A stretch of 64,000 nucleotides of DNA from Tetraselmis striata. Taxonomy: Eukaryota > Chlorophyta > Chlorodendrophyceae > Chlorodendrales > Chlorodendraceae. The notes beneath the pieces were generated by a model, which did not search any database, was not told the DNA's origin, and saw nothing but the letters and a program-made list of their open reading frames with translations. The position numbers and the translations under genes are program-made. The stretch spans positions 43,501 to 107,500 of the forward strand of contig VCJN01000175.1 in the NCBI GenBank assembly GCA_006384855.1. The letters run 5' to 3'. The stretch's first letter is position 1, and each line of letters starts with the position of its first letter. Positions 1 through 64,000 of the stretch are shown here, piece after piece.

Positions 1-3000
1 AATATATACATACGTACATGTCCTGCTCCGAAACCAGCCCACGTGTCTTTTACGCCGGGTGGATGCATGGGCATCCGGCGTCCGATGCACCCGAAGCATT
101 TGCAGCACGCTACTCTACGCACCGCCAATGCACTCCGCCAGCCCCGCCTCCATCCGCGTCGGAACCGGTAGTAAGTGTTGTTGTGTGCGCACATCATGAT
201 AACATTACACGGCGGGAATTGCAATTACCGGCGGATAATGTGAAGACATTTTCGAAATCGACGGAGAATGAGGCGGTGCTGGCGGAGTGCATTGGCGGTC
301 CATAGAATAGTGTGTTGCTGGGGTTTTGGCTGCATCGGACGCCGTATTCCCATCCATCCGGCACGGAATGTCCGGTCATCACAATTTTTTTTGTTTTACC
401 ATAGTGTGAATATTACGCATCTTTTACGTCGGGTGGATGCATGGGCATCCGGCGTCCGATGCACCCCAAGAATTTGCAGTACGCTACTTTACGCACCGCC
501 AATGCACTCCGCCAGCCCCGCCTCCATCCGCGTCGGAACCGGTAGTAAGTGTTGTTGTGTGCGCACATCATGACAACATTACACTGCGGGAATTGCAATT
601 ACCGGTGGATAATGTGAAGGCATTTTCGAAATCGACGGAGAATGAGGCGATGCTGGCGGAGTGCATTGGCGGTGCAAAGAATAGCGTGTTGTTGGGGTTT
701 TGGCTGCATCGGACGCCTTGTTCCCATCCTTCCGGCACGGAATGTCCGGTTTCACACATTTGAATATAGTGTGAATATTACGCGTCTGTTGCGCCGGGTG
801 GATGCATGGGCATCCGGCGTCCGATGCACCCCAAGAATTTGCAGCACGCTACTCTACGCACCGCCAATGCACTCCGCCAGCCCCGCCTCCATCCGCGTCG
901 GAACCGGTAGTAAGTGTTGTTGTGTGCGCACATCGTGACAACATTACACGGCGGGAATTGCAATTACCGGCGGATAATGTGAAGACATTTTCGAAATCGA
1001 CGGAGAATGAGGCGGGGCTGGCGGAGTGCATTGGCGGTGCAAAGAATAGTGTGTTGTCGGGGTTTTGGCTGCATCGGACGCCGCATTCCCATCCATCCGG
1101 CACGGAATGTCCGGTCATCACACATTTTTGTTTTACCATAGTGTGAATATTACGCATCTTTTACGTCGGGTGGATGCATGGGCATCCGGCGTCCGATGCA
1201 CCCCAAGAATTTGCAGCACGCTACTCTACGCACCGCCAATGCACTCCGCCATCCCCGTCCCCATCCGCGTCGGAACCGGTAGTAAGTGTTGTTGTGTGTG
1301 CACATCGTGACAACATTACACGGCGGGAATTGCAATTACCGGTGGATAATGTGAAGGCATTTTCGAAATCGACGGAGAATGAGGCGATGCTGGCGGAGTG
1401 CATTGGCGGTGCAAAGAGTAGCGTGTTGTTGGGGTTTTGGCTGCATCGGACGCCGTGTTCCCATCCTTCCGGCACGGAATGTCCGGTTTCACACACTTAA
1501 GTGTTAACATAGTGTGAATATTACGCGTCTTTTATGCCGGGTGGATGGGCATCCGACGTCCAATGCACCCCGAAACTCACCAACACGCTACTCTACGCAC
1601 CGCCAATGCACTCCGCCAGCCCCGCCTCCATCCGCGTCGGAACCGGTAGTAAGTGTTGTTGTGTGCGCACATCATGACAACATTACACGGCGGGAATTGC
1701 AATTACCGGCGGATAATGTGAAGGCATTTTCGAAATCGACGGAGAATGAGGCGATGCTGGCGGAGTGCATTGGCGGTGCAAAGAGTAGCGTGTTGCTGGG
1801 GTTTTGGCTGCATCGGACGCCGTGTTCCCACCCTTCCGGCACGGAATGTCCGGTTTTCACTCACTTAAGTGTTAACATAGTGTGAATATTACGCGTCTTT
1901 TATGCCGGGTGGATGTGCATGCGACGTCCAATGCACCCCGAAACTCACCAACACGCTACTCTACGCACCGCCAATGCACTTCGCCAGCCCCGCCTGTTTC
2001 TGCGCGCGTCCTACGTTGCATTGTATATATAAATATATACATACGTATATGTCCTGCTCCGAAACCAGCCCACACGTCTTTTACGCCGGGTGGATGCATG
2101 GGCATCCGGCGTCCGATGCACCCGAAGCATTTGCAGCACGCTACTCTACGCACCGCCAATGCACTCCGCCAGCCCCGCCTCCATCCGCGTCGGAACCGGT
2201 AGTAAGTGTTGTTGTGTGCGCACATCGTGACAACATTACACGGCGGGAATTGCAATTACAGGTGGATAATGTGAAGACATTTTCGAAATCGACGGAGAAT
2301 GAGGCGGTGCTGGCGGAGTGCATTGGCGGTCCATAAAATAGTGTGTTGCTGGGGTTTTGGCTGCATCGGACGCCGTATTCCCATCCATCCGGCACGGAAT
2401 GTCCGGTTTTCACACATTTGTGTGTGACCATATTGTGAATATTACGCATCTTTTACGTCGGGTGGATGCATGGGCATCCGGCGTCCGATGCACCCCAAGA
2501 ATTTGCAGCACGCTACTTTACGCACCGCCAATGCACTCCGCCAGCCCCGCCTCCATCCGCGTCGGAACCGGTAGTAAGTGTTGTTGTGTGCGCACATCAT
2601 GACAACATTACACGGCGGGAATTGCAATTACCGGTGGATAATGTGAAGGCATTTTCGAAATCGACGGAGAATGAGGCGATGCTGGCGGAGTGCATTGGCG
2701 GTGCAACGAGTAGCGTGTTGCTGGGGTTTTGGCTGCATCGGACGCCATGTTCCCATCCTTCCGGCACGGAATGTCCGGTTTCACACACTTAAGTGTTAAC
2801 ATAGTGTGAATATTACGCGTCTTTTATGCCGGGTGGATGCATGGGCATCCGACGTATGACGCACCCTGAAACTCACCAACACGCTACTCTACGCACCGCC
2901 AATGCACTCCGCCAGCCCCGCCTCCAACTGCCTCGGAACCGGTAGTAAGTGTTGTTGTGTGCGCACATCATGACAACATTACACTGCGGGAATTGCAATT

Positions 3001-4550
3001 ACCGGTGGATAATGTGAAGGCATTTTCGAAATCGACGGAGAATGAGGCGATGCTGGCGGAGTGCATTGGCGGTGCAAAGAATAGCGTGTTGTTGGGGTTT
3101 TGGCTGCATCGGACGCCTTGTTCCCATCCTTCCGGCACGGAATGTCCGGTCATCACACATTTGAATATAGTGTGAATATTACGCGTCTGTTGCGCCGGGT
3201 GGATGCATGGGCATCCGGCGTCCGATGCACCCCAAGAATTTGCAGCACGCTACTCTACGCACCGCCAATGCACTCCGCCAGCCCCGCCTCCATCCGCGTC
3301 GGAACCGGTAGTAAGTGTTGTTGTGTGCGCACATCATGACAACATTACACGGCGGGAATTGCAATTACCGGCGGATAATGTGAAGACAGTTTCGAAATCG
3401 ACGGAGAATGAGGCGGGGCTGGCGGAGTGCATTGGCGGTGCAAAGAATAGTGTGTTGTCGGGGTTTTGGCTGCATCGGACGCCGCATTCCCATCCATCCG
3501 GCACGGAATGTCCGGTCATCACACATTTTTGTTTTACCATAGTGTGAATATTACGCATCTTTTACGTCGGGTGGATGCATGGGCATCCGGCGTCCGATGC
3601 ACCCCAAGAATTTGCAGCACGCTACTCTACGCACCGCCAATGCACTCCGCCATCCCCGTCCCCATCCGCGTCGGAACCGGTAGTAAGTGTTGTTGTGTGT
3701 GCACATCGTGACAACATTACACGGCGGGAATTGCAATTACCGGTGGATAATGTGAAGGCATTTTCGAAATCGACGGAGAATGAGGCGATGCTGGCGGAGT
3801 GCATTGGCGGTGCAAAGAGTAGCGTGTTGTTGGGGTTTTGGCTGCATCGGACGCCGTGTTCCCATCCTTCCGGCACGGAATGTCCGGTTTCACACACTTA
3901 AGTGTTAACATAGTGTGAATATTACGCGTCTTTTATGCCGGGTGGATGGGCATCCGACGTCCAATGCACCCCGAAACTCACCAACACGCTACTCTACGCA
4001 CCGCCAATGCACTTCGCCAGCCCCGCCTGTTTCTGCGCGCGTCCTACGTTGCATTGTATATATAAATATATACATACGTACATGTCCTGCTCCGAAACCA
4101 GCCCACATGTCTTTTACGCCGGGTGGATGCATGGGCATCCGGCGTCCGATGCACCCGAAGCATTTGCAGCACGCTACTCTACGCACCGCCAATGCACTCC
4201 GCCAGCCCCGCCTCCATCCGCGTCGGAACCGGTAGTAAGTGTTGTTGTGTGCGCACATCATGACAACATTACACGGCGGGAATTGCAATTACCGGCGGAT
4301 AATGTGAAGACATTTTCGAAATCGACGGAGAATGAGGCGGTGCTGGCGGAGTGCATTGGCGGTCCATAGAATAGTGTGTTGCTGGGGTTTTGGCTGCATC
4401 GGACGCCGTATTCCCATCCATCCGGCACGGAATGTCCGGTCATCACAATTTTTTTTGTTTTACCATAGTGTGAATATTACGCATCTTTTACGTCGGGTGG
4501 ATGCATGGGCATCCGGCGTCCGATGCACCCCAAGAATTTGCAGCACGCTA
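1..4550. repeat. Palindromic ~368-bp satellite array, left block
   Basis: Tandem array of monomers with periods of about 365-372 bp, counted between successive GTGTGAATATT motifs (404, 769, 1141, 1512, 1880). Each monomer is a collinear imperfect palindrome. In the monomer 769-1140, positions 860-880 are the exact reverse complement of 1018-1038, and 816-828 of 1070-1082, both symmetric about position 949. Some monomers carry an extra single half-unit of about 185 bp followed by a TATA-rich segment (for example 1880-2433). That variant recurs with near-constant spacing (TCCTGCTCC at 21, 2052 and 4085), giving a higher-order period of 2,031-2,033 bp. Many short ORFs are open on both strands, but they are repeats of one another and read as satellite shadows, not genes. 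Confidence 0.95.
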
Positions 4551-5895
4551 CACCCCTCCACATAAGTCCGGGTTTTGCATTTTCGATCGCAAAGCGCATG
4601 CATGGGCGAGGATAACGCCGGCTGCATGTGCATACATGCTAACTACAGTGGGAATAGTTCGGGCGAACGCCTATTGTGCGCTTTATACCCACCCGCGCGA
4701 CAACACGACCATTTGTGGGCGCCCTTTCAAAAACGCGAAATCATTGCATGGTGCGTTGGCGCCAGAAAGTTGTGGGTTGCGCCAACCGTCCAAACCTATG
4801 GAAATAGCGGCACTCGTCGCACCAAACTCGGTGGATACGGCCCTTGGCATAAGTTGCACACACCGTGCGTGTAGGCCACTGAAAGCATGTCGCTATAGGC
4901 ACGACGTGACACCCCAACGTCAAGTTGGCCACTGTGGGGAGCAGTTTTGGGGTGAAAATGCTGCTGTTTCTGTGGCGAACGCACGTAGGAGAGGCGCTCG
5001 ATGGCCCCCTTGGCGTAGGGCAATGCTCTACTATAGGGGCGCGTGGTGGAATGCCAGTTGCACCGTTTCGTGGGCGGGGTGGCGCGGTAGGGGCGTGGAT
5101 TTTGATTAATATGAAATTCCTTGAAAAATGCTGTGGAAAATGGCATTTTGGCTGGTAGATGTGTGTATCGCTAGGAGGTGGCACATGCCAAGTGTTGGTG
5201 GTCCGTGGTCATCGACATACATAACGCTCTCGCGCAACTGAGTATGGGGCTTAGACACGCACTTGGCGCAAAGCCACGCGCCCGATATGGGTGGGCACAT
5301 GAGGCAGTGAGGGGCAACTTGGATGATCATCTTTGGGGATTTTTTCCGGAGACCCAAAAAATCGATTTTGTGATTATGGAAGAGTGCTCCCGACGCAGAA
5401 TTGAACGAGGAATGGCGTGATATTTTTAAAAAGTTTTTCTGAGCAAACCCTGAGAAGTTATAGCGTTTTGAAGCCAAGGGGGTGTTGCCGCGCGTGGCCG
5501 ACACTGATGCCATGCCAGTATCGCAACGCGACATGCACTGGCCGCCGCCCACACGGCTGCACCCCAACCAAATGCACCCGAGCCCCTCGCCAATGTGTTT
5601 CCTCACGCGTTCATGCCCATCCCGCCGTTTGGTTGCCTATGCACGCGCGTCGGCGTGTGGGTGATACCGACCCCAGTTTTGGTGCAGTTGCAGGCGACGC
5701 CCATCCACGCACCAAGTGCAGCGTGATTCCCTAGTCAAAGGTCATTAAGCTTCGGTTTGAGCCACTCGTCATGCAGGTTTTATAAAGCCCTCTGAGATTC
5801 CAGGGTTTCATCTCATATACCCTACGTTCAGGTACCCTAGACTTGTGAAGTCTTGAGACTGCCGAAAAGGGACCCCAAACTTATGTGCAGGGGTG
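4551..5895. mobile_element. TIR transposon copy 1 (non-autonomous)
   Basis: A 1,345-bp element with about 24-bp terminal inverted repeats (left ACACCCCTCCACATAAGTCC, right the inverse with a few mismatches). The TA target preference resembles Tc1/mariner-type elements, but no transposase motif was recognised in any frame. The longest internal ORFs (minus 5106-5606, 166 codons; minus 4741-5184; plus 4501-5109) overlap each other and show no recognisable domain. It is probably non-autonomous, or a family whose protein is not recognisable by eye. Confidence 0.8.
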
Positions 5896-6071
5896 TGTTG
5901 GCCATATGTCATTCGGCCATATACGGCCGACGCGGCATGTTTGAATCACCCCAATGCTCCTACTGGCTGCATATGCCCATGACGCATCCACATGCGAGCC
6001 ACGGGCTCGAAAGGGCTCACTGTCCCAAGACGCCTTATTGCGACCTCGTCGAGCGCGCTTGGTGCGGCGCA
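5896..6071. other. Linker between transposon copies 1 and 2
   Basis: A 176-bp spacer that is unrelated to the satellite and repeated at 7417-7592. It contains a small inverted motif around GGCCATATG/CATATACGGCC. It probably represents the genomic flank of the ancestral single insertion, carried along when the element was tandemly amplified. Confidence 0.7.
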
Positions 6072-7416
6072 CACCCCTCCACATAAGTCCGGGTTTTGCA
6101 TTTTCGATCGCAAAGCGCATGCATGGGCGAGGATAACGCCGGCTGCATGTGCATACATGCTAACTACAGTGGGAATAGTTCGGGCGAACGCCTATTGTGC
6201 GCTTTATACCCACCCGCGCGACAACACGACCATTTGTGGGCGCCCTTTCAAAAACGCGAAATCATTGCATGGTGCGTTGGCGCCAGAAAGTTGTGGGTTG
6301 CGCCAACCGTCCAAACCTATGGAAATAGCGGCACTCGTCGCACCAAACTCGGTGGATACGGCCCTTGGCATAAGTTGCACACACCGTGCGTGTAGGCCAC
6401 TGAAAGCATGTCGCTATAGGCACGACGTGACACCCCAACGTCAAGTTGGCCACTGTGGGGAGCAGTTTTGGGGTGAAAATGCTGCTGTTTCTGTGGCGAA
6501 CGCACGTAGGAGAGGCGCTCGATGGCCCCCTTGGCGTAGGGCAATGCTCTACTATAGGGGCGCGTGGTGGAATGCCAGTTGCACCGTTTCGTGGGCGGGG
6601 TGGCGCGGTAGGGGCGTGGATTTTGATTAATATGAAATTCCTTGAAAAATGCTGTGGAAAATGGCATTTTGGCTGGTAGATGTGTGTATCGCTAGGAGGT
6701 GGCACATGCCAAGTGTTGGTGGTCCGTGGTCATCGACATACATAACGCTCTCGCGCAACTGAGTATGGGGCTTAGACACGCACTTGGCGCAAAGCCACGC
6801 GCCCGATATGGGTGGGCACATGAGGCAGTGAGGGGCAACTTGGATGATCATCTTTGGGGATTTTTTCCGGAGACCCAAAAAATCGATTTTGTGATTATGG
6901 AAGAGTGCTCCCGACGCAGAATTGAACGAGGAATGGCGTGATATTTTTAAAAAGTTTTTCTGAGCAAACCCTGAGAAGTTATAGCGTTTTGAAGCCAAGG
7001 GGGTGTTGCCGCGCGTGGCCGACACTGATGCCATGCCAGTATCGCAACGCGACATGCACTGGCCGCCGCCCACACGGCTGCACCCCAACCAAATGCACCC
7101 GAGCCCCTCGCCAATGTGTTTCCTCACGCGTTCATGCCCATCCCGCCGTTTGGTTGCCTATGCACGCGCGTCGGCGTGTGGGTGATACCGACCCCAGTTT
7201 TGGTGCAGTCGCAGGCGACGCCCATCCACGCACCAAGTGCAGCGTGATTCCCTAGTCAAAGGTCATTAAGCTTCGGTTTGAGCCACTCGTCATGCAGGTT
7301 TTATAAAGCCCTCTGAGATTCCAGGGTTTCATCTCATATACCCTACGTTCAGGTACCCTAGACTTGTGAAGTCTTGAGACTGCCGAAAAGGGACCCCAAA
7401 CTTATGTGCAGGGGTG
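6072..7416. mobile_element. TIR transposon copy 2
   Basis: Essentially identical to copy 1 at an offset of 1,521 bp. The one difference noticed is GCAGTTG in copy 1 at about 5688 against GCAGTCG at about 7209. Both ends abut linkers, not TA. Confidence 0.85.
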
Positions 7417-7592
7417 TGTTGGCCATATGTCATTCGGCCATATACGGCCGACGCGGCATGTTTGAATCACCCCAATGCTCCTACTGGCTGCATATGCCCA
7501 TGACGCATCCACATGCGAGCCACGGGCTCGAAAGGGCTCACTGTCCCAAGACGCCTTATTGCGACCTCGTCGAGCGCGCTTGGTGCGGCGCA
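7417..7592. other. Linker between transposon copies 2 and 3
   Basis: Second copy of the 176-bp linker at 5896-6071. Confidence 0.7.
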
Positions 7593-8937
7593 CACCCCTC
7601 CACATAAGTCCGGGTTTTGCATTTTCGATCGCAAAGCGCATGCATGGGCGAGGATAACGCCGGCTGCATGTGCATACATGCTAACTACAGTGGGAATAGT
7701 TCGGGCGAACGCCTATTGTGCGCTTTATACCCACCCGCGCGACAACACGACCATTTGTGGGCGCCCTTTCAAAAACGCGAAATCATTGCATGGTGCGTTG
7801 GCGCCAGAAAGTTGTGGGTTGCGCCAACCGTCCAAACCTATGGAAATAGCGGCACTCGTCGCACCAAACTCGGTGGATACGGCCCTTGGCATAAGTTGCA
7901 CACACCGTGCGTGTAGGCCACTGAAAGCATGTCGCTATAGGCACGACGTGACACCCCAACGTCAAGTTGGCCACTGTGGGGAGCAGTTTTGGGGTGAAAA
8001 TGCTGCTGTTTCTGTGGCGAACGCACGTAGGAGAGGCGCTCGATGGCCCCCTTGGCGTAGGGCAATGCTCTACTATAGGGGCGCGTGGTGGAATGCCAGT
8101 TGCACCGTTTCGTGGGCGGGGTGGCGCGGTAGGGGCGTGGATTTTGATTAATATGAAATTCCTTGAAAAATGCTGTGGAAAATGGCATTTTGGCTGGTAG
8201 ATGTGTGTATCGCTAGGAGGTGGCACATGCCAAGTGTTGGTGGTCCGTGGTCATCGACATACATAACGCTCTCGCGCAACTGAGTATGGGGCTTAGACAC
8301 GCACTTGGCGCAAAGCCACGCGCCCGATATGGGTGGGCACATGAGGCAGTGAGGGGCAACTTGGATGATCATCTTTGGGGATTTTTTCCGGAGACCCAAA
8401 AAATCGATTTTGTGATTATGGAAGAGTGCTCCCGACGCAGAATTGAACGAGAAATGGCGTGATATTTTTAAAACGTTTTTCTGAGCAAACCCTGAGAAGT
8501 TATAGCGTTTTGAAGCCAAGGGGGTGTTGCCGCGCGTGGCCGACACTGATGCCATGCCAGTATCGCAACGCGACATGCACTGGCCGCCGCCCACACGGCT
8601 GCACCCCAACCAAATGCACCCGAGCCCCTCGCCAATGTGTTTCCTCACGCGTTCATGCCCATCCCGCCGTTTGGTTGCCTATGCACGCGCGTCGGCGTGT
8701 GGGTGATACCGACCCCAGTTTTGGTGCAGTTGCAGGCGACGCCCATCCACGCACCAAGTGCAGCGTGATTCCCTAGTCAAAGGTCATTAAGCTTCGGTTT
8801 GAGCCACTCGTCATGCAGGTTTTATAAAGCCCTCTGAGATTCCAGGGTTTCATCTCATATACCCTACGTTCAGGTACCCTAGACTTGTGAAGTCTTGAGA
8901 CTGCCGAAAAGGGACCCCAAACTTATGTGCAGGGGTG
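7593..8937. mobile_element. TIR transposon copy 3
   Basis: Third copy, differing by isolated substitutions near 8450-8475. Its right terminus is followed by TA and then resumes the interrupted satellite monomer. Confidence 0.85.
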
Positions 8938-8939
8938 TA

Positions 8940-11900
8940 CTTTACGCACCGCCAATGCACTCCGCCAGCCCCGCCTCCATCCGCGTCGGAACCGGTAGTA
9001 AGTGTTGTTGTGTGCGCACATCATGACAACATTACACTGCGGGAATTGCAATTACCGGTGGATAATGTGAAGGCATTTTCGAAATCGACGGAGAATGAGG
9101 CGATGCTGGCGGAGTGCATTGGCGGTGCAAAGAATAGCGTGTTGTTGGGGTTTTGGCTGCATCGGACGCCTTGTTCCCATCCTTCCGGCACGGAATGTCC
9201 GGTTTCACACATTTGAATATAGTGTGAATATTACGCGTCTGTTGCGCCGGGTGGATGCATGGGCATCCGGCGTCCGATGCACCCCAAGAATTTGCAGCAC
9301 GCTACTCTACGCACCGCCAATGCACTCCGCCAGCCCCGCCTCCATCCGCGTCGGAACCGGTAGTAAGTGTTGTTGTGTGCGCACATCGTGACAACATTAC
9401 ACGGCGGGAATTGCAATTACCGACGGATAATGTGAAGACATTTTCGAAATCGACGGAGAATGAGGCGGGGCTGGCGGAGTGCATTGGCGGTGCAAAGAAT
9501 AGTGTGTTGTCGGGGTTTTGGCTGCATCGGACGCCGCATTCCCATCCATCCGGCACGGAATGTCCGGTCATCACACATTTTTGTTTTACCATAGTGTGAA
9601 TATTACGCATCTTTTACGTCGGGTGGATGCATGGGCATCCGGCGTCCGATGCACCCCAAGAATTTGCAGCACGCTACTCTACGCACCGCCAATGCACTCC
9701 GCCATCCCCGTCCCCATCCGCGTCGGAACCGGTAGTAAGTGTTGTTGTGTGTGCACATCGTGACAACATTACACGGCGGGAATTGCAATTACCGGTGGAT
9801 AATGTGAAGGCATTTTCGAAATCGACGGAGAATGAGGCGATGCTGGCGGAGTGCATTGGCGGTGCAAAGAGTAGCGTGTTGTTGGGGTTTTGGCTGCATC
9901 GGACGCCGTGTTCCCATCCTTCCGGCACGGAATGTCCGGTTTCACACACTTAAGTGTTAACATAGTGTGAATATTACGCGTCTTTTATGCCGGGTGGATG
10001 GGCATCCGACGTCCAATGCACCCCGAAACTCACCAACACGCTACTCTACGCACCGCCAATGCACTCCGCCAGCCCCGCCTGTTTCTGCGCGCGTCCTACG
10101 TTGCATTGTATATATAAATATATACATACGTACATGTCCTGCTCCGAAACCAGCCCACATGTCTTTTACGCCGGGTGGATGCATGGGCATCCGGCGTCCG
10201 ATGCACCCCAAGAATTTGCAGCACGCTACTCTACGCACCGCCAATGCACTCCGCCATCCCCGTCCCCATCCGCGTCGGAACCGGTAGTAAGTGTTGTTGT
10301 GTGTGCACATCGTGACAACATTACACGGCGGGAATTGCAATTACCGGTGGATAATGTAAAGGCATTTTCGAAATCGACGGAGAATGAGGCGATGCTGGCG
10401 GAGTGCATTGGCGGTGCAAAGAGTAGCGTGTTGTTGGGGTTTTGGCTGCATCGGACGCTGCATCCTTCCGGCACGGAATGTCCGGTTTCACACACTTAAG
10501 TGTTAACATAGTGTGAATATTACGCGTCTTTTATGCCGGGTGGATGGGCATCCGACGTCCAATGCACCCCGAAACTCACCAACACGCTACTCTACGCACC
10601 GCCAATGCACTTCGCCAGCCCCGCCTGTTTCTGCGCGCGTCCTACGTTGCATTGTATATATAAATATATACATACGTACATGTCCTGCTCCGAAACCAGC
10701 CCACATGTCTTTTACGCCGGGTGGATGCATGGGCATCCGGCGTCCGATGCACCCGAAGCATTTGCAGCACGCTACTCTACGCACCGCCAATGCACTCCGC
10801 CAGCCCCGCCTCCATCCGCGTCGGAACCGGTAGTAAGTGTTGTTGTGTGCGCACATCATGACAACATTACACGGCGGGAATTGCAATTACCGGCGGATAA
10901 TGTGAAGACATTTTCGAAATCGACGGAGAATGAGGCGGTGCTGGCGGAGTGCATTGGCGGTCCATAGAATAGTGTGTTGCTGGGGTTTTGGCTGCATCGG
11001 ACGCCGTATTTCCATCCATCCGGCACGGAATGTCCGGTCATCACAAATTTTTTTGTTTTACCATAGTGTGAATATTACGCATCTTTTACGTCGGGTGGAT
11101 GCATGGGCATCCGGCGTCCGATGCACCCCAAGAATTTGCAGCACGCTACTCTACGCACCACCAATGCACTCCGCCAGCCCCGCCTCCATCCGCGTCGGAA
11201 CCGGTAGTAAGTGTTGTTGTGTGCGCACATCATGACAACATTACACTGCGGGAATTGCAATTACCGGTGGATAATGTGAAGGCATTTTCGAAATCGACGG
11301 AGAATGAGGCGATGCTGGCGGAGTGCATTGGCGGTGCAAAGAGTAGCGTGTTGTTGGGGTTTTGGCTGCATCGGACGCCTTGTTCCCATCCTTCCGGCAC
11401 GGAATGTCCGGTTTCACACATTTGAATATAGTGTGAATATTACGCGTCTGTTGCGCCGGGTGGATGGGCATCCGGCGTCCGATGCACCCCAAGAATTTGC
11501 AGCACGCTACTCTACGCACCGCCAATGCACTCCGCCATCCCCGTCCCCATCCGCGTCTGAACCGGTAGTAAGTGTTGTTGTGTGCGCACATCGTGACAAC
11601 ATTACACGGCGGGAATTGCAATTACCGGTGGATAATATGAAGGCATTTTCGAAATCGACGGAGAATGAGGCAATGCTGGCGGAGTGCATTGGCGGTGCAA
11701 AGAGTAGCGTGTTGTTGGGGTTTTGGCTGCATCGGACGCCGTGTTCCCATCCTTCCGGCACGGAATGTCCGGTTTCACACACTTAAGTGTGAACATAGTG
11801 TGAATATTACGCGTCTTTTATGCCGGGTGGATGGGCATCCGACGTCCAATGCACCCCGAAACTCACCAACACGCTACTCTACGCACCGCCAATGCACTTC

Positions 11901-14900
11901 GCCAGCCCCGCCTGTTTCTGCGCGCGTCCTACGTTGCATTGTATATATAAATATATACATACGTACATGTCCTGCTCCGAAACCAGCCCACATGTCTTTT
12001 ACGCCGGGTGGATGCATGGGCATCCGGCGTCCGATGCACCCGAAGCATTTGCAGCACGCTACTCTACGCACCGCCAATGCACTCCGCCAGCCCCGCCTCC
12101 ATCCGCGTCGGAACCGGTAGTAAGTGTTGTTGTGTGCGCACATCATGACAACATTACACGGCGGGAATTGCAATTACCGGCGGATAATGTGAAGACAGTT
12201 TCGCAATCGACGGAGAATGAGGCGGGGCTGGCGGAGTGCATTGGCGGTGCATAGAATAGTGTGTTGTCGGGGTTTTGGCTGCATCGGACGCCGCATTCCC
12301 ATCCATCCGGCACGGAATGTCCGGTCATCACACATTTTTGTTTTACCATAGTGTGAATATTACGCGTCTTTTACGTCGGGTGGATGCATGGGCATCCGGC
12401 GTCCGATGCACCCCAAGAATTTGCAGCACGCTACTTTACGCACCGCCAATGCACTCCGCCAGCCCCGCCTCCATCCGCGTCGGAACCGGTAGTAAGTGTT
12501 GTTGTGTGCGCACATCGTGACAACATTGCACGGCGGGAATTGCAATAATTTCCGGTGGATAATGTGAAGGCATTTTCGAAATCGACGGAGAATGAGGCGA
12601 TGCTGGCGGAGTGCATTGGCGGTGCAAAGAGTAGCGTGTTGCTGGGGTTTTGGCTGCATCGGGCGCCGTATTCCCATCCTTCCGGCACGGAATGTCCGGT
12701 TTTCACACATTTTTGTGTGTGAATATAGTGTAAATATTACGCGTCCTTGTACGCCGGGTGGATGCCTGTGCATCCGGCGTATGACGCACCCCGAAACTCA
12801 CCAACACGCTACTCTACGCACCGCCAATGCACTTCGCCAGCCCCGCCTGTTTCCGCGCACGTCCTACGTTGCATTGTTTATATAAATATATACATACGTA
12901 CATGAACTACATCGAAACCAGCCCACATGTCTTTTACGCCGGGTCGATGCATGGGCATCCGGCGTCCGATGCACCCCAAGAATTTGCAGCACGCTAGTCT
13001 ATGCACCGCCAATGCACTCCGCCAGCCCCGCCTCCATCCGCGTCGGAATCGGTAGTAAGTGTTGTTGTGCGCGCACATCGTGACAACATTACACGGCGGG
13101 AATTGCAATTACCGGCGGATAATGTGAAGACATTTTCGAAATCGACGGAGAATGAGGCGGTGCTGGCGGAGTGCATTGGCGGTGCATAGAATAGTGTGTT
13201 GCTGGGGTTTTGGCTGCATCGGACGCCGTATTCCCATCCGTCCGGCACGGAATGTCCGGTTTTCACACATTTTTGTTTCACCATAGTGTAAATATTGCGC
13301 GTCTTTTACGCCGGGCGGATGCATGGGCATCCGGCGTTCGATGCACCCCAAGAATTTGCAGCACGCTACTCTACGCACCGCCAATGCACTCCGCCAGCCC
13401 CGCCTCCATCCGCGTCGGAACCGGTAGTAAGTGTTGTTGTGTGCGCACATCATGACAACATTACACGGCGGGAATTGCAATTACCGGCGGATAATGTGAA
13501 GGCATTTTCGAAATCGACGGAGAATGAGGCGGTGCTGGCGGAGTGCGTTGGCGGTGCATAGAATAGTGTGTTGCTGGGGTTTTGGCTGCATCGGACGCCG
13601 TATTCCCATCCATCCGGCACGGAATGTCCGGTTTTCACACATTTGTGTGTGACCATAGTGTGAATACTACGCATCTTTTACGTCGGGTGGATACATGGGC
13701 ATCCGGCGTCCGATGCACCCCAATTATTTGCAGCACGCTACTTTACGCACCGCCAATGCACTCCGCCAGCCCCGCCTCCATCCGCGTCGGAACCGGTAGT
13801 AAGTGTTGTTGTGTGCGCACATCGTGACAACATTGCACGGCGGGAATTGCAATAAATTCCGGTGATTAATGTGAAGGCATTTTCGAAATCGACGGAGAAT
13901 GAGGCGATGCTGGCGGAGTGCATTGGCGGTGCAAAGAGTAGCGTGTTGCTGGGGTTTTGGCTGCATCGGACGCCGTGTTCCCACCCTTCCGGCACGGAAT
14001 GTCCGGTTTTCACTCACTTAAGTGTTACATAGTGTGAATATTACGCGTCTTTTATGCCGGGTGGATGTGCATGCGACGTCCAATGCACCCCGAAACTCAC
14101 CAACACGCTACTCTACGCACCGCCAATGCACTTCGCCAGCCCCGCCTGTTTCTGCGCGCGTCCTACGTTGCAGTGTATATATAAATATATACATACGTAT
14201 ATGTCCTGCTCCGAAACCAGCCCACATGTCTTTTACGCCGGGTGGATGCATGGGCATCCGGCGTCCGATGCACCCGAAGCATTTGCAGCACGCTAGTCTA
14301 CGCACCGCCAATGCACTCCGCCAGCCCCGCCTCCATCCGCGTCGGAACCGGTAGTAAGTGTTGTTGTGTGCGCACATCGTGACAACATTACACGGCGGGA
14401 ATTGCAATTACCGGTGGATAATGTGAAGACATTTTCGAAATCGACGGAGAATGAGGCGGTGCTGGCGGAGTGCATTGGCGGTCCATAGAATAGTGTGTTG
14501 CTGGGGTTTTGGCTGCATCGGACGCCGTATTCCCATCCATCCGGCACGGAATGTCCGGTTTTCACACATTTGTGTGTGACCATAGTGTGAATATTACGCA
14601 TCTTTTACGTCGGGTGGATGCATGGGCATCCGGCGTCCGATGCACCCCAAGAATTTGCAGCACGCTACTTTACGCACCGCCAATGCACTCCGCCAGCCCC
14701 GCCTCCATCCGCGTCGGAACCGGTAGTAAGTGTTGTTGTGTGCGCACATCATGACAACATTACACGGCGGGAATTGCAATTACCGGTGGATAATGTGAAG
14801 GCATTTTCGAAATCGACGGAGAATGAGGCGATGCTGGCGGAGTGCATTGGCGGTGCAAAGAATAGCGTGTTGCTGGGGTTTTGGCTGCATCGGACGCCAT

Positions 14901-15024
14901 GTTCCCATCCTTCCGGCACGGAATGTCCGGTTTCACACACTTAAGTGTTAACATAGTGTGAATATTACGCGTCTTTTATGCCGGGTGGATGCATGGGCAT
15001 CCGACGTATGACGCACCCCGAAAC
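8940..15024. repeat. Palindromic ~368-bp satellite array, right block
   Basis: Continuation of the same satellite. The first bases complete the monomer cut at 4550, and both halves match the second monomer of the left block, which carries the diagnostic ACACTGCGGG. The half-unit plus TATA-segment variant recurs at about 10,137, 10,683, 11,970, 12,903 (diverged) and 14,204. Spacing is irregular, so the 2.03-kb higher-order period breaks down here. Monomers near 12,500-13,900 are the most diverged, for example with TAA insertions in the central AATTGCAATT motif. No gene is supported. Confidence 0.93.
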
Positions 15025-15050
15025 GGGTGCATCGGACGCCGGATGCCCAT
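14986..15050. repeat. Foldback terminus of the satellite
   Basis: The last satellite arm (GCATGGGCATCCGACG...) is followed at once by an inverted fragment at about 15,025-15,050 (GGGTGCATCGGACGCC). This gives a short near-spacerless hairpin exactly where the array ends. Confidence 0.75.
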
Positions 15051-15640
15051 CACTGTGAGATTCAGATGTGACATACGGGTGACGAAGCACTCCTACTAGC
15101 GACTATTATTTATCCGTGAAGGCTGCTGCTGGTGGCGGCACGTCCATCCAGTTACGTGCGAGTACATCCGGCGTTATTGCCGGCGGGCGATAAATCCTTT
15201 TTGTCATCATTCTGGTAGTCGTACTAGCCCGGTGAATTGTTACATGGCACTGACGTACAAGGTACAAGGTTGTCCGTGTGGTACCGGGTAGTACCGGGTG
15301 GTACCGGGTAGTACGCGATATATTTATTAAGCCGGTACCGGGTATCTAGTACGAACCCGGGCGCGATGGCGAGTGGTCCTGTGGATAACTACGACTATTA
15401 GTACATGGGAGCGCAAATCGCAGCCGTACTATTCGGTAACACTGGGGAATTTTGTGTACATTATAGCTAGTACTGCTGAACGGGCCTGCCAGCCGTCCGA
15501 TCAAAGGTCATCAGATGGGCGGTTTGGCTGCCATGTTTTGCCAAAGAGTGCTCACGTTACATAAATATTCGCGAGGGGGAGGGGGGGGCAGGCAGCGGTT
15601 TGCCGAAGAATGTTTGAATTACAATATTCGCGACAGCTGC
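15051..15640. other. Unique spacer with GGTACCGGGTA micro-repeats
   Basis: No gene was recognised. Positions 15,275-15,360 hold four or five copies of a GGTACCGGGTA-like motif. Sequence near 15,051-15,085 (GTGAGATTCAGATGTG) is the reverse complement of sequence near 21,070-21,095, just before the 24-bp minisatellite, so both may be edges of one repeat family. Confidence 0.6.
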
Positions 15641-15643
15641 CAT

Positions 15644-16016
15644 CGGGGGGGTGGTCCCCCCTCCCCTCACCCCCCCCCCCCCCCCCCCCCCCAGGCGGGA
15701 GCGGCGGGCGGCGGCCGGGGCGGGGGGGGGCGTGGTCCCCCGCCCCGGCCCCCCCACCCGGCCAGCGGCGGAGGGGGCGGGGGGACCACGCCCCCCCCCC
15801 CCCCCCCCCCCCGCCCCCTCCGCCGCTGGCCGGGTGGGGGGCCGGGGCGGGGGGACCACGCCCCCCCCCCCCCCCCCCCCCCCCCCCCCGCCCCCTCCGC
15901 CGATGGCCGGGTGGGGGGCCGGGGCGGGGGGACCACGCCCCCCCCCGCCCCGGCCGCCGCCCGCCGCTCCCGCCTGGGGAGGGGGGGGGGGGGGGGTGAG
16001 GGGAGGGGGGGGGGAA
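15644..16016. repeat. ~370-bp G/C-only palindromic repeat with long C runs
   Basis: Almost pure G and C, with uninterrupted C runs at 15,670-15,692, 15,791-15,812 and 15,861-15,889. The outer parts are mirror-complementary: CCCCTCAC plus a C run plus AGGCGGGAGCGGCGGG on the left, and its inverse on the right near 15,955-16,005. Internal units of about 75 bp (GGGGACCACG, C run, GCCCCCTCCGCCG) repeat in both orientations. Proline/glycine-rich ORFs of up to 227 codons here come from composition and are not annotated as genes. Strong G-quadruplex, i-motif or hairpin potential is inferred. Confidence 0.85.
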
Positions 16017-16017
16017 G

Positions 16018-16194
16018 CTACTGCTTGTTCTTGTTCTTGCGTGCCCGGGGGACCCGCCGCTTCGACGACCTCGCTGCCTCCGCCTCCGCCTCCGACTCCG
16101 ACTCCGCGACCGTCAGTTTCTTACCTCGGCGCTTCTTCACTGGCCTCTTCCGCTTCTTGTCGGCGTCCGACTGCTTCTTGTCGGCGGCGTTCAT
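16018..16194 (-). CDS. Short Lys/Arg-rich ORF with NLS-like clusters
   Basis: A 58-codon minus-strand ORF. Basic clusters (KKRKRPVKKRRGKK near residues 13-26, and a C-terminal KKR-type run) flank an acidic/serine stretch of alternating E and S (residues 31-41). This composition resembles a nuclear-localisation tail more than a complete protein. It starts three bases past the stop of the upstream minus-strand reading frame (16,195-16,437), so it could be the distal exon or shifted end of that decayed gene. The function is unknown. Confidence 0.3.
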   Translation of the reverse strand: MNAADKKQSDADKKRKRPVKKRRGKKLTVAESESEAEAEAARSSKRRVPRARKNKNKQ

Positions 16195-16524
16195 CTAGCA
16201 CAGCTCCTTCTCAGTTAGGGGTGGGCGGGGCAGCGGCGCGTCCGGAGGGAGAACGGCGGCCGTCAGAGTCTTCACCACCCCGGGAGGCTGTGCCGTCGAC
16301 GACGCCGCCATGAGCTTCCTTGCCTTGGCGTCGGGACGCCCCCTGTGCCCAGACGCCCACAACAAGCCACAATCGTTTCGCCTCCAAGCGGCTGAGGACG
16401 CGGCCTCCTCGGCCACCACGAGTTGCGCCGCTGGCACTGTGGAAGCCTTGGTGTTGAGGTGGGCCTTACGGCGCTCCCGGACGAACCTGCGCGCGGCACA
16501 AGTTAGCCACGAGTAGGTGCGTGC
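16195..16524 (-). pseudogene. Minus-strand ORF fragment, unknown
   Basis: The reading frame is open from about 16,524 down to a stop at 16,195, with natural-looking composition (RRKAHLNTK, VVAEEAASSAAW). It follows the 16.5-17.2 kb fragment in another frame, so the two could be parts of one broken or intron-containing gene. No domain was recognised. Confidence 0.3.
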
Positions 16525-17204
16525 TTATGTGGTGGGTGGAGTGTTTTGTTGCGTGCCCACCTTGTCACGCGTTTCCTCATGTCTTTCTCGTTCCCCTCGA
16601 TGCCGGCGGCGGGGACACGCGAGACAACAAGGCCCGCCGCCCAGTCAGGGGCAACAACCTCGCCCAACGCACCTTGCACCGGCAAGTACACGTCGTCATC
16701 ATCTCGTGGCCATACGGCCTGGATCTCTGCACGCATGACAGTGATGGTGTCGGTGCTGGCGCGCGACCTTGTTGAGGAGGACGAGGCAGCCCCAGCAGCG
16801 CTGGAGGGGTCCGTGATGCCGGTGCGATCTGCGGGCGTGACATAGAAGGCCAGCACCCCCTATGGCAGCGTGTACTGCGCGGCCTCGAGTTGTTGTCGCA
16901 GCGGCCCCCCGCCGGATTGGTTCCTAAGCCGGGCTGCAAACTCCTGCAGAGGTGCGCCCCAGGAACCCTTCCTGGCGTCGTCTTCTGAGGGGTAGACCCG
17001 CAGATATGCTGGTTGCGACTTTGCCGCGTGGGCAACCATTGTCTCCACGGACTGCGCCGCGAACACCAGGCAAAAGGGCACCTCTGCACGGGTTTTCTTT
17101 GTGATAACGATGGCTTTTGCCCGGGAGACGAGGTCTGCCATGGCGCTGTGAGCGGTGAAAGCGGGGGGGGGGGGGGGGGGGGGGCGAGGTGGAGGAACTA
17201 ACAC
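16503..17204 (-). pseudogene. Decayed minus-strand ORF with internal TAG, unknown
   Basis: A minus-strand frame runs from about 17,204 (more plausibly a methionine near 17,142, after the poly-G tract at 17,163-17,184) to 16,503, interrupted by one in-frame TAG at 16,860-16,862. The protein is alanine-rich, with segments such as MADLVSRAKAIVITKK and an acidic RDDDDVYLPV. I recognise no family. The uninterrupted frame on both sides of one stop suggests recent inactivation or a missed small intron. Confidence 0.35.
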
Positions 17205-17627
17205 CGCCTTCCGGGGCAGTCAACGACACAGCGGAGGCGAGGAGCAGCGCGCCACTACTATTGGTATGCATGTGAAGGGCTAGTCGGTGCGGCATTGTGT
17301 CGGGGTAATTTCGCAGTGTATATTGTTGAAGCAGCACGGCGTTTTGAATACGTGGTTTCACCGAGTGAATCCGGGATAATATATGCGGTAGGGCGCGCGT
17401 GTACATGTGCGCGACGAATATGCGCACCGGTGTGCGGCAGCGGTGTGCAGCAGCGGTGTGCACAGATTGCAGGGCAGTAGGGCTAATACCTGATATTTGC
17501 TGGCGGCACGCCGCAGATTGCTGCAGCGCTGCACCGTAGGTGCTGCCTTAAGGCATGCTTTGATTGCCTAGATGGCTGCAAACCATTTAGTATGCGGGGT
17601 TGCATGAATCATTAACATGCGCCGGCC
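17205..17627. other. Non-coding spacer
   Basis: No convincing gene is present. A short CAGCGGTGTG repeat lies at 17,436-17,462. Confidence 0.4.
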
Positions 17628-17760
17628 GCCGCGCGTTGGCGCCCCGGTGCCCCGGCCGCGGCGCGCTGCGCGTTGGCGCCCCGCTGCCCCGGCCGCGGCG
17701 CGTTGGCGCCCCGGTGCCCCGGCCGCCGCGCGTTGGCGCCCCGGTGCCCCGGCCGCGCTA
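17628..17760. repeat. 30-bp GC-rich minisatellite
   Basis: CGTTGGCGCCCCGGTGCCCC recurs at 17,634, 17,671, 17,701 and 17,731 (spacings 37, 30, 30). Because the unit is a multiple of three it is open in several frames. No product is inferred. Confidence 0.85.
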
Positions 17761-17913
17761 GCAAAGGAAGTGCGGTTTGTGAAATCGACGGACAGGAGTC
17801 GATTCAAACTCTTATCTGCGGTCGAGAATGATTTGTTATGATATTTGATTATGATTAATGAGGTATTGCCCAGGGAGCTATGGCAGCGAGTTTCAAGCTG
17901 CATGAATCCCTTG

Positions 17914-18450
17914 TCACGTACCATACACGAACCCACGTTGCTTGCCGAGATGCTCCGAGAGATGCGCCCTTAAAGTCGCCGAATCTCTTCCGACGACCAA
18001 CCACAAGGCGCGTCCGTTGGTGTTGGGGTTTCTTGGGTGCTTTGACGCGATGAAAAGTGCACGACCCGTTGTCAACAGACTGTGGAGGTTGTCCATTCGC
18101 GGGAGGGCGGGCCCTTGCGTCAAGTAGGTACTCGGAATCTGCACGCGATAGATTTCCGCCTTGGAGGCCGCCAACAGCTATAGGAGCAAATTAAGGTGAG
18201 TGAACCAAGGCGACATGACAACGACAAAGGGCTCCTTGCCTAGGGCAGCGTTACAAGAGCTAGGGGAGACAGTACACGGGTTTGTACACGAGAGATGCGG
18301 GCGTTCACCTGCCCCCACTGCGGAGATGCGGGTAATCCCACCCTTTACGGTCAATCCGATCTCTCCACCCTCCGCATCTCTTGCTGCTTTGACGTCCGCG
18401 AGGACGTACCCGTCGTCCCCAATGTGGGCCTCCGGGTTCCAGTGCCGCAT
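17914..18450 (-). pseudogene. Repeat-family protein fragment, copy 1
   Basis: A minus-strand frame begins MRHWNPEA at 18,450, is interrupted by TAG at 18,178-18,180, and continues in the same frame to 17,914 with segments IYRVQIPSTYLTQG, ALWLVVGRDSAT and HLSEHLGKQRGFVY. The neighbouring copy reads through the position of this TAG without a stop, so the stop is a lesion. No family was recognised. The MRHWNPEA segment is shared with 49,330-49,507 (+). Confidence 0.5.
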
Positions 18451-19140
18451 CTCTTTCGCCGCCGCCGCCGCTGTGGTTCTCGCTGTCTCGCATACACGAA
18501 CCCACGTTGCTTGCCGAGATGCTCCGAGATGCGCCCTTTAATTAAGTCGCCGAATCTCGTCCGACGACCAACCACAAGGCGCGTCTGTTGGTGTCGGGGT
18601 TTCTTGGGTGCTTTGACGCGATAAGAAGTGTACGACCCGCTTTCAACAGACTGTGGAGGTAGTTCATTCGCGGGAGGGGCCCTTGCGTCAAGTAGGTGCT
18701 CGGAATCTGCACGCGATAGATTCCCGCCTTGTAGGCCGCCACCAGCGGTAGGAGCAAATTCAGTGAGTGAACCAAGGCGACGTGACAGCGACAAAGGGAT
18801 CCTTGCACAGGGCAGCGTTACAAGAGCTAGGAGCGACAGTACACGGGTTTGTACGCGAGAGATGCGAGCGCTCATATGCCACCACTGCGGATATGCAGGT
18901 AATCCTATCCTCTACCTTTAAATTCTCTCCACCCTCCGCATCTCTTGCTCGTCAGTCGTGCCAGCGGTGGCCTCAGCCACCGCCGCTTTGACGTCCGGGA
19001 GGACGTACCCGTCGTCCCCAATGTGGGCCTTCGGGTTCCAGTGCCGCATCTCTCGCCGCCGCCATGGTTCTCGCTATCTCGCATACACGAACCCACGTTG
19101 CTTGCCGAGGTGCTCCGAGAGATGCGCCCTTGAAGTCGCC
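17924..19140. repeat. ~563-593-bp tandem repeat, 2+ copies
   Basis: The segment starting ACACGAACCCACGTTGCTTG begins near 17,926, 18,492 and 19,085. The first two copies run almost full length and the third is partial. Each copy carries the same minus-strand protein segments, with stops and frame shifts placed differently in each, so the unit once contained coding sequence. A related sequence lies on the opposite strand at 48.6-49.5 kb. Confidence 0.85.
18351..18875 (-). pseudogene. Repeat-family protein fragment, copy 2
   Basis: The second repeat copy encodes the IYRVQIPSTYLTQG-LVVGRDSAT segment at 18,542-18,808, then stops early. The GKQRGFVYAR segment is in a different frame (18,351-18,875). 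The frame change marks it as decayed. Confidence 0.45.
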
Positions 19141-19316
19141 GAATCTCGTCCGACGACCAACTTCAAGGCGTCGACAATTGTCACATCTCGCCCCCTCCTC
19201 ACGGCAGTGAGTGGCGCGCAGCAATTGAGAAAGATGATGAGGAGCACCCCCCCCCCCCCCCCCCCCGCCACGCCGTCGACATGGGCAGGACCCGAGCCGC
19301 AGTCCGGGTCTGCCAT
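18905..19316 (-). pseudogene. Repeat-family protein fragment, copy 3
   Basis: Partial third copy. The LVVGRDSAT-GKQRGFVYAR segment lies at 19,074-19,316, and the NWNPEA-equivalent segment follows in another frame. A poly-C tract (19,247-19,266) sits at the same place relative to the family sequence as a poly-C tract in the 48.7-kb relative. Confidence 0.45.
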
Positions 19317-20099
19317 GACGACGGCTTTTGCCGGGCCATTTTACCAGGGGACGAGATTCGCATCTGCCGGTGAGCTTCCTGGACATACTCGTTGCAAACC
19401 CCCCGCAGCTCGTAGTACACAAGCCGGTGGTCTTCAGAGGCCAAGAAGGCCCGCATGTTCACCGTGCTCTCGTCCCTGCCCCTCCCTTGCAGTCTGAGGT
19501 CATGGTACTGCGGATCGTGCATGAGGTGTTAGAGGTCGTTGGCAGACAAGGACGAAAACACGAAACGGGTGGGAAACGAGGCGGGTGTCACCACTCATGT
19601 CGAGATGCGCGACGGTGAGGTGCGCTTAACGCAGGCCACGGCGCCAAGATGAGAGATGCAAGCGAAGATGCGAGTCCGCGTACCGTTGGAGTCGCTCCTG
19701 GGAGAGGGACCAAAGGTGGCACACTGTGAGGCTTAGGGGTGAGGCTGAGGCTCGCCGTGAGGCGAAGGCTGCGAATCTCCGGCCCCGGGCCATAGCGGTC
19801 CGCTTCCATACATGTTGCCCACCGCCCGGCTGCATGGGCCTCATGGGCTGAGTCGTGGGTATTGGCGCCTGAGACACCCTCCTGCCGGGACGCAAGTGCA
19901 TCTGCGGAGAATCTTGCGCCATGGGGGTCACTAGTAGTGTGTCGAGAGCCCTGCTCGTTGGGTCAAAGCCAAGTGCAGCCGCAGATGTCCCCGCCACGCA
20001 CAGGACTCTGCGAGCGGGCAGATGTGCGTTTTGCTCTGCCATGACGGTCTGCCATGCTTTTGTGCAGCGAGAAGCGTTAAGATGCCTCAAAGAATACAA
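19199..20099 (-). pseudogene. Minus-strand ORF fragments, unknown
   Basis: Two successive minus-strand frames, 20,099-19,626 (157 codons) and 19,522-19,199 (107 codons), have protein-like stretches (MAEQNAHLPARRVLCVAG; FLASEDHRLVYYELRGVC) but different frames, and the second runs into poly-C-derived glycines. They may be the N-terminal part of the decayed protein family in the adjacent tandem repeat. The function is unknown. Confidence 0.3.
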
Positions 20100-21094
20100 G
20101 CGCGAGGGAGCTTGCGAGGGGTAGATGAGTGGGAAGCACAGTGGCGGCGTAGCATTCGAGGCCAGAAAAAAACGGTTAGCATGGAAGGGTAGCGACGCAT
20201 CTCGTCAAAGGGCGGTGGACAGGCGTGTAGTACGTAGTGAAGGTTCATTTCACTTAACCACCTCGTACCTCGTACAGTGTTGGCAAGAAAAGGAATGTGT
20301 CAAAGGCCAGCTTCACAGTACATTCGTACAGTGTTAGGCGTAACTCAAATTTGCACCCCCAAATGGGTACAAAAGGGGTACAATATTGAGTTAGGGGGGG
20401 GTGCAATTTTGAGTCCAGAAATGTGCCCATTTTGACTCAATAATCGCCCTTTTACCCCCGCGAGTCAATAAATGTATCCCACAGCCGCTGCCCGCCCCCC
20501 CCCCCCCCCCCCCCCCCCTCGCGCACCGTCCTGCGACCTCGCGTGGATCCCCGCCACTAGCAGCTCGGGGGCGTCGACGCCCAAGTCGGCAGCATTCGCG
20601 GAGGACATTTGGGCAGGGGCCATGAGAACAGCTTGCGGATGCCCGGACCGTCTAGGAGGACAAGGGCCTCCTCCCCGCCGGAACCACCGCCACCGCCCGG
20701 CACTCTCCACAAGTCGAAGCCCACGGCAGTGTGGGCTCGTTCCAGCGTCCACACCGTACACAATGCAGCCCTATGGGCCGCGCGCTGGCATGGCTGTCGT
20801 CCGAGTCAGCCCCCGGCGAGGTAGAAGTGTTGAGCTCACGCGACCATGGTGGTGTACTTGGCGTCTTCGCGCTCCGCCAGCAGGCATGCGGATCCGGCAC
20901 TCTCCGAGCCCGCGTGCGCATTTCAATTTGATGAAATTATGGAAACGAGAAATTCATATAGTACTTTACAGGTCGCGCGCGATAGTCGTCGCTACTCGGT
21001 ATGAAATCCACGTCCCTCGTCCGTCCCGTATCGTCCCCGTATGTCGTCGTTCGTCACCATTAGGGCACACTTAATTCACATCTGAATCTCACAA
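20100..21094. other. Accessory spacer with poly-C tract
   Basis: Holds a 24-base C run (20,495-20,518), a short AT-rich stretch with repeated TTGAGT/GGGGTAC motifs at about 20,345-20,470, and overlapping GC-rich ORFs on both strands. None is convincing. Confidence 0.4.
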
Positions 21095-21095
21095 T

Positions 21096-21590
21096 GAGAC
21101 CGATTTCGTTCCGCTGATGACATACCGATTTCGTCCCACTGATGACATACCGTTTCGTCCCACTGATGACAGACCGTTTCGTCCCACTGATGACATACCC
21201 TTTCGTCCCACTGATGACATACCCTTTCGTCCCGCTGACGACATACCGTTTCGTCCCACTGATGATAAACCGTTTCGTCCCGCTGATGACAGACCGATTT
21301 CGTCCCACTGATGACAGACCGTTTCGTCCCACTGATGACGTACCGTTTCGTCCCACTGATGGAAGACCCTTTCGTCCCGCTAAAGCCAGAACGTTCAGTC
21401 CTACTGATGACATATCGATTTCGTCCCACTGATGACAGAACGTTTCGTACCGCTCATGACAGACCGTTTCGTCCCACCGATGACAAAACCGTTTGTCCCA
21501 CATGACCGGACGATATCGTCCCACCGCTGACAGACCGTTTCGTCACACTGATGACGGACCGTTTCGTCCCGCTGATGACAGAATTATTCT
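21096..21590. repeat. 24-bp minisatellite (~20 copies)
   Basis: A tandem 24-bp unit close to GATGACAGACCGTTTCGTCC plus CACT. The period is divisible by three and the unit lacks stops in several frames, so long repeated peptides (FRPTDDIP, or RFVPLMTY, or ISGTKRYV on the minus strand) are open at once. That argues for a non-coding repeat. Copies diverge most after about 21,440. Confidence 0.92.
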
Positions 21591-21635
21591 TGCACTATCG
21601 ATATAATTATTTCGACCCACTTTAGAGCGACCTTT

Positions 21636-22088
21636 TTGTCTCACATTATGAGACCTTATTTGTATACCGACCTAAGTAATTCATTCTGCCCCTGCCGCCT
21701 TAAAGATTTGGCTACCGAGAGCGAAGTGAAGCTCGTATCGCTCGACACTTTCTGCCGGACGTGGAAGGAAGACTTCCCGGATGTCACCACGCCAAAGGTG
21801 AAGCGATTCAGCCACTGTCCCATTTGCGCGGCGGGCAAAGCACTCAGAGACCAAGCTCGCGAGATTTGCACAAAGGACATGACGCCAGAGGAACGTCAAG
21901 TGCACCGTCAACATCAGCAGCTCGTGAGGCGTCAGGTCAGAGCTGAGCAGAAGGTACACCTCGAGAGAGTGCGCCAGGAACGAAGGGATCTGAACAACGC
22001 CGTCTTCCAGTCGCGCTTTGGCCATGGAAACTTCTTCTTCTTCGAAATTGATAGCATGGACTCCGCGAAGACCCTGCTGCCTCACTAG
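21636..22088 (+). pseudogene. DUF7869-like transposon-associated protein fragment
   Basis: A 150-codon ORF. A TFCRTWKEDFPDV-type segment leads into CPICAAGKALRDQ (a CxxC pair, about residues 66-69), then a long charged helix (about residues 85-122), and ends FFEIDSMDSAKTLLPH. In my recollection this order (SFxxxW, CxxC, coiled helix, IDxMDxAKTxLPH) is typical of the region before and at the start of the DUF7869 core in repetitive proteins of algae, oomycetes and plants. The frame stops exactly where the core should continue, so this is a truncated remnant. Its composition is unlike the flanking minisatellite. Confidence 0.45.
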
Positions 22089-22362
22089 GTTCGTGAGCAG
22101 CCACGTGAGTTTAACGCAGCCACGTAGAAGGACTTGCTTGAGTTGGGGATGCTCAACGAATAAACTATTAGCAACGTCTTGTGGCTAGCTGGCCGATGGA
22201 TGTAATCATCATAATGAATATTGATTTGCCTCATATCTTGTCCCATTTTGGACAAAAATGCTGCAAAACCAACATTGGATATACGTCGCGGCTGGCATGC
22301 ATGCTGATGAATGCTGCACTGCACCCAAGGTCTACAACCCCAAGCTCCATCACCAGTGAGTC
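22089..22362. other. Spacer, no gene seen
   Basis: AT-richer sequence with only short overlapping ORFs. Confidence 0.4.
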
Positions 22363-22925
22363 TTAAGTACTGATAGAAGACCGGGGAACTAGGGTATAAA
22401 CAAACCCTACGGTGCAAAATGAATTCCACGGTGCAAAATAGGTTAAATTACTGTTATTGCTCTTCTTGGCCTCGCCGTCATCTCGGTCGCCACTGTCGCT
22501 ATCGTCATCGGTATTGTTCATTGCTGCTAGTCGTTCGCGACGGGTGTCGCGATCGGCCTCGCGTTCTGCAGACTCCATAGTAGCCTGGGCTGACTTTACG
22601 GCGTCTGATAAAGTCTCAAGGTTCTTGATGGCAACTTCCTTCCGAATCCAAGGTTTCAGCCTGCGCTGAGAATCGTGTACGTTGTCCTCCTCGTGCCGAT
22701 GTGGCAGCTCCAGTAATTGCTCGCGTAAATAATTTGCCTACTTCTATACTATATTTCTTTGTGTAGCGCGATCCAAGTTGATACGGGCTTGCTTTGCCGA
22801 TGTACGACCGCAGAATTCTTGAATCAGACCTCTTCTACCGTCGCGATCCCGGTAAAACCCGGTACTCGCAACCTGGCTATACCACCATTTTGATACTGCT
22901 CCGAACAAAAAGCCATATGCCTAGC
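22363..22925 (-). pseudogene. Decayed minus-strand ORF, possibly retroelement Gag-like
   Basis: Two minus-strand pieces in different frames: 22,770-22,925 (WWYSQVASTGFYRDRDGRRG, then EFCGRTSAKQARINLD) and 22,363-22,735 (charged helix with KPWIRKEVAIKNLETL and EREADRDTRRERLAAM, then an acidic tail NTDDDSDSGDRDDGE). The composition is protein-like, with stops between the pieces. A Gag-type origin is only a guess. Confidence 0.25.
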
Positions 22926-23169
22926 AGTACACACTACGTGGTTCTTCTGGGTTAACACTGTGGAACAATGTGGAACTTCAGATATCCGCGCGCATGTCGA
23001 AACTAGTTCCGAATTTCGTCAATATTCTAACTTGATAGACGTTCTATTTGTGCTGACTTGACATCGCTCGGCATAATTCCGCCCGGCATGTCGTTAGTGT
23101 GAGCTGAACGCGGCTCCTTCTTCGTCTCATGCTCCGCCGCACGTCAACAGTTGATACGCTCCTCAAAGT
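22926..23169. other. Spacer, no gene seen
   Basis: No recognisable feature. Confidence 0.4.
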
Positions 23170-23330
23170 GGTTTTAGGGTTTAGGATTTAGGGTTTGAGT
23201 TTTTAGGATTTTGGGGTTTAGGTTTTGGGGTTTAGGGGGATTTAGGGTTTTGGATTTTAGGGTTAGGGGCTTTGGGTTTTCCGGGTTTTTAGGTTTGTAT
23301 GGTTTAGTATGGGTTGTATGGTTTTTCTTG
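23170..23330 (+). repeat. Degenerate interstitial telomere-like repeat
   Basis: About 160 bp of TTTAGGG, TTTAGGA, TTTTGGGG and TTTTAGG variants on the plus strand, all in one orientation. It resembles a degraded tract of the plant/green-algal telomere family. Confidence 0.8.
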
Positions 23331-23974
23331 AATAACGAGGACATCGCGAACCGGCCCCGAAGTATTGTGACCATCCGGATCCTTATTAATTCCCCACCCC
23401 TTTCGGTCCATGTTCGTTCCGCATATGCGGAATAAAAGGGCGCTCATTCCCCGGAGAGGAAACTGGTGTGCTGCGCCACGAGTACTGTAGGCCACGTACG
23501 TGCTCATGTCGGTATCATAGGAGTCCCACAATATTGCACAGCACATCCCCCGTGTTTATGACGCGACACTGTGGTACACCATACAGGCAGCAGTTCCGTA
23601 CTTGGGATTGTGTACCATTGCACGGGATCGACTGGAGGTCGCTCACATATGCGGCTGTATGTGGACACGGCAGGGGCGCTGTGGTGTATGTAAAAATGTA
23701 CAGTTCCACATATCCACATATGCGGCGGAACCTCCCGTTGTGGTGTCGTCGCATGGGTTGTGCGGATACGTTTCGCATATTCAGATATATGTGGACACGG
23801 CGGGCGCGCGGGGGTGTCTTTGTGAAAAGGTACATTTCCGCATATATGCACATTTTAGGGTATCTTTTTCATGGTGATTATGGAATATGTGGGAGTATGT
23901 ATGGTACACATACGTAAAATATGTGGAAATATGCGGAGGCATGTTGGGTCCGTTCGCTCTGTGCTGCAAAATCT
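23331..23974. repeat. CATATG-core palindromic repeats, cluster 1
   Basis: Recurrent short palindromes CCGCATATGCGGA (about 23,427) and CACATATGCGG (about 23,645), and repeated TATGTGGACACGGC (about 23,659 and 23,790). The same core recurs at 25,145-25,185 and densely at 30,970-31,925. No gene was recognised. Confidence 0.6.
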
Positions 23975-24400
23975 GCGTGTTGGTCAGAGGCCGTCTTGGC
24001 ATCCTTGGGCGGGTGGTGCCCCCGAACCATGGAGAGCAAACATGTTTGTGCCGCGAAAGCTTGAAACCGGGATTTCGGAGCCGTCATTGCAAATCGTGGA
24101 GCGCGGCACACATGCAGGAGCCTCTCTTGGACGAGGGCAACACGGGGCAACCATCCGCTTGTCGGTTGGAGTCGGTCTTGGCATCCTAGGGCGGGTGGAC
24201 TCCACAAACCCTGGAGAGCAAACATGTTTGTGCCGCGAAAACTCTAAACCATGATTTCGGAGCCGTCATTGCGAGCCGTGGAGCGCGGCACACATGCGGG
24301 AGCCTCTCATGGATACGAGGGCAACACGGTGCACCCATTTGCGTGTCGGTTGGAGGCCGTCTTGGCATCCTTGGGCGGGTGCCCCCCCCCCCCGGTAGTG
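23975..24400. repeat. ~183-bp tandem repeat
   Basis: GTCTTGGCATCC recurs near 23,992, 24,174 and 24,358. Two full units and the start of a third share GAGAGCAAACATGTTTGTGC and GGAGCGCGGCACACATGC. The third ends in a short C run at about 24,380-24,391. Confidence 0.88.
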
Positions 24401-25525
24401 TGGCATGCGGGTGCATTGCGGTCCACATATGCGAAGTAGCTGGGCTTTCGGAAGCGCGGCGGGGGGACGGGTAGCGTGGTCCTTGGTAGGTAGAATGCCT
24501 GATGTGGTAGATTCTGGGGGCATGAAGCGGGGGGCAGGTAGCTCCAGGTGAGGGCTGGGTGGTGCCCGAAGCACCACTCTGTTCGGTATATACGGGGAAG
24601 AGGGAGAACGGAGGGCGTGAAGGTGGGTGTTTTGGGCAGGTGGCGCACGGGCGGCACCGGGCCGTGACATCCGCGTATAAAACCAGGCGATGCGCGTACT
24701 GTAAGGCCCTTACATCATCGCCGCGGCAGAACGGGATTTCGAGGGCGCCAGACTTATCATGGACGAGTACGGGCATTTTGCAATGTGCATTACTCCCGCA
24801 CTGTATTTTCGCGTTTTTTCGCGACTAGTACTTTCGTATGCGTACGGGTACGAATTCTGAAAGTGATGGCGCTGCATAGCGAGCAGGCCGGGGAAAACGC
24901 TTCCGACTTACGGGGATATTAAAAATCCCGATTTTCGGCAGCGGCTAGCTAGTAGATAAGGGGATGGTATTGAGGTTCTATACGTGGTTAGTACCTTCGT
25001 ATAGACATGGGCAGGATGGAGGGGGTTGAGGTCCCATGCAGGGGGGCAAGCGGTGCCTAGTACCTACTCGTACAATGGTCTCTAGGGGGTGGTGGGGTAC
25101 GGACGGCAGTACGCGGTACCGCGGGGCGAGGGGCGGAGGGTTCACATATGCGGACGTATGTGGACTTGTATTCCGCATATGTGGAGGATCTGGCAGCACC
25201 CTGCTCCTCTCCCTGCGGGCGGGGCGGCTGCGAGGGACGGCTGGTGGCGACCGGGGGTGTCGTGCGGCGAGCGGTTGGGCATGATGGTTGGTGAAGGGGG
25301 TGGGGTGTCGGCAAGGGGATCGGAGCATGGTGGCGTGGGCGCGGGGGGTGGGTCAGGAGATGCATCCCATGTGTGGATATATAGAAGCATTGCATTGTTA
25401 CATTATTGTGCTTATCGGCGCGCCTTCCGCTCCTAGCCTACCGGTACCTATGTACGTGGGGGTGTCAGCTATATTACTCTGGCAGCTCGGGATGCGTGAT
25501 CCATCATCCTTCTAGGCGTTGTCGC
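24401..25525. other. Spacer, no gene seen
   Basis: GC-variable sequence with overlapping proline-rich ORFs and no domain. A few CATATG-core palindromes lie near 24,426 and 25,145-25,185. Confidence 0.4.
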
Positions 25526-25963
25526 CTAGAAAGCACTGCGCAATGGCAGCAGCGGCGGCGGCGGCCTGCAGGTTGCGACCATCGGTGCCCTTGGAGTAGG
25601 TGGCATGCCACTCCTACAGGAGGTGCCCATCAAGCCGGCCAGCGTCTCGCGGCGCCTCTCTTTGGCGGCAGGTGTCATGCGGATGCGGCTGACTGACATG
25701 GCCTTCTCCGCGTGGTCCACGAAATAGAAACTTGCGTTGGTGGAGGTCATCTTGATGGGACGCGCGTCGCGGGCACCGAACCCGAGGCTGTCCACGGCCT
25801 GCTGCAGCACCTCCGACAGGGGGGGGATCTGGGTTGAGCGACCGGTAAAGGCGAAAGCGTGACCGGTTCCGGGAGCCAAGAAGAGGTTGGCGGGCGGGTC
25901 GGGCTTGGCCAGCAGCTCCCGCCCCCATCTCGCGTGGTGGCCGAGCAGGGGCTGTGGGCACAT
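25526..25963 (-). CDS. Hypothetical minus-strand ORF (145 codons)
   Basis: Open from an ATG at 25,963 to 25,526. The middle (about residues 25-110) has natural composition, including NLFLAPGTGHAFAFTGRSTQ, FYFVDHAEKAMSVSRIRM and a basic AKERRRETLAGLMG helix. The C-terminal third is proline/arginine-rich and may be a frame-shifted tail. No family was recognised. Confidence 0.3.
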   Translation of the reverse strand: MCPQPLLGHHARWGRELLAKPDPPANLFLAPGTGHAFAFTGRSTQIPPLSEVLQQAVDSLGFGARDARPIKMTSTNASFYFVDHAEKAMSVSRIRMTPAAKERRRETLAGLMGTSCRSGMPPTPRAPMVATCRPPPPLLPLRSAF

Positions 25964-25984
25964 GCTGGCAGTGGCGTTATCGCA

Positions 25985-26030
25985 TACTACACTCGTCGAA
26001 ACGGGGTCCGCTTAACCGCGTTTAACGACT
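25985..26030 (+). repeat. Left arm of a widely spaced inverted repeat
   Basis: TACACTCGTCGAAACGGGGT and the following bases match, inverted and with a few differences, the sequence at about 30,925-30,973. They could be terminal repeats of a decayed ~5-kb element or two inverted copies of a short repeat. No clear target duplication is visible. Confidence 0.5.
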
Positions 26031-26630
26031 ACCAGGCGCGAGTAGTAGCCTGTATATATCGTGTCTAACGTTAGGCATCACAGTACTTTAAACTTGGCGG
26101 GAAGGATGAGTACGGCAGCGGAGCCCTGCATCAAAGTACTATAGCGAGTAGCGGGTACTCGGTAGTCACGAGTGCACAAAGTACGACACGGAGTCACTGT
26201 GCTTTACGGGAGTCACTGTGCTTCACGACACGGAGTCACTGTGCTTTACGGGAATCGCCGCCCTTCATATATGCTATAGGGGCGCGCCTCCTCACGAGTA
26301 CGCGCGGAAGATACCCGCGTGATGACGAGTGATGATGACGAGCAGGCGCGGCAGTACGGTACTGGTCGATACACAACAAAGGCTGCAAAAATGCATTGCA
26401 CGGTAATCACGGTTGGTTTTGTGATTTAATAAAGGTGAGGTGCCAGGCTGGATCAGCGGCCAATGAGCGTCGAGCTTCGGGATGTGGTTTAGCGGACATA
26501 GGCGCGCCTACTCCTAGCTGTCAAATTTAACGTCAAGGCACCGGATATTTTCGGATTTATGGCGGAGGGGTCGGCAACTCCATAAAGTATTAGGGAAATC
26601 CAAGAAATGTGATTACAATGGGTCTATCTA
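26031..26630. other. Spacer with short direct repeats
   Basis: GGAGTCACTGTGCTT occurs three times at about 26,190-26,245. No gene was seen. Confidence 0.5.
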
Positions 26631-27053
26631 CTACCGCCCCTGCCTGCCCCCGCCCCGGCGGCCGGCTGGCTCCGCTGCCGCCGGCCTCTTCCTGCCGCCG
26701 GCCTGTGGTGCTATGCCCGCTGCCGGCTCGGGAGGTGACTGCCCCTTGCTGCTTGCAGCTACTTCTGCGGGTATGTTATTCATGACAGCTGCTGCCATAT
26801 GCGCACCACTGCTAAGGGGCTTGTATGACGGGGATGGCCTGGATGCCGCCGCGCGCGCCCGTTGCGCTTGCTTCTTCTGGCGTCCAGCATGCATCCTCGC
26901 AGTAGCGTCTTGAAGCGCCGGGGATCTAGCCGCACGGGGAACATGAGCTCGTCGAGCGAGCGGGGGAGGGGGGCTGTAGCCGGTAGACAGGTCTTGCACC
27001 GGAGCGCCGTTCTGGTCGATTCCGGACTGCGGTAGTGATGAAAGAAAAAACAC
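26631..27053 (-). CDS. Hypothetical Ala/Pro/Arg-rich ORF
   Basis: A 140-codon minus-strand ORF of low-complexity composition, with a glycine/arginine-rich C-terminus (AGGRKRPAAAEPAGRRGG). No domain was recognised, and it could be a GC-driven spurious ORF. Confidence 0.2.
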   Translation of the reverse strand: MFFLSSLPQSGIDQNGAPVQDLSTGYSPPPPLARRAHVPRAARSPALQDATARMHAGRQKKQAQRARAAASRPSPSYKPLSSGAHMAAAVMNNIPAEVAASSKGQSPPEPAAGIAPQAGGRKRPAAAEPAGRRGGGRQGR

Positions 27054-27214
27054 TAAGTCGCCGACAGTCGGGCAGCGACAACATCAGCAGCTACACGATG
27101 AGCAGGTAAACCGGCCGGCAAGCGCACTTTTGCACTGGGGATGCAAAGAACCCTTGCTGCATGCGTCGGCTTCATCGATTTAAGCAAGGCAGCTTGCTCC
27201 TCCTCCACGGTCAA

Positions 27215-27535
27215 TTAGGGTGGGCAGACGGGCCGTTCAGCTTGACCAGTCAAAAATGCCCGACATGTCATCGGCGCTGACTGTCGTGAGGTAGTAGCGC
27301 AGGGGCGGGCCGCGCGGGACAGGCGGGGGCTCGCGTGCTCCTCTCGGCAGCATGATATTTTCCCACGACGCGTCATCCGTCCCGGCAGCGGCATGGAAGG
27401 TGCTGACGGTGGCCATGGTGGCACGGGGGGCGAGCAGGGCGGTCTGCTCTTCATGCGAAGCGGTCAGCATAACATGCGAAGCAGCGAGCGAGGAAGTGCC
27501 GAGGAGTGAAAGTGCGCGCGCGGCTGGTGGCTAAT
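27215..27535 (-). CDS. Hypothetical ORF fragment
   Basis: The minus-strand frame is open from upstream of 27,470 (first ATG at 27,470) to 27,237. It contains SWENIMLPRGAREPP and ends YYLTTVSADDMSGIFDW. The composition is plausible but no family was recognised. A second frame (27,215-27,454) overlaps it. Confidence 0.25.
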
Positions 27536-28547
27536 CACGTACTTTATATCTTTGCATCAGTCTCGAGTAGTAATGGTACCTCGGTACCCGGGGCGTCACA
27601 ATAACATTATCAATGACACTACGATGCATCTGGTGTTGTATGTAATGCACAACGCGTTTCACATTAATCTTATTGCTGAACAGATTACATGCATATCAAC
27701 ATACATACCACAAATGACATGAAATTCACAAAAGTACAGATGTGTATAACGGCAAAGACAAATGCAAACTTTTGTGTCAACATCGGTTGACAATACCCGC
27801 TCGCGACGATACTGCAGTACACCGCGGCATGCATGCGTAACATTGACCTATGTTGTCAGTATCAGAAAAAGTATGTTGTGAGTGTGTCAGGAAAAGTAGT
27901 GAAGCATACACGTGCAAGCATAATGCAGATTGGCCATGTTTCGTAAGATAGTATTGCTTAACATTCCATTTGAAACCCCAGACCCAACCGACGCCTACGT
28001 GTATCATGCGCCTGCCATACTACGCAACTGCTCCCGCAACATATGGATATGCTCAATTCACACACGCCACGGTTGCTGCCTATATGCCATTACTGCATGG
28101 CATCACCACCGCCATCATCCTCATCGAGGGCGGCGATGTCGTACGCATGGGAGTGCTTCAAGTAGGAGCACCACCCGTGCCGGGCTGCACTATCAGCATC
28201 AACGCAAAGTGCAGGAAAACAACAACAACATGTAAGATGCATCAGCAATATTATATAACACAGGTGGCCCATCACATGATCATCTGCCTCGGCACAGCGT
28301 CACAAGCGGCCCTTTGCCGCCGCCCCCTGCCGGCAATGCTGATGGCCTCTGTCCATGTATATGTGACAAGTCTGCCATGCACAATCCTGGGCGGGAAGAC
28401 AAAGTCATGCTGGAAGACAGTGTTGATCGGGCCCTCCCACACTCCAGTGCTCATAGGCGTTGATAGCACGCATCTCCATCTCCAAACACAACGGGAGGCG
28501 AAGTCATCGCGATGTTTTTGAGGTGGCGCTCAGCGTCAACGAAATAA
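27536..28547. other. AT-richer spacer
   Basis: Lower GC than the surroundings. Plus (27,970-28,521, 183 codons) and minus (28,272-28,469) ORFs overlap. The minus one (TGVWEGPINTVFQHDFVFPP) looks slightly more protein-like, but neither has a recognisable domain. Confidence 0.35.
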
Positions 28548-28966
28548 GTTACCTTGACCTACAAGCTACGGGAAGCTACGGAGGTATTCTTCGCAGCCTT
28601 CATGGACATCGCGGCAGCAAAGGACCTCACTCCGTGCATGAAGTTGCATGACGGCAATTTCCCGATCGATAGAACTGCATGGCAACCTTGACGCACTGAG
28701 TGCTCAGTGCATGGAGCACTGCAAACATGGAGATCAAGGAGGGCTTCCGCAACGGCAGCAACGACCAGCCCCAGCACCTGCTCAAGTTCGGCAAGGTGAT
28801 GCTCTCCATGACTGGCCAAGTCACGACGCGCAGCACCTTGATCGCGCACCACCGTGACATGCATGGACCAGCCCATCGTGCACAGCCCCACTTGCCCAAG
28901 GCAAAGGCGTGTGCCGTGAAGGCAGAGATGGCAGAGAAAGCGGCGACGAAGCGAAGGAAGATGTGA
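28548..28966 (+). pseudogene. Two-frame coding remnant, unknown
   Basis: An open plus-strand frame from 28,548 (TYKLREATEVFFAAFMDIAA, KDLTPCMKLHDGNFPIDRTA) ends at TGA 28,689-28,691. A second frame continues at about 28,700-28,966 with a basic C-terminus (AEKAATKRRKM). The change of frame with protein-like composition on both sides suggests a frameshifted gene or an unrecognised intron. The function is unknown. Confidence 0.3.
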
Positions 28967-29075
28967 ATGCATTAATTACATCTAGTGAGCGTGTCCCTTC
29001 CCCTTCTCGCCCTTACTGGAATTGCCATAGACAACCATGTCACATGAGCGGCAGGTGCTCGGCTCATCACTGCCC

Positions 29076-30358
29076 TCAGCCCCCCTCGCCGATGTTGAAC
29101 GCCTCGCCTCCCGCCTCCATCATTGCTTCGCGCCTCGCCCTCCTCTGCATGAAGTACTTCTTTTCATATGGCCCGCACTTTACCGCATCCGAGCTGTCTA
29201 TGCTGTCGTAGCTTTCAGAATTGCGCCGATGTGCGGGGCGCTGAATAGTCGCCTTCGCTGGTGTTGTCTGAGATACCCGCTCATTCTCGCTCCATGCGCT
29301 CCTGCCACTCCGTAGCGCGCAGCTTCCGAGCGCGCTCACCCAGCTCACGCGCACGCTCTGAGCGCACAGTTCGGAGCGCCTCCTGTTCCAGCTTGTCTGC
29401 CTCGCTCTTGCCCGGCAGCGCCTCCCACCGGAATACATAGCCACCCGTCTCTATGGGAAGCGGTGGCGGGATTAGTGCGCTGAATCCCAGCCCATCACAT
29501 CGCGCAAAGCATCGCTATCGTCCATCGGGTGCATAGAATGCGCCTCGCACAGCGCATGCAGCTCGCGCGTTGCGTATACGTTGGGATCATCGAAGGCAGT
29601 GAGAAAGGGCCATGCCTTTGGATCAGTTGGGCCCACTGAGTAGCCAGTTGGCAGCATGTCTGTGTCCTCCTTCGCTGCCACCACTCTGGTGTGGAAGTAC
29701 CCAATCCGCTTGACCACCTTCAGCTTGCTGCAGTGGCCCCGGAACGGCTCCTCCTCAACTTCAAGGGACAGAGGGTACAATGTGGACACGATGCCCCCCC
29801 CTCCATGTCGGTCATCCTCACCCCACCGTGCGCTCCTCTCTTCACGTACAGCTCCGCGCGTGCCTCAGCCCGCGCCTTAGACGGCGACCGACTCGACTCC
29901 CTCGTGACAGGTGGCCATGTATCTGGCCTTCTTTCTCCCGCCGCGGGCTGTGACGCGGACCTTGCGTGCCACATGTCCGGTCGTGCCCCGAAGAATGAGA
30001 CGAGGAGGTCCGCTGACATGCCGCAAAAGGTCGCCATCGCGGGCTTCAAGCCTCCCTGCATGTGGTGGACGTGGCCGTTCATGCGGTCGTACATCGCCTA
30101 GGTCACAGCCGAGACCAACGCCTCCTCGCCTACCACTGGTAGGCCGTCTACTGTGGTGGACTTGCCACACTTCCTGCAGAATTCGGAGGCGGCGGGCTGG
30201 TGGCCGAAACGGCCAGAACGCACCGAGCGCAGCTCTCGCGTCGCGCCATATCGTTGGGGCGCTGCGTCGGCGCGAAGGGTTTTCAGCCTCCAACCCGTTG
30301 TAGCATCAACGGACGATGCGAGAGAACAACGGAGGAACTCAAAAATCCGCCACGGCAA
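29076..30358 (-). pseudogene. Frameshifted minus-strand gene with CxxC motif
   Basis: Successive minus-strand segments in changing frames: 30,358-29,980 (includes FCRKCGKST and, after an in-frame TAG at 30,098-30,100, MNGHVHHMQGGLKPAMATFC), a shifted tail to 29,877, 29,789-29,472 (VVKRIGYFHTRVVAAKEDTD, LCEAHSMHPMDDSDALRDVM) and 29,444-29,076 (a charged coiled helix with EADKLEQEALRTVRSERARE in one frame, KYFMQRRARREAMMEAGG in another). The CxxC and following histidines could bind zinc. No family was identified. At least one stop and two frame changes indicate decay. Confidence 0.4.
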
Positions 30359-30964
30359 CGACCTCAGCTTCCCCTCCCTCTAGCAATATCGGGTGCGTGT
30401 CGGGTGGGATCGGTGCTGAGATGTCTCCGATTATGTTTGGCGTGGGTGGGCTGCAGTGAGTGAGTGGGGCAAAAAGGGCGGCGTCCGTACCTGATGCGGC
30501 CGAGTGCACAGCCGCTCTTGACCACTGTGGGCACCACCTGCCCGACTACCGCCAGTAATGTGTACCCATGGGATAAGGTTTGCGCTCCGGGGGGCGTGAT
30601 GCGCAGTGGCCGCGCGCACTGGGGGCAAGCGCTATGTGCAGCTCGGGGTGGGTGAGGAAGTTTGCTGTGTGCTGGACGCGGTGCGCGCGGCCCGCATAAA
30701 GGATTCTCGTACATAAATAGTTCACGCGCGATATCCCGGTATTGGTACGCCGTCATATCACGTACCATTTGCGTACGGATAATGCCATGGCAGTCATGGC
30801 GGCGCGGGTACTCGCGACCACCGCCGAGATAAGCTGACTGAAAGCGGATATAGGCGAGGGTTAGGCGCGGGTGATACGGAATACAGTAATCGTACAGTAA
30901 AATTGAGTACGGATACAGTAAAATTACCGTGTTAAGCGCGGTTAGGCGAACCCCGTTTCGACGC
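30359..30964. other. Spacer with right arm of a long-range inverted repeat
   Basis: The inverse of the 25,985-26,030 repeat lies at about 30,925-30,973. A 203-codon minus-strand ORF (30,364-30,975) spans it but shows no domain and is not supported. Confidence 0.4.
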
Positions 30965-31435
30965 GAGTGTACCACATATGTGGAACGCGCATAATGCGCA
31001 AACTACTAGCAGGCACACTACATGTGGAGTTGTGGAAATTCCATCAATGCTGAAATGCGAGAGCTTCCACATATGGGGAACTATGTGCTGCGGTGGGCGG
31101 TTATCATGTTCTTTTACTGTCACATATGTGGAACACGTATACTGCACAAACTACTGGCAGGCGCACTACCTGTGGAGTTGTGGAAATTCCAGTGCTGAAA
31201 TGCGAGAAATCGCATGAGTCCCTCCACGCACGTAACTCCACATATGCGGAGCTATGTGCGATGGTGGGTGGTACGTGCGTGCTTATATTGCCACATATGT
31301 GGGGCGTACATGTTGCGTAAATTACTGGCAAGCGCACTCCCCGTTGGAATTGTGGAAACGATGTTTTTTGTTGCCCGAGAATTCGCCCAAGTGCCTCCAC
31401 GCACCACGTGGTTCGCTAATTCCACATATGTCCCA
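30965..31435. repeat. CATATG-palindrome tandem repeat (~150-170 bp)
   Basis: Three units begin near CCACATATGTGGAACGC (30,971), CACATATGTGGAACACG (31,123) and CCACATATGTGGGGCG (31,291). Each contains a GCAAACTACTAGCAGGC-like stretch, GTGGAATTCC-type sequence and a second CATATG palindrome. Confidence 0.82.
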
Positions 31436-31944
31436 GCTCCCTCTGTATGTGGATCTATATGGAAGAGGGGGTGGGCGCACCGACACACATATATAGACTT
31501 ATGTGGAGTACGCGGGGCGGGCGCGTACATACACATATGGGGACTAATGGAGAAGAATGGGAGCCGGGGCACATGATCCCGCATATGTGTCGTTATGTGG
31601 GGGGCACGTGCAGGGCCCCGAGCTCCCCGCATATGTGGATCTATGCGGAGGAGAGGGGATGGGGCGCACCGACAAACAGATATGGACTTATGTGGAGTAC
31701 GCGGGGCGGGCGTTTGCCATACACATATGCGGACCCTTGTGGAAGACTGGTGGCCGGGGCACACAATCTCACATAAGTGTCTTTATGTGGGAGGCGCGAG
31801 CAGGGTTCCCAGCTCCCCGCATATGTGGATCTATGCGGAGGAGAGGGGGTGGGGCACACCGACACACATATGGGGACTTATGTGGAGAACGCTGGGTGGA
31901 CGCACAGCCATACACATATGCGGACTTATGGGGAAGACTGCGCA
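31436..31944. repeat. ~190-bp tandem repeat with CATATG palindromes
   Basis: GTGGATCTATGCGGAGGAGA and close variants recur near 31,449, 31,636 and 31,826 (about 190-bp period). Each unit carries GGACTTATGTGGAGTACGC and a CACATATGCGG palindrome. It looks like an outgrowth of the adjacent palindromic repeat. Confidence 0.85.
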
Positions 31945-32295
31945 GGCCAAAATAACCGTCGTGCATACATGCTTACTACCTGTACCGGTACGGGTACCGG
32001 CCGCCGGTAGTCGCGGGCCGGTCGTCGCCGTTCGTCAGGTCTACGGGGCGGGTGTGGCGCGAAGCGCCGAGCCCTCCACGTGGACCGGGCCCGGACGCCG
32101 GAGGTCGTCGCTCGTCCGTTGCCGGACGCCACACGACCGTCGCCCGTCCGCCTCGCCGCCCGTCCGTCGACGGACGCCGGGCCCCGGGTCGGCGGGTCGG
32201 CGGACGCGAGGCTGTACAATGTAGCGACTACTACGATTGATACTTGCGGCTCTCTGGATTCCACACGCCCGCAACGGGTCCACTTGTATATACCA
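31945..32295 (+). repeat. GC-rich dispersed repeat, direct copy
   Basis: Begins GCAGGCCAAAATAACCGTCG and CTTACTACCTGTACCGGTAC, then a CGTC-rich body and GCGGCTCTCTGGATTCC. It is the same family as both arms of the palindrome at 33,613-34,222. Confidence 0.8.
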
Positions 32296-33440
32296 GATCA
32301 AACCCACCCACCGCCTGGGCGGACCCGACGACCGTCCTCGGCCCTCGGAATCGCGGGCCCTTCCTCCGCCTCCACCCCCGGCTGGGAATTGGGGCGGGGA
32401 TCGTGCACGGGTGGCGCCTTGGTCGCCTTGGCCCCGCCCGTGCTGCCACTGCCGCGGAGGAGCAGTGTGAGCTGGACACCGGCGTCTCACGTTGTTGCTG
32501 GTCCGGTCAAGTCCCCGTTCGGTGTTCTTTGAGCACCCTCTCCCTCCCTGTCCTGTCGGCGCCTCAACATCACATTCGGCCTAGTGCCGCTATTGGAGTG
32601 GCCCGGGATGTTTTGCTGGGAAGGGAGTTCTACGTTTGGAGGAAGGGGACGCGGCCGAGCTGGCGGCGGATCTGGCGCTGGGCGGAACAACGCGCGATGG
32701 ACACCGGCGTCTTACGTCGTTGCTGGTCCGGTCAACTCCCCGTTCGCTGTTCTTTGAGCACCCTCTCCCTTCATGTCATGTCGGCGCATCCGCATCACAT
32801 TCGGCCTAGTGCCGCTATTGGAGTGGCCCGGGATGTTGTGATGGGAAGGAAGTTCTACGTTCGGCGCAAGGGGACGCGTCCGAGCCGGCGGCGGATTTGG
32901 CGCTGGGCGGAACAGCGCGCACTGGACACCGGCGTCTTACGCCGTTGCTGGCCCGGTCGGCTCTCCATTCTCTACTCGTTGAGCACTCTCTCCCTTCCTG
33001 TCATGTTGGCGCCTCCACATCACATTCGGCTCAGCGCCGCTATTGGAGTGGCCCGGAATGTTGTGCTGTGGAAGGCGTTCTACGTTTGGCGGAAGGGGAC
33101 GCGACCGAGCTGGCGGCGGATTTGGCGCCGGATCTGTTGCAAGCCCGTGGCGCCCCGTTCTGGGTTGGACCCCCCCCCCCCCCCCCACTTCCGCTCCTTG
33201 CTGCGAGACCTCTACTTCGAAGCCCATTTCCTGTCGGCGCCTTCACATCACATTCGGCCTAGTGCCGCTATTGGAGTGGCCCGGGATTGTGTGTTGGGGA
33301 GAGCGTCCCTACTGCTTGGAGCGGCGGCTGGCTGGTGGCGATGCCTGATCGGCGGCTGTCATGGCGGTTCCCACCTCTTGTGGCCCGTGGCTGGATTTTC
33401 TTCTGGATTCCTGCATGGATTTCTTGAATTTTGCAGCTAG
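32244..33440 (+). CDS. 398-codon ORF made of 75-residue repeats
   Basis: The ORF covers three tandem 225-bp units (starting near 32,474, 32,699 and 32,924) and a partial fourth at about 33,230-33,300. Since 225 is divisible by three, the unit repeats as 75 residues (DTGVLRRCWSGQ..., SLSTLSLPV, HHIRPSAAIGVARDV, WRKGTRPSWRRIWRWAEQRA). Complementary frames are also open over long stretches. A 17-base C run (33,170-33,186) gives a proline stretch. There is no known domain. The open frame may be a by-product of a tandem repeat. Confidence 0.25.
   Translation: MRLSGFHTPATGPLVYTRSNPPTAWADPTTVLGPRNRGPFLRLHPRLGIGAGIVHGWRLGRLGPARAATAAEEQCELDTGVSRCCWSGQVPVRCSLSTLSLPVLSAPQHHIRPSAAIGVARDVLLGREFYVWRKGTRPSWRRIWRWAEQRAMDTGVLRRCWSGQLPVRCSLSTLSLHVMSAHPHHIRPSAAIGVARDVVMGRKFYVRRKGTRPSRRRIWRWAEQRALDTGVLRRCWPGRLSILYSLSTLSLPVMLAPPHHIRLSAAIGVARNVVLWKAFYVWRKGTRPSWRRIWRRICCKPVAPRSGLDPPPPPHFRSLLRDLYFEAHFLSAPSHHIRPSAAIGVARDCVLGRASLLLGAAAGWWRCLIGGCHGGSHLLWPVAGFSSGFLHGFLEFCS
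32470..33300. repeat. 225-bp tandem repeat, 3+ copies
   Basis: GGACACCGGCGTCT recurs at 225-bp spacing, and CACATCACATTCGGCCTAGT recurs in four places, the last near 33,243. Confidence 0.92.
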
Positions 33441-33454
33441 GACATGTAATCACT

Positions 33455-33680
33455 CATTTGTATATACATATCCTACCATATTAATTACGAGGCGAGTCTG
33501 TGAGTCATTATGTCTGTGTGTATGTCTGTCTTTTGCCGACTTTCGGAACGGTTTCGCATACATTACTAGATACGTCGACAATGTCTCCGTTATAGATTCT
33601 GTCATAATTCCGCGCAGGCCAAAAGAACCGTCGTCGCGCAAACATGCTTACTACCTGTACCGGTACGAATACCGGTCAGA
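33455..33680 (+). repeat. Dispersed ~220-bp repeat (inverse at 42.8 kb)
   Basis: Contains TATCCTACCATATTAATTAC, GAGTCTGTGAGTC, TTCGGAACGGTTTCGCA and GATTCTGTCATAATTCCG. The same order occurs on the opposite strand at about 42,755-42,965, directly upstream of the reverse transcriptase remnant, so it may be the 5' region of that retroelement family. Confidence 0.75.
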
Positions 33681-34222
33681 CGGCAGCCCGGCCGCCCGGC
33701 CGCTGCGGGTCGGGCCGGTCGTCGCCGTTCGTCAGATCTACGGGGCGGGTATGGCGAGAAGCGCTGAGCCCGCCGCGTGGACCGGACCCGGACGCCGGAC
33801 GCCGTCGTTCGACCGTCGCCGGGCCCCGGGTCGGCGGGTACAATATAGCGACTACTAATACGATTGATCCTTGCGGCTCTCTATATTCCATACTCATGCA
33901 ACGGGTCAATTACAAGTAGACCCGTTGCAAGAGTGTGGAATCCAGAGAGCCGCAAGCATCAATCGTAGTAGTCGCTACATTGTACAGCCCCGCATCCGCT
34001 GACCCGCCGACCCGGGGCCCGGCATCCGTCGACGGACGGGCGGCTAGGCGGATGGGCAACGGTCGTCTGGCGTCCGGCAACGGACGATCGACGGCGTCCG
34101 GGTCCGGGTCCGGTCCACCCGGCAGGCTCGGCGCTTCGCGCCATGCGCGCCCCGTAGACTTGACGAACGGCGACGAACGGCCGGCGACTACCGGCGGTGG
34201 CCGGGCGGCCGGTATCGGTGTG
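33613..34222. repeat. Large palindrome, ~255-300-bp arms
   Basis: The left arm (about 33,650-33,908) and right arm (about 33,919-34,222) are inverted copies of the 31,945-32,295 family. The centre is GCAACGGGTC, an 11-base loop, then GACCCGTTGC. The arms differ by small indels. This is a foldback or MITE-like structure. Confidence 0.85.
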
Positions 34223-34274
34223 AATTACAAAAAGGGCAATTCCCCAGAATTAGAAAATCAACACTGCAAGCCGC

Positions 34275-35077
34275 CTAAAAGCGGCCCGCATCCCACATAA
34301 GGCGGGATGGATGAGTGATGCGCACACGGTTCAGAGTCCGGGCCACGCGAGCACGTGTGTGTGTGTGTGTGGGTGATCCTCGGACGTGCTGTGCAGCTTC
34401 AGCAATGGGATGGCAGACGAATCTGCGCCGTCTGATGAGGCAGCGACCGCGCTCTTGAGCGGCCACCAAGCTCAGGACTCCGAGGAAATCTCTTGCGAGC
34501 AAGGCCTCCTGGTGAGCCCGGGTGATGCACCGAGTGCCCCGCGATGAGAGGGCACCCCAATCCGCAGCCAAGCATGCGATACCACGCACTGTGCGGTGCA
34601 CCCCCTTGCTCACCTCACCCACTGTGCCGAAGACCATGCCCGTGTACTCTTACATATCCAGGATGTCTCGAAGAGGACCCTTCTGTCCGGGCTCCGTGTT
34701 GTGTTACGCCACATCCCGAGCAGCCAACCCCCGTTGTATGTCGCCCAACAGGGAACGCTCAAACCGATCCACAGCCGTGGCCCAAGGCACTGAAGTGTAC
34801 TTGAACCCGTACCGCATAGTCTTGAACTCCAACAGCGTGGACTTCAAGCTCCGGGGATCATAGCTCCCGGTCACGACGTTGAACGCCGGAAGGGAGAGCT
34901 CTGCGTCCGGCACTAGGTCCTTGAGTTCATCCCTGGGTACGGTGTTGCCAAGAGGCACTTCCTGCTGGAACAAGTCACCCACCTCCCGCCGTACCGCGAT
35001 ACCTAGGTCGTGAACACAGTGATTGCGGAAGGCATCTGCAATAGCGTCGTGCTATACACGCCAGTGAGCGTCTCCAG
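34275..35077 (-). pseudogene. 3' half of RT pseudogene, left of the hAT insertion
   Basis: Continuation, on the far side of the hAT insertion, of the minus-strand reverse transcriptase gene that begins near 42.8 kb. Deleting the hAT and one GTCTCCAG copy joins them in one frame (ALMNLPAPGDAHWRV, one TAG, then DAIADAFRNHCVHDLGIAVR). A long segment follows (LFQQEVPLGNTVPRDEL; AFNVVTGSYDPRSLKSTL; AVDRFERSLLGDIQRGLAA), with stops at about 34,704 and 34,648 and further open sequence to 34,275. This is the post-RT C-terminal region. No endonuclease or RNase H motif was seen. Confidence 0.65.
35070..35077 (+). other. Target-site duplication, left (GTCTCCAG)
   Basis: Eight bases identical to 40,833-40,840, immediately outside the hAT TIRs. 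Eight-base duplications are characteristic of hAT insertion. Confidence 0.9.
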
Positions 35078-35164
35078 TAAGGCTCCGCATCAAGAATCAA
35101 TAAAAGATCGAATCGTGGTGCACCAGACACAGATCGTGAATCGCACCAAGAATCATTACTTAGG

Positions 35165-35480
35165 CGCGGAATTTACTGGTGCGCCGATATTTACGTGGTA
35201 GACTTACTGGTGCACCGATATTTAGGTGCCGGAATTTACTGGTGCACCGATATTTATTGGGCTGTAATATTCGGTGCACCGATATTTAGCTGGCGGAATT
35301 TACTGGTGCACCGATATTAAGGTACCGGTATTTACTGGTGCACCGATGTTTCGGTGCCAGAATTTACCGGTGCACCGATACTTCGGTGCCGACATTTACT
35401 GATGCACCAACATTTAACCGCATATTATACCGATGCACCAATATTTATCTGCGTAATTGAATCAAAGACTGGTGCACCAA
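35165..35480. repeat. 5' subterminal GGTGCACC array of hAT copy 1
   Basis: About ten units at 30-36-bp spacing of TTTACTGGTGCACCGATATT with drift. The core GGTGCACC is itself palindromic. In Ac-like hAT elements, clustered subterminal motifs bind the transposase. That role is inferred here. Confidence 0.88.
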
Positions 35481-35958
35481 GAATCAACCGAGAATCAGCC
35501 ACAGTGGGAGACATGTGTCATCGACGGCTTCGGTCGTGACGATGCGTGGTAACCACGATCTGACGGCCACTGTTGGACAATTGCGTGATCATTGCTCCCC
35601 AATTGCATCGACGCCTCGACGGCAATGAAATGACCATAGAGATTATCGGACGGTACAGATTTAAACTTCGGTGGATCAACCCCTCACGATCCCATATGGT
35701 AGACCGCAACGCGGTTGTTGGGCGCGGTCAGGGTGCTGGAAGGGTTTCCCCCGGTGAGATCAATCGGCTGGATCCAGGTGAGGGCGCGGGCGCGGAGGAT
35801 ATACACCCCTGGAGGGATTATTCGCCGTGCTTCACCGCGTTTATTCGGCCGCGATTTCCCAATACTTTGTGCAGTACTCGTCAGCAATAGTGGCGCGTCA
35901 AGCAGCCGCGCGCCGGTAGCAGTTTTAATACCGTACGCCCGTGTCACTAGTTCAAACG

Positions 35959-38900
35959 ATGGCCAGGAAGCGCGGGCGCCCGCAGATTGCACTTCCTCCC
36001 GCGAAGGCTCCCACCTTGGACCCCGAAGGCGCCCCAGATGGACCCAAGCGCACTCCCATCAGCTTCGCGGATGCATACAACGGGCGCGAGGCGTACAAGG
36101 TCGAGAAGATCCTTGCGCAAGTAACGCGCAAGGGTGTGGAGCACTACATCGTGCGATGGGAGGGACTATGCGACAAGGCGGATACCACGGAGCCTGCTTC
36201 TCACATGGAGGACGACGAGAGCCTGGCAAAGATCGACGAGTTCCTCGAGGCTAGGCGTACCCTGGGCGTCGGGCGCCCCAGTGCCAAGCGCCCTAACACT
36301 GTGTCTGGTCCGGGATCCTCAAGCATTCGCAGCCTCCCACAGGATGGCCTTACCAGGACAGACACGAGGCGACCAACGCCCGGAAGGTGCTACTCGTCGG
36401 CGATGAAAATCCGGAGAATCCCGAACCCGCTCCTGGTGAGATCCCCCGCGCTGAACCCCTTTACGGCCCCGCCCCCTGCCCTTTCTACCTTTGTAGCTAA
36501 ATTTGCTGATCCGCTCGCCATGTGCAGCGCCTGTTGCGGCGGCCAATCGTCGCGCGACAGTGCCGCCCCGCAAGTCCATCGTCTGGAACTACTTCAACAA
36601 GAAGTTCCGCGGAGAGGACGGCTACCTCTACAGCACATGCAGTCTCTGCCGCACCACCATGGCGTTTTGCAACACCACGAACCTGATCAACCACCTCATC
36701 CGCAAGCATTCCGACGACCTAGTCGACGATGCGATGGGCGGCAAGGTGCGCCGCTGACACCCTCCCCCGCGGCGCACCCTTATGGAAAAAATAGTATTCG
36801 ACTTTCTTGCCGATCCCTCGCCGCCGTTGTCCGTATGCCGACAGATCGCACTTAAGGCCATCTTCAAGAAGGACGCGGGGGGTTTCAACAAGCCTGCCCC
36901 TGTCGCCGAAGCTGTCAAGCTCACCAAGCTTCCCGATGACGTGAAGCGCGACTACGACGCAGCTGATGTGAAGTGGATCATCAAGAGCTGCATGCCTCAC
37001 AGCATCACGGAGCGCGACCAGTATCTGCGGGAGTTCCTAAAGGTACAAGCCCATTCTCGCTTCCTATGCCTTTCCGTTGCCCAACCCCCTTCCATGTATT
37101 TACTAACGTTAATGCTATTTTTCCACAGAGTTGCTTACACATGGACGATACTCCGGGCACATGGCATCCACGGTTAACAAGATGATCCTGGAGATGTCGG
37201 TGGAGAACATTCTCCAGCTAAAGGTTGGTAGCCTCCCTCCATGTCCCCCTTTCCTCCATCTACCCCTTGTGCCTCATCTGAACCAAGGGCACACCGTTCA
37301 TGCCCACTCACTATATCTGCCTTCACATCATGCAGGAGGAGATTGAAGACCTACAGAAGGAGCGCTTGTCAGTCTCCCTAGCTGCGGACATCTGGGGGAG
37401 AAACGGCATCTCCATCTTGGCCATCATGGCCTACTGGATAACACCTGACTTCGAGCTTAAGGAGAAGCTGCTCCTTGCCAAGCCATTCAGTCAGGTAACC
37501 TCAGTTGCATCTATTCCCTATTACCTTTGTTGCTGCTACTATAAGATAGCCCCGCAAAGTATGCTGAACAGTGACGACGCGTGCCGGCTAGGGCTGTAGC
37601 CAGGATGCGCTAACTGTCCGGCTACCTTATTGTATCCCCGCAGAGTGCCGCCCAGGGCCGTAGGTAGAATGCGATAATTGTCCAGCTACCTGAATGTATC
37701 CCCGCAGAGTGCCACCCATGCCAGTAGGTAGGGTGCGCTATCTGTCCAGCTACCTTAACATATCCCCGCAGATGAGTGCCGCCCACGGCCATAGGTATGA
37801 TGCGGTATCTGTCCAGCTATAAACCTGAATACATGGCCGAAGGTAGGGTGGACCTGTTATAATATCAATAGCGGGGCTCAATTTAATACTGTATTGTTGC
37901 AGGTGGAGCACAACGGCAAACAGATTGCTGCTGCCGCCAAGGTCGCACTTGCTGGAATGGGGATTGGCAAGTACTCCGAGGCCACCGACACACAAGTAGC
38001 TGTTGACACTGTTGGGGATGAGGCTTTTGGAATTTGCATCGATGAAGGCAGCAACATGGTCAAGGCTTTTGAGGACTTTGAAGGTGGTTCATGTGTGGAT
38101 CATCGCCTGAGCAACGGTTTGAAGGATGCGTTGAAGCCGCCTGTAGTCGCTGACATTGTGAGAAAGGTGAAGTTGTTCCCTGATGTTGATGTTTTTTCAT
38201 TGCCCATTTATGCCACACTGCGTTGTGCAGCTGACTAACGGGATGATACTCTGCTGCCCTCATAGGTGAAGGGCATCTCTGCCCACTTTAACCGCTCTTC
38301 AAAGGGGTGGAGGAAGCTGGAGGAGGTTGCAGCGCAGCAGCGTGTCAAGGTGACGAAGCCACCGCGGTGCTCGGAGTGCCGCTGGGGAGGCATCATCCTG
38401 CTGTTCCAATGGTTGGGTGGCACACAAGACCTTTTGAGGAGGTACAACGGGAATGCTCCAGCGATTGTGCCAAGAATGACGATGGGACTACCTTCCAGGA
38501 TCATCTCATGACAGATGCGGAGATGGTGTTGGCTCAACAGCTGGTAACCCCCCCCCATGTTGCCATATTACCTTGTTGCCCATCCAAGTGTTTATTGCAT
38601 GCAATTTTGCTAGTGGATCCTCCCTTAATAGCAGCTGACCGTCAAATGATTACCATTGTAGGGAATTACCTATGGCCCGGTGGCGCAAATGCTGACCATG
38701 ATGGAGGCCACCAGCGTGCCTATCTTCAGCTGTGTGTTGCCTATGTTTGGATCCTTGCATGCTGCCATAGATGAGGATGCCACTGCTGTGGCCCTCATCG
38801 ACGGCGAGGTGCTTCATCTAAAGGTAGGTGTGGTCTACGAGCTGGTTATTGAATGAGAAGCTACATCACCATATGCTTTCATATAAATTGGCTTAGCTTT

Positions 38901-39913
38901 CTTAAGTAAACGACAATGAAAATGCATTTGTCTTACAGACAACGGACATGGAGATGGAGGTCTGGCAGTCCCGAAACACCTTCAAGGATTCCATTCAGAG
39001 ACGCATTCTAAGCAACAACCCCTCTTACACAGAGGACGCGTTGACATCAACAGCTTTGGACCCAAGGTAATACACTCATTCGTGTATAACTATTCTCGTG
39101 CGTGTATATTCCCTATTCCTTGCAAATTATGTTGCCCGGGGGCTAAGTTATTTAATGTATGTTTTGGACAGATGGAAGAACTTTGATTTTCCAGGGGCGG
39201 GCCGCCTCATGCGTGCAGATGCGTACAATTACCTGCGAAGCGCCTACAAGGATGACTGGGCCCCGCCGGCGCCCTCTATTACTCCAGCTCCCGTAGCACC
39301 TGCCAGCAAGCGCACCGCATTCAATGCGGCCCCGGTCAAGAAGGCCAAGCTGGGTTTTGCTGGGATGCAGCTGTTGCTGCGCACAGGGGACCAGGACAAC
39401 ATGCCTTTGTTCGGACTGGCCGTATCGGCTCCAGCTGCCAACGGGGCTTCTGTGCCAGTGCCATCAACAACTCAGCACTCTTGAACCCCAGCAGAGGTAC
39501 TTGCCACGCAGATGAAGGAGGTGGAGGAGTACCTCAAGCTCCCCCAGGTGCGCGCGTTAGGATGTGCATAATAGTTTTGAGCATATTGTGCCAAATATGT
39601 GCTGATATGCTTTGAGATTGTATGTATGCATGTTAAGTAACGATTCTCAAAAAACCTTTCTTATTTGCAGGTCAATCCCATCAATGATGATGGCACAGAC
39701 TTCGATGTGTTGGCCTGGTGGAAGGCCAGGCAGACCATCTTTCCCCACCTGAGCAAGATGGCTCGCCAATTCCATGTCTTCCCCGCAACCTCTGCAGGTG
39801 TGGAACGCCACTTGCTCTTCTTTGCAGCAGGCAGAATGCACAACGACTTCAAGGAGTCTACCTCTGAGACGACACTTGAGCACGCGCTCATTGTGTACAA
39901 GAACCTTGACTAG
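35959..39913 (+). pseudogene. Chromodomain-BED-hAT transposase gene, multi-exon
   Basis: Proposed exons: 35,959-36,435, 36,528-36,745, 36,845-37,042, 37,131-37,223, 37,336-37,494, 37,903-38,166, 38,266-38,543, 38,662-38,823, 38,939-39,066, 39,172-39,547, 39,671-39,913, all with GT-AG borders. Exon 1 has a chromodomain (YKVEKILAQ, YIVRWEGLCDKADTTEP). Exon 2 has a BED finger (WNYF, CSLC, NLINHLIRKH). Exon 5 carries LSVSLAADIW and exon 6 DEGSNMVKAF and CVDHRL, both hAT-core signatures. Exon 9/10 joins as ALDPRWKNF. Exon 11 is the C-terminal dimerisation domain (DVLAWWKARQTIFPHLSKMA, SAGVERHLLFFAAGR). Lesions: 5 extra bases near 36,356 relative to copy 2 shift the frame after the chromodomain, a frame break lies near 38,410, and an in-frame TGA is at 39,482-39,484. 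Exon borders are inferred by phase and by comparison with the second copy. Confidence 0.82.
37600..37860. repeat. 64-bp tandem repeat within a transposase intron
   Basis: TATCCCCGCAG recurs at about 37,633, 37,697 and 37,761 with GTCCAGCTACCT and GTAGGTAGG between. The same array is in the duplicate at 56,000-56,260, so it predates the segmental duplication. Confidence 0.85.
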
Positions 39914-40469
39914 GGGTGGTATCATAGTGTTGTCGTTGCGTGTAGGTAGTGGTGTCGGTATTGCATACCATCAGTTGTAAGCACAGTATGTTACGATCAA
40001 TGGTCTCTGCATTGGGTGCATGACAGCTCAAAACCAGGCAGCCATCCACAGCTACAACCATGAAGTCAGCCACTTGCACATGCATTTCCCCAATATTCAC
40101 TTTGTATATCCGCATAAGCATCTTCCGCTACACCTTCTGCCCAATGATCCCTAACAACCTGGAGAGGGTTATACTCATCTGACCTGGAGAGGTGTTGATA
40201 ATACTCAACTGGAGAGGGTTGTACTCATTGATGATTCCCGCGGACGAAGGGGGAGGGCAGGGGCCGCAATATTTTTCCCAAGTTGTACGGGATTGGTCCC
40301 ATACATGCTTCTTAGTACTTAGCGCATCACACCTTATGCATGGATCAAAGTGTAATAATAATATGATGATGTTAATTGAGGCTCATTTTCATCGCATGAA
40401 CTTGACACAATTTCCTTTCTTCCAGATGAACATCAAATTCGGGGAGTAAAATAGATTAATACTGCATAT
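39914..40469. other. hAT 3' untranslated region
   Basis: Non-coding, AT-richer sequence after the transposase stop, with a GAGAGGTT.. ACTC short direct repeat at about 40,160-40,230. No other gene. Confidence 0.5.
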
Positions 40470-40790
40470 ATCACCTCTGGTGCACCAATATTTTCGCATA
40501 GTTTACTGGTGCACCGATATTTAGACACGGAATTTTCTGGTGCACCGATATTTAGACACGGAATTTACTGGTGCACCGATATTTAGACACGGAATTTACG
40601 GGTGCACCGATATTTATGTGGTGGATTTTACTGGTGCACCAATATTTCGGTGGTAGATTTTACTGGTGCACCGATATTAAAGGGGTTGGATTTACCGGTG
40701 CACCAATGTTTAGCGACCCAATTAAATCGATTAAAGATCGGATCAACTAGATCATGCACCAATACTTGATGTTTTTTTCCGTCATGCACC
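40470..40790. repeat. 3' subterminal GGTGCACC array of hAT copy 1
   Basis: About eight GGTGCACC(G/A)ATATTT units plus two weak CATGCACCAAT units before the TIR. The units lie in the same strand orientation as those at the 5' end. Confidence 0.88.
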
Positions 40791-40832
40791 AATTCTCGAT
40801 GTTTATCTCCTGAGGCTTGATGCGGAGCCCTA

Positions 40833-40840
40833 GTCTCCAG
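40833..40840 (+). other. Target-site duplication, right (GTCTCCAG)
   Basis: Matches 35,070-35,077 exactly. Confidence 0.9.
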
Positions 40841-42755
40841 GCGCCGGCAGGTTCATGAGCGCGTCGTCGTATGTATAGGTCAACCGTGACGGGGTTGTGC
40901 TCCGTCGAGGGCAGAATGATCTGGCTCCCAACCACCAGGGCCAAGCACGGGCTAGGCAGAAAGAAGTACCCGGCAGCGACCTCCCGCAGCTCATGCGGAG
41001 TCATGGCTATCCGCGCGGTGGGGATGGCCACTGTCCACATGCCTGACGCCGCGTCGAGCTGGTTGAACAAGATCCGTTCCCTACATGTGGCAGGGAGAGC
41101 GCACACCTCATTTCGAAGCCGAGAGTTGTTGGCCAAGTCTATAAATGCTGTCAGCTCCTTTTGCGAGCCCGACGCAGCCTCCACTTCCCGCTCCATCTGG
41201 CCTGCATTTGCGTCGCCGAGATGGCCAGCAGTAGCCGCTTGGATGCGGCCCCACGCCGCGCGCATCTCCGCGGCGTAGCTGTCCGACCCATGAGCATCGT
41301 TGAGGAAGTGGTCATACTGGCGGGCGGAGGAAGTTGCGTTGAAGCTGCCTCGGCCAAGTACGGACCCGAGCGGTGGGTCGAAGAAACCATGGGTGGGGGT
41401 GTTGGTGCCGGAGTTCCTAGTCAAGAACCTTGGGAGGATGGCATTCATGCAGCCGATGAAGGCGGCATCACAAACGGTAGCCATGCGGCGGATGCCAGCT
41501 CCCTTCAATCGAGTGGGGAGGTGAAGCCTGTTGCGCGCCCTGGCCACTGCATCCTCGCTCAAGGTAGCCACCTCCGCTGCCATGGGGTCGGGGTCGTGCA
41601 AAAGCTCCGCCAAGAAATCGGTGACCACCGGATTGGTGTCGGTGCCGTACGTGGAGGGATCAAAAGAGACCCCTAGCACCCGTTCGACCGCCGTGAAGAT
41701 GGTGGCATCCACCGCCTCCGCAAAGGCCTCCACCTCGGACGGAAGACAATTGCGGAGCCAATACTCCGCCTTGTGTTGCATGCAGTGCTTGAGCAGGGCC
41801 CATGCGTGGTGATGCAAGGCGTGGGTGTACCGACGGCTGGGCTTGGCAGACAGAAGCTTGCTCAGGCTAGCGTCCACCTCCTCTCGTAGCTCCTCCGCCT
41901 TGCCGCGCATGTACGCCTGCACATACTCTGGCGATCCGAGCGGCACGTTCAGGACCGCGATGCCGTGATGGCCATCTAGCTCGGGCCACTCGATGTCGGC
42001 CGGAGCCTCACGCCGCGCGGCCTCCATGTCAGCGCAGTACGCCTGCATCTTGTCGAAGCGCACCTCAAGCCCCACGGACGCCTTGATGGACGTGCGGAAG
42101 GCGTGAAGAGCCAGCCAAACGTGCTCCGGAAGGCTCACCAAAAATCCATCGTCGGCGTTGAAGCGCGCCGCCGCGTCATTGACCTCCAACGTGGTATCAC
42201 ACTGCTGCACCTCGGGGTGAATCGCGACGCAAAAGGAAGTCGTGGCCAAAGGTGCGCCCTGTTGCACGCCGTCCTCCGACCGCAAAGGGGCGGAGTGGTC
42301 GTCCACGATCAGATACGAATCCGTGGAGAGGGAGGCTAGGAGCGCAGGGATGACATGGTGTAGTGGAGAGCAATCGATGTGGCGCTGGATGATGGTGCGG
42401 CGCCATGCCTCGTTGTAAGCGTTGCGAAGGTTTGTGTGGACGATGGCGGCACGTGGGCCAAGCTTCTCGGCGATGAGCCGGACGCCGTGGATGAGCACAT
42501 AGTCAATGCCAGCGCCGAGCTGAGATGGAGCGAGCACCGACACGTATGCCGCCTTCATGTTGTCCAGCACTGCCCGCTCCGCTGGGCGCCGCTCCGCCTC
42601 CCGACTGCAACAGGCCGCACGTCCGGGGCCCTCCCCTCGCCTAGCTTCTTGACAGGTGCCACAAGCCTAGCAGAGGCGAAGAGCCGGTTGAACCACCCGG
42701 GCAGGCGACCTTGGAGGTACATGGAGGCAACCTCCGACATGGCGCGGCCGGTATC
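40833..42755 (-). pseudogene. Reverse transcriptase pseudogene (non-LTR-like), 5' part
   Basis: A long minus-strand frame (from 42,570) plus an upstream piece in another frame to about 42,755, where PVKKLGEGRAPDVRPVAVG matches the opening RT motif. Other motifs: A-like AAIVHTNLRNAYNEAWRR (the usual catalytic Asp is Asn), B-like GVQQGAPLATTSFC, C-like FNADDGFLVS (the DD pair kept) and D-like GLEVRFDKMQAYC. The QQG-PL and ADDG forms with no RNase H fit a LINE-type RT. The last residues before 40,747 are hAT sequence read through. A frame change near 42,590, loss of the motif A Asp and the hAT insertion all indicate an inactive gene. The coding sequence resumes at 35,077-34,275. Confidence 0.78.
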
Positions 42756-42965
42756 GGTACATGTAGTTAGCAAGTATTTAAGCGCGGCAGCTATTTTGGC
42801 GTGCACGGAATTATGACGGAATCTAGAACGGATACATTTTAGATCCATCTAATAATCTGTGCGAAAGCGTTCCGATAGACAGCGGCAGACAGACTCACGT
42901 AATACAAACTCACAGACTCACCCCGTAATTTATATGGTAGGATAAGCATACATAAATACGTATAC
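42755..42965 (-). repeat. Dispersed ~210-bp repeat, inverse of 33,455-33,680
   Basis: Read on the minus strand it matches 33,455-33,680 in order. It directly precedes the RT reading frame and may be its 5' leader or promoter. Confidence 0.72.
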
Positions 42966-43330
42966 ACGATGTATGTATATGTACATAAATACATATACAC
43001 ATTTATAGCAGTTGTGTGTGTATGTATGTATGTATGTATGTATGTGTACATATACATGTATAAATACTACCTCGAGAGGTATGCATATGTATATGTATAT
43101 GTGCATCTACATGTGTAGGTATAGATATAGATATATATGTATGTGTTAGTTTTTTATATGGATGTAGTTTATTTGGATGTGTATATTTAACTAGTTGTGT
43201 GTATACAAATAATGTGTTTATGTATGTATACACATATATGAGTATCATATCTTGATATATATATATATATATATGTATGTATATATACATACATACATAC
43301 ATACATGCATGTGTGTATATATACATATGA
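42966..43330. repeat. TATG/TACA/TA microsatellite region
   Basis: Long runs of TATG, ATACATAC and TA dinucleotides, for example ATGTATGTATGTATGTATG near 43,020 and (TA)n at 43,255-43,275. It is strand-asymmetric and non-coding. Confidence 0.9.
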
Positions 43331-44139
43331 TATCGTCAAAATATGGTAATGAGGTTCTTGATACGGACGGCTGCGCCTGTCTTCAATTATCGATCTGTCA
43401 GAAGTAGAATTGTTGAGCTGCAAAGTGTCAAGCTGACTTTCAGATGCAAAAGCCAAGTTGCAAAAAAGGAGCAACTCAGATGGACGAAGCAATTTATTGC
43501 ATTACTGGTGATGGTTACACAATGGGAAGCACAGAGCAGGGCAGTGGGCAGGAGCGGGACAATCCCTCAGAGACAACACATGATTACCGATGCTGATAAT
43601 GATATATTCTCAAGCATTTCTGCAACACTACCAGTATGTGCATGGCACGACCGCACAGTGTCCCATCAGTAGTTAGCATAATCCATCGTGGCAGAATGCA
43701 GTAGCACAAATGCCACCCAGCAGAGCACATGCATCATTACTAAGTTTCTGCAATAACTATACCCCAACTATCTATACCACTGCAACGGACAAATGCAGTT
43801 TCTACTGGGGACACGTCATGAATAATGCACGCAATCTGCGCTCGGAGAACACTGCACACGGCAGAATGGTCCACTAGATGTTTACGTGTGCCGTGAGCTG
43901 CCACCTGATGGACAGCCCGACAGAGCTATGAATGAATGCACGATACACCTTTCTGTGTTGCCCAGCCTGTGCACCCACCATACATGAAAATCATCTTACA
44001 CGCGTCAGTTGAAATGTTTCTTGTAGCAGTTATCCGATTGGACCCTGTGGGCCGAGCAAGTTCGCATTAAATGATTTACCATGCTACTGTATTCGGTTTC
44101 CAGCCGATTACTATGCAATTCTGCCGACTTATTCTATCC
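43331..44139. other. Intergenic, 3' side of the CCDC24-like gene
   Basis: Moderate-GC sequence with no convincing ORF (plus 43,343-43,672 has no domain). It probably holds the 3' untranslated region and downstream flank of the minus-strand gene ending at 44,140. Confidence 0.45.
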
Positions 44140-46244
44140 CTACTTGCAGAGAGGCGGGCGATTTTGTAGGCGATCTTGCGACGTCCTGCCAGGGCCATCT
44201 ACACTGCTATTCCCTCCCAAAGCAGGTTGCACCGAGGTGGTGACTCCTGGAGATACAGTTCTGGGGAGACGTAACGGACCCAGGCCTGGCAGCTTATCTG
44301 CCCCTGCGTCCCGCACTTGCTGATCACCAGAGCCAGCTTCAGAAGCACCCCCACTGTCGTCAGAAAGGCATAAACTCCGGCCGCTGCTGCTGCAGAATAC
44401 AGTGTGTTTGTTCTGCAAGCTTTCATGCCGCAATTGGCACTGTTGATCCGAGCTGCCAAAGCTGCTCCCGCGCGAGGGAGGCCGGAAAGTTGGTTGCACC
44501 AGGGCTCCGTGGCTGCCACGAGATATACCGACCATTGTTCTAAGTTTCCCTGCTGCATTTCCTCTGCAGCTATTAGCAGCAGTAAGCATTTTGTTCACCA
44601 CGTCAATGTGCTCCCTCTTCTTTTCTTCCTACAGCATTAAACACAGCGCACTTATATACCTCTGAGACCACCAACATGCGAGATTGATAGTCAAGTGGAG
44701 GGAGGTCCAGCATGGCAGGTTATCCCGCCATGATTGCCTGGAGCTGTCAGCCTTACCTCTATCCAAGTGCGCTCCAGCTTCTCACTGAACTCACAAAGCT
44801 CACTCACAGAGGGCTGTGGCCCTGCAGAAATAGCATGCACCTCTGTTTCCGCCTGCAGATTGGCATAGGAGGGACGCTAAAGCACAATTGACAAGGCAAC
44901 AGGTACACTTGGATTTACAATTGCATGTCATCACAATAAATCTCATATGCCCTGGGGACCAGCCTGGAGGCATTCGTGAAGATACTGCACATCTTCCAGA
45001 AGTGCATCATGTTCCACTCGGAATGCATCCCTCAGCTGCTCCGAGACCGCACCGATGTCGAAAATATTGAGCTTTGTTCGCAAGCTCGAAACTACCTGCC
45101 AGAGAGGCAAGGTGTGTAGGGGCAGTTGGGTAACCATGCCCACAGCGTTGATTGTACAATGATGTGTTTCATCTTACACGTAGGCGTTGGTTCCCATACC
45201 TGTGATGAATCGATGCTGGCACCAGAACCTGCAGTAGAGGGTCTCGACCCGCAGCTGCTAATGGGGCGCGAAGGTGGTGTTCGCGGAGGGGGGGTGAGAG
45301 GTGCTCGCCCTCCGGATGTGTTTGCGGGCTGCCGCAGCATGGTGGAGCACAGGTACACACTCAGATTGGAGACAGCATAGGGCCTTGGAGAGGCAGAATA
45401 ACAAACGCGACGCAGTCATGTTCTGTTGCAGGCCATAGCTCCTCCATACCGTTTTGATGGAGGATATGTATTGTAACATCCGTTTCTCGCTGGCAGATTG
45501 CGCCACTAGGGACTCAATGGTAGTCTGGGGATGCTTGCCCCTTTCATAGCTGGTGGCAATGTTCTGTATCTTGCTCAGTAGCAGGCGCACGCCTTCTTCC
45601 ACCTGGTGAGCGGCCGGGGTCGGCGCACAACTTATGGAAGGGTTTCAGGTAATGTCGACCATACATACATTCTTCGACATATATATAAACAGCAACACTG
45701 ACTGGGTCGTGGTGTGGCTCCAAGCTTTGATAAAGGATTGGCGGGGAGGTTACCAGCTCTCTTTGAGGGGTTGCAAGAAGCACCGTATTCCGTCTGTGCA
45801 CTAGATTCTCGGTCTGTAGCTGAATATCTCCAATAATCTCTGCCAGCGCAGTCGCCTCCGCAAACACCAGTTGGTTGTTGTCGATGAGTTTTGACCCAAT
45901 AATTCGCCTTACCTGGAATGCAGAGACAGAGAAGCACGGTTGAAAGCGTGCCGACCTGACGGATGCACCACAGGTATCATGCACGCCCGATGCTTTTTGC
46001 CCCCCCCCCCCCCCCCCCGGGGGCCCCTCGCTCCCCTTCTTGCATGGTCACTACGGCCCTATATCAGCATTTCACTGCCATGATGTAGAATATGCATGCA
46101 AAGTGCGACGACCTCTGGTTACCTCACCTCATCCTGCTCTGCCGCTGGCACGGACTGAGTTATGAGATCCCAGATAGTTGTTCTCACTGCACGAAGCTCG
46201 TCCGCGGAGCAGGCAAGTGGCCCCTCGGGATTCAAACGCGCCAT
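44140..46244 (-). CDS. CCDC24: CCDC24-like coiled-coil protein (7 exons)
   Basis: Proposed complement join: 46,244-46,128, 45,912-45,754, 45,602-45,359, 45,228-45,200, 45,095-44,964, 44,876-44,757, 44,628-44,140, giving 429 residues. All phases agree. Introns are GT-AG except the one after 44,964, which needs a GC donor. N-terminal WDLITQSVPAAEQDEVRRII and the following helix match the start of animal CCDC24 as I recall it (vertebrate ELVEEHVPLRE-VKRILG). A second match is LRTKLNIFDIGAVSEQLRDA with LLEDVQYLHECLQ, and a third is PSVSELCEFSEKLE. The C-terminal ~140 residues are serine/glycine/proline-rich and disordered. CCDC24 is poorly characterised and conserved mainly in ciliated lineages, so a ciliary or centrosomal role is only inferred. 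The protein is longer than the vertebrate one (about 300 residues). A poly-C tract lies in intron 1. The 45,359/45,228 junction is the least certain. Confidence 0.62.
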
Positions 46245-46712
46245 GAAACACCGTCTCCAAGAGTGACCTGCTCCCGGAGCAAATACTCAGCTGCTGGACT
46301 ACCCGTAGCCATAAACGCTGCCAAGGTCAGACCTATTCGATGTCGGTGGAGTACCAGTGACCTCTCGTGCTTGCCGCTCATACAGGTGCTGATACGATCT
46401 GGTGCTTTCGTTGTCAGAGCCTGCGACATCTCCGCCCGCGCGAGGACACGAGCAGCAACCTACCGATCGTCGCAAGGAATACTACCTTCCCAGTGTCACT
46501 ACCACAGCAGGCTGCCCTATGGTCGCTAGTCGCTATGGAGATACGCGCCCGCCTGGCGCGCCGCCTGTAGCATGCTTGACGCGCCCGGGCTCATCTGCTG
46601 GCGCAGCCTCTCAGATGCATGACTGGAGGGATACTGCTTGCCGCCTTATTATTACTACCGACTGTACCTGTAGTACCAACTATTCCACGCTCGCGCCAGC
46701 GCAGCATTTTTA
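46245..46712. promoter_or_regulatory. Upstream region of the CCDC24-like gene
   Basis: About 470 bp between the proposed minus-strand ATG and the neighbouring transposon. It would contain the promoter and 5' untranslated region. No clear TATA box was identified. A minus-strand ORF at 46,232-46,429 (AAFMATGSPAAEYLLREQVT) is protein-like but not in frame with exon 1, so an additional upstream exon remains possible. Confidence 0.35.
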
Positions 46713-48096
46713 CACCTTTCCACATAAGTCCGGGTTTTGCATTTTCGATCGCAAATCGCATACATGGGCAAGGATATAACGCCGTGCATGTGCATTCATG
46801 CTAACTATAGTGGGAATAGTTCGGGCAAACGCCTATTGTGCGCTTTATACCCACCCGCGCGACAACACGACCATTTGTGGGCGCCCTTTAAAGAACGCGA
46901 AATCAGTGCATGATGCGTTGGCGCTAGGAAATTGTCGGTTGCGCCAACCGTCCAAACCTATGGAAATAGCGGCACTCGTCGCACCGAACTCGGTGAATAC
47001 GGCCCGTGGCATGGCGCACACAGTGCGTGTAGGCCACTGAAAGCGTGTCGCTATAGGCACGACGTGACATACACCCTAACGACAAGTTGGCCACTGTGGC
47101 GAGCAGTTTTGGGGTAATAAAAATGCTGATGTTTCTGTGGCGAGCGCACGTAGGAGAGGCGCTCGATGCCCCCCTTGGCGTAGGGCAATGCTCTACTATG
47201 GGGGCACGTGGTGGAATGCCAGTTGCACCGTTTCGTGGGCGGGGTGGCGCGGTAGGGGCGTGGACTTGAATTAATATCAAGTTCCTATTTTAAGATGGCA
47301 TTTTGGCTGGTAGATGTGTGTATCGCTAGGAGGCGGCACATGCCAAGTGTTGGTGGTCCGTGGCCATCCACACACATAACGCTCTAGCGCAACCGAGTAT
47401 GGGGCTAATACACGCACTTGGCGCAAAGCCACGCGCCCGACATGGGTGGACACATGAGGCAGTGAGGGGCAACTTGGATGATCATCATTGGGGATTTTTC
47501 CGCCCCCCCCCCCCCCCCCCCGCCCCCCCCCCCCGCCCCCCCCCCCCCCCCCAAAAAATCGTTTTTTTTATTTTGGAAGATTGCTTTCGACGCAAATTTG
47601 AACGAGAAATTGCGTGGTACTTTCAAAAAGTTTTTCTGAGCAAACCCTGAGAAGTTATAGCGTTTTAAACCCAAGGGGGTGTTGATGAACGTGGCCAACA
47701 TTGATGCCATGTCAGTATTGCAACGCGACATGTACTAGCCGCCGCCCACACGGCTGCACCCCAACCAAATGCACCCGAGCCCCTCGCCAATGTGTTTCCT
47801 CACGCGTTCATGGCCATCCCGCCGTTTGGTTGTCTATTCACGCGCGTCGGCGTGTGCGTGATACCGGCCCTGGTTTTGGTGCAGTTATATTGCAGGCGAC
47901 GCCCATCCACGCACCAAATTTAGCGTGATACCCTAGTCAAAGGTCTTTATGCTTCGGTTTGAGCCACTCGTCATGCAGGTCTTATAAACCCTCTGAGATT
48001 CTAGGGCTTCATCTCATATACTCTACGTTCAGGTGCCCTAGACTTCTGAAGTCTTGAGACTGCCGAAAAGGGACCCCAAACTTATGTGGAGGGGTG
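46713..48096. mobile_element. TA/TIR transposon copy 4 (solitary)
   Basis: A 1,384-bp relative of the elements at 4.5-8.9 kb, diverged by scattered substitutions. Left end CACCTTTCCACATAAGTCCG, right end CTTATGTGGAGGGGTG, with TA on each side (46,711-46,712 and 48,097-48,098). This independently confirms the TA duplication. A C-rich expansion (47,503-47,552, C runs broken by single G) replaces the GGAGAC segment of the other copies. No transposase was recognised. Confidence 0.9.
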
Positions 48097-48579
48097 TATA
48101 TCGCGCGACGATCGCATCCTCCGTCTCAGTTAGGCCAATAAGAATTGTAAATGTGTTTTCGGTGCCATATGTCGTTAAAACAAAGGGGGGGATTTATTGA
48201 TAGCTGGCCAAACTTAGCACTTTCCGCTTTACTTACTGGCTGTAACCAGCCGCCGTACCGTACGCAGCACCGTTCAACCCTCACTAGCATTGCCGCCGCC
48301 GAGCTAGGCGGCATGGTGTTGTCGCCCCGAGCGCAAATCTAGCCTGAACCATCCATTCAGCACCTACAAGGACCATCACGTGCTCTTGACACGACTCATC
48401 GGCAACGTGGTCAACATGTCGCCCAACTCTTAACTTCTTGTTCCTACCATGCCGCCACGCAATCGTGGACCTCTTCCCTTGCCCAGAAGGTATGGAGCTC
48501 CGGGTGCCCCTCTCGGTCCATAACGAGCGCCACAGTGGCGAAGAGGTCGCCAAGACGTTGGAGTTCATCTTCCCCAAAT
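48097..48579. other. Spacer, no gene seen
   Basis: Short overlapping ORFs only. The downstream part (48,444-48,660) grades into the repeat family shared with 19 kb (TTTCTCAGTTGTTGCGCGCC and its inverse near 19,215). Confidence 0.4.
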
Positions 48580-49200
48580 TCAACAAGAAGACATATCGCG
48601 TTCCCGAGAAGGCTGCGCGCCGTCACCTTTCTCAGTTGTTGCGCGCCACTCACGGCGAGATGTGACAATTGTTGACGCCTTGAAGTGGGCTGCACCTCGA
48701 ATCGTGAGCCCCCCCCTGCCCCCCCCCCCCCCCCTTCGCCTATCACATTGCCATTGTGTTTTAGACGCTAGTCGGGGTGGAATCTCCCCCTCGCGCATGT
48801 CTCTCCATGCATCTCCGCTCAGTTGGAAGTCGCAGGAGCGTCGCCGCTTGGCGTCGTGCCGTGGCTGGAGCATAATCGGCCGGAGGTCCTTGCCGAGCTC
48901 CGGAAAGTCCGGAATCTCTGCACTAAACGCCTGGCGCAGAGCAAATCTCTCACCCCCCTCGGCGTCGCGGACGACCGCTACCGCACGGACGCCTGCCAAG
49001 GAAACGAGGACGCTGCGACGTACTCGCGTTATGGCCTTGCTTTCCTCTTGCATGCACAAGATGTTCACGCCAGCCCGCCCAAGGGAGGCGTCAACCATGC
49101 GTTCGCAACATGATGCCAGAGATGCAAGGACCTCGCGGGTGTCACCCCTTGCTTCCGGATCTTTCGAGAGCTTGCACCCCAACACAAGCGCGATGATGCC
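48580..49200 (-). CDS. Hypothetical minus-strand ORF (201 codons)
   Basis: Open minus-strand frame from 49,185 (the frame extends to about 49,232) to 48,580. Residues 1-150 look like real protein (GDTREVLASLASCCERMVDA; GVNILCMQEESKAITRVRRS; FPELGKDLRPIMLQPRHDAK). The rest reads through a poly-C tract (48,719-48,734) as glycines and then into the repeat shared with 19.2 kb. No family was recognised. The opposite strand is also open here but has arginine/serine-rich shadow composition. Confidence 0.4.
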   Translation of the reverse strand, partial: GIIALVLGCKLSKDPEARGDTREVLASLASCCERMVDASLGRAGVNILCMQEESKAITRVRRSVLVSLAGVRAVAVVRDAEGGERFALRQAFSAEIPDFPELGKDLRPIMLQPRHDAKRRRSCDFQLSGDAWRDMREGEIPPRLASKTQWQCDRRRGGGGGRGGLTIRGAAHFKASTIVTSRREWRATTEKGDGAQPSRERDMSSC

Positions 49201-49204
49201 GGGA

Positions 49205-49507
49205 CCGGAGTGGCAAATTCTGTCATATCATGTCCCCGGCATGCATGCCTTCCCGCATGAAGTCGACCACGAGGACGAGGCCCGCCGTCGCAAGCACGAG
49301 ACCGCGAGAACCATGGCGGCGGCGAAAGAGATGCGGCACTGGAACCCGGAGGCCAACATTGAAAACGACGAATACATCCTCGCGGACGTCAAAACAACGG
49401 TGGTTGAGGCCACCGCTGGCAAGACTGACGAGCAAGATATGCGGAGGGTGGAGATAATTAACCGTGAGGTGTGGGATTACCCGCATCCCCGCAGCGGGGG
49501 CAAGTGA
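49205..49507 (+). pseudogene. Repeat-family protein fragment (MRHWNPEA type)
   Basis: The 3' end of a plus-strand ORF (nominally 48,662-49,507) with natural composition only here: QILSYHVPGMHAFPHEVDHE, then AAKEMRHWNPEANIENDEYI, LADVKTTVVEATAGKTDEQD and a WDYPHPRSGGK end. The matching segment lies on the minus strand at about 18,300-18,450. It is the longest preserved version of this C-terminal region. No known domain. Confidence 0.45.
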
Positions 49508-49555
49508 ACGCCCGCATCGTCGGCTGCCCCCAAGAACCCCCGCGCCCCCAGCCTG

Positions 49556-50667
49556 CCATTCAGCAATGCACCCAACCATAGCCGGAGCTGTCGCAGTGCA
49601 TGTAGGCCGTCTCCACAAGACGGTGGATAGGGCGGCCGTTGGCCTGAGTCGGCACGGCGGTCCACCACTGCAGGTCGCGCCGCAGCTGGTGTGTCATGCG
49701 CACTCGGCCGCCCCACTTGGAGCCCACCACGTCGTGGAGCTCCCGCAGGTAGAAGCGCCCGGCCGGGATTGCCAAGAAAAGGTATTGAGCCCGCCCAGCG
49801 AGCGACTGCAACTCCCGCACGGGTAGCCAACGGGCGTCGCGGGCCGCGCGCTGCAGCAATTGCTTGGCTTGGCGCGCGAGCCGCTGCAGTTTGTCCACCG
49901 GGGCATAAAAATATCACGTGGCTGTGTTGATGTCCACCCCCAGGTGCTGGTCGTACTAAACCGGCTCCCACAGCCCTTTGGCGGGGTTGCGCAGCAGGCC
50001 CAGGCTGTCCAGCAAGTCGGCGACGCGCTGGCGGAGCTCCAGCGTCTCCGGCTCCGACGAGGCGAACATCAAGAAATCGTCGACGTATGGTAAGATGCGC
50101 GCTCCCCTCCACCGCCCGCGGCGCAGCCAGCGGCGCTACCGCGGGACGATGCCAAGCGCAGCGGGGGTAGTCGGAGAGCGTAGGTGCTTGACGAACGTCA
50201 TCGTGAACGTCGTGAAGTAGTAAGGGCTGAGCGACCAGCCCATGGGAAGGCCGCACAGCCGGTAGAGGGTCCCACGGATGTTGACTATGAAGTAGTCGCG
50301 GTCGGAGGGCGCGATGCCCAGGGCATAGAAGCCGTCTTGTAGGTCGAACGAAAACATGTAGTCCCCTTTCGCGGTCAGGTGTCGGACGCCCATGAGTGTC
50401 TCCATCCGTAGTCGCTTGCGCGCGCAGAAGGTGTTGAGCACGCGGAGGTCGATGATGAAACGCCACTGGTTGTCGCCGGGCTTCGGAACGAAGAACGCCC
50501 GGGACACCCACCATGCGCACGACGACTTCTCCCACGCGCCGGCCGCCGTAAAGCGTCTTAGTTCGGCGGTGAGGAACTTGAGTTGGGCAGGGGTTGCGTC
50601 GTTGAACGAGACGCCTTGGTTGAACCTTGGGGTGGCCGGTTGTAGCGGAAAGGCACGAGTACGCCAT
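49556..50667 (-). pseudogene. DIRS-type RT-RNase H remnant
   Basis: Minus-strand RT core at 50,507-50,136: AFFVPKPGDNQWRFIIDLRV, FSFDLQDGFYALGI (motif A), LPMGWSLSPYYF (motif B). The frame breaks before the FIDD-type motif C region (IDDFLMFAS in another frame near 50,085-50,060). RNase H-linked sequence lies at 49,898-49,560 (LAIPAGRFYLREL, DLQWWTAVPT, HCDSSGYGW). It is clearly related to, but diverged from, the element at 58.6-63.5 kb. It is cut at about 49,556, where the MRHWNPEA-family repeat begins. Confidence 0.85.
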
Positions 50668-50792
50668 CCCGTATCCGGCTCGTCACTTGCGCGCTCGCGC
50701 CAATGTCTCGCCAGTGCCGCCGACTCCGCGTTACGCGGTGACGCATATAGTCGGAGTCGGGGAAACAGCTGTCGGCGCGGCGCGCCACACCG

Positions 50793-51789
50793 TCAGTCGT
50801 GTGTCTTGTCGCCGGTCCTGCCGCCGTTCTTGTCGCGGTTCTTGGCGTCCGCCTCGCGGCGTTGCTGCTCCCGCCTCTCGCGCGCCGCCTTGTCCTTCTC
50901 CTTCCGCGCCTTGTCGCGGTCGGTGTCGCGCTCCGCTGCTTGCCTCTTGAAGGTCGCTGATGCCTGTGCCTTGGCCGCAGCCGCGAGACCGACCTCGAGG
51001 CGCTTGTCCTCGAGCGCTGCCAGAAGGCCGTCGACGACGTTGGCGGAGCGTTCATGCTCGGCGGTGTCGAAGACTCGGGAGTAAATGAGTCGCTCGGCGA
51101 CTTGTTCCTCGGGGGTGAGGGCCTTCTTGGCCTTGAAGCGTCGAAGGTAGGTGAGCCTGGCCTCATCCGCGTCGCCCACTGCTTCAAGCGTGCGATGCGC
51201 GGCGTCGAGTAGGTCGAGGGCGTCGACGCGGTCTTGGGTGGGGGTATCGGGCGCGCGAAGCGTAGCCAGAGCTGTCTTAGCCGCCGCGTTAGCGGCGGCG
51301 CGGTAGACGCCATAGGTGGCGGTACTCGTCGCGCGACGCAGTCATGTTGGCCTCAGTGAGATAGCGGTCGGCCTCGTCGTTACGGGGCCGCCAGAGGCTC
51401 GGGCGTGTGGCGCCCGACGGGGGGGGGGGGGGGGGGCAGTCTTGGTACGCCCGGGGCAAGAGGTCTTCCCAATCCCGAGGGTCGATGAACACGGTCGCGG
51501 CGTCGCGCGCGCCCCCCGTAGCAGCGGCTGTCTAGGCGTCGTGCTCCTGCTCCTTGCCACCCTCGCCGACTTCGTCGTCGTCCGAGGGAATGTCGCGATG
51601 CTCCTTGTGCTTTTGGTTGTCCTGTTCGTCCAAGCGGGTCGATAAAGCGTCCACCTTCAACGCCAGCGCTTGCAGTAACGCAAGCGTTGTCGTGTCCCGT
51701 GTCGTCTGTGTCGGCTCCGCGGGCGTTTCGGCCAAACTGTCGGCTGGCGTTGCCTTCGTAGGGTCTGCCGCCTTCTTGCCGCATGCCAT
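50793..51789 (-). pseudogene. Gag-like region of the minus-strand DIRS remnant
   Basis: Upstream of the RT remnant: 51,789-51,532 (TLALLQALALKVDALSTRLD helix and acidic tail), 51,492-51,289 (FIDPRDWEDLLPRAYQD, interrupted by an 18-base G run at 51,419-51,436) and 51,179-50,793 (YLRRFKAKKALTPEEQVAER and a long Lys/Arg/Glu coiled tail). This parallels the helix, middle and charged tail of the intact Gag-like ORF at 58.9 kb. Several frame changes mark decay. Confidence 0.6.
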
Positions 51790-51865
51790 CGCAGCGTGCG
51801 CAAGTGTCGTGGTGGAAGACTAGTCGTCGAGGCCGTCCACTCGTAGAGATGTTCACACCTTGCAC

Positions 51866-53197
51866 TAAGGCTCCGCATCAAGAATCAATAAAAGATCGAA
51901 TCATGGTGCACCAGACAGATCGTGAATCGCACCAAGAATCAATATTTAGGCGCGGAATTTACTAGTGCACCGATATTTACGTGGTAGATTTACTGGTGCA
52001 CCGATATTTAGGTGCCGGAATTTACTGGTGCACCGATATTTATTGGGCTGTAATATTCGGTGCACCGATAGTTAGCTGGCGGAATTTACTGGTGCACCGA
52101 TATTAAGGTACCGGTATTTATTGGTGCACCGATGTTTCGGTGCCAGAATTTACTGGTGCACCGATACTTCGGTGCCGACATTTACTGATGCACCAACATT
52201 TAACCGCATATTATACCGATGCACCAATATTTATCTGCGTAATTGAATCAACGGTTGGTGCACCAAGAATCAACCGAGAATCAGCCACAGTGGGAGACAT
52301 GTGTCATCGACGGCTTCGGTCGTGACGATGCGTGGTAACCACGATCTGACGGCCACTGTTGGACAATTGCGTGATCATTGCTCCCCAATTGCATCGACGC
52401 CTCGACGGCAATGAAATGACCATAGAGATTATCGGACGGTACAGATTTAAACTTCGGTGGATCAACCCCTCACGATCCCATATGGTAGACCGCAACGCGG
52501 TTGTTGGGCGCGGTCAGGGTGCTGGAAGGGTTTCCCCCGGTGAGATCAATCGGCTGGATCCAGGTGAGGGCGCGGGCGCGGAGGATATACACCCCTGGAG
52601 GGATTATTCGCCGTGCTTCACCGCGTTTATTCGGCCGTGATTTCCCAATACTTTGTGCAGTACTCGTCAGCAATAGTGGCGCGTCAAGCAGCCGCGCGCC
52701 GGTAGCAGTTTTAATACCGTACGCCCGTGTCACGAGTTCAAACGATGGCCAGGAAGCGCGGGCGCCCACATGTTGCACTTCCTCCTGCGAAGGCTCCCAC
52801 CTGGACCCCGAAGGCGCCCCAGATGGACCCAAGCGCACTCCCATCAGCTTCGCGGATGCATACAACGGGCGCGAGGCGTACAAGGTCGAGAAGATCCTTG
52901 CGCAAGTAACGCGCAAGGGTGTGGAGCACTACATCGTGCGATGGGAGGGACTATGCGACAAGGCGGATACCACGGAGCCTGCTTCTCACATGGAGGACGA
53001 CGAGAGCCTGGCAAAGATCGACGAGTTCCTCGAGGCTAGGCGTACCCTGGGCGTCGGGCGTCCCAGTGCCAAGCGCCCTAACACTGTGTCTGATCCGGGA
53101 TCCTCAAGCATTCGCAGCCTCCCACAGGATGGCCTTACCAGTAACGAGCCGACCAACGCCCAGGAGGTGCTACTGGTCGGCGATGAAAATCCGGAGA
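51866..53197 (+). mobile_element. hAT copy 2, 3'-truncated
   Basis: Starts with the hAT TIR TAAGGCTCCGCATCAAG, followed by the GGTGCACC subterminal array (about 51,895-52,265) and exon 1 with the chromodomain (about 52,745-53,190). It stops inside exon 1 at about 53,197, where sequence from locus 34,797 begins. It lies just upstream of the DIRS-like remnant. In this copy the chromodomain frame runs on into TNAQEVLLVGDENPE without the 5-base insertion of copies 1 and 3, so it preserves the ancestral frame. Confidence 0.88.
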
Positions 53198-53205
53198 GTA
53201 CTTGA
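52745..53205 (+). pseudogene. Chromodomain exon of hAT copy 2
   Basis: Exon 1 homologue (MARKRGRPHVALPPAKAP in one frame, then a 1-base difference at about 52,800, then FADAYNGREAYKVEKILAQV in the longer frame 52,501-53,205). The chromodomain is intact (YIVRWEGLCDKADTTEP), and the rest of the gene is missing. Confidence 0.7.
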
Positions 53206-53478
53206 ACCCGTACCGCATAGTCTTGAACTCCAACAGCGTGGACTTCAAGCTCCGGGGATCATAGCTCCCGGTCACGACGTTGAACGCCGGAAGGGAGAGC
53301 TCTGCGTCCGGCACTAGGTCCTTGAGTTCATCCCTGGGTACGGTGTTGCCAAGAGGCACTTCCTGCTGGAACAAGTCACCCACCTCCCGCCGTACCGCGA
53401 TACCTAGGTCGTGAACACAGTGATTGCGGAAGGCATCTGCAATAGCGTCGTGCTATACACGCCAGTGAGCGTCTCCAG
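53198..53478 (-). pseudogene. Duplicated RT fragment flanking hAT copy 3
   Basis: Corresponds to 34,797-35,077, the RT pseudogene sequence left of hAT copy 1, including GTCTCCAG (53,471-53,478). Its presence shows copy 3 arrived by segmental duplication of the locus, not by a new insertion. Confidence 0.88.
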
Positions 53479-56400
53479 TAAGGCTCCGCATCAAGAATCA
53501 ATAAAAGATCGAATCGTGGTGCACCAGACACAGATCGTGAATCGCACCAAGAATCATTACTTAGGCGCGGAATTTACTGGTGCACCGATATTTACGTGGT
53601 AGACTTACTGGTGCACCGATATTTAGGTGCCGGAATTTACTGGTGCACCGATATTTATTGGGCTGTAATATTCGGTGCACCGATATTTAGCTGGCGGAAT
53701 TTACTGGTGCACCGATATTAAGGTACCGGTATTTACTGGTGCACCGATGTTTCGGTGCCAGAATTTACCGGTGCACCGATACTTCGGTGCCGACATTTAC
53801 TGATGCACCAACATTTAACCGCATATTATACCGATGCACCAATATTTATCTGCGTAATTGAATCAAAGACTGGTGCACCAAGAATCGACCGAGAATCAGC
53901 CACAGTGGGAGACATGTGTCATCGACGGCTTCGGTCGTGACGATGCGTGGTAACCACGATCTGACGGCCACTGTTGGACAATTGCGTGATCATTGCTCCC
54001 CAATTGAATCGACGCCTCGACGGCAATGAAATGACCATAGAGATTATCGGACGGTACAGATTTAAACTTCGGTGGATCAACCCCTCACGATCCCATATGG
54101 TAGACCGCAACGCGGTTGTTGGGCGCGGTCAGGGTGCTGGAAGGGTTTCCCCGGGTGAGATCAATCGGCTGGATCCAGGTGAGGGCGCGGGCGCGGAGGA
54201 TATACACCCCTGGAGGGATTATTCGCCGTGCTTCACCGCGTTTATTCGGCCGCGATTTCCCAATACTTTGTGCAGTACTCGTCAGCAATAGTGGCGCGTC
54301 AAGCAGCCGCGCGCCGGTAGCAGTTTTAATACCGTACGCCCGTGTCACTAGTTCAAACGATGGCCAGGAAGCGCGGGCGCCCGCAGATTGCACTTCCTCC
54401 CGCGAAGGCTCCCACCTTGGACCCCGAAGGCGCCCCAGATGGACCCAAGCGCACTCCCATCAGCTTCGCGGATGCATACAACGGGCGCGAGGCGTACAAG
54501 GTCGAGAAGATCCTTGCGCAAGTAACGCGCAAGGGTGTGGAGCACTACATCGTGCGATGGGAGGGACTATGCGACAAGGCGGATACCACGGAGCCTGCTT
54601 CTCACATGGAGGACGACGAGAGCCTGGCAAAGATCGACGAGTTCCTCGAGGCTAGGCGTACCCTGGGCGTCGGGCGCCCCAGTGCCAAGCGCCCTAACAC
54701 TGTGTCTGGTCCGGGATCCTCAAGCATTCGCAGCCTCCCACAGGATGGCCTTACCAGGACAGACACGAGGCGACCAACGCCCGGAAGGTGCTACTCGTCG
54801 GCGATGAAAATCCGGAGAATCCCGAACCCGCTCCTGGTGAGATCCCCCGCGCTGAACCCCTTTACGGCCCCGCCCCCTGCCCTTTCTACCTTTGTAGCTA
54901 AATTTGCTGATCCGCTCGCCATGTGCAGCGCCTGTTGCGGCGGCCAATCGTCGCGCGACAGTGCCGCCCCGCAAGTCCATCGTCTGGAACTACTTCAGCA
55001 AGAAGTTCCGCGGAGAGGACGGCTACCTCTACAGCACATGCAGTCTCTGCCGCACCACCATGGCGTTTTGCAACACCACGAACCTGATCAACCACCTCAT
55101 CCGCAAGCATTCCGACGACCTAGTCGACGATGCGATGGGCGGCAAGGTGCGCCGCTGACACCCTCCCCCGGCGGCGCACCCTTATGGAAAAATTGTATTC
55201 GACTTTCTTGCCGATCCCTCGCCGCCGTTGTCCGTGTGCCCACAGATCGCACTTAGGCCCATCTTCAAGAAGGACGCGGGGGGTTTCAACAAGCCTGCCC
55301 CTGTCGCCGAAGCTGTCAAGCTCACCAAGCTTACCGATGACGTGAAGCGCGACTACGACGCAGCTGCTGTGAAGTGGATCATCAAGAGCTGCATACCTCA
55401 CAGCATCACGGAGCTTAGCCAGTATCTGCGGGAGTTCCTAAAGGTACAAGCCCATTCTCGCTTCCTATGCCTTTCCGTTGCCCAACCCCCTTCCATGTAT
55501 TTACTAACGTTAATGCTATTTTTCCACACAGTTGCTTACACATGGACGATACTCCGGGCCCATGGCATCGACGGTTAACAAGATGATCCTGGAGATGTCG
55601 GTGGAGAACATTCTCCAGCTAAAGGTTGGTAGCCTCCCTCCATGTCCCCCTTTCCTCCATCTACCCCTTGTGCCTCATCTGAACCAAGGGCACACCGTTC
55701 ATGCCCACTCACTTTATCTGCCTTCACATCCTGCAGGAGGAGATTGAAGACCTACAGAAGGAGCGCTTGTCAGTCTCCCTAGCTGCGGACATCTGGGGAG
55801 AAAACGGCATCTCCATCTCCATCATGGCCTACTGGATAACACCTGACTTCGAGCTTAAGGAGAAGCTGCTCCTTGCCAAGCCATTCAGTCAGGTTACCTC
55901 AGTTGCATCTATTCCCTATTACCTTTGTTGCTGCTACTATAAGATAGCCCCGCATAGTATGCTGACCAGTGACGACGCGTGCCGGCTAGGGCTGTAGCCA
56001 GGATGCGCTAACTGTCCGGCTACCTTATTGTATTCCCGCAGAGTGCCTCCCAGGGCCGTAGGTAGGATGCGATAACTGTCCAGCTCCCTGAGTGTATCCC
56101 CGCAAAGTGCCACCCATGTCAGTAGGTAGGGTGCGCTATCTGTCCAGCTACCTTAACATATCCCCGCAGATGAGTGCCGCCCATGGCCATAGGTATGATG
56201 CGGTATCTGTCCAGCTATAAACCTGAATACATGGCCGAAGGTAGAGTGGACCTGTTATGATATCAATAGCGGGGCTTAATTTAATACTATATTGTTGCAG
56301 GTGGAGCACAACGGCAAACAGATTGCTGCTGCCGCCAAGGTCGCACTTGCTGGAATGGGGATTGGCAAGTACTCCGAGGCCACCGACACACAAGTAGTGG

Positions 56401-57199
56401 TTGACACTGTCGGGGATGAGGCTTTTGGAATTTGCATCGATGAAGGCAGCAACATGGTCAAGGCTTTTGAGGACTTTGAAGGTGGTTCATGTGTGGATCA
56501 TCGCCTGAGCAACGGTTTGAAGGATGCGGTGAAGCCGCCTGTAGTCGCTGACATTGTGAGAAAGGTGAAGTTGTTCCCTGATGTTGATGTTTTTTCATTG
56601 CCCATTTATGCCACACTGCGTTGTGCAGCTGACTAACGGGATGATACTCTGCTGCCCTCACATGTGAAGGGCATCTCTGCCCACTTTAACCACTCTTCAA
56701 AGGGGTGGAGGAAGCTGGAGGAGGTTGCAGCGCAGCAGGGTGTCAAGGTGACGAAGCCACCGCGATGCTCGGAGTGCCGTTGGGGAGGCATCATCCCGTT
56801 GTTCCAATGGGTGGGTGGCACACAAGACCTTTTGAGGAGGTACAACAGGAATGCTCCAGCGATTGTGCCAAGAATGACGATGGGACTACCTTCCAGGATC
56901 ATCTCATGACAGATGCGGAGATGGTGTTGGGTCAACAGCTGGTAACCCCCCCCCCCATATTGCCATAGCTTGTTGCCCATCCAAGTGTTTATTGCATGCA
57001 ATTTTTCTAGTGGATCCTCCCTTAATAGCAGCTGACCGTCAAATGATTACCATTGTAGGGAATTACCTATGGCCCGGTGGCGCAAATGCTGACCATGATG
57101 GAGGCCACCAGCGTGCCTACCTTCAGCTGTGTGTTGCCTATGTTTGGATCATTGCATGCCGCCATGGATGAGGATGCCACTGCTGTGGCCCTCATCGAC
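53479..57199 (+). mobile_element. hAT copy 3, 3'-truncated, part of a segmental duplication
   Basis: Matches 35,078-38,802 of copy 1 with scattered differences and the same exon/intron structure: subterminal array, chromodomain exon, BED exon (54,929-55,146), hAT-core exons and the 64-bp intron repeat. It ends inside the exon ending VLHLK, after ATAVALID, exactly where TTTTTAGGG-type repeats begin. It shares the 5-base frame difference and the exon-7 frame break with copy 1, so both lesions predate the duplication. Confidence 0.9.
54360..57199 (+). pseudogene. Chromodomain-BED-hAT transposase, truncated copy
   Basis: Same exon layout as the gene at 35,959-39,913, lacking the last three exons and so the dimerisation domain. 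Recognisable parts: YKVEKILAQ chromodomain, WNYFSKKF BED finger, LSVSLAADIW, DEGSNMVKAF and MLTMMEATSVPTFSCVLPMF. It is non-functional by truncation. Confidence 0.82.
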
Positions 57200-57231
57200 A
57201 GGGTTTTTAGGGTTTTTAGGGTTTTAGGTTT
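57200..57231 (+). repeat. Telomere-type repeat at duplication breakpoint
   Basis: AGGGTTTTTAGGGTTTTTAG followed by GGTTTTAGG, about 3.5 units of TTTTTAGGG/TTTTAGGG, directly abutting the truncated transposase exon. Confidence 0.85.
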
Positions 57232-58569
57232 ATCATATATCAGATTGTCATCATCCGTACCGGAATATGGGCAAAGAACTGGCAGTACCCGTACAGGTAA
57301 ACCCAGCAGCCTTCACTGACGAATTCAAGCTGCCCTTGTCACCAGATGAAAGGGCTCAACGCCACACCAGCTATACCACTTGCAGGTTAGGCATGCATGA
57401 GGCCCATGCTTGGCTCTCCTAGCAATCCAAGCTCCTAGCTAAAGGATTTGGTGGTCAAAGTTTTGGCATCATATCGGGGGGGTCGTGCTGAGCGTACGCG
57501 GGGCGCGGGGTAAGCGGCAAGAGCCGGCCACTCCCAAAACTTGGGAGTGCAACACTCATGCCCCCCCAAAGCACTGCATGTACTCAGAACACATCATATA
57601 GACCTTAATATGGCTACTTTGTGCAGATGCAGAATGGCCGCCCACCCCGCGCGCACCCTATGCGCCCATGTGGTGCATCTTTGTCGTTCATCAGAAAAAT
57701 CAAAAGGGACACCATGCAACCCATCTATGATACAGTGGGCATGCATTGATGAACTTTGGGGAGGGTTGGACTGCATGTGGAGCTCCAACTAGCATGTTAT
57801 ACTCAGAACGTAGGGGTGTGCGGGCTACGGCGGCACGGGTCCCCATCCCCACATAACACAACCACCACAGCAAGGTCCACCCTTTCAACCAGCACTATGT
57901 CACCCATGTACCCGTGTCTGACAATGCTCAAAACGGTGTTCAAATGCGTTTAGTCCGTGATTTTTGATTTTTTCTGAAGGGTCCTGACTTGGCCTAAAAT
58001 CGGGCACCATCACCGCCGCGCGGCTTGCCGCGCCTCGCCCGCGCGCAGCTCCACATCCGCCCCTCGCACCGCCACCGCCCATGTTCCAGTGTGGCTGGTG
58101 CTCAAAACACCGGTCGGGGTGACCCAAGGGCCACCGTGAGCGCGGCTGCAGCCCCCTGTGCCCCGCCAGATTAAATTCTGGCGGCTCTCGCGCCGCCCGC
58201 TGGCACCTGCCCGCGCGCAGCGCGCGGCGGGCAGCCCGAGAGCCCAGCACTCCCCTCATCGGCACGCAGGGGAGGGAAACCTGCCCTCCTGCCCGCGCCG
58301 GGACCGGCCTACGCGTCAACGGCGCTGGGGGGCGCGGTCTTCCGGGTGGGCGCGGCTGGCGGAAAGATGGTCTCTGCGGTCAGCAGCAGTTTCTTCACGG
58401 CGGCCGCTGACCGCCGCCGCCCAGCGCGCCGCGCGCCCGGTACTGGGAGCTGCGCACGCGCGCGCGCGCAATTGTATAATAGCATTTGCTGTAGACCGGT
58501 TTATCCACGTTATCATTGCGGATGTTTCACCCCTGCGAACCCCGCCGCCTGATGTGCCCTGTGTACTAT
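57232..58569. other. Intergenic, no gene seen
   Basis: 57,232-57,980 is moderate-GC with short ORFs only. 57,980-58,480 is strongly GC-rich with CGCG-rich stretches and overlapping alanine/arginine-rich ORFs on both strands, none with a domain. This is the 5' flank of the DIRS element. Confidence 0.45.
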
Positions 58570-58819
58570 TCGTTGTTAAGTACTTAACTGAGTTTAGTCA
58601 GACGACGGACCGAGTTGTGCGGTCGAACGACTACCACCTGGAAAATATAGCACAGTAGCCAGTCATCGGCTCTGTCTAGAATCTTCCAGGATGGGACAGT
58701 GAGCAGCGGACTCGCGACCGCACCAGCTCCCGACCTGTTTCCCTGCCTGCCTGCAGCTACTACTTAGCCAACTGTCTAGACCATAGCGCTCATCCCTTTT
58801 GCTGTTGCGCTTCACGCAC
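58570..58819 (+). repeat. DIRS split repeat A1
   Basis: 250 bp beginning TCGTTGTTAAGTACTTAACT, which holds the palindrome TTAAGTACTTAA. One mismatch to A2 was noticed (ATGGGAC against ATTGGAC). Confidence 0.92.
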
Positions 58820-58894
58820 GCACCTGTGCCGCGAGGGGAAGCGATCCTTGTCGATATTATCCGCCTGCGCTAGCACGACGCCCTGCGCACGGCA

Positions 58895-59863
58895 TTGTCA
58901 GGGCTCAGTATGCCTGACAACTCCGGTGACGCCCCTAGTGGCCTAGCCGAAGACCGCATCGCCGCGCTGGAGGCCGGTTTCGCGGGGCTTACGGAGCTTC
59001 TGGAAGCCCTACGAAGTGACCTTCAGCGGCCTAGTGGTTCTACTCCTACCGAGCCCCGCGCGCCCGCTAGTAGCGCTGCCGCGGCGAGCTCCCAGCACGA
59101 CGCACCGGCTCGCGCAGAGCAGGTTTCCGTGCCCCAGCCCCAGCGCGGTGGCCCTAGTGCCGCTGCCCCTTCCTTAGTCTGGGAGGAGTGGGCTCATTTA
59201 ATTGGCCCCGGCTTTTCCGTCCAGCCCAGTCCCGGCCTCTCTCCGATTCCCCAACTGTACGACATCTCATCTGACGAGACGCACCGCCAGCTCATCGCGC
59301 GTCGGCACTGGGCCACTTTGGATCAGTACCGCTCTCTGTACTGCTTTGGCTTCTACGATGCGGTGGCCCACGCGGCTCTCTGCGAGGCGCTCGCGTCGAT
59401 TAAGAGAGCGGCAAGCGCGGCGCAGCCCCCTGGTGAGGAGGACCTTCGCCTCCTTGAAGCGGGCGTGGCGGCCTACGACGCCTCAAATAAACACCGGCGC
59501 GACTTCCTGGCGTTTATCCGCCTCAACGCGTCGAACGATGCGGATGCGCGGACCAAGACAGTCGCACAGGTGGTTCGCCGCAGCCTCCTCAAGCCCGGTT
59601 TCGCGGACTATGGTTCGGAAGCAGTGGCGCAGCTCAGTGACGAGCTTTTGCGCCGCGAGGCCGAGTACAGCGTCACGGCGGCGGCAAAGGCAGCCGTACA
59701 ACAGCGATTCGGCGTGGGACCAGACCCCAACGAGGAGGAGGACAACGACGACGAGCCACCATCCAGAGCGCGACGGCGCCGGCCCTCCGGACGCCGCCCA
59801 CGCCCAGACTTCCGCCCCACAGCCGACGACGCCGACAAGGGCAAGGGCAAGGGCAAGGCCTGA
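58895..59863 (+). CDS. DIRS ORF1, Gag-like protein
   Basis: 322 codons. The first ATG is at 58,895 and a second, equally plausible, at 58,910 (MPDNSG). A predicted helix at about residues 18-45 (RIAALEAGFAGLTELLEALR) is followed by a Pro/Ala/Ser linker, a conserved-looking middle (WEEWAHLIGPGFSVQ; RHWATLDQYRSLYCFGFYDA) and helices to about residue 260. It ends with an acidic run (NEEEDNDDE) and a basic tail (RARRRRPSGRRPRPD, KGKGKGK). No CCHC knuckle was seen. It probably assembles particles or binds the element RNA, as inferred from its position first in the element. A decayed counterpart lies at 50,793-51,789. Confidence 0.8.
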   Translation: MSGLSMPDNSGDAPSGLAEDRIAALEAGFAGLTELLEALRSDLQRPSGSTPTEPRAPASSAAAASSQHDAPARAEQVSVPQPQRGGPSAAAPSLVWEEWAHLIGPGFSVQPSPGLSPIPQLYDISSDETHRQLIARRHWATLDQYRSLYCFGFYDAVAHAALCEALASIKRAASAAQPPGEEDLRLLEAGVAAYDASNKHRRDFLAFIRLNASNDADARTKTVAQVVRRSLLKPGFADYGSEAVAQLSDELLRREAEYSVTAAAKAAVQQRFGVGPDPNEEEDNDDEPPSRARRRRPSGRRPRPDFRPTADDADKGKGKGKA

Positions 59864-61895
59864 CGGTGCGGCCCGCCGTTCCGCTTCGTTACCACGCCCC
59901 TCCACGTTTCTGCGCCATCGCGTGCGGCAGAACTGGCGGGAGTGGCGGCGAATCGGGGCGAGCGGGCGCGTGCTCCGGTGGGTTCGCGAGGGAGTGCCGC
60001 TACCTTTCTCTGGCGCGGCGCCCACGCCTTTCCACCGGGGCGTCTCTCTACAGGACGCTACGCCTCAGCAGCTCGAGTGGTGGGAGCGGGAGAGCCAGCG
60101 ACTAGTAACAGTCGGCGCGCTAGAACCTGGCGTGCGCGAGCACTACGTGTCGCGAGTCTTCCTAGTACCAAAGCCGGGCTGCAACCAGTGGCGCCTTGTA
60201 ATAGACCTGCGCCATCTAAACTCTTACTGCGCGGTCTATTCCATGCGATTCGAAACTCTGCGTCGCCTGCGATACCTGGCGAAACGCGGCGACTGGGCGT
60301 TTTCCTTCGACCTGCAGGACGGCTACTACGCCCTGGGCTTGCGGGAGGACGTCCGCGACTTCTTTACAATCAACGTACGTGGCACCCTGTGGCGCTTCGC
60401 GGCCCTCCCCATGGGTTGGTCGCTAAGCCCTTACTACTTCTGCACTCTGATGGCGGTCATGGTGCGCTATCTGCGTCAACCAGACTTCGCGACCTACAGC
60501 GGCTACGGCCGGCCCTTCCGTCGACGCTTGCGTCGCCGCAAGGCGCGCGGCGTTTGCCTCCTACCGTTCATCGACGACTTCCTGTTTCTGGCACCGTCGC
60601 GCCAGCTGGCTCTACGCCTACGGGCCGAGGTCGAGCGACTCTGGGGGCGCCTGGGCCTGGCCAAGCACCCCACCAAGGCGCACCCCGAGCCCACCCAGCA
60701 GCTGCAGCACTTAGGCATGGACTTGGACCTGGTCACTATGCAGTTCCGCGCCCCAGCGGCGAAACTGCGTCGGCTCTCCAACCTGGCCCGCGACCTCCTG
60801 TGCATCGCTGCGCGCCGCCGCCGCCACGCGCCGGCCAAACTCCTTGCGTCTCTCGCCGGGCAGGGCCAGTTCCTCTACCTCGCGATGCCTCCGGCACGTT
60901 TCTACCTCCGCGAGGCGCACACCGTCCTGGGCCGATGCTCCTCTCCGAGCGGCAAGGTCGTTCTGACGCGTCAGCTCATTCGCGATTTGGAGTGGTGGCG
61001 CGATGTTCCCACGCGCCACAACGGCGCACCGATTCTGCGCCCGGTGGAGACAGCCTATCTGCACACGGACTCCAGCCAGTACGGCTGGGGTGCGGTACTG
61101 TGCGAAACTACGGAGGCACGCGGATATTGGTACGAGGAGGATCGTCGACGTCATATAACGTACAAGGAGCTCAAAGCGGTACGTCTCGCCATACAGTCAT
61201 TTTTGCCACGGCTGATGGGGCGCCGCGTACTTGTGTACGAGGACAATCAGGCGGTGGTGCATATCCTGTCCAATTTGACTACTCGGTCACCGGTGCTTAT
61301 GGCGGAACTTCGCAAGCTATGGTATTTGCTGGATGTACACGATATTCGTTTACGAGTACGGTACATTCGGTCTGCGGCGAACACATGGGCGGACAAGCTT
61401 TCGCGAGAGAAGGACTTTTCCGATTGGATGATCAATCCTCGTATATTCCGGTACGTCGATCGCATCTGGGGACCTCATACGGTCGACCGATTCGCAACTA
61501 TGGAGAACGCCTTGTTACCTCGGTACTACTCCCGGTGGACGGTCCCAGGTACCGAGGCGGTGGACTCCTTGGCCCAGTCGGACGCCACGTGGCGCGCCGA
61601 AGTGAACTGGTGCAATCCCCCCTGGCAGCTGCTGGACGATCTGGTGCTAAAGCTGCCGCAATCGGGGGCCGCGGCGACCGTGGTCGCCCCGGCCTGGCAC
61701 GGCCGCCCTTGGCTCCAGCAGCTACACGAGATGGCTACAGAGGTACTGCACTACCCTCCTTCCCGCGATCTGTTCTTTCCCGGGCTGCTCGGGCGCCGCG
61801 CGGGCGTCGGGCCGCCGCCCTGGAGCGTGATGCTCTTCCGCCTTCCCTTCCGTCCTTCTTCTACCGGTCGCGACGCGCCGGTTACAAGGCGTTAA
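59864..61895 (+). CDS. DIRS ORF2, reverse transcriptase-RNase H
   Basis: The frame is +1 to ORF1 and is open well upstream of the ORF1 stop. No ATG lies near the start of the conserved region, so expression by frameshift or re-initiation near the ORF1 end is likely. RT motifs: FLVPKPGCNQWRLVIDLRHL, FSFDLQDGYYALGL (A), LPMGWSLSPYYF (B) and LLPFIDDFLFL (C, with FIDD for YxDD). RNase H: HTDSSQYGWGAVL, YKELKAVRLAI, VYEDNQAVVHIL and RSAANTWADKLSR. The C-terminal region has VDRFATMENALLPRYYS, NWCNPPWQ and VVAPAWHGRPWLQQL, the post-RNase H region of DIRS elements that has been compared with adenine methyltransferases. It has no internal stops and appears intact. Confidence 0.92.
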
Positions 61896-62029
61896 GTGCT
61901 GCGGCTGCTACCTTGGACGTTTCCGCGGACGCTTTTCAGATCTCCCGTACAGATGCTCACAGCAGACAACACCCGGCTGTGCGGTACGGGTTGAAATCGA
62001 ACGTACCGTCTGCACCATGGGCAGCGATT

Positions 62030-63059
62030 ATGCGACCTGGGCTACTGCGGTTACTCGGCGACGACGAGGTTGGGCGCCGTGCCGCGGATTTCTTGATGTC
62101 TTCGCGTGCGGAACGTACCGTGCAGTCTTACGGATCTGAATTCAACATTCTGCGAGTTCTGCGCGCAAAATGGGAGACTGCCGGACACGGCGGATCCGCC
62201 GCTCATCGTTCGGTACATCTCTTGGGTTGCGGCACGTGGCCGCAACAAGGCTGGTGCCTTTGGACCCTACCTTTCAGCGATCAACGCCTTTTTCATCGAT
62301 AATTTCAAGGAGCCGCCGGCGCTTGGGCCTTTCGTCAACCAGGCGATGCGCGGTTGGGAGCTGGCTCAGCAGGTGCTGGACGCCCCGGACTACCGGGTGC
62401 CTCTGCCTGCAGACGTCGCCCTCGCCTGTGTTCGGCGTGCGCTGCGGCTGGTTTCTCACAAGTCCATCGCGAGCGACCTGCCCACATTCCGTGCCCTGCT
62501 CGTTACCGCGGTCAATTTCCTTTTTTGTCATCGCGCGGGTACCAGTACGGGGTGCGGCGTGCGCGATTTGGCGGTTGATTCCCGCAGCATTACGCTGTAC
62601 CGTCGAGTACTTAAGGGCAAGCCTTCCGGGGCGCCTCGTCCGGTGCTGCAAATTTCCCGCGAGGCGCACCCCGAAATCGCGGAGCTTTTGGAGTTCTTCG
62701 TCAGCTGCCGCGATCACGTGCTGCCCGGTGCTACTCGGTTTTGGCAGCTCCCTGATGACGATCCCGGCACGTGGACCGCTGCTACTGTCTCCGAATGGGT
62801 AACTGCCGCTGCCTTGGCAGTTGACGCTACCCCGCCTGCTGGTTTCTGCTGGTCGTCGCACAGCCTTCGCAGTGGCGGGGCGTCCGCGGCCTCGGCCACG
62901 GGCGTCCCTATGCCTACGATTCGCTGGCTTGGCGGCTGGAAAGTGGGCAGCGGCGTGGTCCTCAATTACATCGTGCCAGGCATCCTGGACTCCGCTGGGG
63001 CCCGCTACTTCTTCGGCTCCCTGGCACCGCAGCGTTCCGCTGCTAATCTTTCACAGTGA
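62030..63059 (+). pseudogene. DIRS ORF3, tyrosine recombinase with one frameshift
   Basis: The N-terminal part is in one frame (from ATG 62,030: RPGLLRLLGDDEVGRRAADF, SRAERTVQSYGSEFN), and the rest is in the next frame from about 62,140 (FCAQNGRLPDTADPPLIVRY). The switch lies between about 62,130 and 62,160. Catalytic region: CHRAGTSTGCGVRDLAVD around the first arginine, HSLRSGGASAASATG (the H-x-x-R pair) and WKVGSGVVLNYI with the nucleophile tyrosine. It ends at 63,059. It would integrate the circular DNA copy. The single frame change is either an inactivating indel, a sequencing error or programmed shifting. Confidence 0.85.
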
Positions 63060-63096
63060 CTGGTTTTCACCGGTAACTGTGGCCTTCCGGTTTTGC

Positions 63097-63124
63097 CTGG
63101 CAACGTGACTCGCACTCTGTCTAA
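63097..63124 (+). repeat. DIRS split repeat B1
   Basis: 28 bp (CTGGCAACGTGACTCGCACT...), identical to B2 and directly adjoining A2. Confidence 0.9.
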
Positions 63125-63374
63125 TCGTTGTTAAGTACTTAACTGAGTTTAGTCAGACGACGGACCGAGTTGTGCGGTCGAACGACTACCACCTGGAAAA
63201 TATAGCACAGTAGCCAGTCATCGGCTCTGTCTAGAATCTTCCAGGATTGGACAGTGAGCAGCGGACTCGCGACCGCACCAGCTCCCGACCTGTTTCCCTG
63301 CCTGCCTGCAGCTACTACTTAGCCAACTGTCTAGACCATAGCGCTCATCCCTTTTGCTGTTGCGCTTCACGCAC
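63125..63374 (+). repeat. DIRS split repeat A2
   Basis: 250-bp direct copy of A1. Confidence 0.92.
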
Positions 63375-63435
63375 CCACCCGTCCCACCCATCTTGTTTGG
63401 TGTGGCGAGGGGCTTGTAAGACAAGACACTCGCTT

Positions 63436-63463
63436 CTGGCAACGTGACTCGCACTCTGTCTAA
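63436..63463 (+). repeat. DIRS split repeat B2
   Basis: 28-bp copy of B1. Taken as the right end of the element, though the exact terminus is uncertain by a few bases. Confidence 0.85.
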
Positions 63464-64000
63464 ACACATACACACGGTCATTTACCTTATGTTCCCGCGT
63501 ACATGTAGTACTGTGCGACCTACTAGCTACGACGGAAGCCGCAAAAGTGGTCTTCGTGGTAATGTCGTGTAGTATCCGAACCTGACACGTACACGGCGGA
63601 TGACGAGCGGCGCGCGCGAGGAGTGTACCCTACTCGGAAAAAGTTCGTGGTCTCCGCGTGGTACCTGTATGCTCACGAACAAGCCCCGTTATGTACTAAT
63701 TCGTGGAGACGCGCGCGAACACCGCCCCTCGTACCGCTCAGCCCATCGGAGCTGCCTGAATTACGAATTTAGGGTCGAAGGATAGAAGACGCTAGCGTAA
63801 CGCGTTACGCAGCGAATACTGCGATATGATTGGCTGCGAAGTTTACGCTCTCAGCTACATCGATCACCGAATATACCTGAGAGGATAGAAGACGCTCGTG
63901 CGACTCCCTGTCACGCGTCACGCGGGCTTGGGGTTCCGTGCTACCGCGCCCCGGTCAACAGCGGCATTGCGAGCCGAATCCACCCGCGATCGGCCACTGC
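63464..64000. other. Right flank, no gene seen
   Basis: Only short ORFs. AGGATAGAAGACGCT occurs twice (about 63,779 and 63,884). Confidence 0.45.

Follow-up and report, generated by a model that had tools for sequence, protein, structure and literature searches.

In the 64,000-nucleotide stretch of Tetraselmis striata DNA analysed here (the window), a tandem array was identified that probably represents a composite DNA transposon of the Tc1/mariner type in non-autonomous form. It is built from a non-coding module (M) with short inverted ends of its own; successive copies of M stand head to tail and are joined by a linker, which in this array is the 176-bp sequence L. A probable autonomous relative would instead have a linker (T) of ~1.33 kb containing a DDE_3 transposase gene. 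The evidence supports the view that at least M-L-M entered the window site as one unit via its outer ends.

Anatomy of the array and its insertion site

The sequence from 4551 to 8937 is composed of M-L-M-L-M, with near-identical M copies in head-to-tail order (Table 1). The original prediction had placed three tandem copies with identical 176-bp linkers at 4549..8939, and these coordinates proved exact. M is bordered by 17-bp inverted ends (CACCCCTCCACATAAGT / CACCCCTGCACATAAGT, 16/17 identical) with the termini CA...TG. The longest reading frames over M comprise 202-212 aa and all enter from the flank or from the linker. M is therefore best called a non-autonomous module rather than a full transposon; of the predicted "three transposons", the three copies with inverted ends stand, while no gene was recognised in them. 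M may be MITE-like, as inverted ends were seen and no gene was recognised from its reading frames, but with 1,345 bp it exceeds the range of 80-500 bp given for MITEs in PMC2642840.

Table 1 Features of the window (positions in the window)
Feature	Position	Strand	Remarks
372-bp satellite region, several blocks	41..15019	.	Host of the array; source of the empty-site copies
TA target duplication, left	4549..4550	.	Bounds M copy 1
Module M copy 1	4551..5895	+	1,345 bp; no gene recognised
Linker L copy 1	5896..6071	+	176 bp, TG...CA
Module M copy 2	6072..7416	+	Differs from copy 1 at unit position 1139
Linker L copy 2	7417..7592	+	Identical to L copy 1
Module M copy 3	7593..8937	+	Differs from copy 1 at unit positions 860 and 882
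TA target duplication, right	8938..8939	.	Bounds M copy 3
Old solo M	46713..48096	+	87.4% identical; TA on both sides; no linker

As predicted, TA adjoins only the outermost ends of the array, while inside it the right ends of M are followed by TG and the inner left ends are preceded by CA. Removal of the array plus one TA was also expected to restore an intact site. In agreement with this, the joined flanks (201 bp) have 24 counterparts elsewhere in the window, none with an array in between (matched length 168-201 bp, identity 89.2-99.5%). The TA target duplication was found in all 15 arrays that were read completely and in all six fetched solo copies, in addition to the empty site of the window.

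Long near-identical repeats assemble poorly, and the arrays on contigs C58 and C1768 reach the contig end, with that on C304 lying within ~1 kb of one, so that a single M or M-L-M could have been falsely repeated by the assembly. We consider such an artefact very improbable, since three sites in total distinguish the M copies of the window, which are hence not one copy tripled by the assembler, and since the identical form occurs between TAs, with different flanks, in 15 complete arrays.

Arrays across the genome

Searching the genome for single and tandem copies with the same linker, as had been suggested, revealed solo M as well as many arrays, and every array read contained the same L. The whole genome comprises 983 exact M left ends, of which 461 follow TA, 503 follow CA and 19 follow other dinucleotides; in this exact-end search no M right end was found within 30 bp of a left end in direct order. 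For closer reading 95 of the 461 TA-flanked and 100 of the 503 CA-flanked places were used. Among the 95 exact TA left ends, located on C5-C553, 24 open arrays of 2-7 or more units, while the other 71 are not followed by any exact inner end and represent solo M by this criterion. This implies that M also moves singly, or that arrays shrink.

Twenty fetched arrays were counted, leaving aside locus L032, a second stretch on C1768. Their outer flanks are TA on the left in 20/20 and on the right in 15/15 of those readable, and their inner flanks are without exception CA on the left (49/49) and TG on the right (49/49). Each of the 15 arrays that could be followed to its two outer ends has the form [M-L]n-M between TAs, which supports the proposal that the outer ends mobilised the array. 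Long tandem arrays, a feature of satellite DNA, occur on C83, where 24 exact CA-flanked and zero exact TA-flanked M left ends spread across 39 kb; the short dispersed arrays are unlike a classical satellite. Another long array is located on C404. A pair of ends 7.8 kb apart on C159 was considered as an autonomous element and rejected, as it is an M with ~6.5 kb of foreign sequence inside.

Copy number at and after insertion

All three copies of the window array share a variant at M position 837 that is present nowhere else in the genome (exact 34-mer). A tree built with 73 M copies (26 loci) required 28 changes of locus compared to a minimum of 25, while shuffling of the loci gave a mean of 61.4 changes and never a value as low as 28 (0/200). 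Variants fixed within an array and absent at all other loci read were found in 12 of the 17 non-mosaic arrays; the remaining five have no variant of their own, and for C1768, one of these, its second stretch, counted as a separate locus, may mask some. The linker variants are likewise locus-specific and in step with those of M. In two complete arrays out of 15, on C174 and C1779, the left and right ends belong to unlike lineages, which would not result from growth of one resident M. Locus-specific variants and unlike-ended arrays together favour the insertion of a ready-made array over growth from a single M. Amplification before insertion, as originally predicted, is thus supported for at least M-L-M as the unit. 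We infer that the window array arrived with three copies rather than two, although an inserted M-L-M followed by unequal crossing-over gives the same outer structure.

Such growth of M-L-M in situ by unequal crossing-over between the M repeats is somewhat less probable than not. It is compatible with a composite transposon and differs solely in the copy number at insertion. Unequal crossing-over leaves the outer TAs unchanged and is one model for the multimers of KolobokP elements (PMC9587614). Strictly private variants in two of three copies were found at seven sites, and in six of these (C291 257, C429 41, C217 1351, C197 1079, C2529 1023 and C470 810) the odd copy is the first at left-hand sites and the last at right-hand ones, which is the geometry predicted for crossing-over, as recognised post hoc. 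The array copy number ranges from 1 to 7 or more, and an array on C553 extends at least 9 kb from its TA start. However, C385 1233 and the near-private sites C217 866 and C470 794 do not fit, the copies of the arrays on C917, C142 and C58 show zero differences, and nothing in the window array itself demands growth in place. The six fitting sites nevertheless indicate that copy number changes after insertion too.

The original prediction named an extrachromosomal tandem circle as a possible source. That a rolling-circle or tandem extrachromosomal molecule came first, from which the transposase inserted a three-unit piece, is in our opinion unlikely. The copies within an array are near-identical and mostly locus-specific, and the private variant of the window occurs at no second locus of the assembly, both as expected from such an origin, but long assembled M-L arrays could act as sources instead of circles. 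A source array with the position-837 variant was found nowhere else in the assembly, and position-specific variants that would have been inherited from a polymorphic source were looked for and not clearly found.

Even less probable is that a solo M at this TA received a circle of one M and one L by recombination, as in the circle model for KolobokP. Solo M, common by exact ends (71/95 loci), would provide potential targets. This disfavoured model predicts that one outermost stretch is resident and the other circle-borne, whereas the unique variant of the window is present in all three copies. The same holds for C429, where a variant 5 bp from the M right end, absent at the other loci read, occurs in all three copies, and the different lineages at the two ends of C174 and C1779 also argue against it. 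Later gene conversion could blur each of these points.

Linker joins and a candidate transposase

Besides M-L junctions, the genome contains 123 direct linker-linker joins. Among the 100 joins listed, 82 have CAG, 15 CTG, two CATG and one CAGG between the linkers; 99 of the 100 thus match the expectation for staggered cuts of 2-3 nt. These 3-4 bp scars are probably footprints of cut-and-paste excision of M, many of them re-amplified copies. The excision footprint of Sleeping Beauty is CAG (PMC8151067). L as a free genomic sequence was considered and rejected, because exact linker ends without the adjoining base of M exist at just a few places: linker starts without a preceding G at two (C269 and C1800) and linker ends without a following C at five, all on C2111 and three of them 179 bp apart. 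This search misses diverged linkers and those with a chance G before and C after. C269 and C1800 hold linker-linker joins, too. The termini TG...CA were the one LTR-like trait noted in L.

A profile search of the genome for DDE_3, the domain of the Tc1/mariner/IS630 group, gave 97 matches. One group of these, recognised here by its spacing and its HMM match alone (30-35 bits against a cut-off of 28.6), is arranged in tandem, with a spacing of 2,673-2,692 on nine contigs and of 1,335-1,336 on C164 and C704. Examples of arrays of this group are those on C211, C1257 and C2247, while C221, C554, C2040 and C2880 have one listed match each. A diverged M (M', locus L059), situated between two copies of the group, is collinear with M 26-1056 (alignment score 117, compared to a maximum of 18.5 in 100 shuffles). 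At locus L060 the sequence ...GTCCA runs directly into CACCCCTCCACATAAGT, so that the 17-bp left end of M recurs there with CA before it. The transposase gene probably lies wholly in the linker T and not within the ends of one element, a placement that is based on lengths. The DDE_3 transposase may well act on the ends of M. Since the last 25 bases of T show no likeness to L (371/500 shuffles equal it), L as a shortened T is without support.

We slightly favour the view that this is a Tc1/mariner-type transposon that is obligately composite, its gene sitting in the linker, flanked by two non-coding modules and not enclosed by the pair of ends of either. In this position, the gene would spread only when at least two modules move together.

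Proposed mechanism and comparison with known systems

We propose that the transposase acts on the two outermost ends, namely the left one of the first M and the right one of the last, so that the whole [M-L]n-M would be mobilised and integrate at TA. At the inner ends TA is lost and CA/TG adjoins instead, which may weaken cutting and favour movement of the whole array. Judging from the scars of excised inner M units, cutting there would not be abolished; the available sections of PMC7827188 and PMC2642840 hold no settled answer on whether a missing flanking TA blocks it. Copy number would later shift through recombination between repeats, and the same units may also expand to long satellites, which could shed single modules or arrays.

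The closest likeness is to KolobokP, composite-like DNA transposons of animals (Kojima and Bao 2022, PMC9587614), as far as the sections available describe them. Both have long direct repeats with short inverted ends of their own around an internal region, which in KolobokP carries the transposase, as would the linker of the probable autonomous relative, and both exist as solo repeats, (LTDR-INT)n-LTDR multimers, abutted internal regions and non-autonomous families. The non-autonomous M-L form thus has the LTDR-INT-LTDR architecture, including its multimers, solo repeats and directly abutting INTs. In contrast to KolobokP, M-L has a TA target, a direct repeat of 1,345 bp instead of ~450 or 660, and a linker of 176 bp, or ~1.33 kb in the probable autonomous relative. 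The INT of KolobokP carries a Kolobok transposase and a His-Me nuclease, whereas the tandem transposase group found here matches DDE_3. KolobokP termini are 5'-RR...YY-3', which the CA...TG of M does not follow, and abutted linkers have added CAG/CTG/CATG in M-L but small deletions in KolobokP.

An ordinary member of the Tc1/mariner/IS630 group has its transposase within one pair of inverted ends, whereas here it apparently lies between two modules. Ac of maize belongs to the hAT family. In its macrotransposons the ends of neighbouring elements carry all that lies between and leave a footprint, similar to M-L, but these have an 8-bp target duplication and are rearrangements at particular loci, unlike the dispersed family with a fixed linker described here (PMC9910405). 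The Sleeping Beauty "sandwich" vector also has complete elements on both sides, of which only the outermost ends are cut; it is engineered, head to head, with the terminal CA changed to disable the inner ends (PMC4229213), while the M-L array is natural, head to tail, and has the flanking TA replaced by TG/CA. Coral CMITE arrays share full-length tandem MITEs with similar intervening sequences, but are piggyBac-related, and their authors prefer replication slippage; the available sections of PMC2872659 make no mention of whole-array movement. Our literature search found no TA-inserting composite transposon with a linker-borne transposase, which does not prove its absence.

KolobokP already provides one composite architecture among eukaryotic DNA transposons; a second case, TA-inserting and apparently independent, would make this design a recurrent one. 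The M-L system also relates cut-and-paste transposition to the way in which satellite arrays arise and spread, and its many natural insertions and putative excision scars provide material for studying the choice of a transposase between outer and inner ends.

Structure and genomic distribution of the arrays

The array in the window has the order M-L-M-L-M, with M a non-coding module bearing 17-bp inverted ends and L the linker between its copies. TA flanks the outer ends only and both linkers are identical, as originally noted for 176-bp linkers with TG and CA at the junctions. In total, 3 sites distinguish the three M copies. The host sequence is a 372-bp satellite. In line with the original observation that removal of the array plus one TA restores an intact monomer, the joined flanks find 24 counterparts elsewhere in the window, with matches 168-201 bp long.

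Module, linker, arrays and other features (contigs of assembly G000; positions in the window unless a contig is named)
Feature	Location	Details
Window array	4551-8937	M-L-M-L-M
M		1,345 bp; left end CACCCCTCCACATAAGT; right end, read inward, CACCCCTGCACATAAGT
L		176 bp; starts with TG, ends with CA
Old solo M (single, no linker)	46713-48096	87.4% identity to array M; TA on both sides
Arrays complete at both ends	C136, C2529, C2011, C1779, C917, C174, C142, C291, C217, C40, C177, C407, C429, C470, C197	
Arrays incomplete on the right	C58, C1768	reach contig end
Arrays incomplete on the right	C304, C553	exceed fetched stretch
Array incomplete on the right	C385	ends in truncated M
Mosaic array, complete	C174	old type, then window type starting within copy 2
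Mosaic array, complete	C1779	copy 1 window type; copies 2 and 3 another type
Mosaic array, partial	C304	starts as window type and switches to another within copy 2; right end outside stretch
Private variant, first copy odd	C291, C429	left-hand sites 257 and 41, respectively
Private variant, last copy odd	C217, C197, C2529, C470	right-hand sites 1351, 1079, 1023 and 810, respectively
Interrupted M (L046)	C159:92700-100900	split by ~6.5 kb of other sequence, whose frames are repetitive and rich in alanine, arginine and proline
Alternating spacings	C83:19005-39137	1,700 bp (two linkers) and 2,058 bp (four linkers); some 1,521 and 1,857
Linker ends followed by T, not M	C2111:59957-64447	five exact ends; three spaced 179 bp
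Tandem DDE_3 group	C40, C211, C704, C1257, C1383, C1650, C1788, C2096, C2247	spacing 2,673-2,692 bp
Similar tandem-repeat set, twice	35160-37819, 53561-56217	~18.4 kb apart
308-aa frames	35929-36852, 54330-55253	first 60 residues identical; chromodomain match in the first, the one copy scanned
Open frame	59202-61892	reverse transcriptase and RNase H matches; Dam methyltransferase match below cut-off
Degenerate TTTAGGG-like repeats	23173-23279	

A census of one 224-Mb assembly, the one containing the window, placed the M left end at 1,787 positions (22-mer, up to 2 mismatches) and the right end at 1,350 (23-mer, up to 2 mismatches). The exact left end (19-mer) occurs 983 times, 461 after TA, 503 after CA and 19 after other flanks. 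For pairing, 95 of the 461 TA places and 100 of the 503 CA places were used, all on contigs C5-C553; five listed TA places beyond C553 were left out because the CA places listed end inside C553. The 95 TA-started loci carry at least one (71 loci), two (11), three (7), four (4), five (1) or seven (1) exact left ends, lower bounds that count exact ends only, with CA matches listed to within C553. The suggested search for single and tandem copies yielded both loci with one exact left end and multi-unit arrays. Among the 100 CA left ends listed, 53 have no exact TA end upstream; they are spread over eight contigs, mostly C83 (24), C404 (14), C269 (6) and C324 (5), and have the appearance of long satellites built from the M-L unit. 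Across the genome, no exact M right end and left end in direct order are separated by 30 bp or less.

We read 20 arrays, complete or partial, and 6 solo copies. The array sample is non-random, since eight loci came from a query of TA-M-L plus the start of the next M and the remaining twelve were chosen from the end lists for showing two or more units. All 6 solo copies (94.4-99.6% identity to the window M) have TA on both sides, as have the outer ends of all 15 arrays readable at both ends, and the left outer flank is TA in 20 of 20. Inner left ends of M follow CA (49/49) and inner right ends precede TG (49/49), counts that exclude L032, a second stretch of C1768.

Probable insertion of ready-made arrays and later change in copy number

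A tree built from 73 M copies (26 loci) groups the copies by locus, with 28 locus-label changes against a minimum of 25 and a mean of 61.4 under shuffled labels (0 of 200 shuffles as low as 28). The three M copies of C142 are identical, and 7 changes separate them from the closest other locus; the two of C40 differ by 4 changes from each other and by 58 from the closest other locus. At least one substitution is present in all full copies and absent from the other loci read in 12 of 17 non-mosaic arrays, for instance in C429 (5 bp from the M right end) and C58 (M position 35); the exceptions are C2529, C2011, C553, C407 and C1768, for which some private variants may be masked because its second stretch was treated as a separate locus. 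The variant at M position 837 occurs in all three window copies and, as an exact 34-mer, nowhere else in the genome. Linker variants show a parallel locus-specific pattern. Taken together, these variants trace most arrays to one M-L unit type.

As the mosaics C174 and C1779 are complete, their two outer ends belong to different lineages, which insertion of a ready-made array would explain. Growth from one resident copy would not, unless gene conversion nearly reached the end. Mosaics and private variants together argue that whole arrays also move. Seven strictly private variants occur in two of three copies in three-copy, non-mosaic arrays, and in six the odd copy stands at the end expected under unequal crossing-over, which makes additional change in copy number after insertion probable. 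This pattern is post hoc and from a small sample, the C470 site at 810 lies within a cluster of changes, and C385 1233 and the near-private C217 866 and C470 794 run against the geometry. The C470 cluster (stretch L057, M alignment columns about 794-810) affects mostly copy 2 alone and might be short conversion or templated repair. The proposed amplification before insertion is partly supported: C174, C1779 and the private variants point to ready-made arrays, and the window array may have gone in with either two or three copies.

Linker-linker joins as putative excision scars

By exact ends, linkers are joined directly at 123 places, and the 100 listed contain CAG (82), CTG (15), CATG (2) or CAGG (1). 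These are not 100 events, because some joins were re-amplified with their array, as in the alternating spacings of C83, where scar formation seems to have preceded amplification as a higher-order repeat. M starts with CA and ends with TG; two-base overhangs completely filled in would give CATG, and an overlap with one mismatched base CAG or CTG. Passages of two papers describe Tc1/mariner cuts two to three nucleotides inside (PMC2170065) and CAG as the scar of Sleeping Beauty (PMC8151067). We read the joins as probable excisions, from longer arrays, of one M or of a unit run between the left end of one M and the right end of another. On this reading, inner M ends adjoining CA/TG can be cut. 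The C2111 scar may begin with T. In the sandwich vector, an engineered Sleeping Beauty construct, the outer pair becomes the substrate once the inner ends are disabled, according to an excerpt of PMC4229213, and by analogy we infer that CA/TG flanks could have a comparable end-disabling effect.

Candidate autonomous form and relation to known systems

A genome search for DDE_3 transposase gave at least 97 matches with 150 of 177 candidates scored. A tandem group, most of whose members lie in open frames of 437 aa, scores 30-35 bits against a cut-off of 28.6, with eight matches on C211, eleven on C1257 and one step of 5,373 on C1788; C164, and C704 at one place, show a spacing of 1,335-1,336. 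A 1,081-bp stretch separating two of the C211 copies (L059) is collinear with M 26 to 1056 (623 identities, 355 mismatches, 107 gap positions). The alignment scores 117, whereas 100 shuffles reach at most 18.5, and the likeness also shows as BLAST pieces. After a four-base gap, 46 further bases (L060) read ...GCGCAGTCCA then CACCCCTCCACATAAGTTTGG, the same 17-bp left end as M, again preceded by CA. The tandem unit would therefore be a diverged M (M') plus a putative transposase linker (T) of ~1.33 kb, long enough for the 437-aa frame, and the 1,335 spacing would correspond to T with a 3-bp scar added, in parallel to 179 as L plus 3. From HMM matches and spacing, this family is the probable candidate for the autonomous form. 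Nineteen far stronger matches (81-101 bits) in unbroken frames on C554, C613, C665, C2385, C2441 and C2605 may belong to a different transposase family or to bacterial contigs in the assembly.

The architecture of the M-L/M'-T system is that of KolobokP, composite-like animal DNA transposons, with the transposase placed in the linker by lengths. In KolobokP (PMC9587614) each of the long direct repeats has inverted ends of its own and the internal region carries the transposase; the repeats also occur alone or as multimers, and internal regions can abut one another. Its authors suggest that the multimers arise through unequal crossing-over or recombination with circles. However, the M system differs in its CA...TG ends (RR...YY in KolobokP), its TA target and its DDE_3 transposase match, and we therefore do not place it in KolobokP. 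Judged from its sequences, the M system behaves as a composite transposon and, because of its target, scars and transposase match, is best placed with Tc1/mariner.
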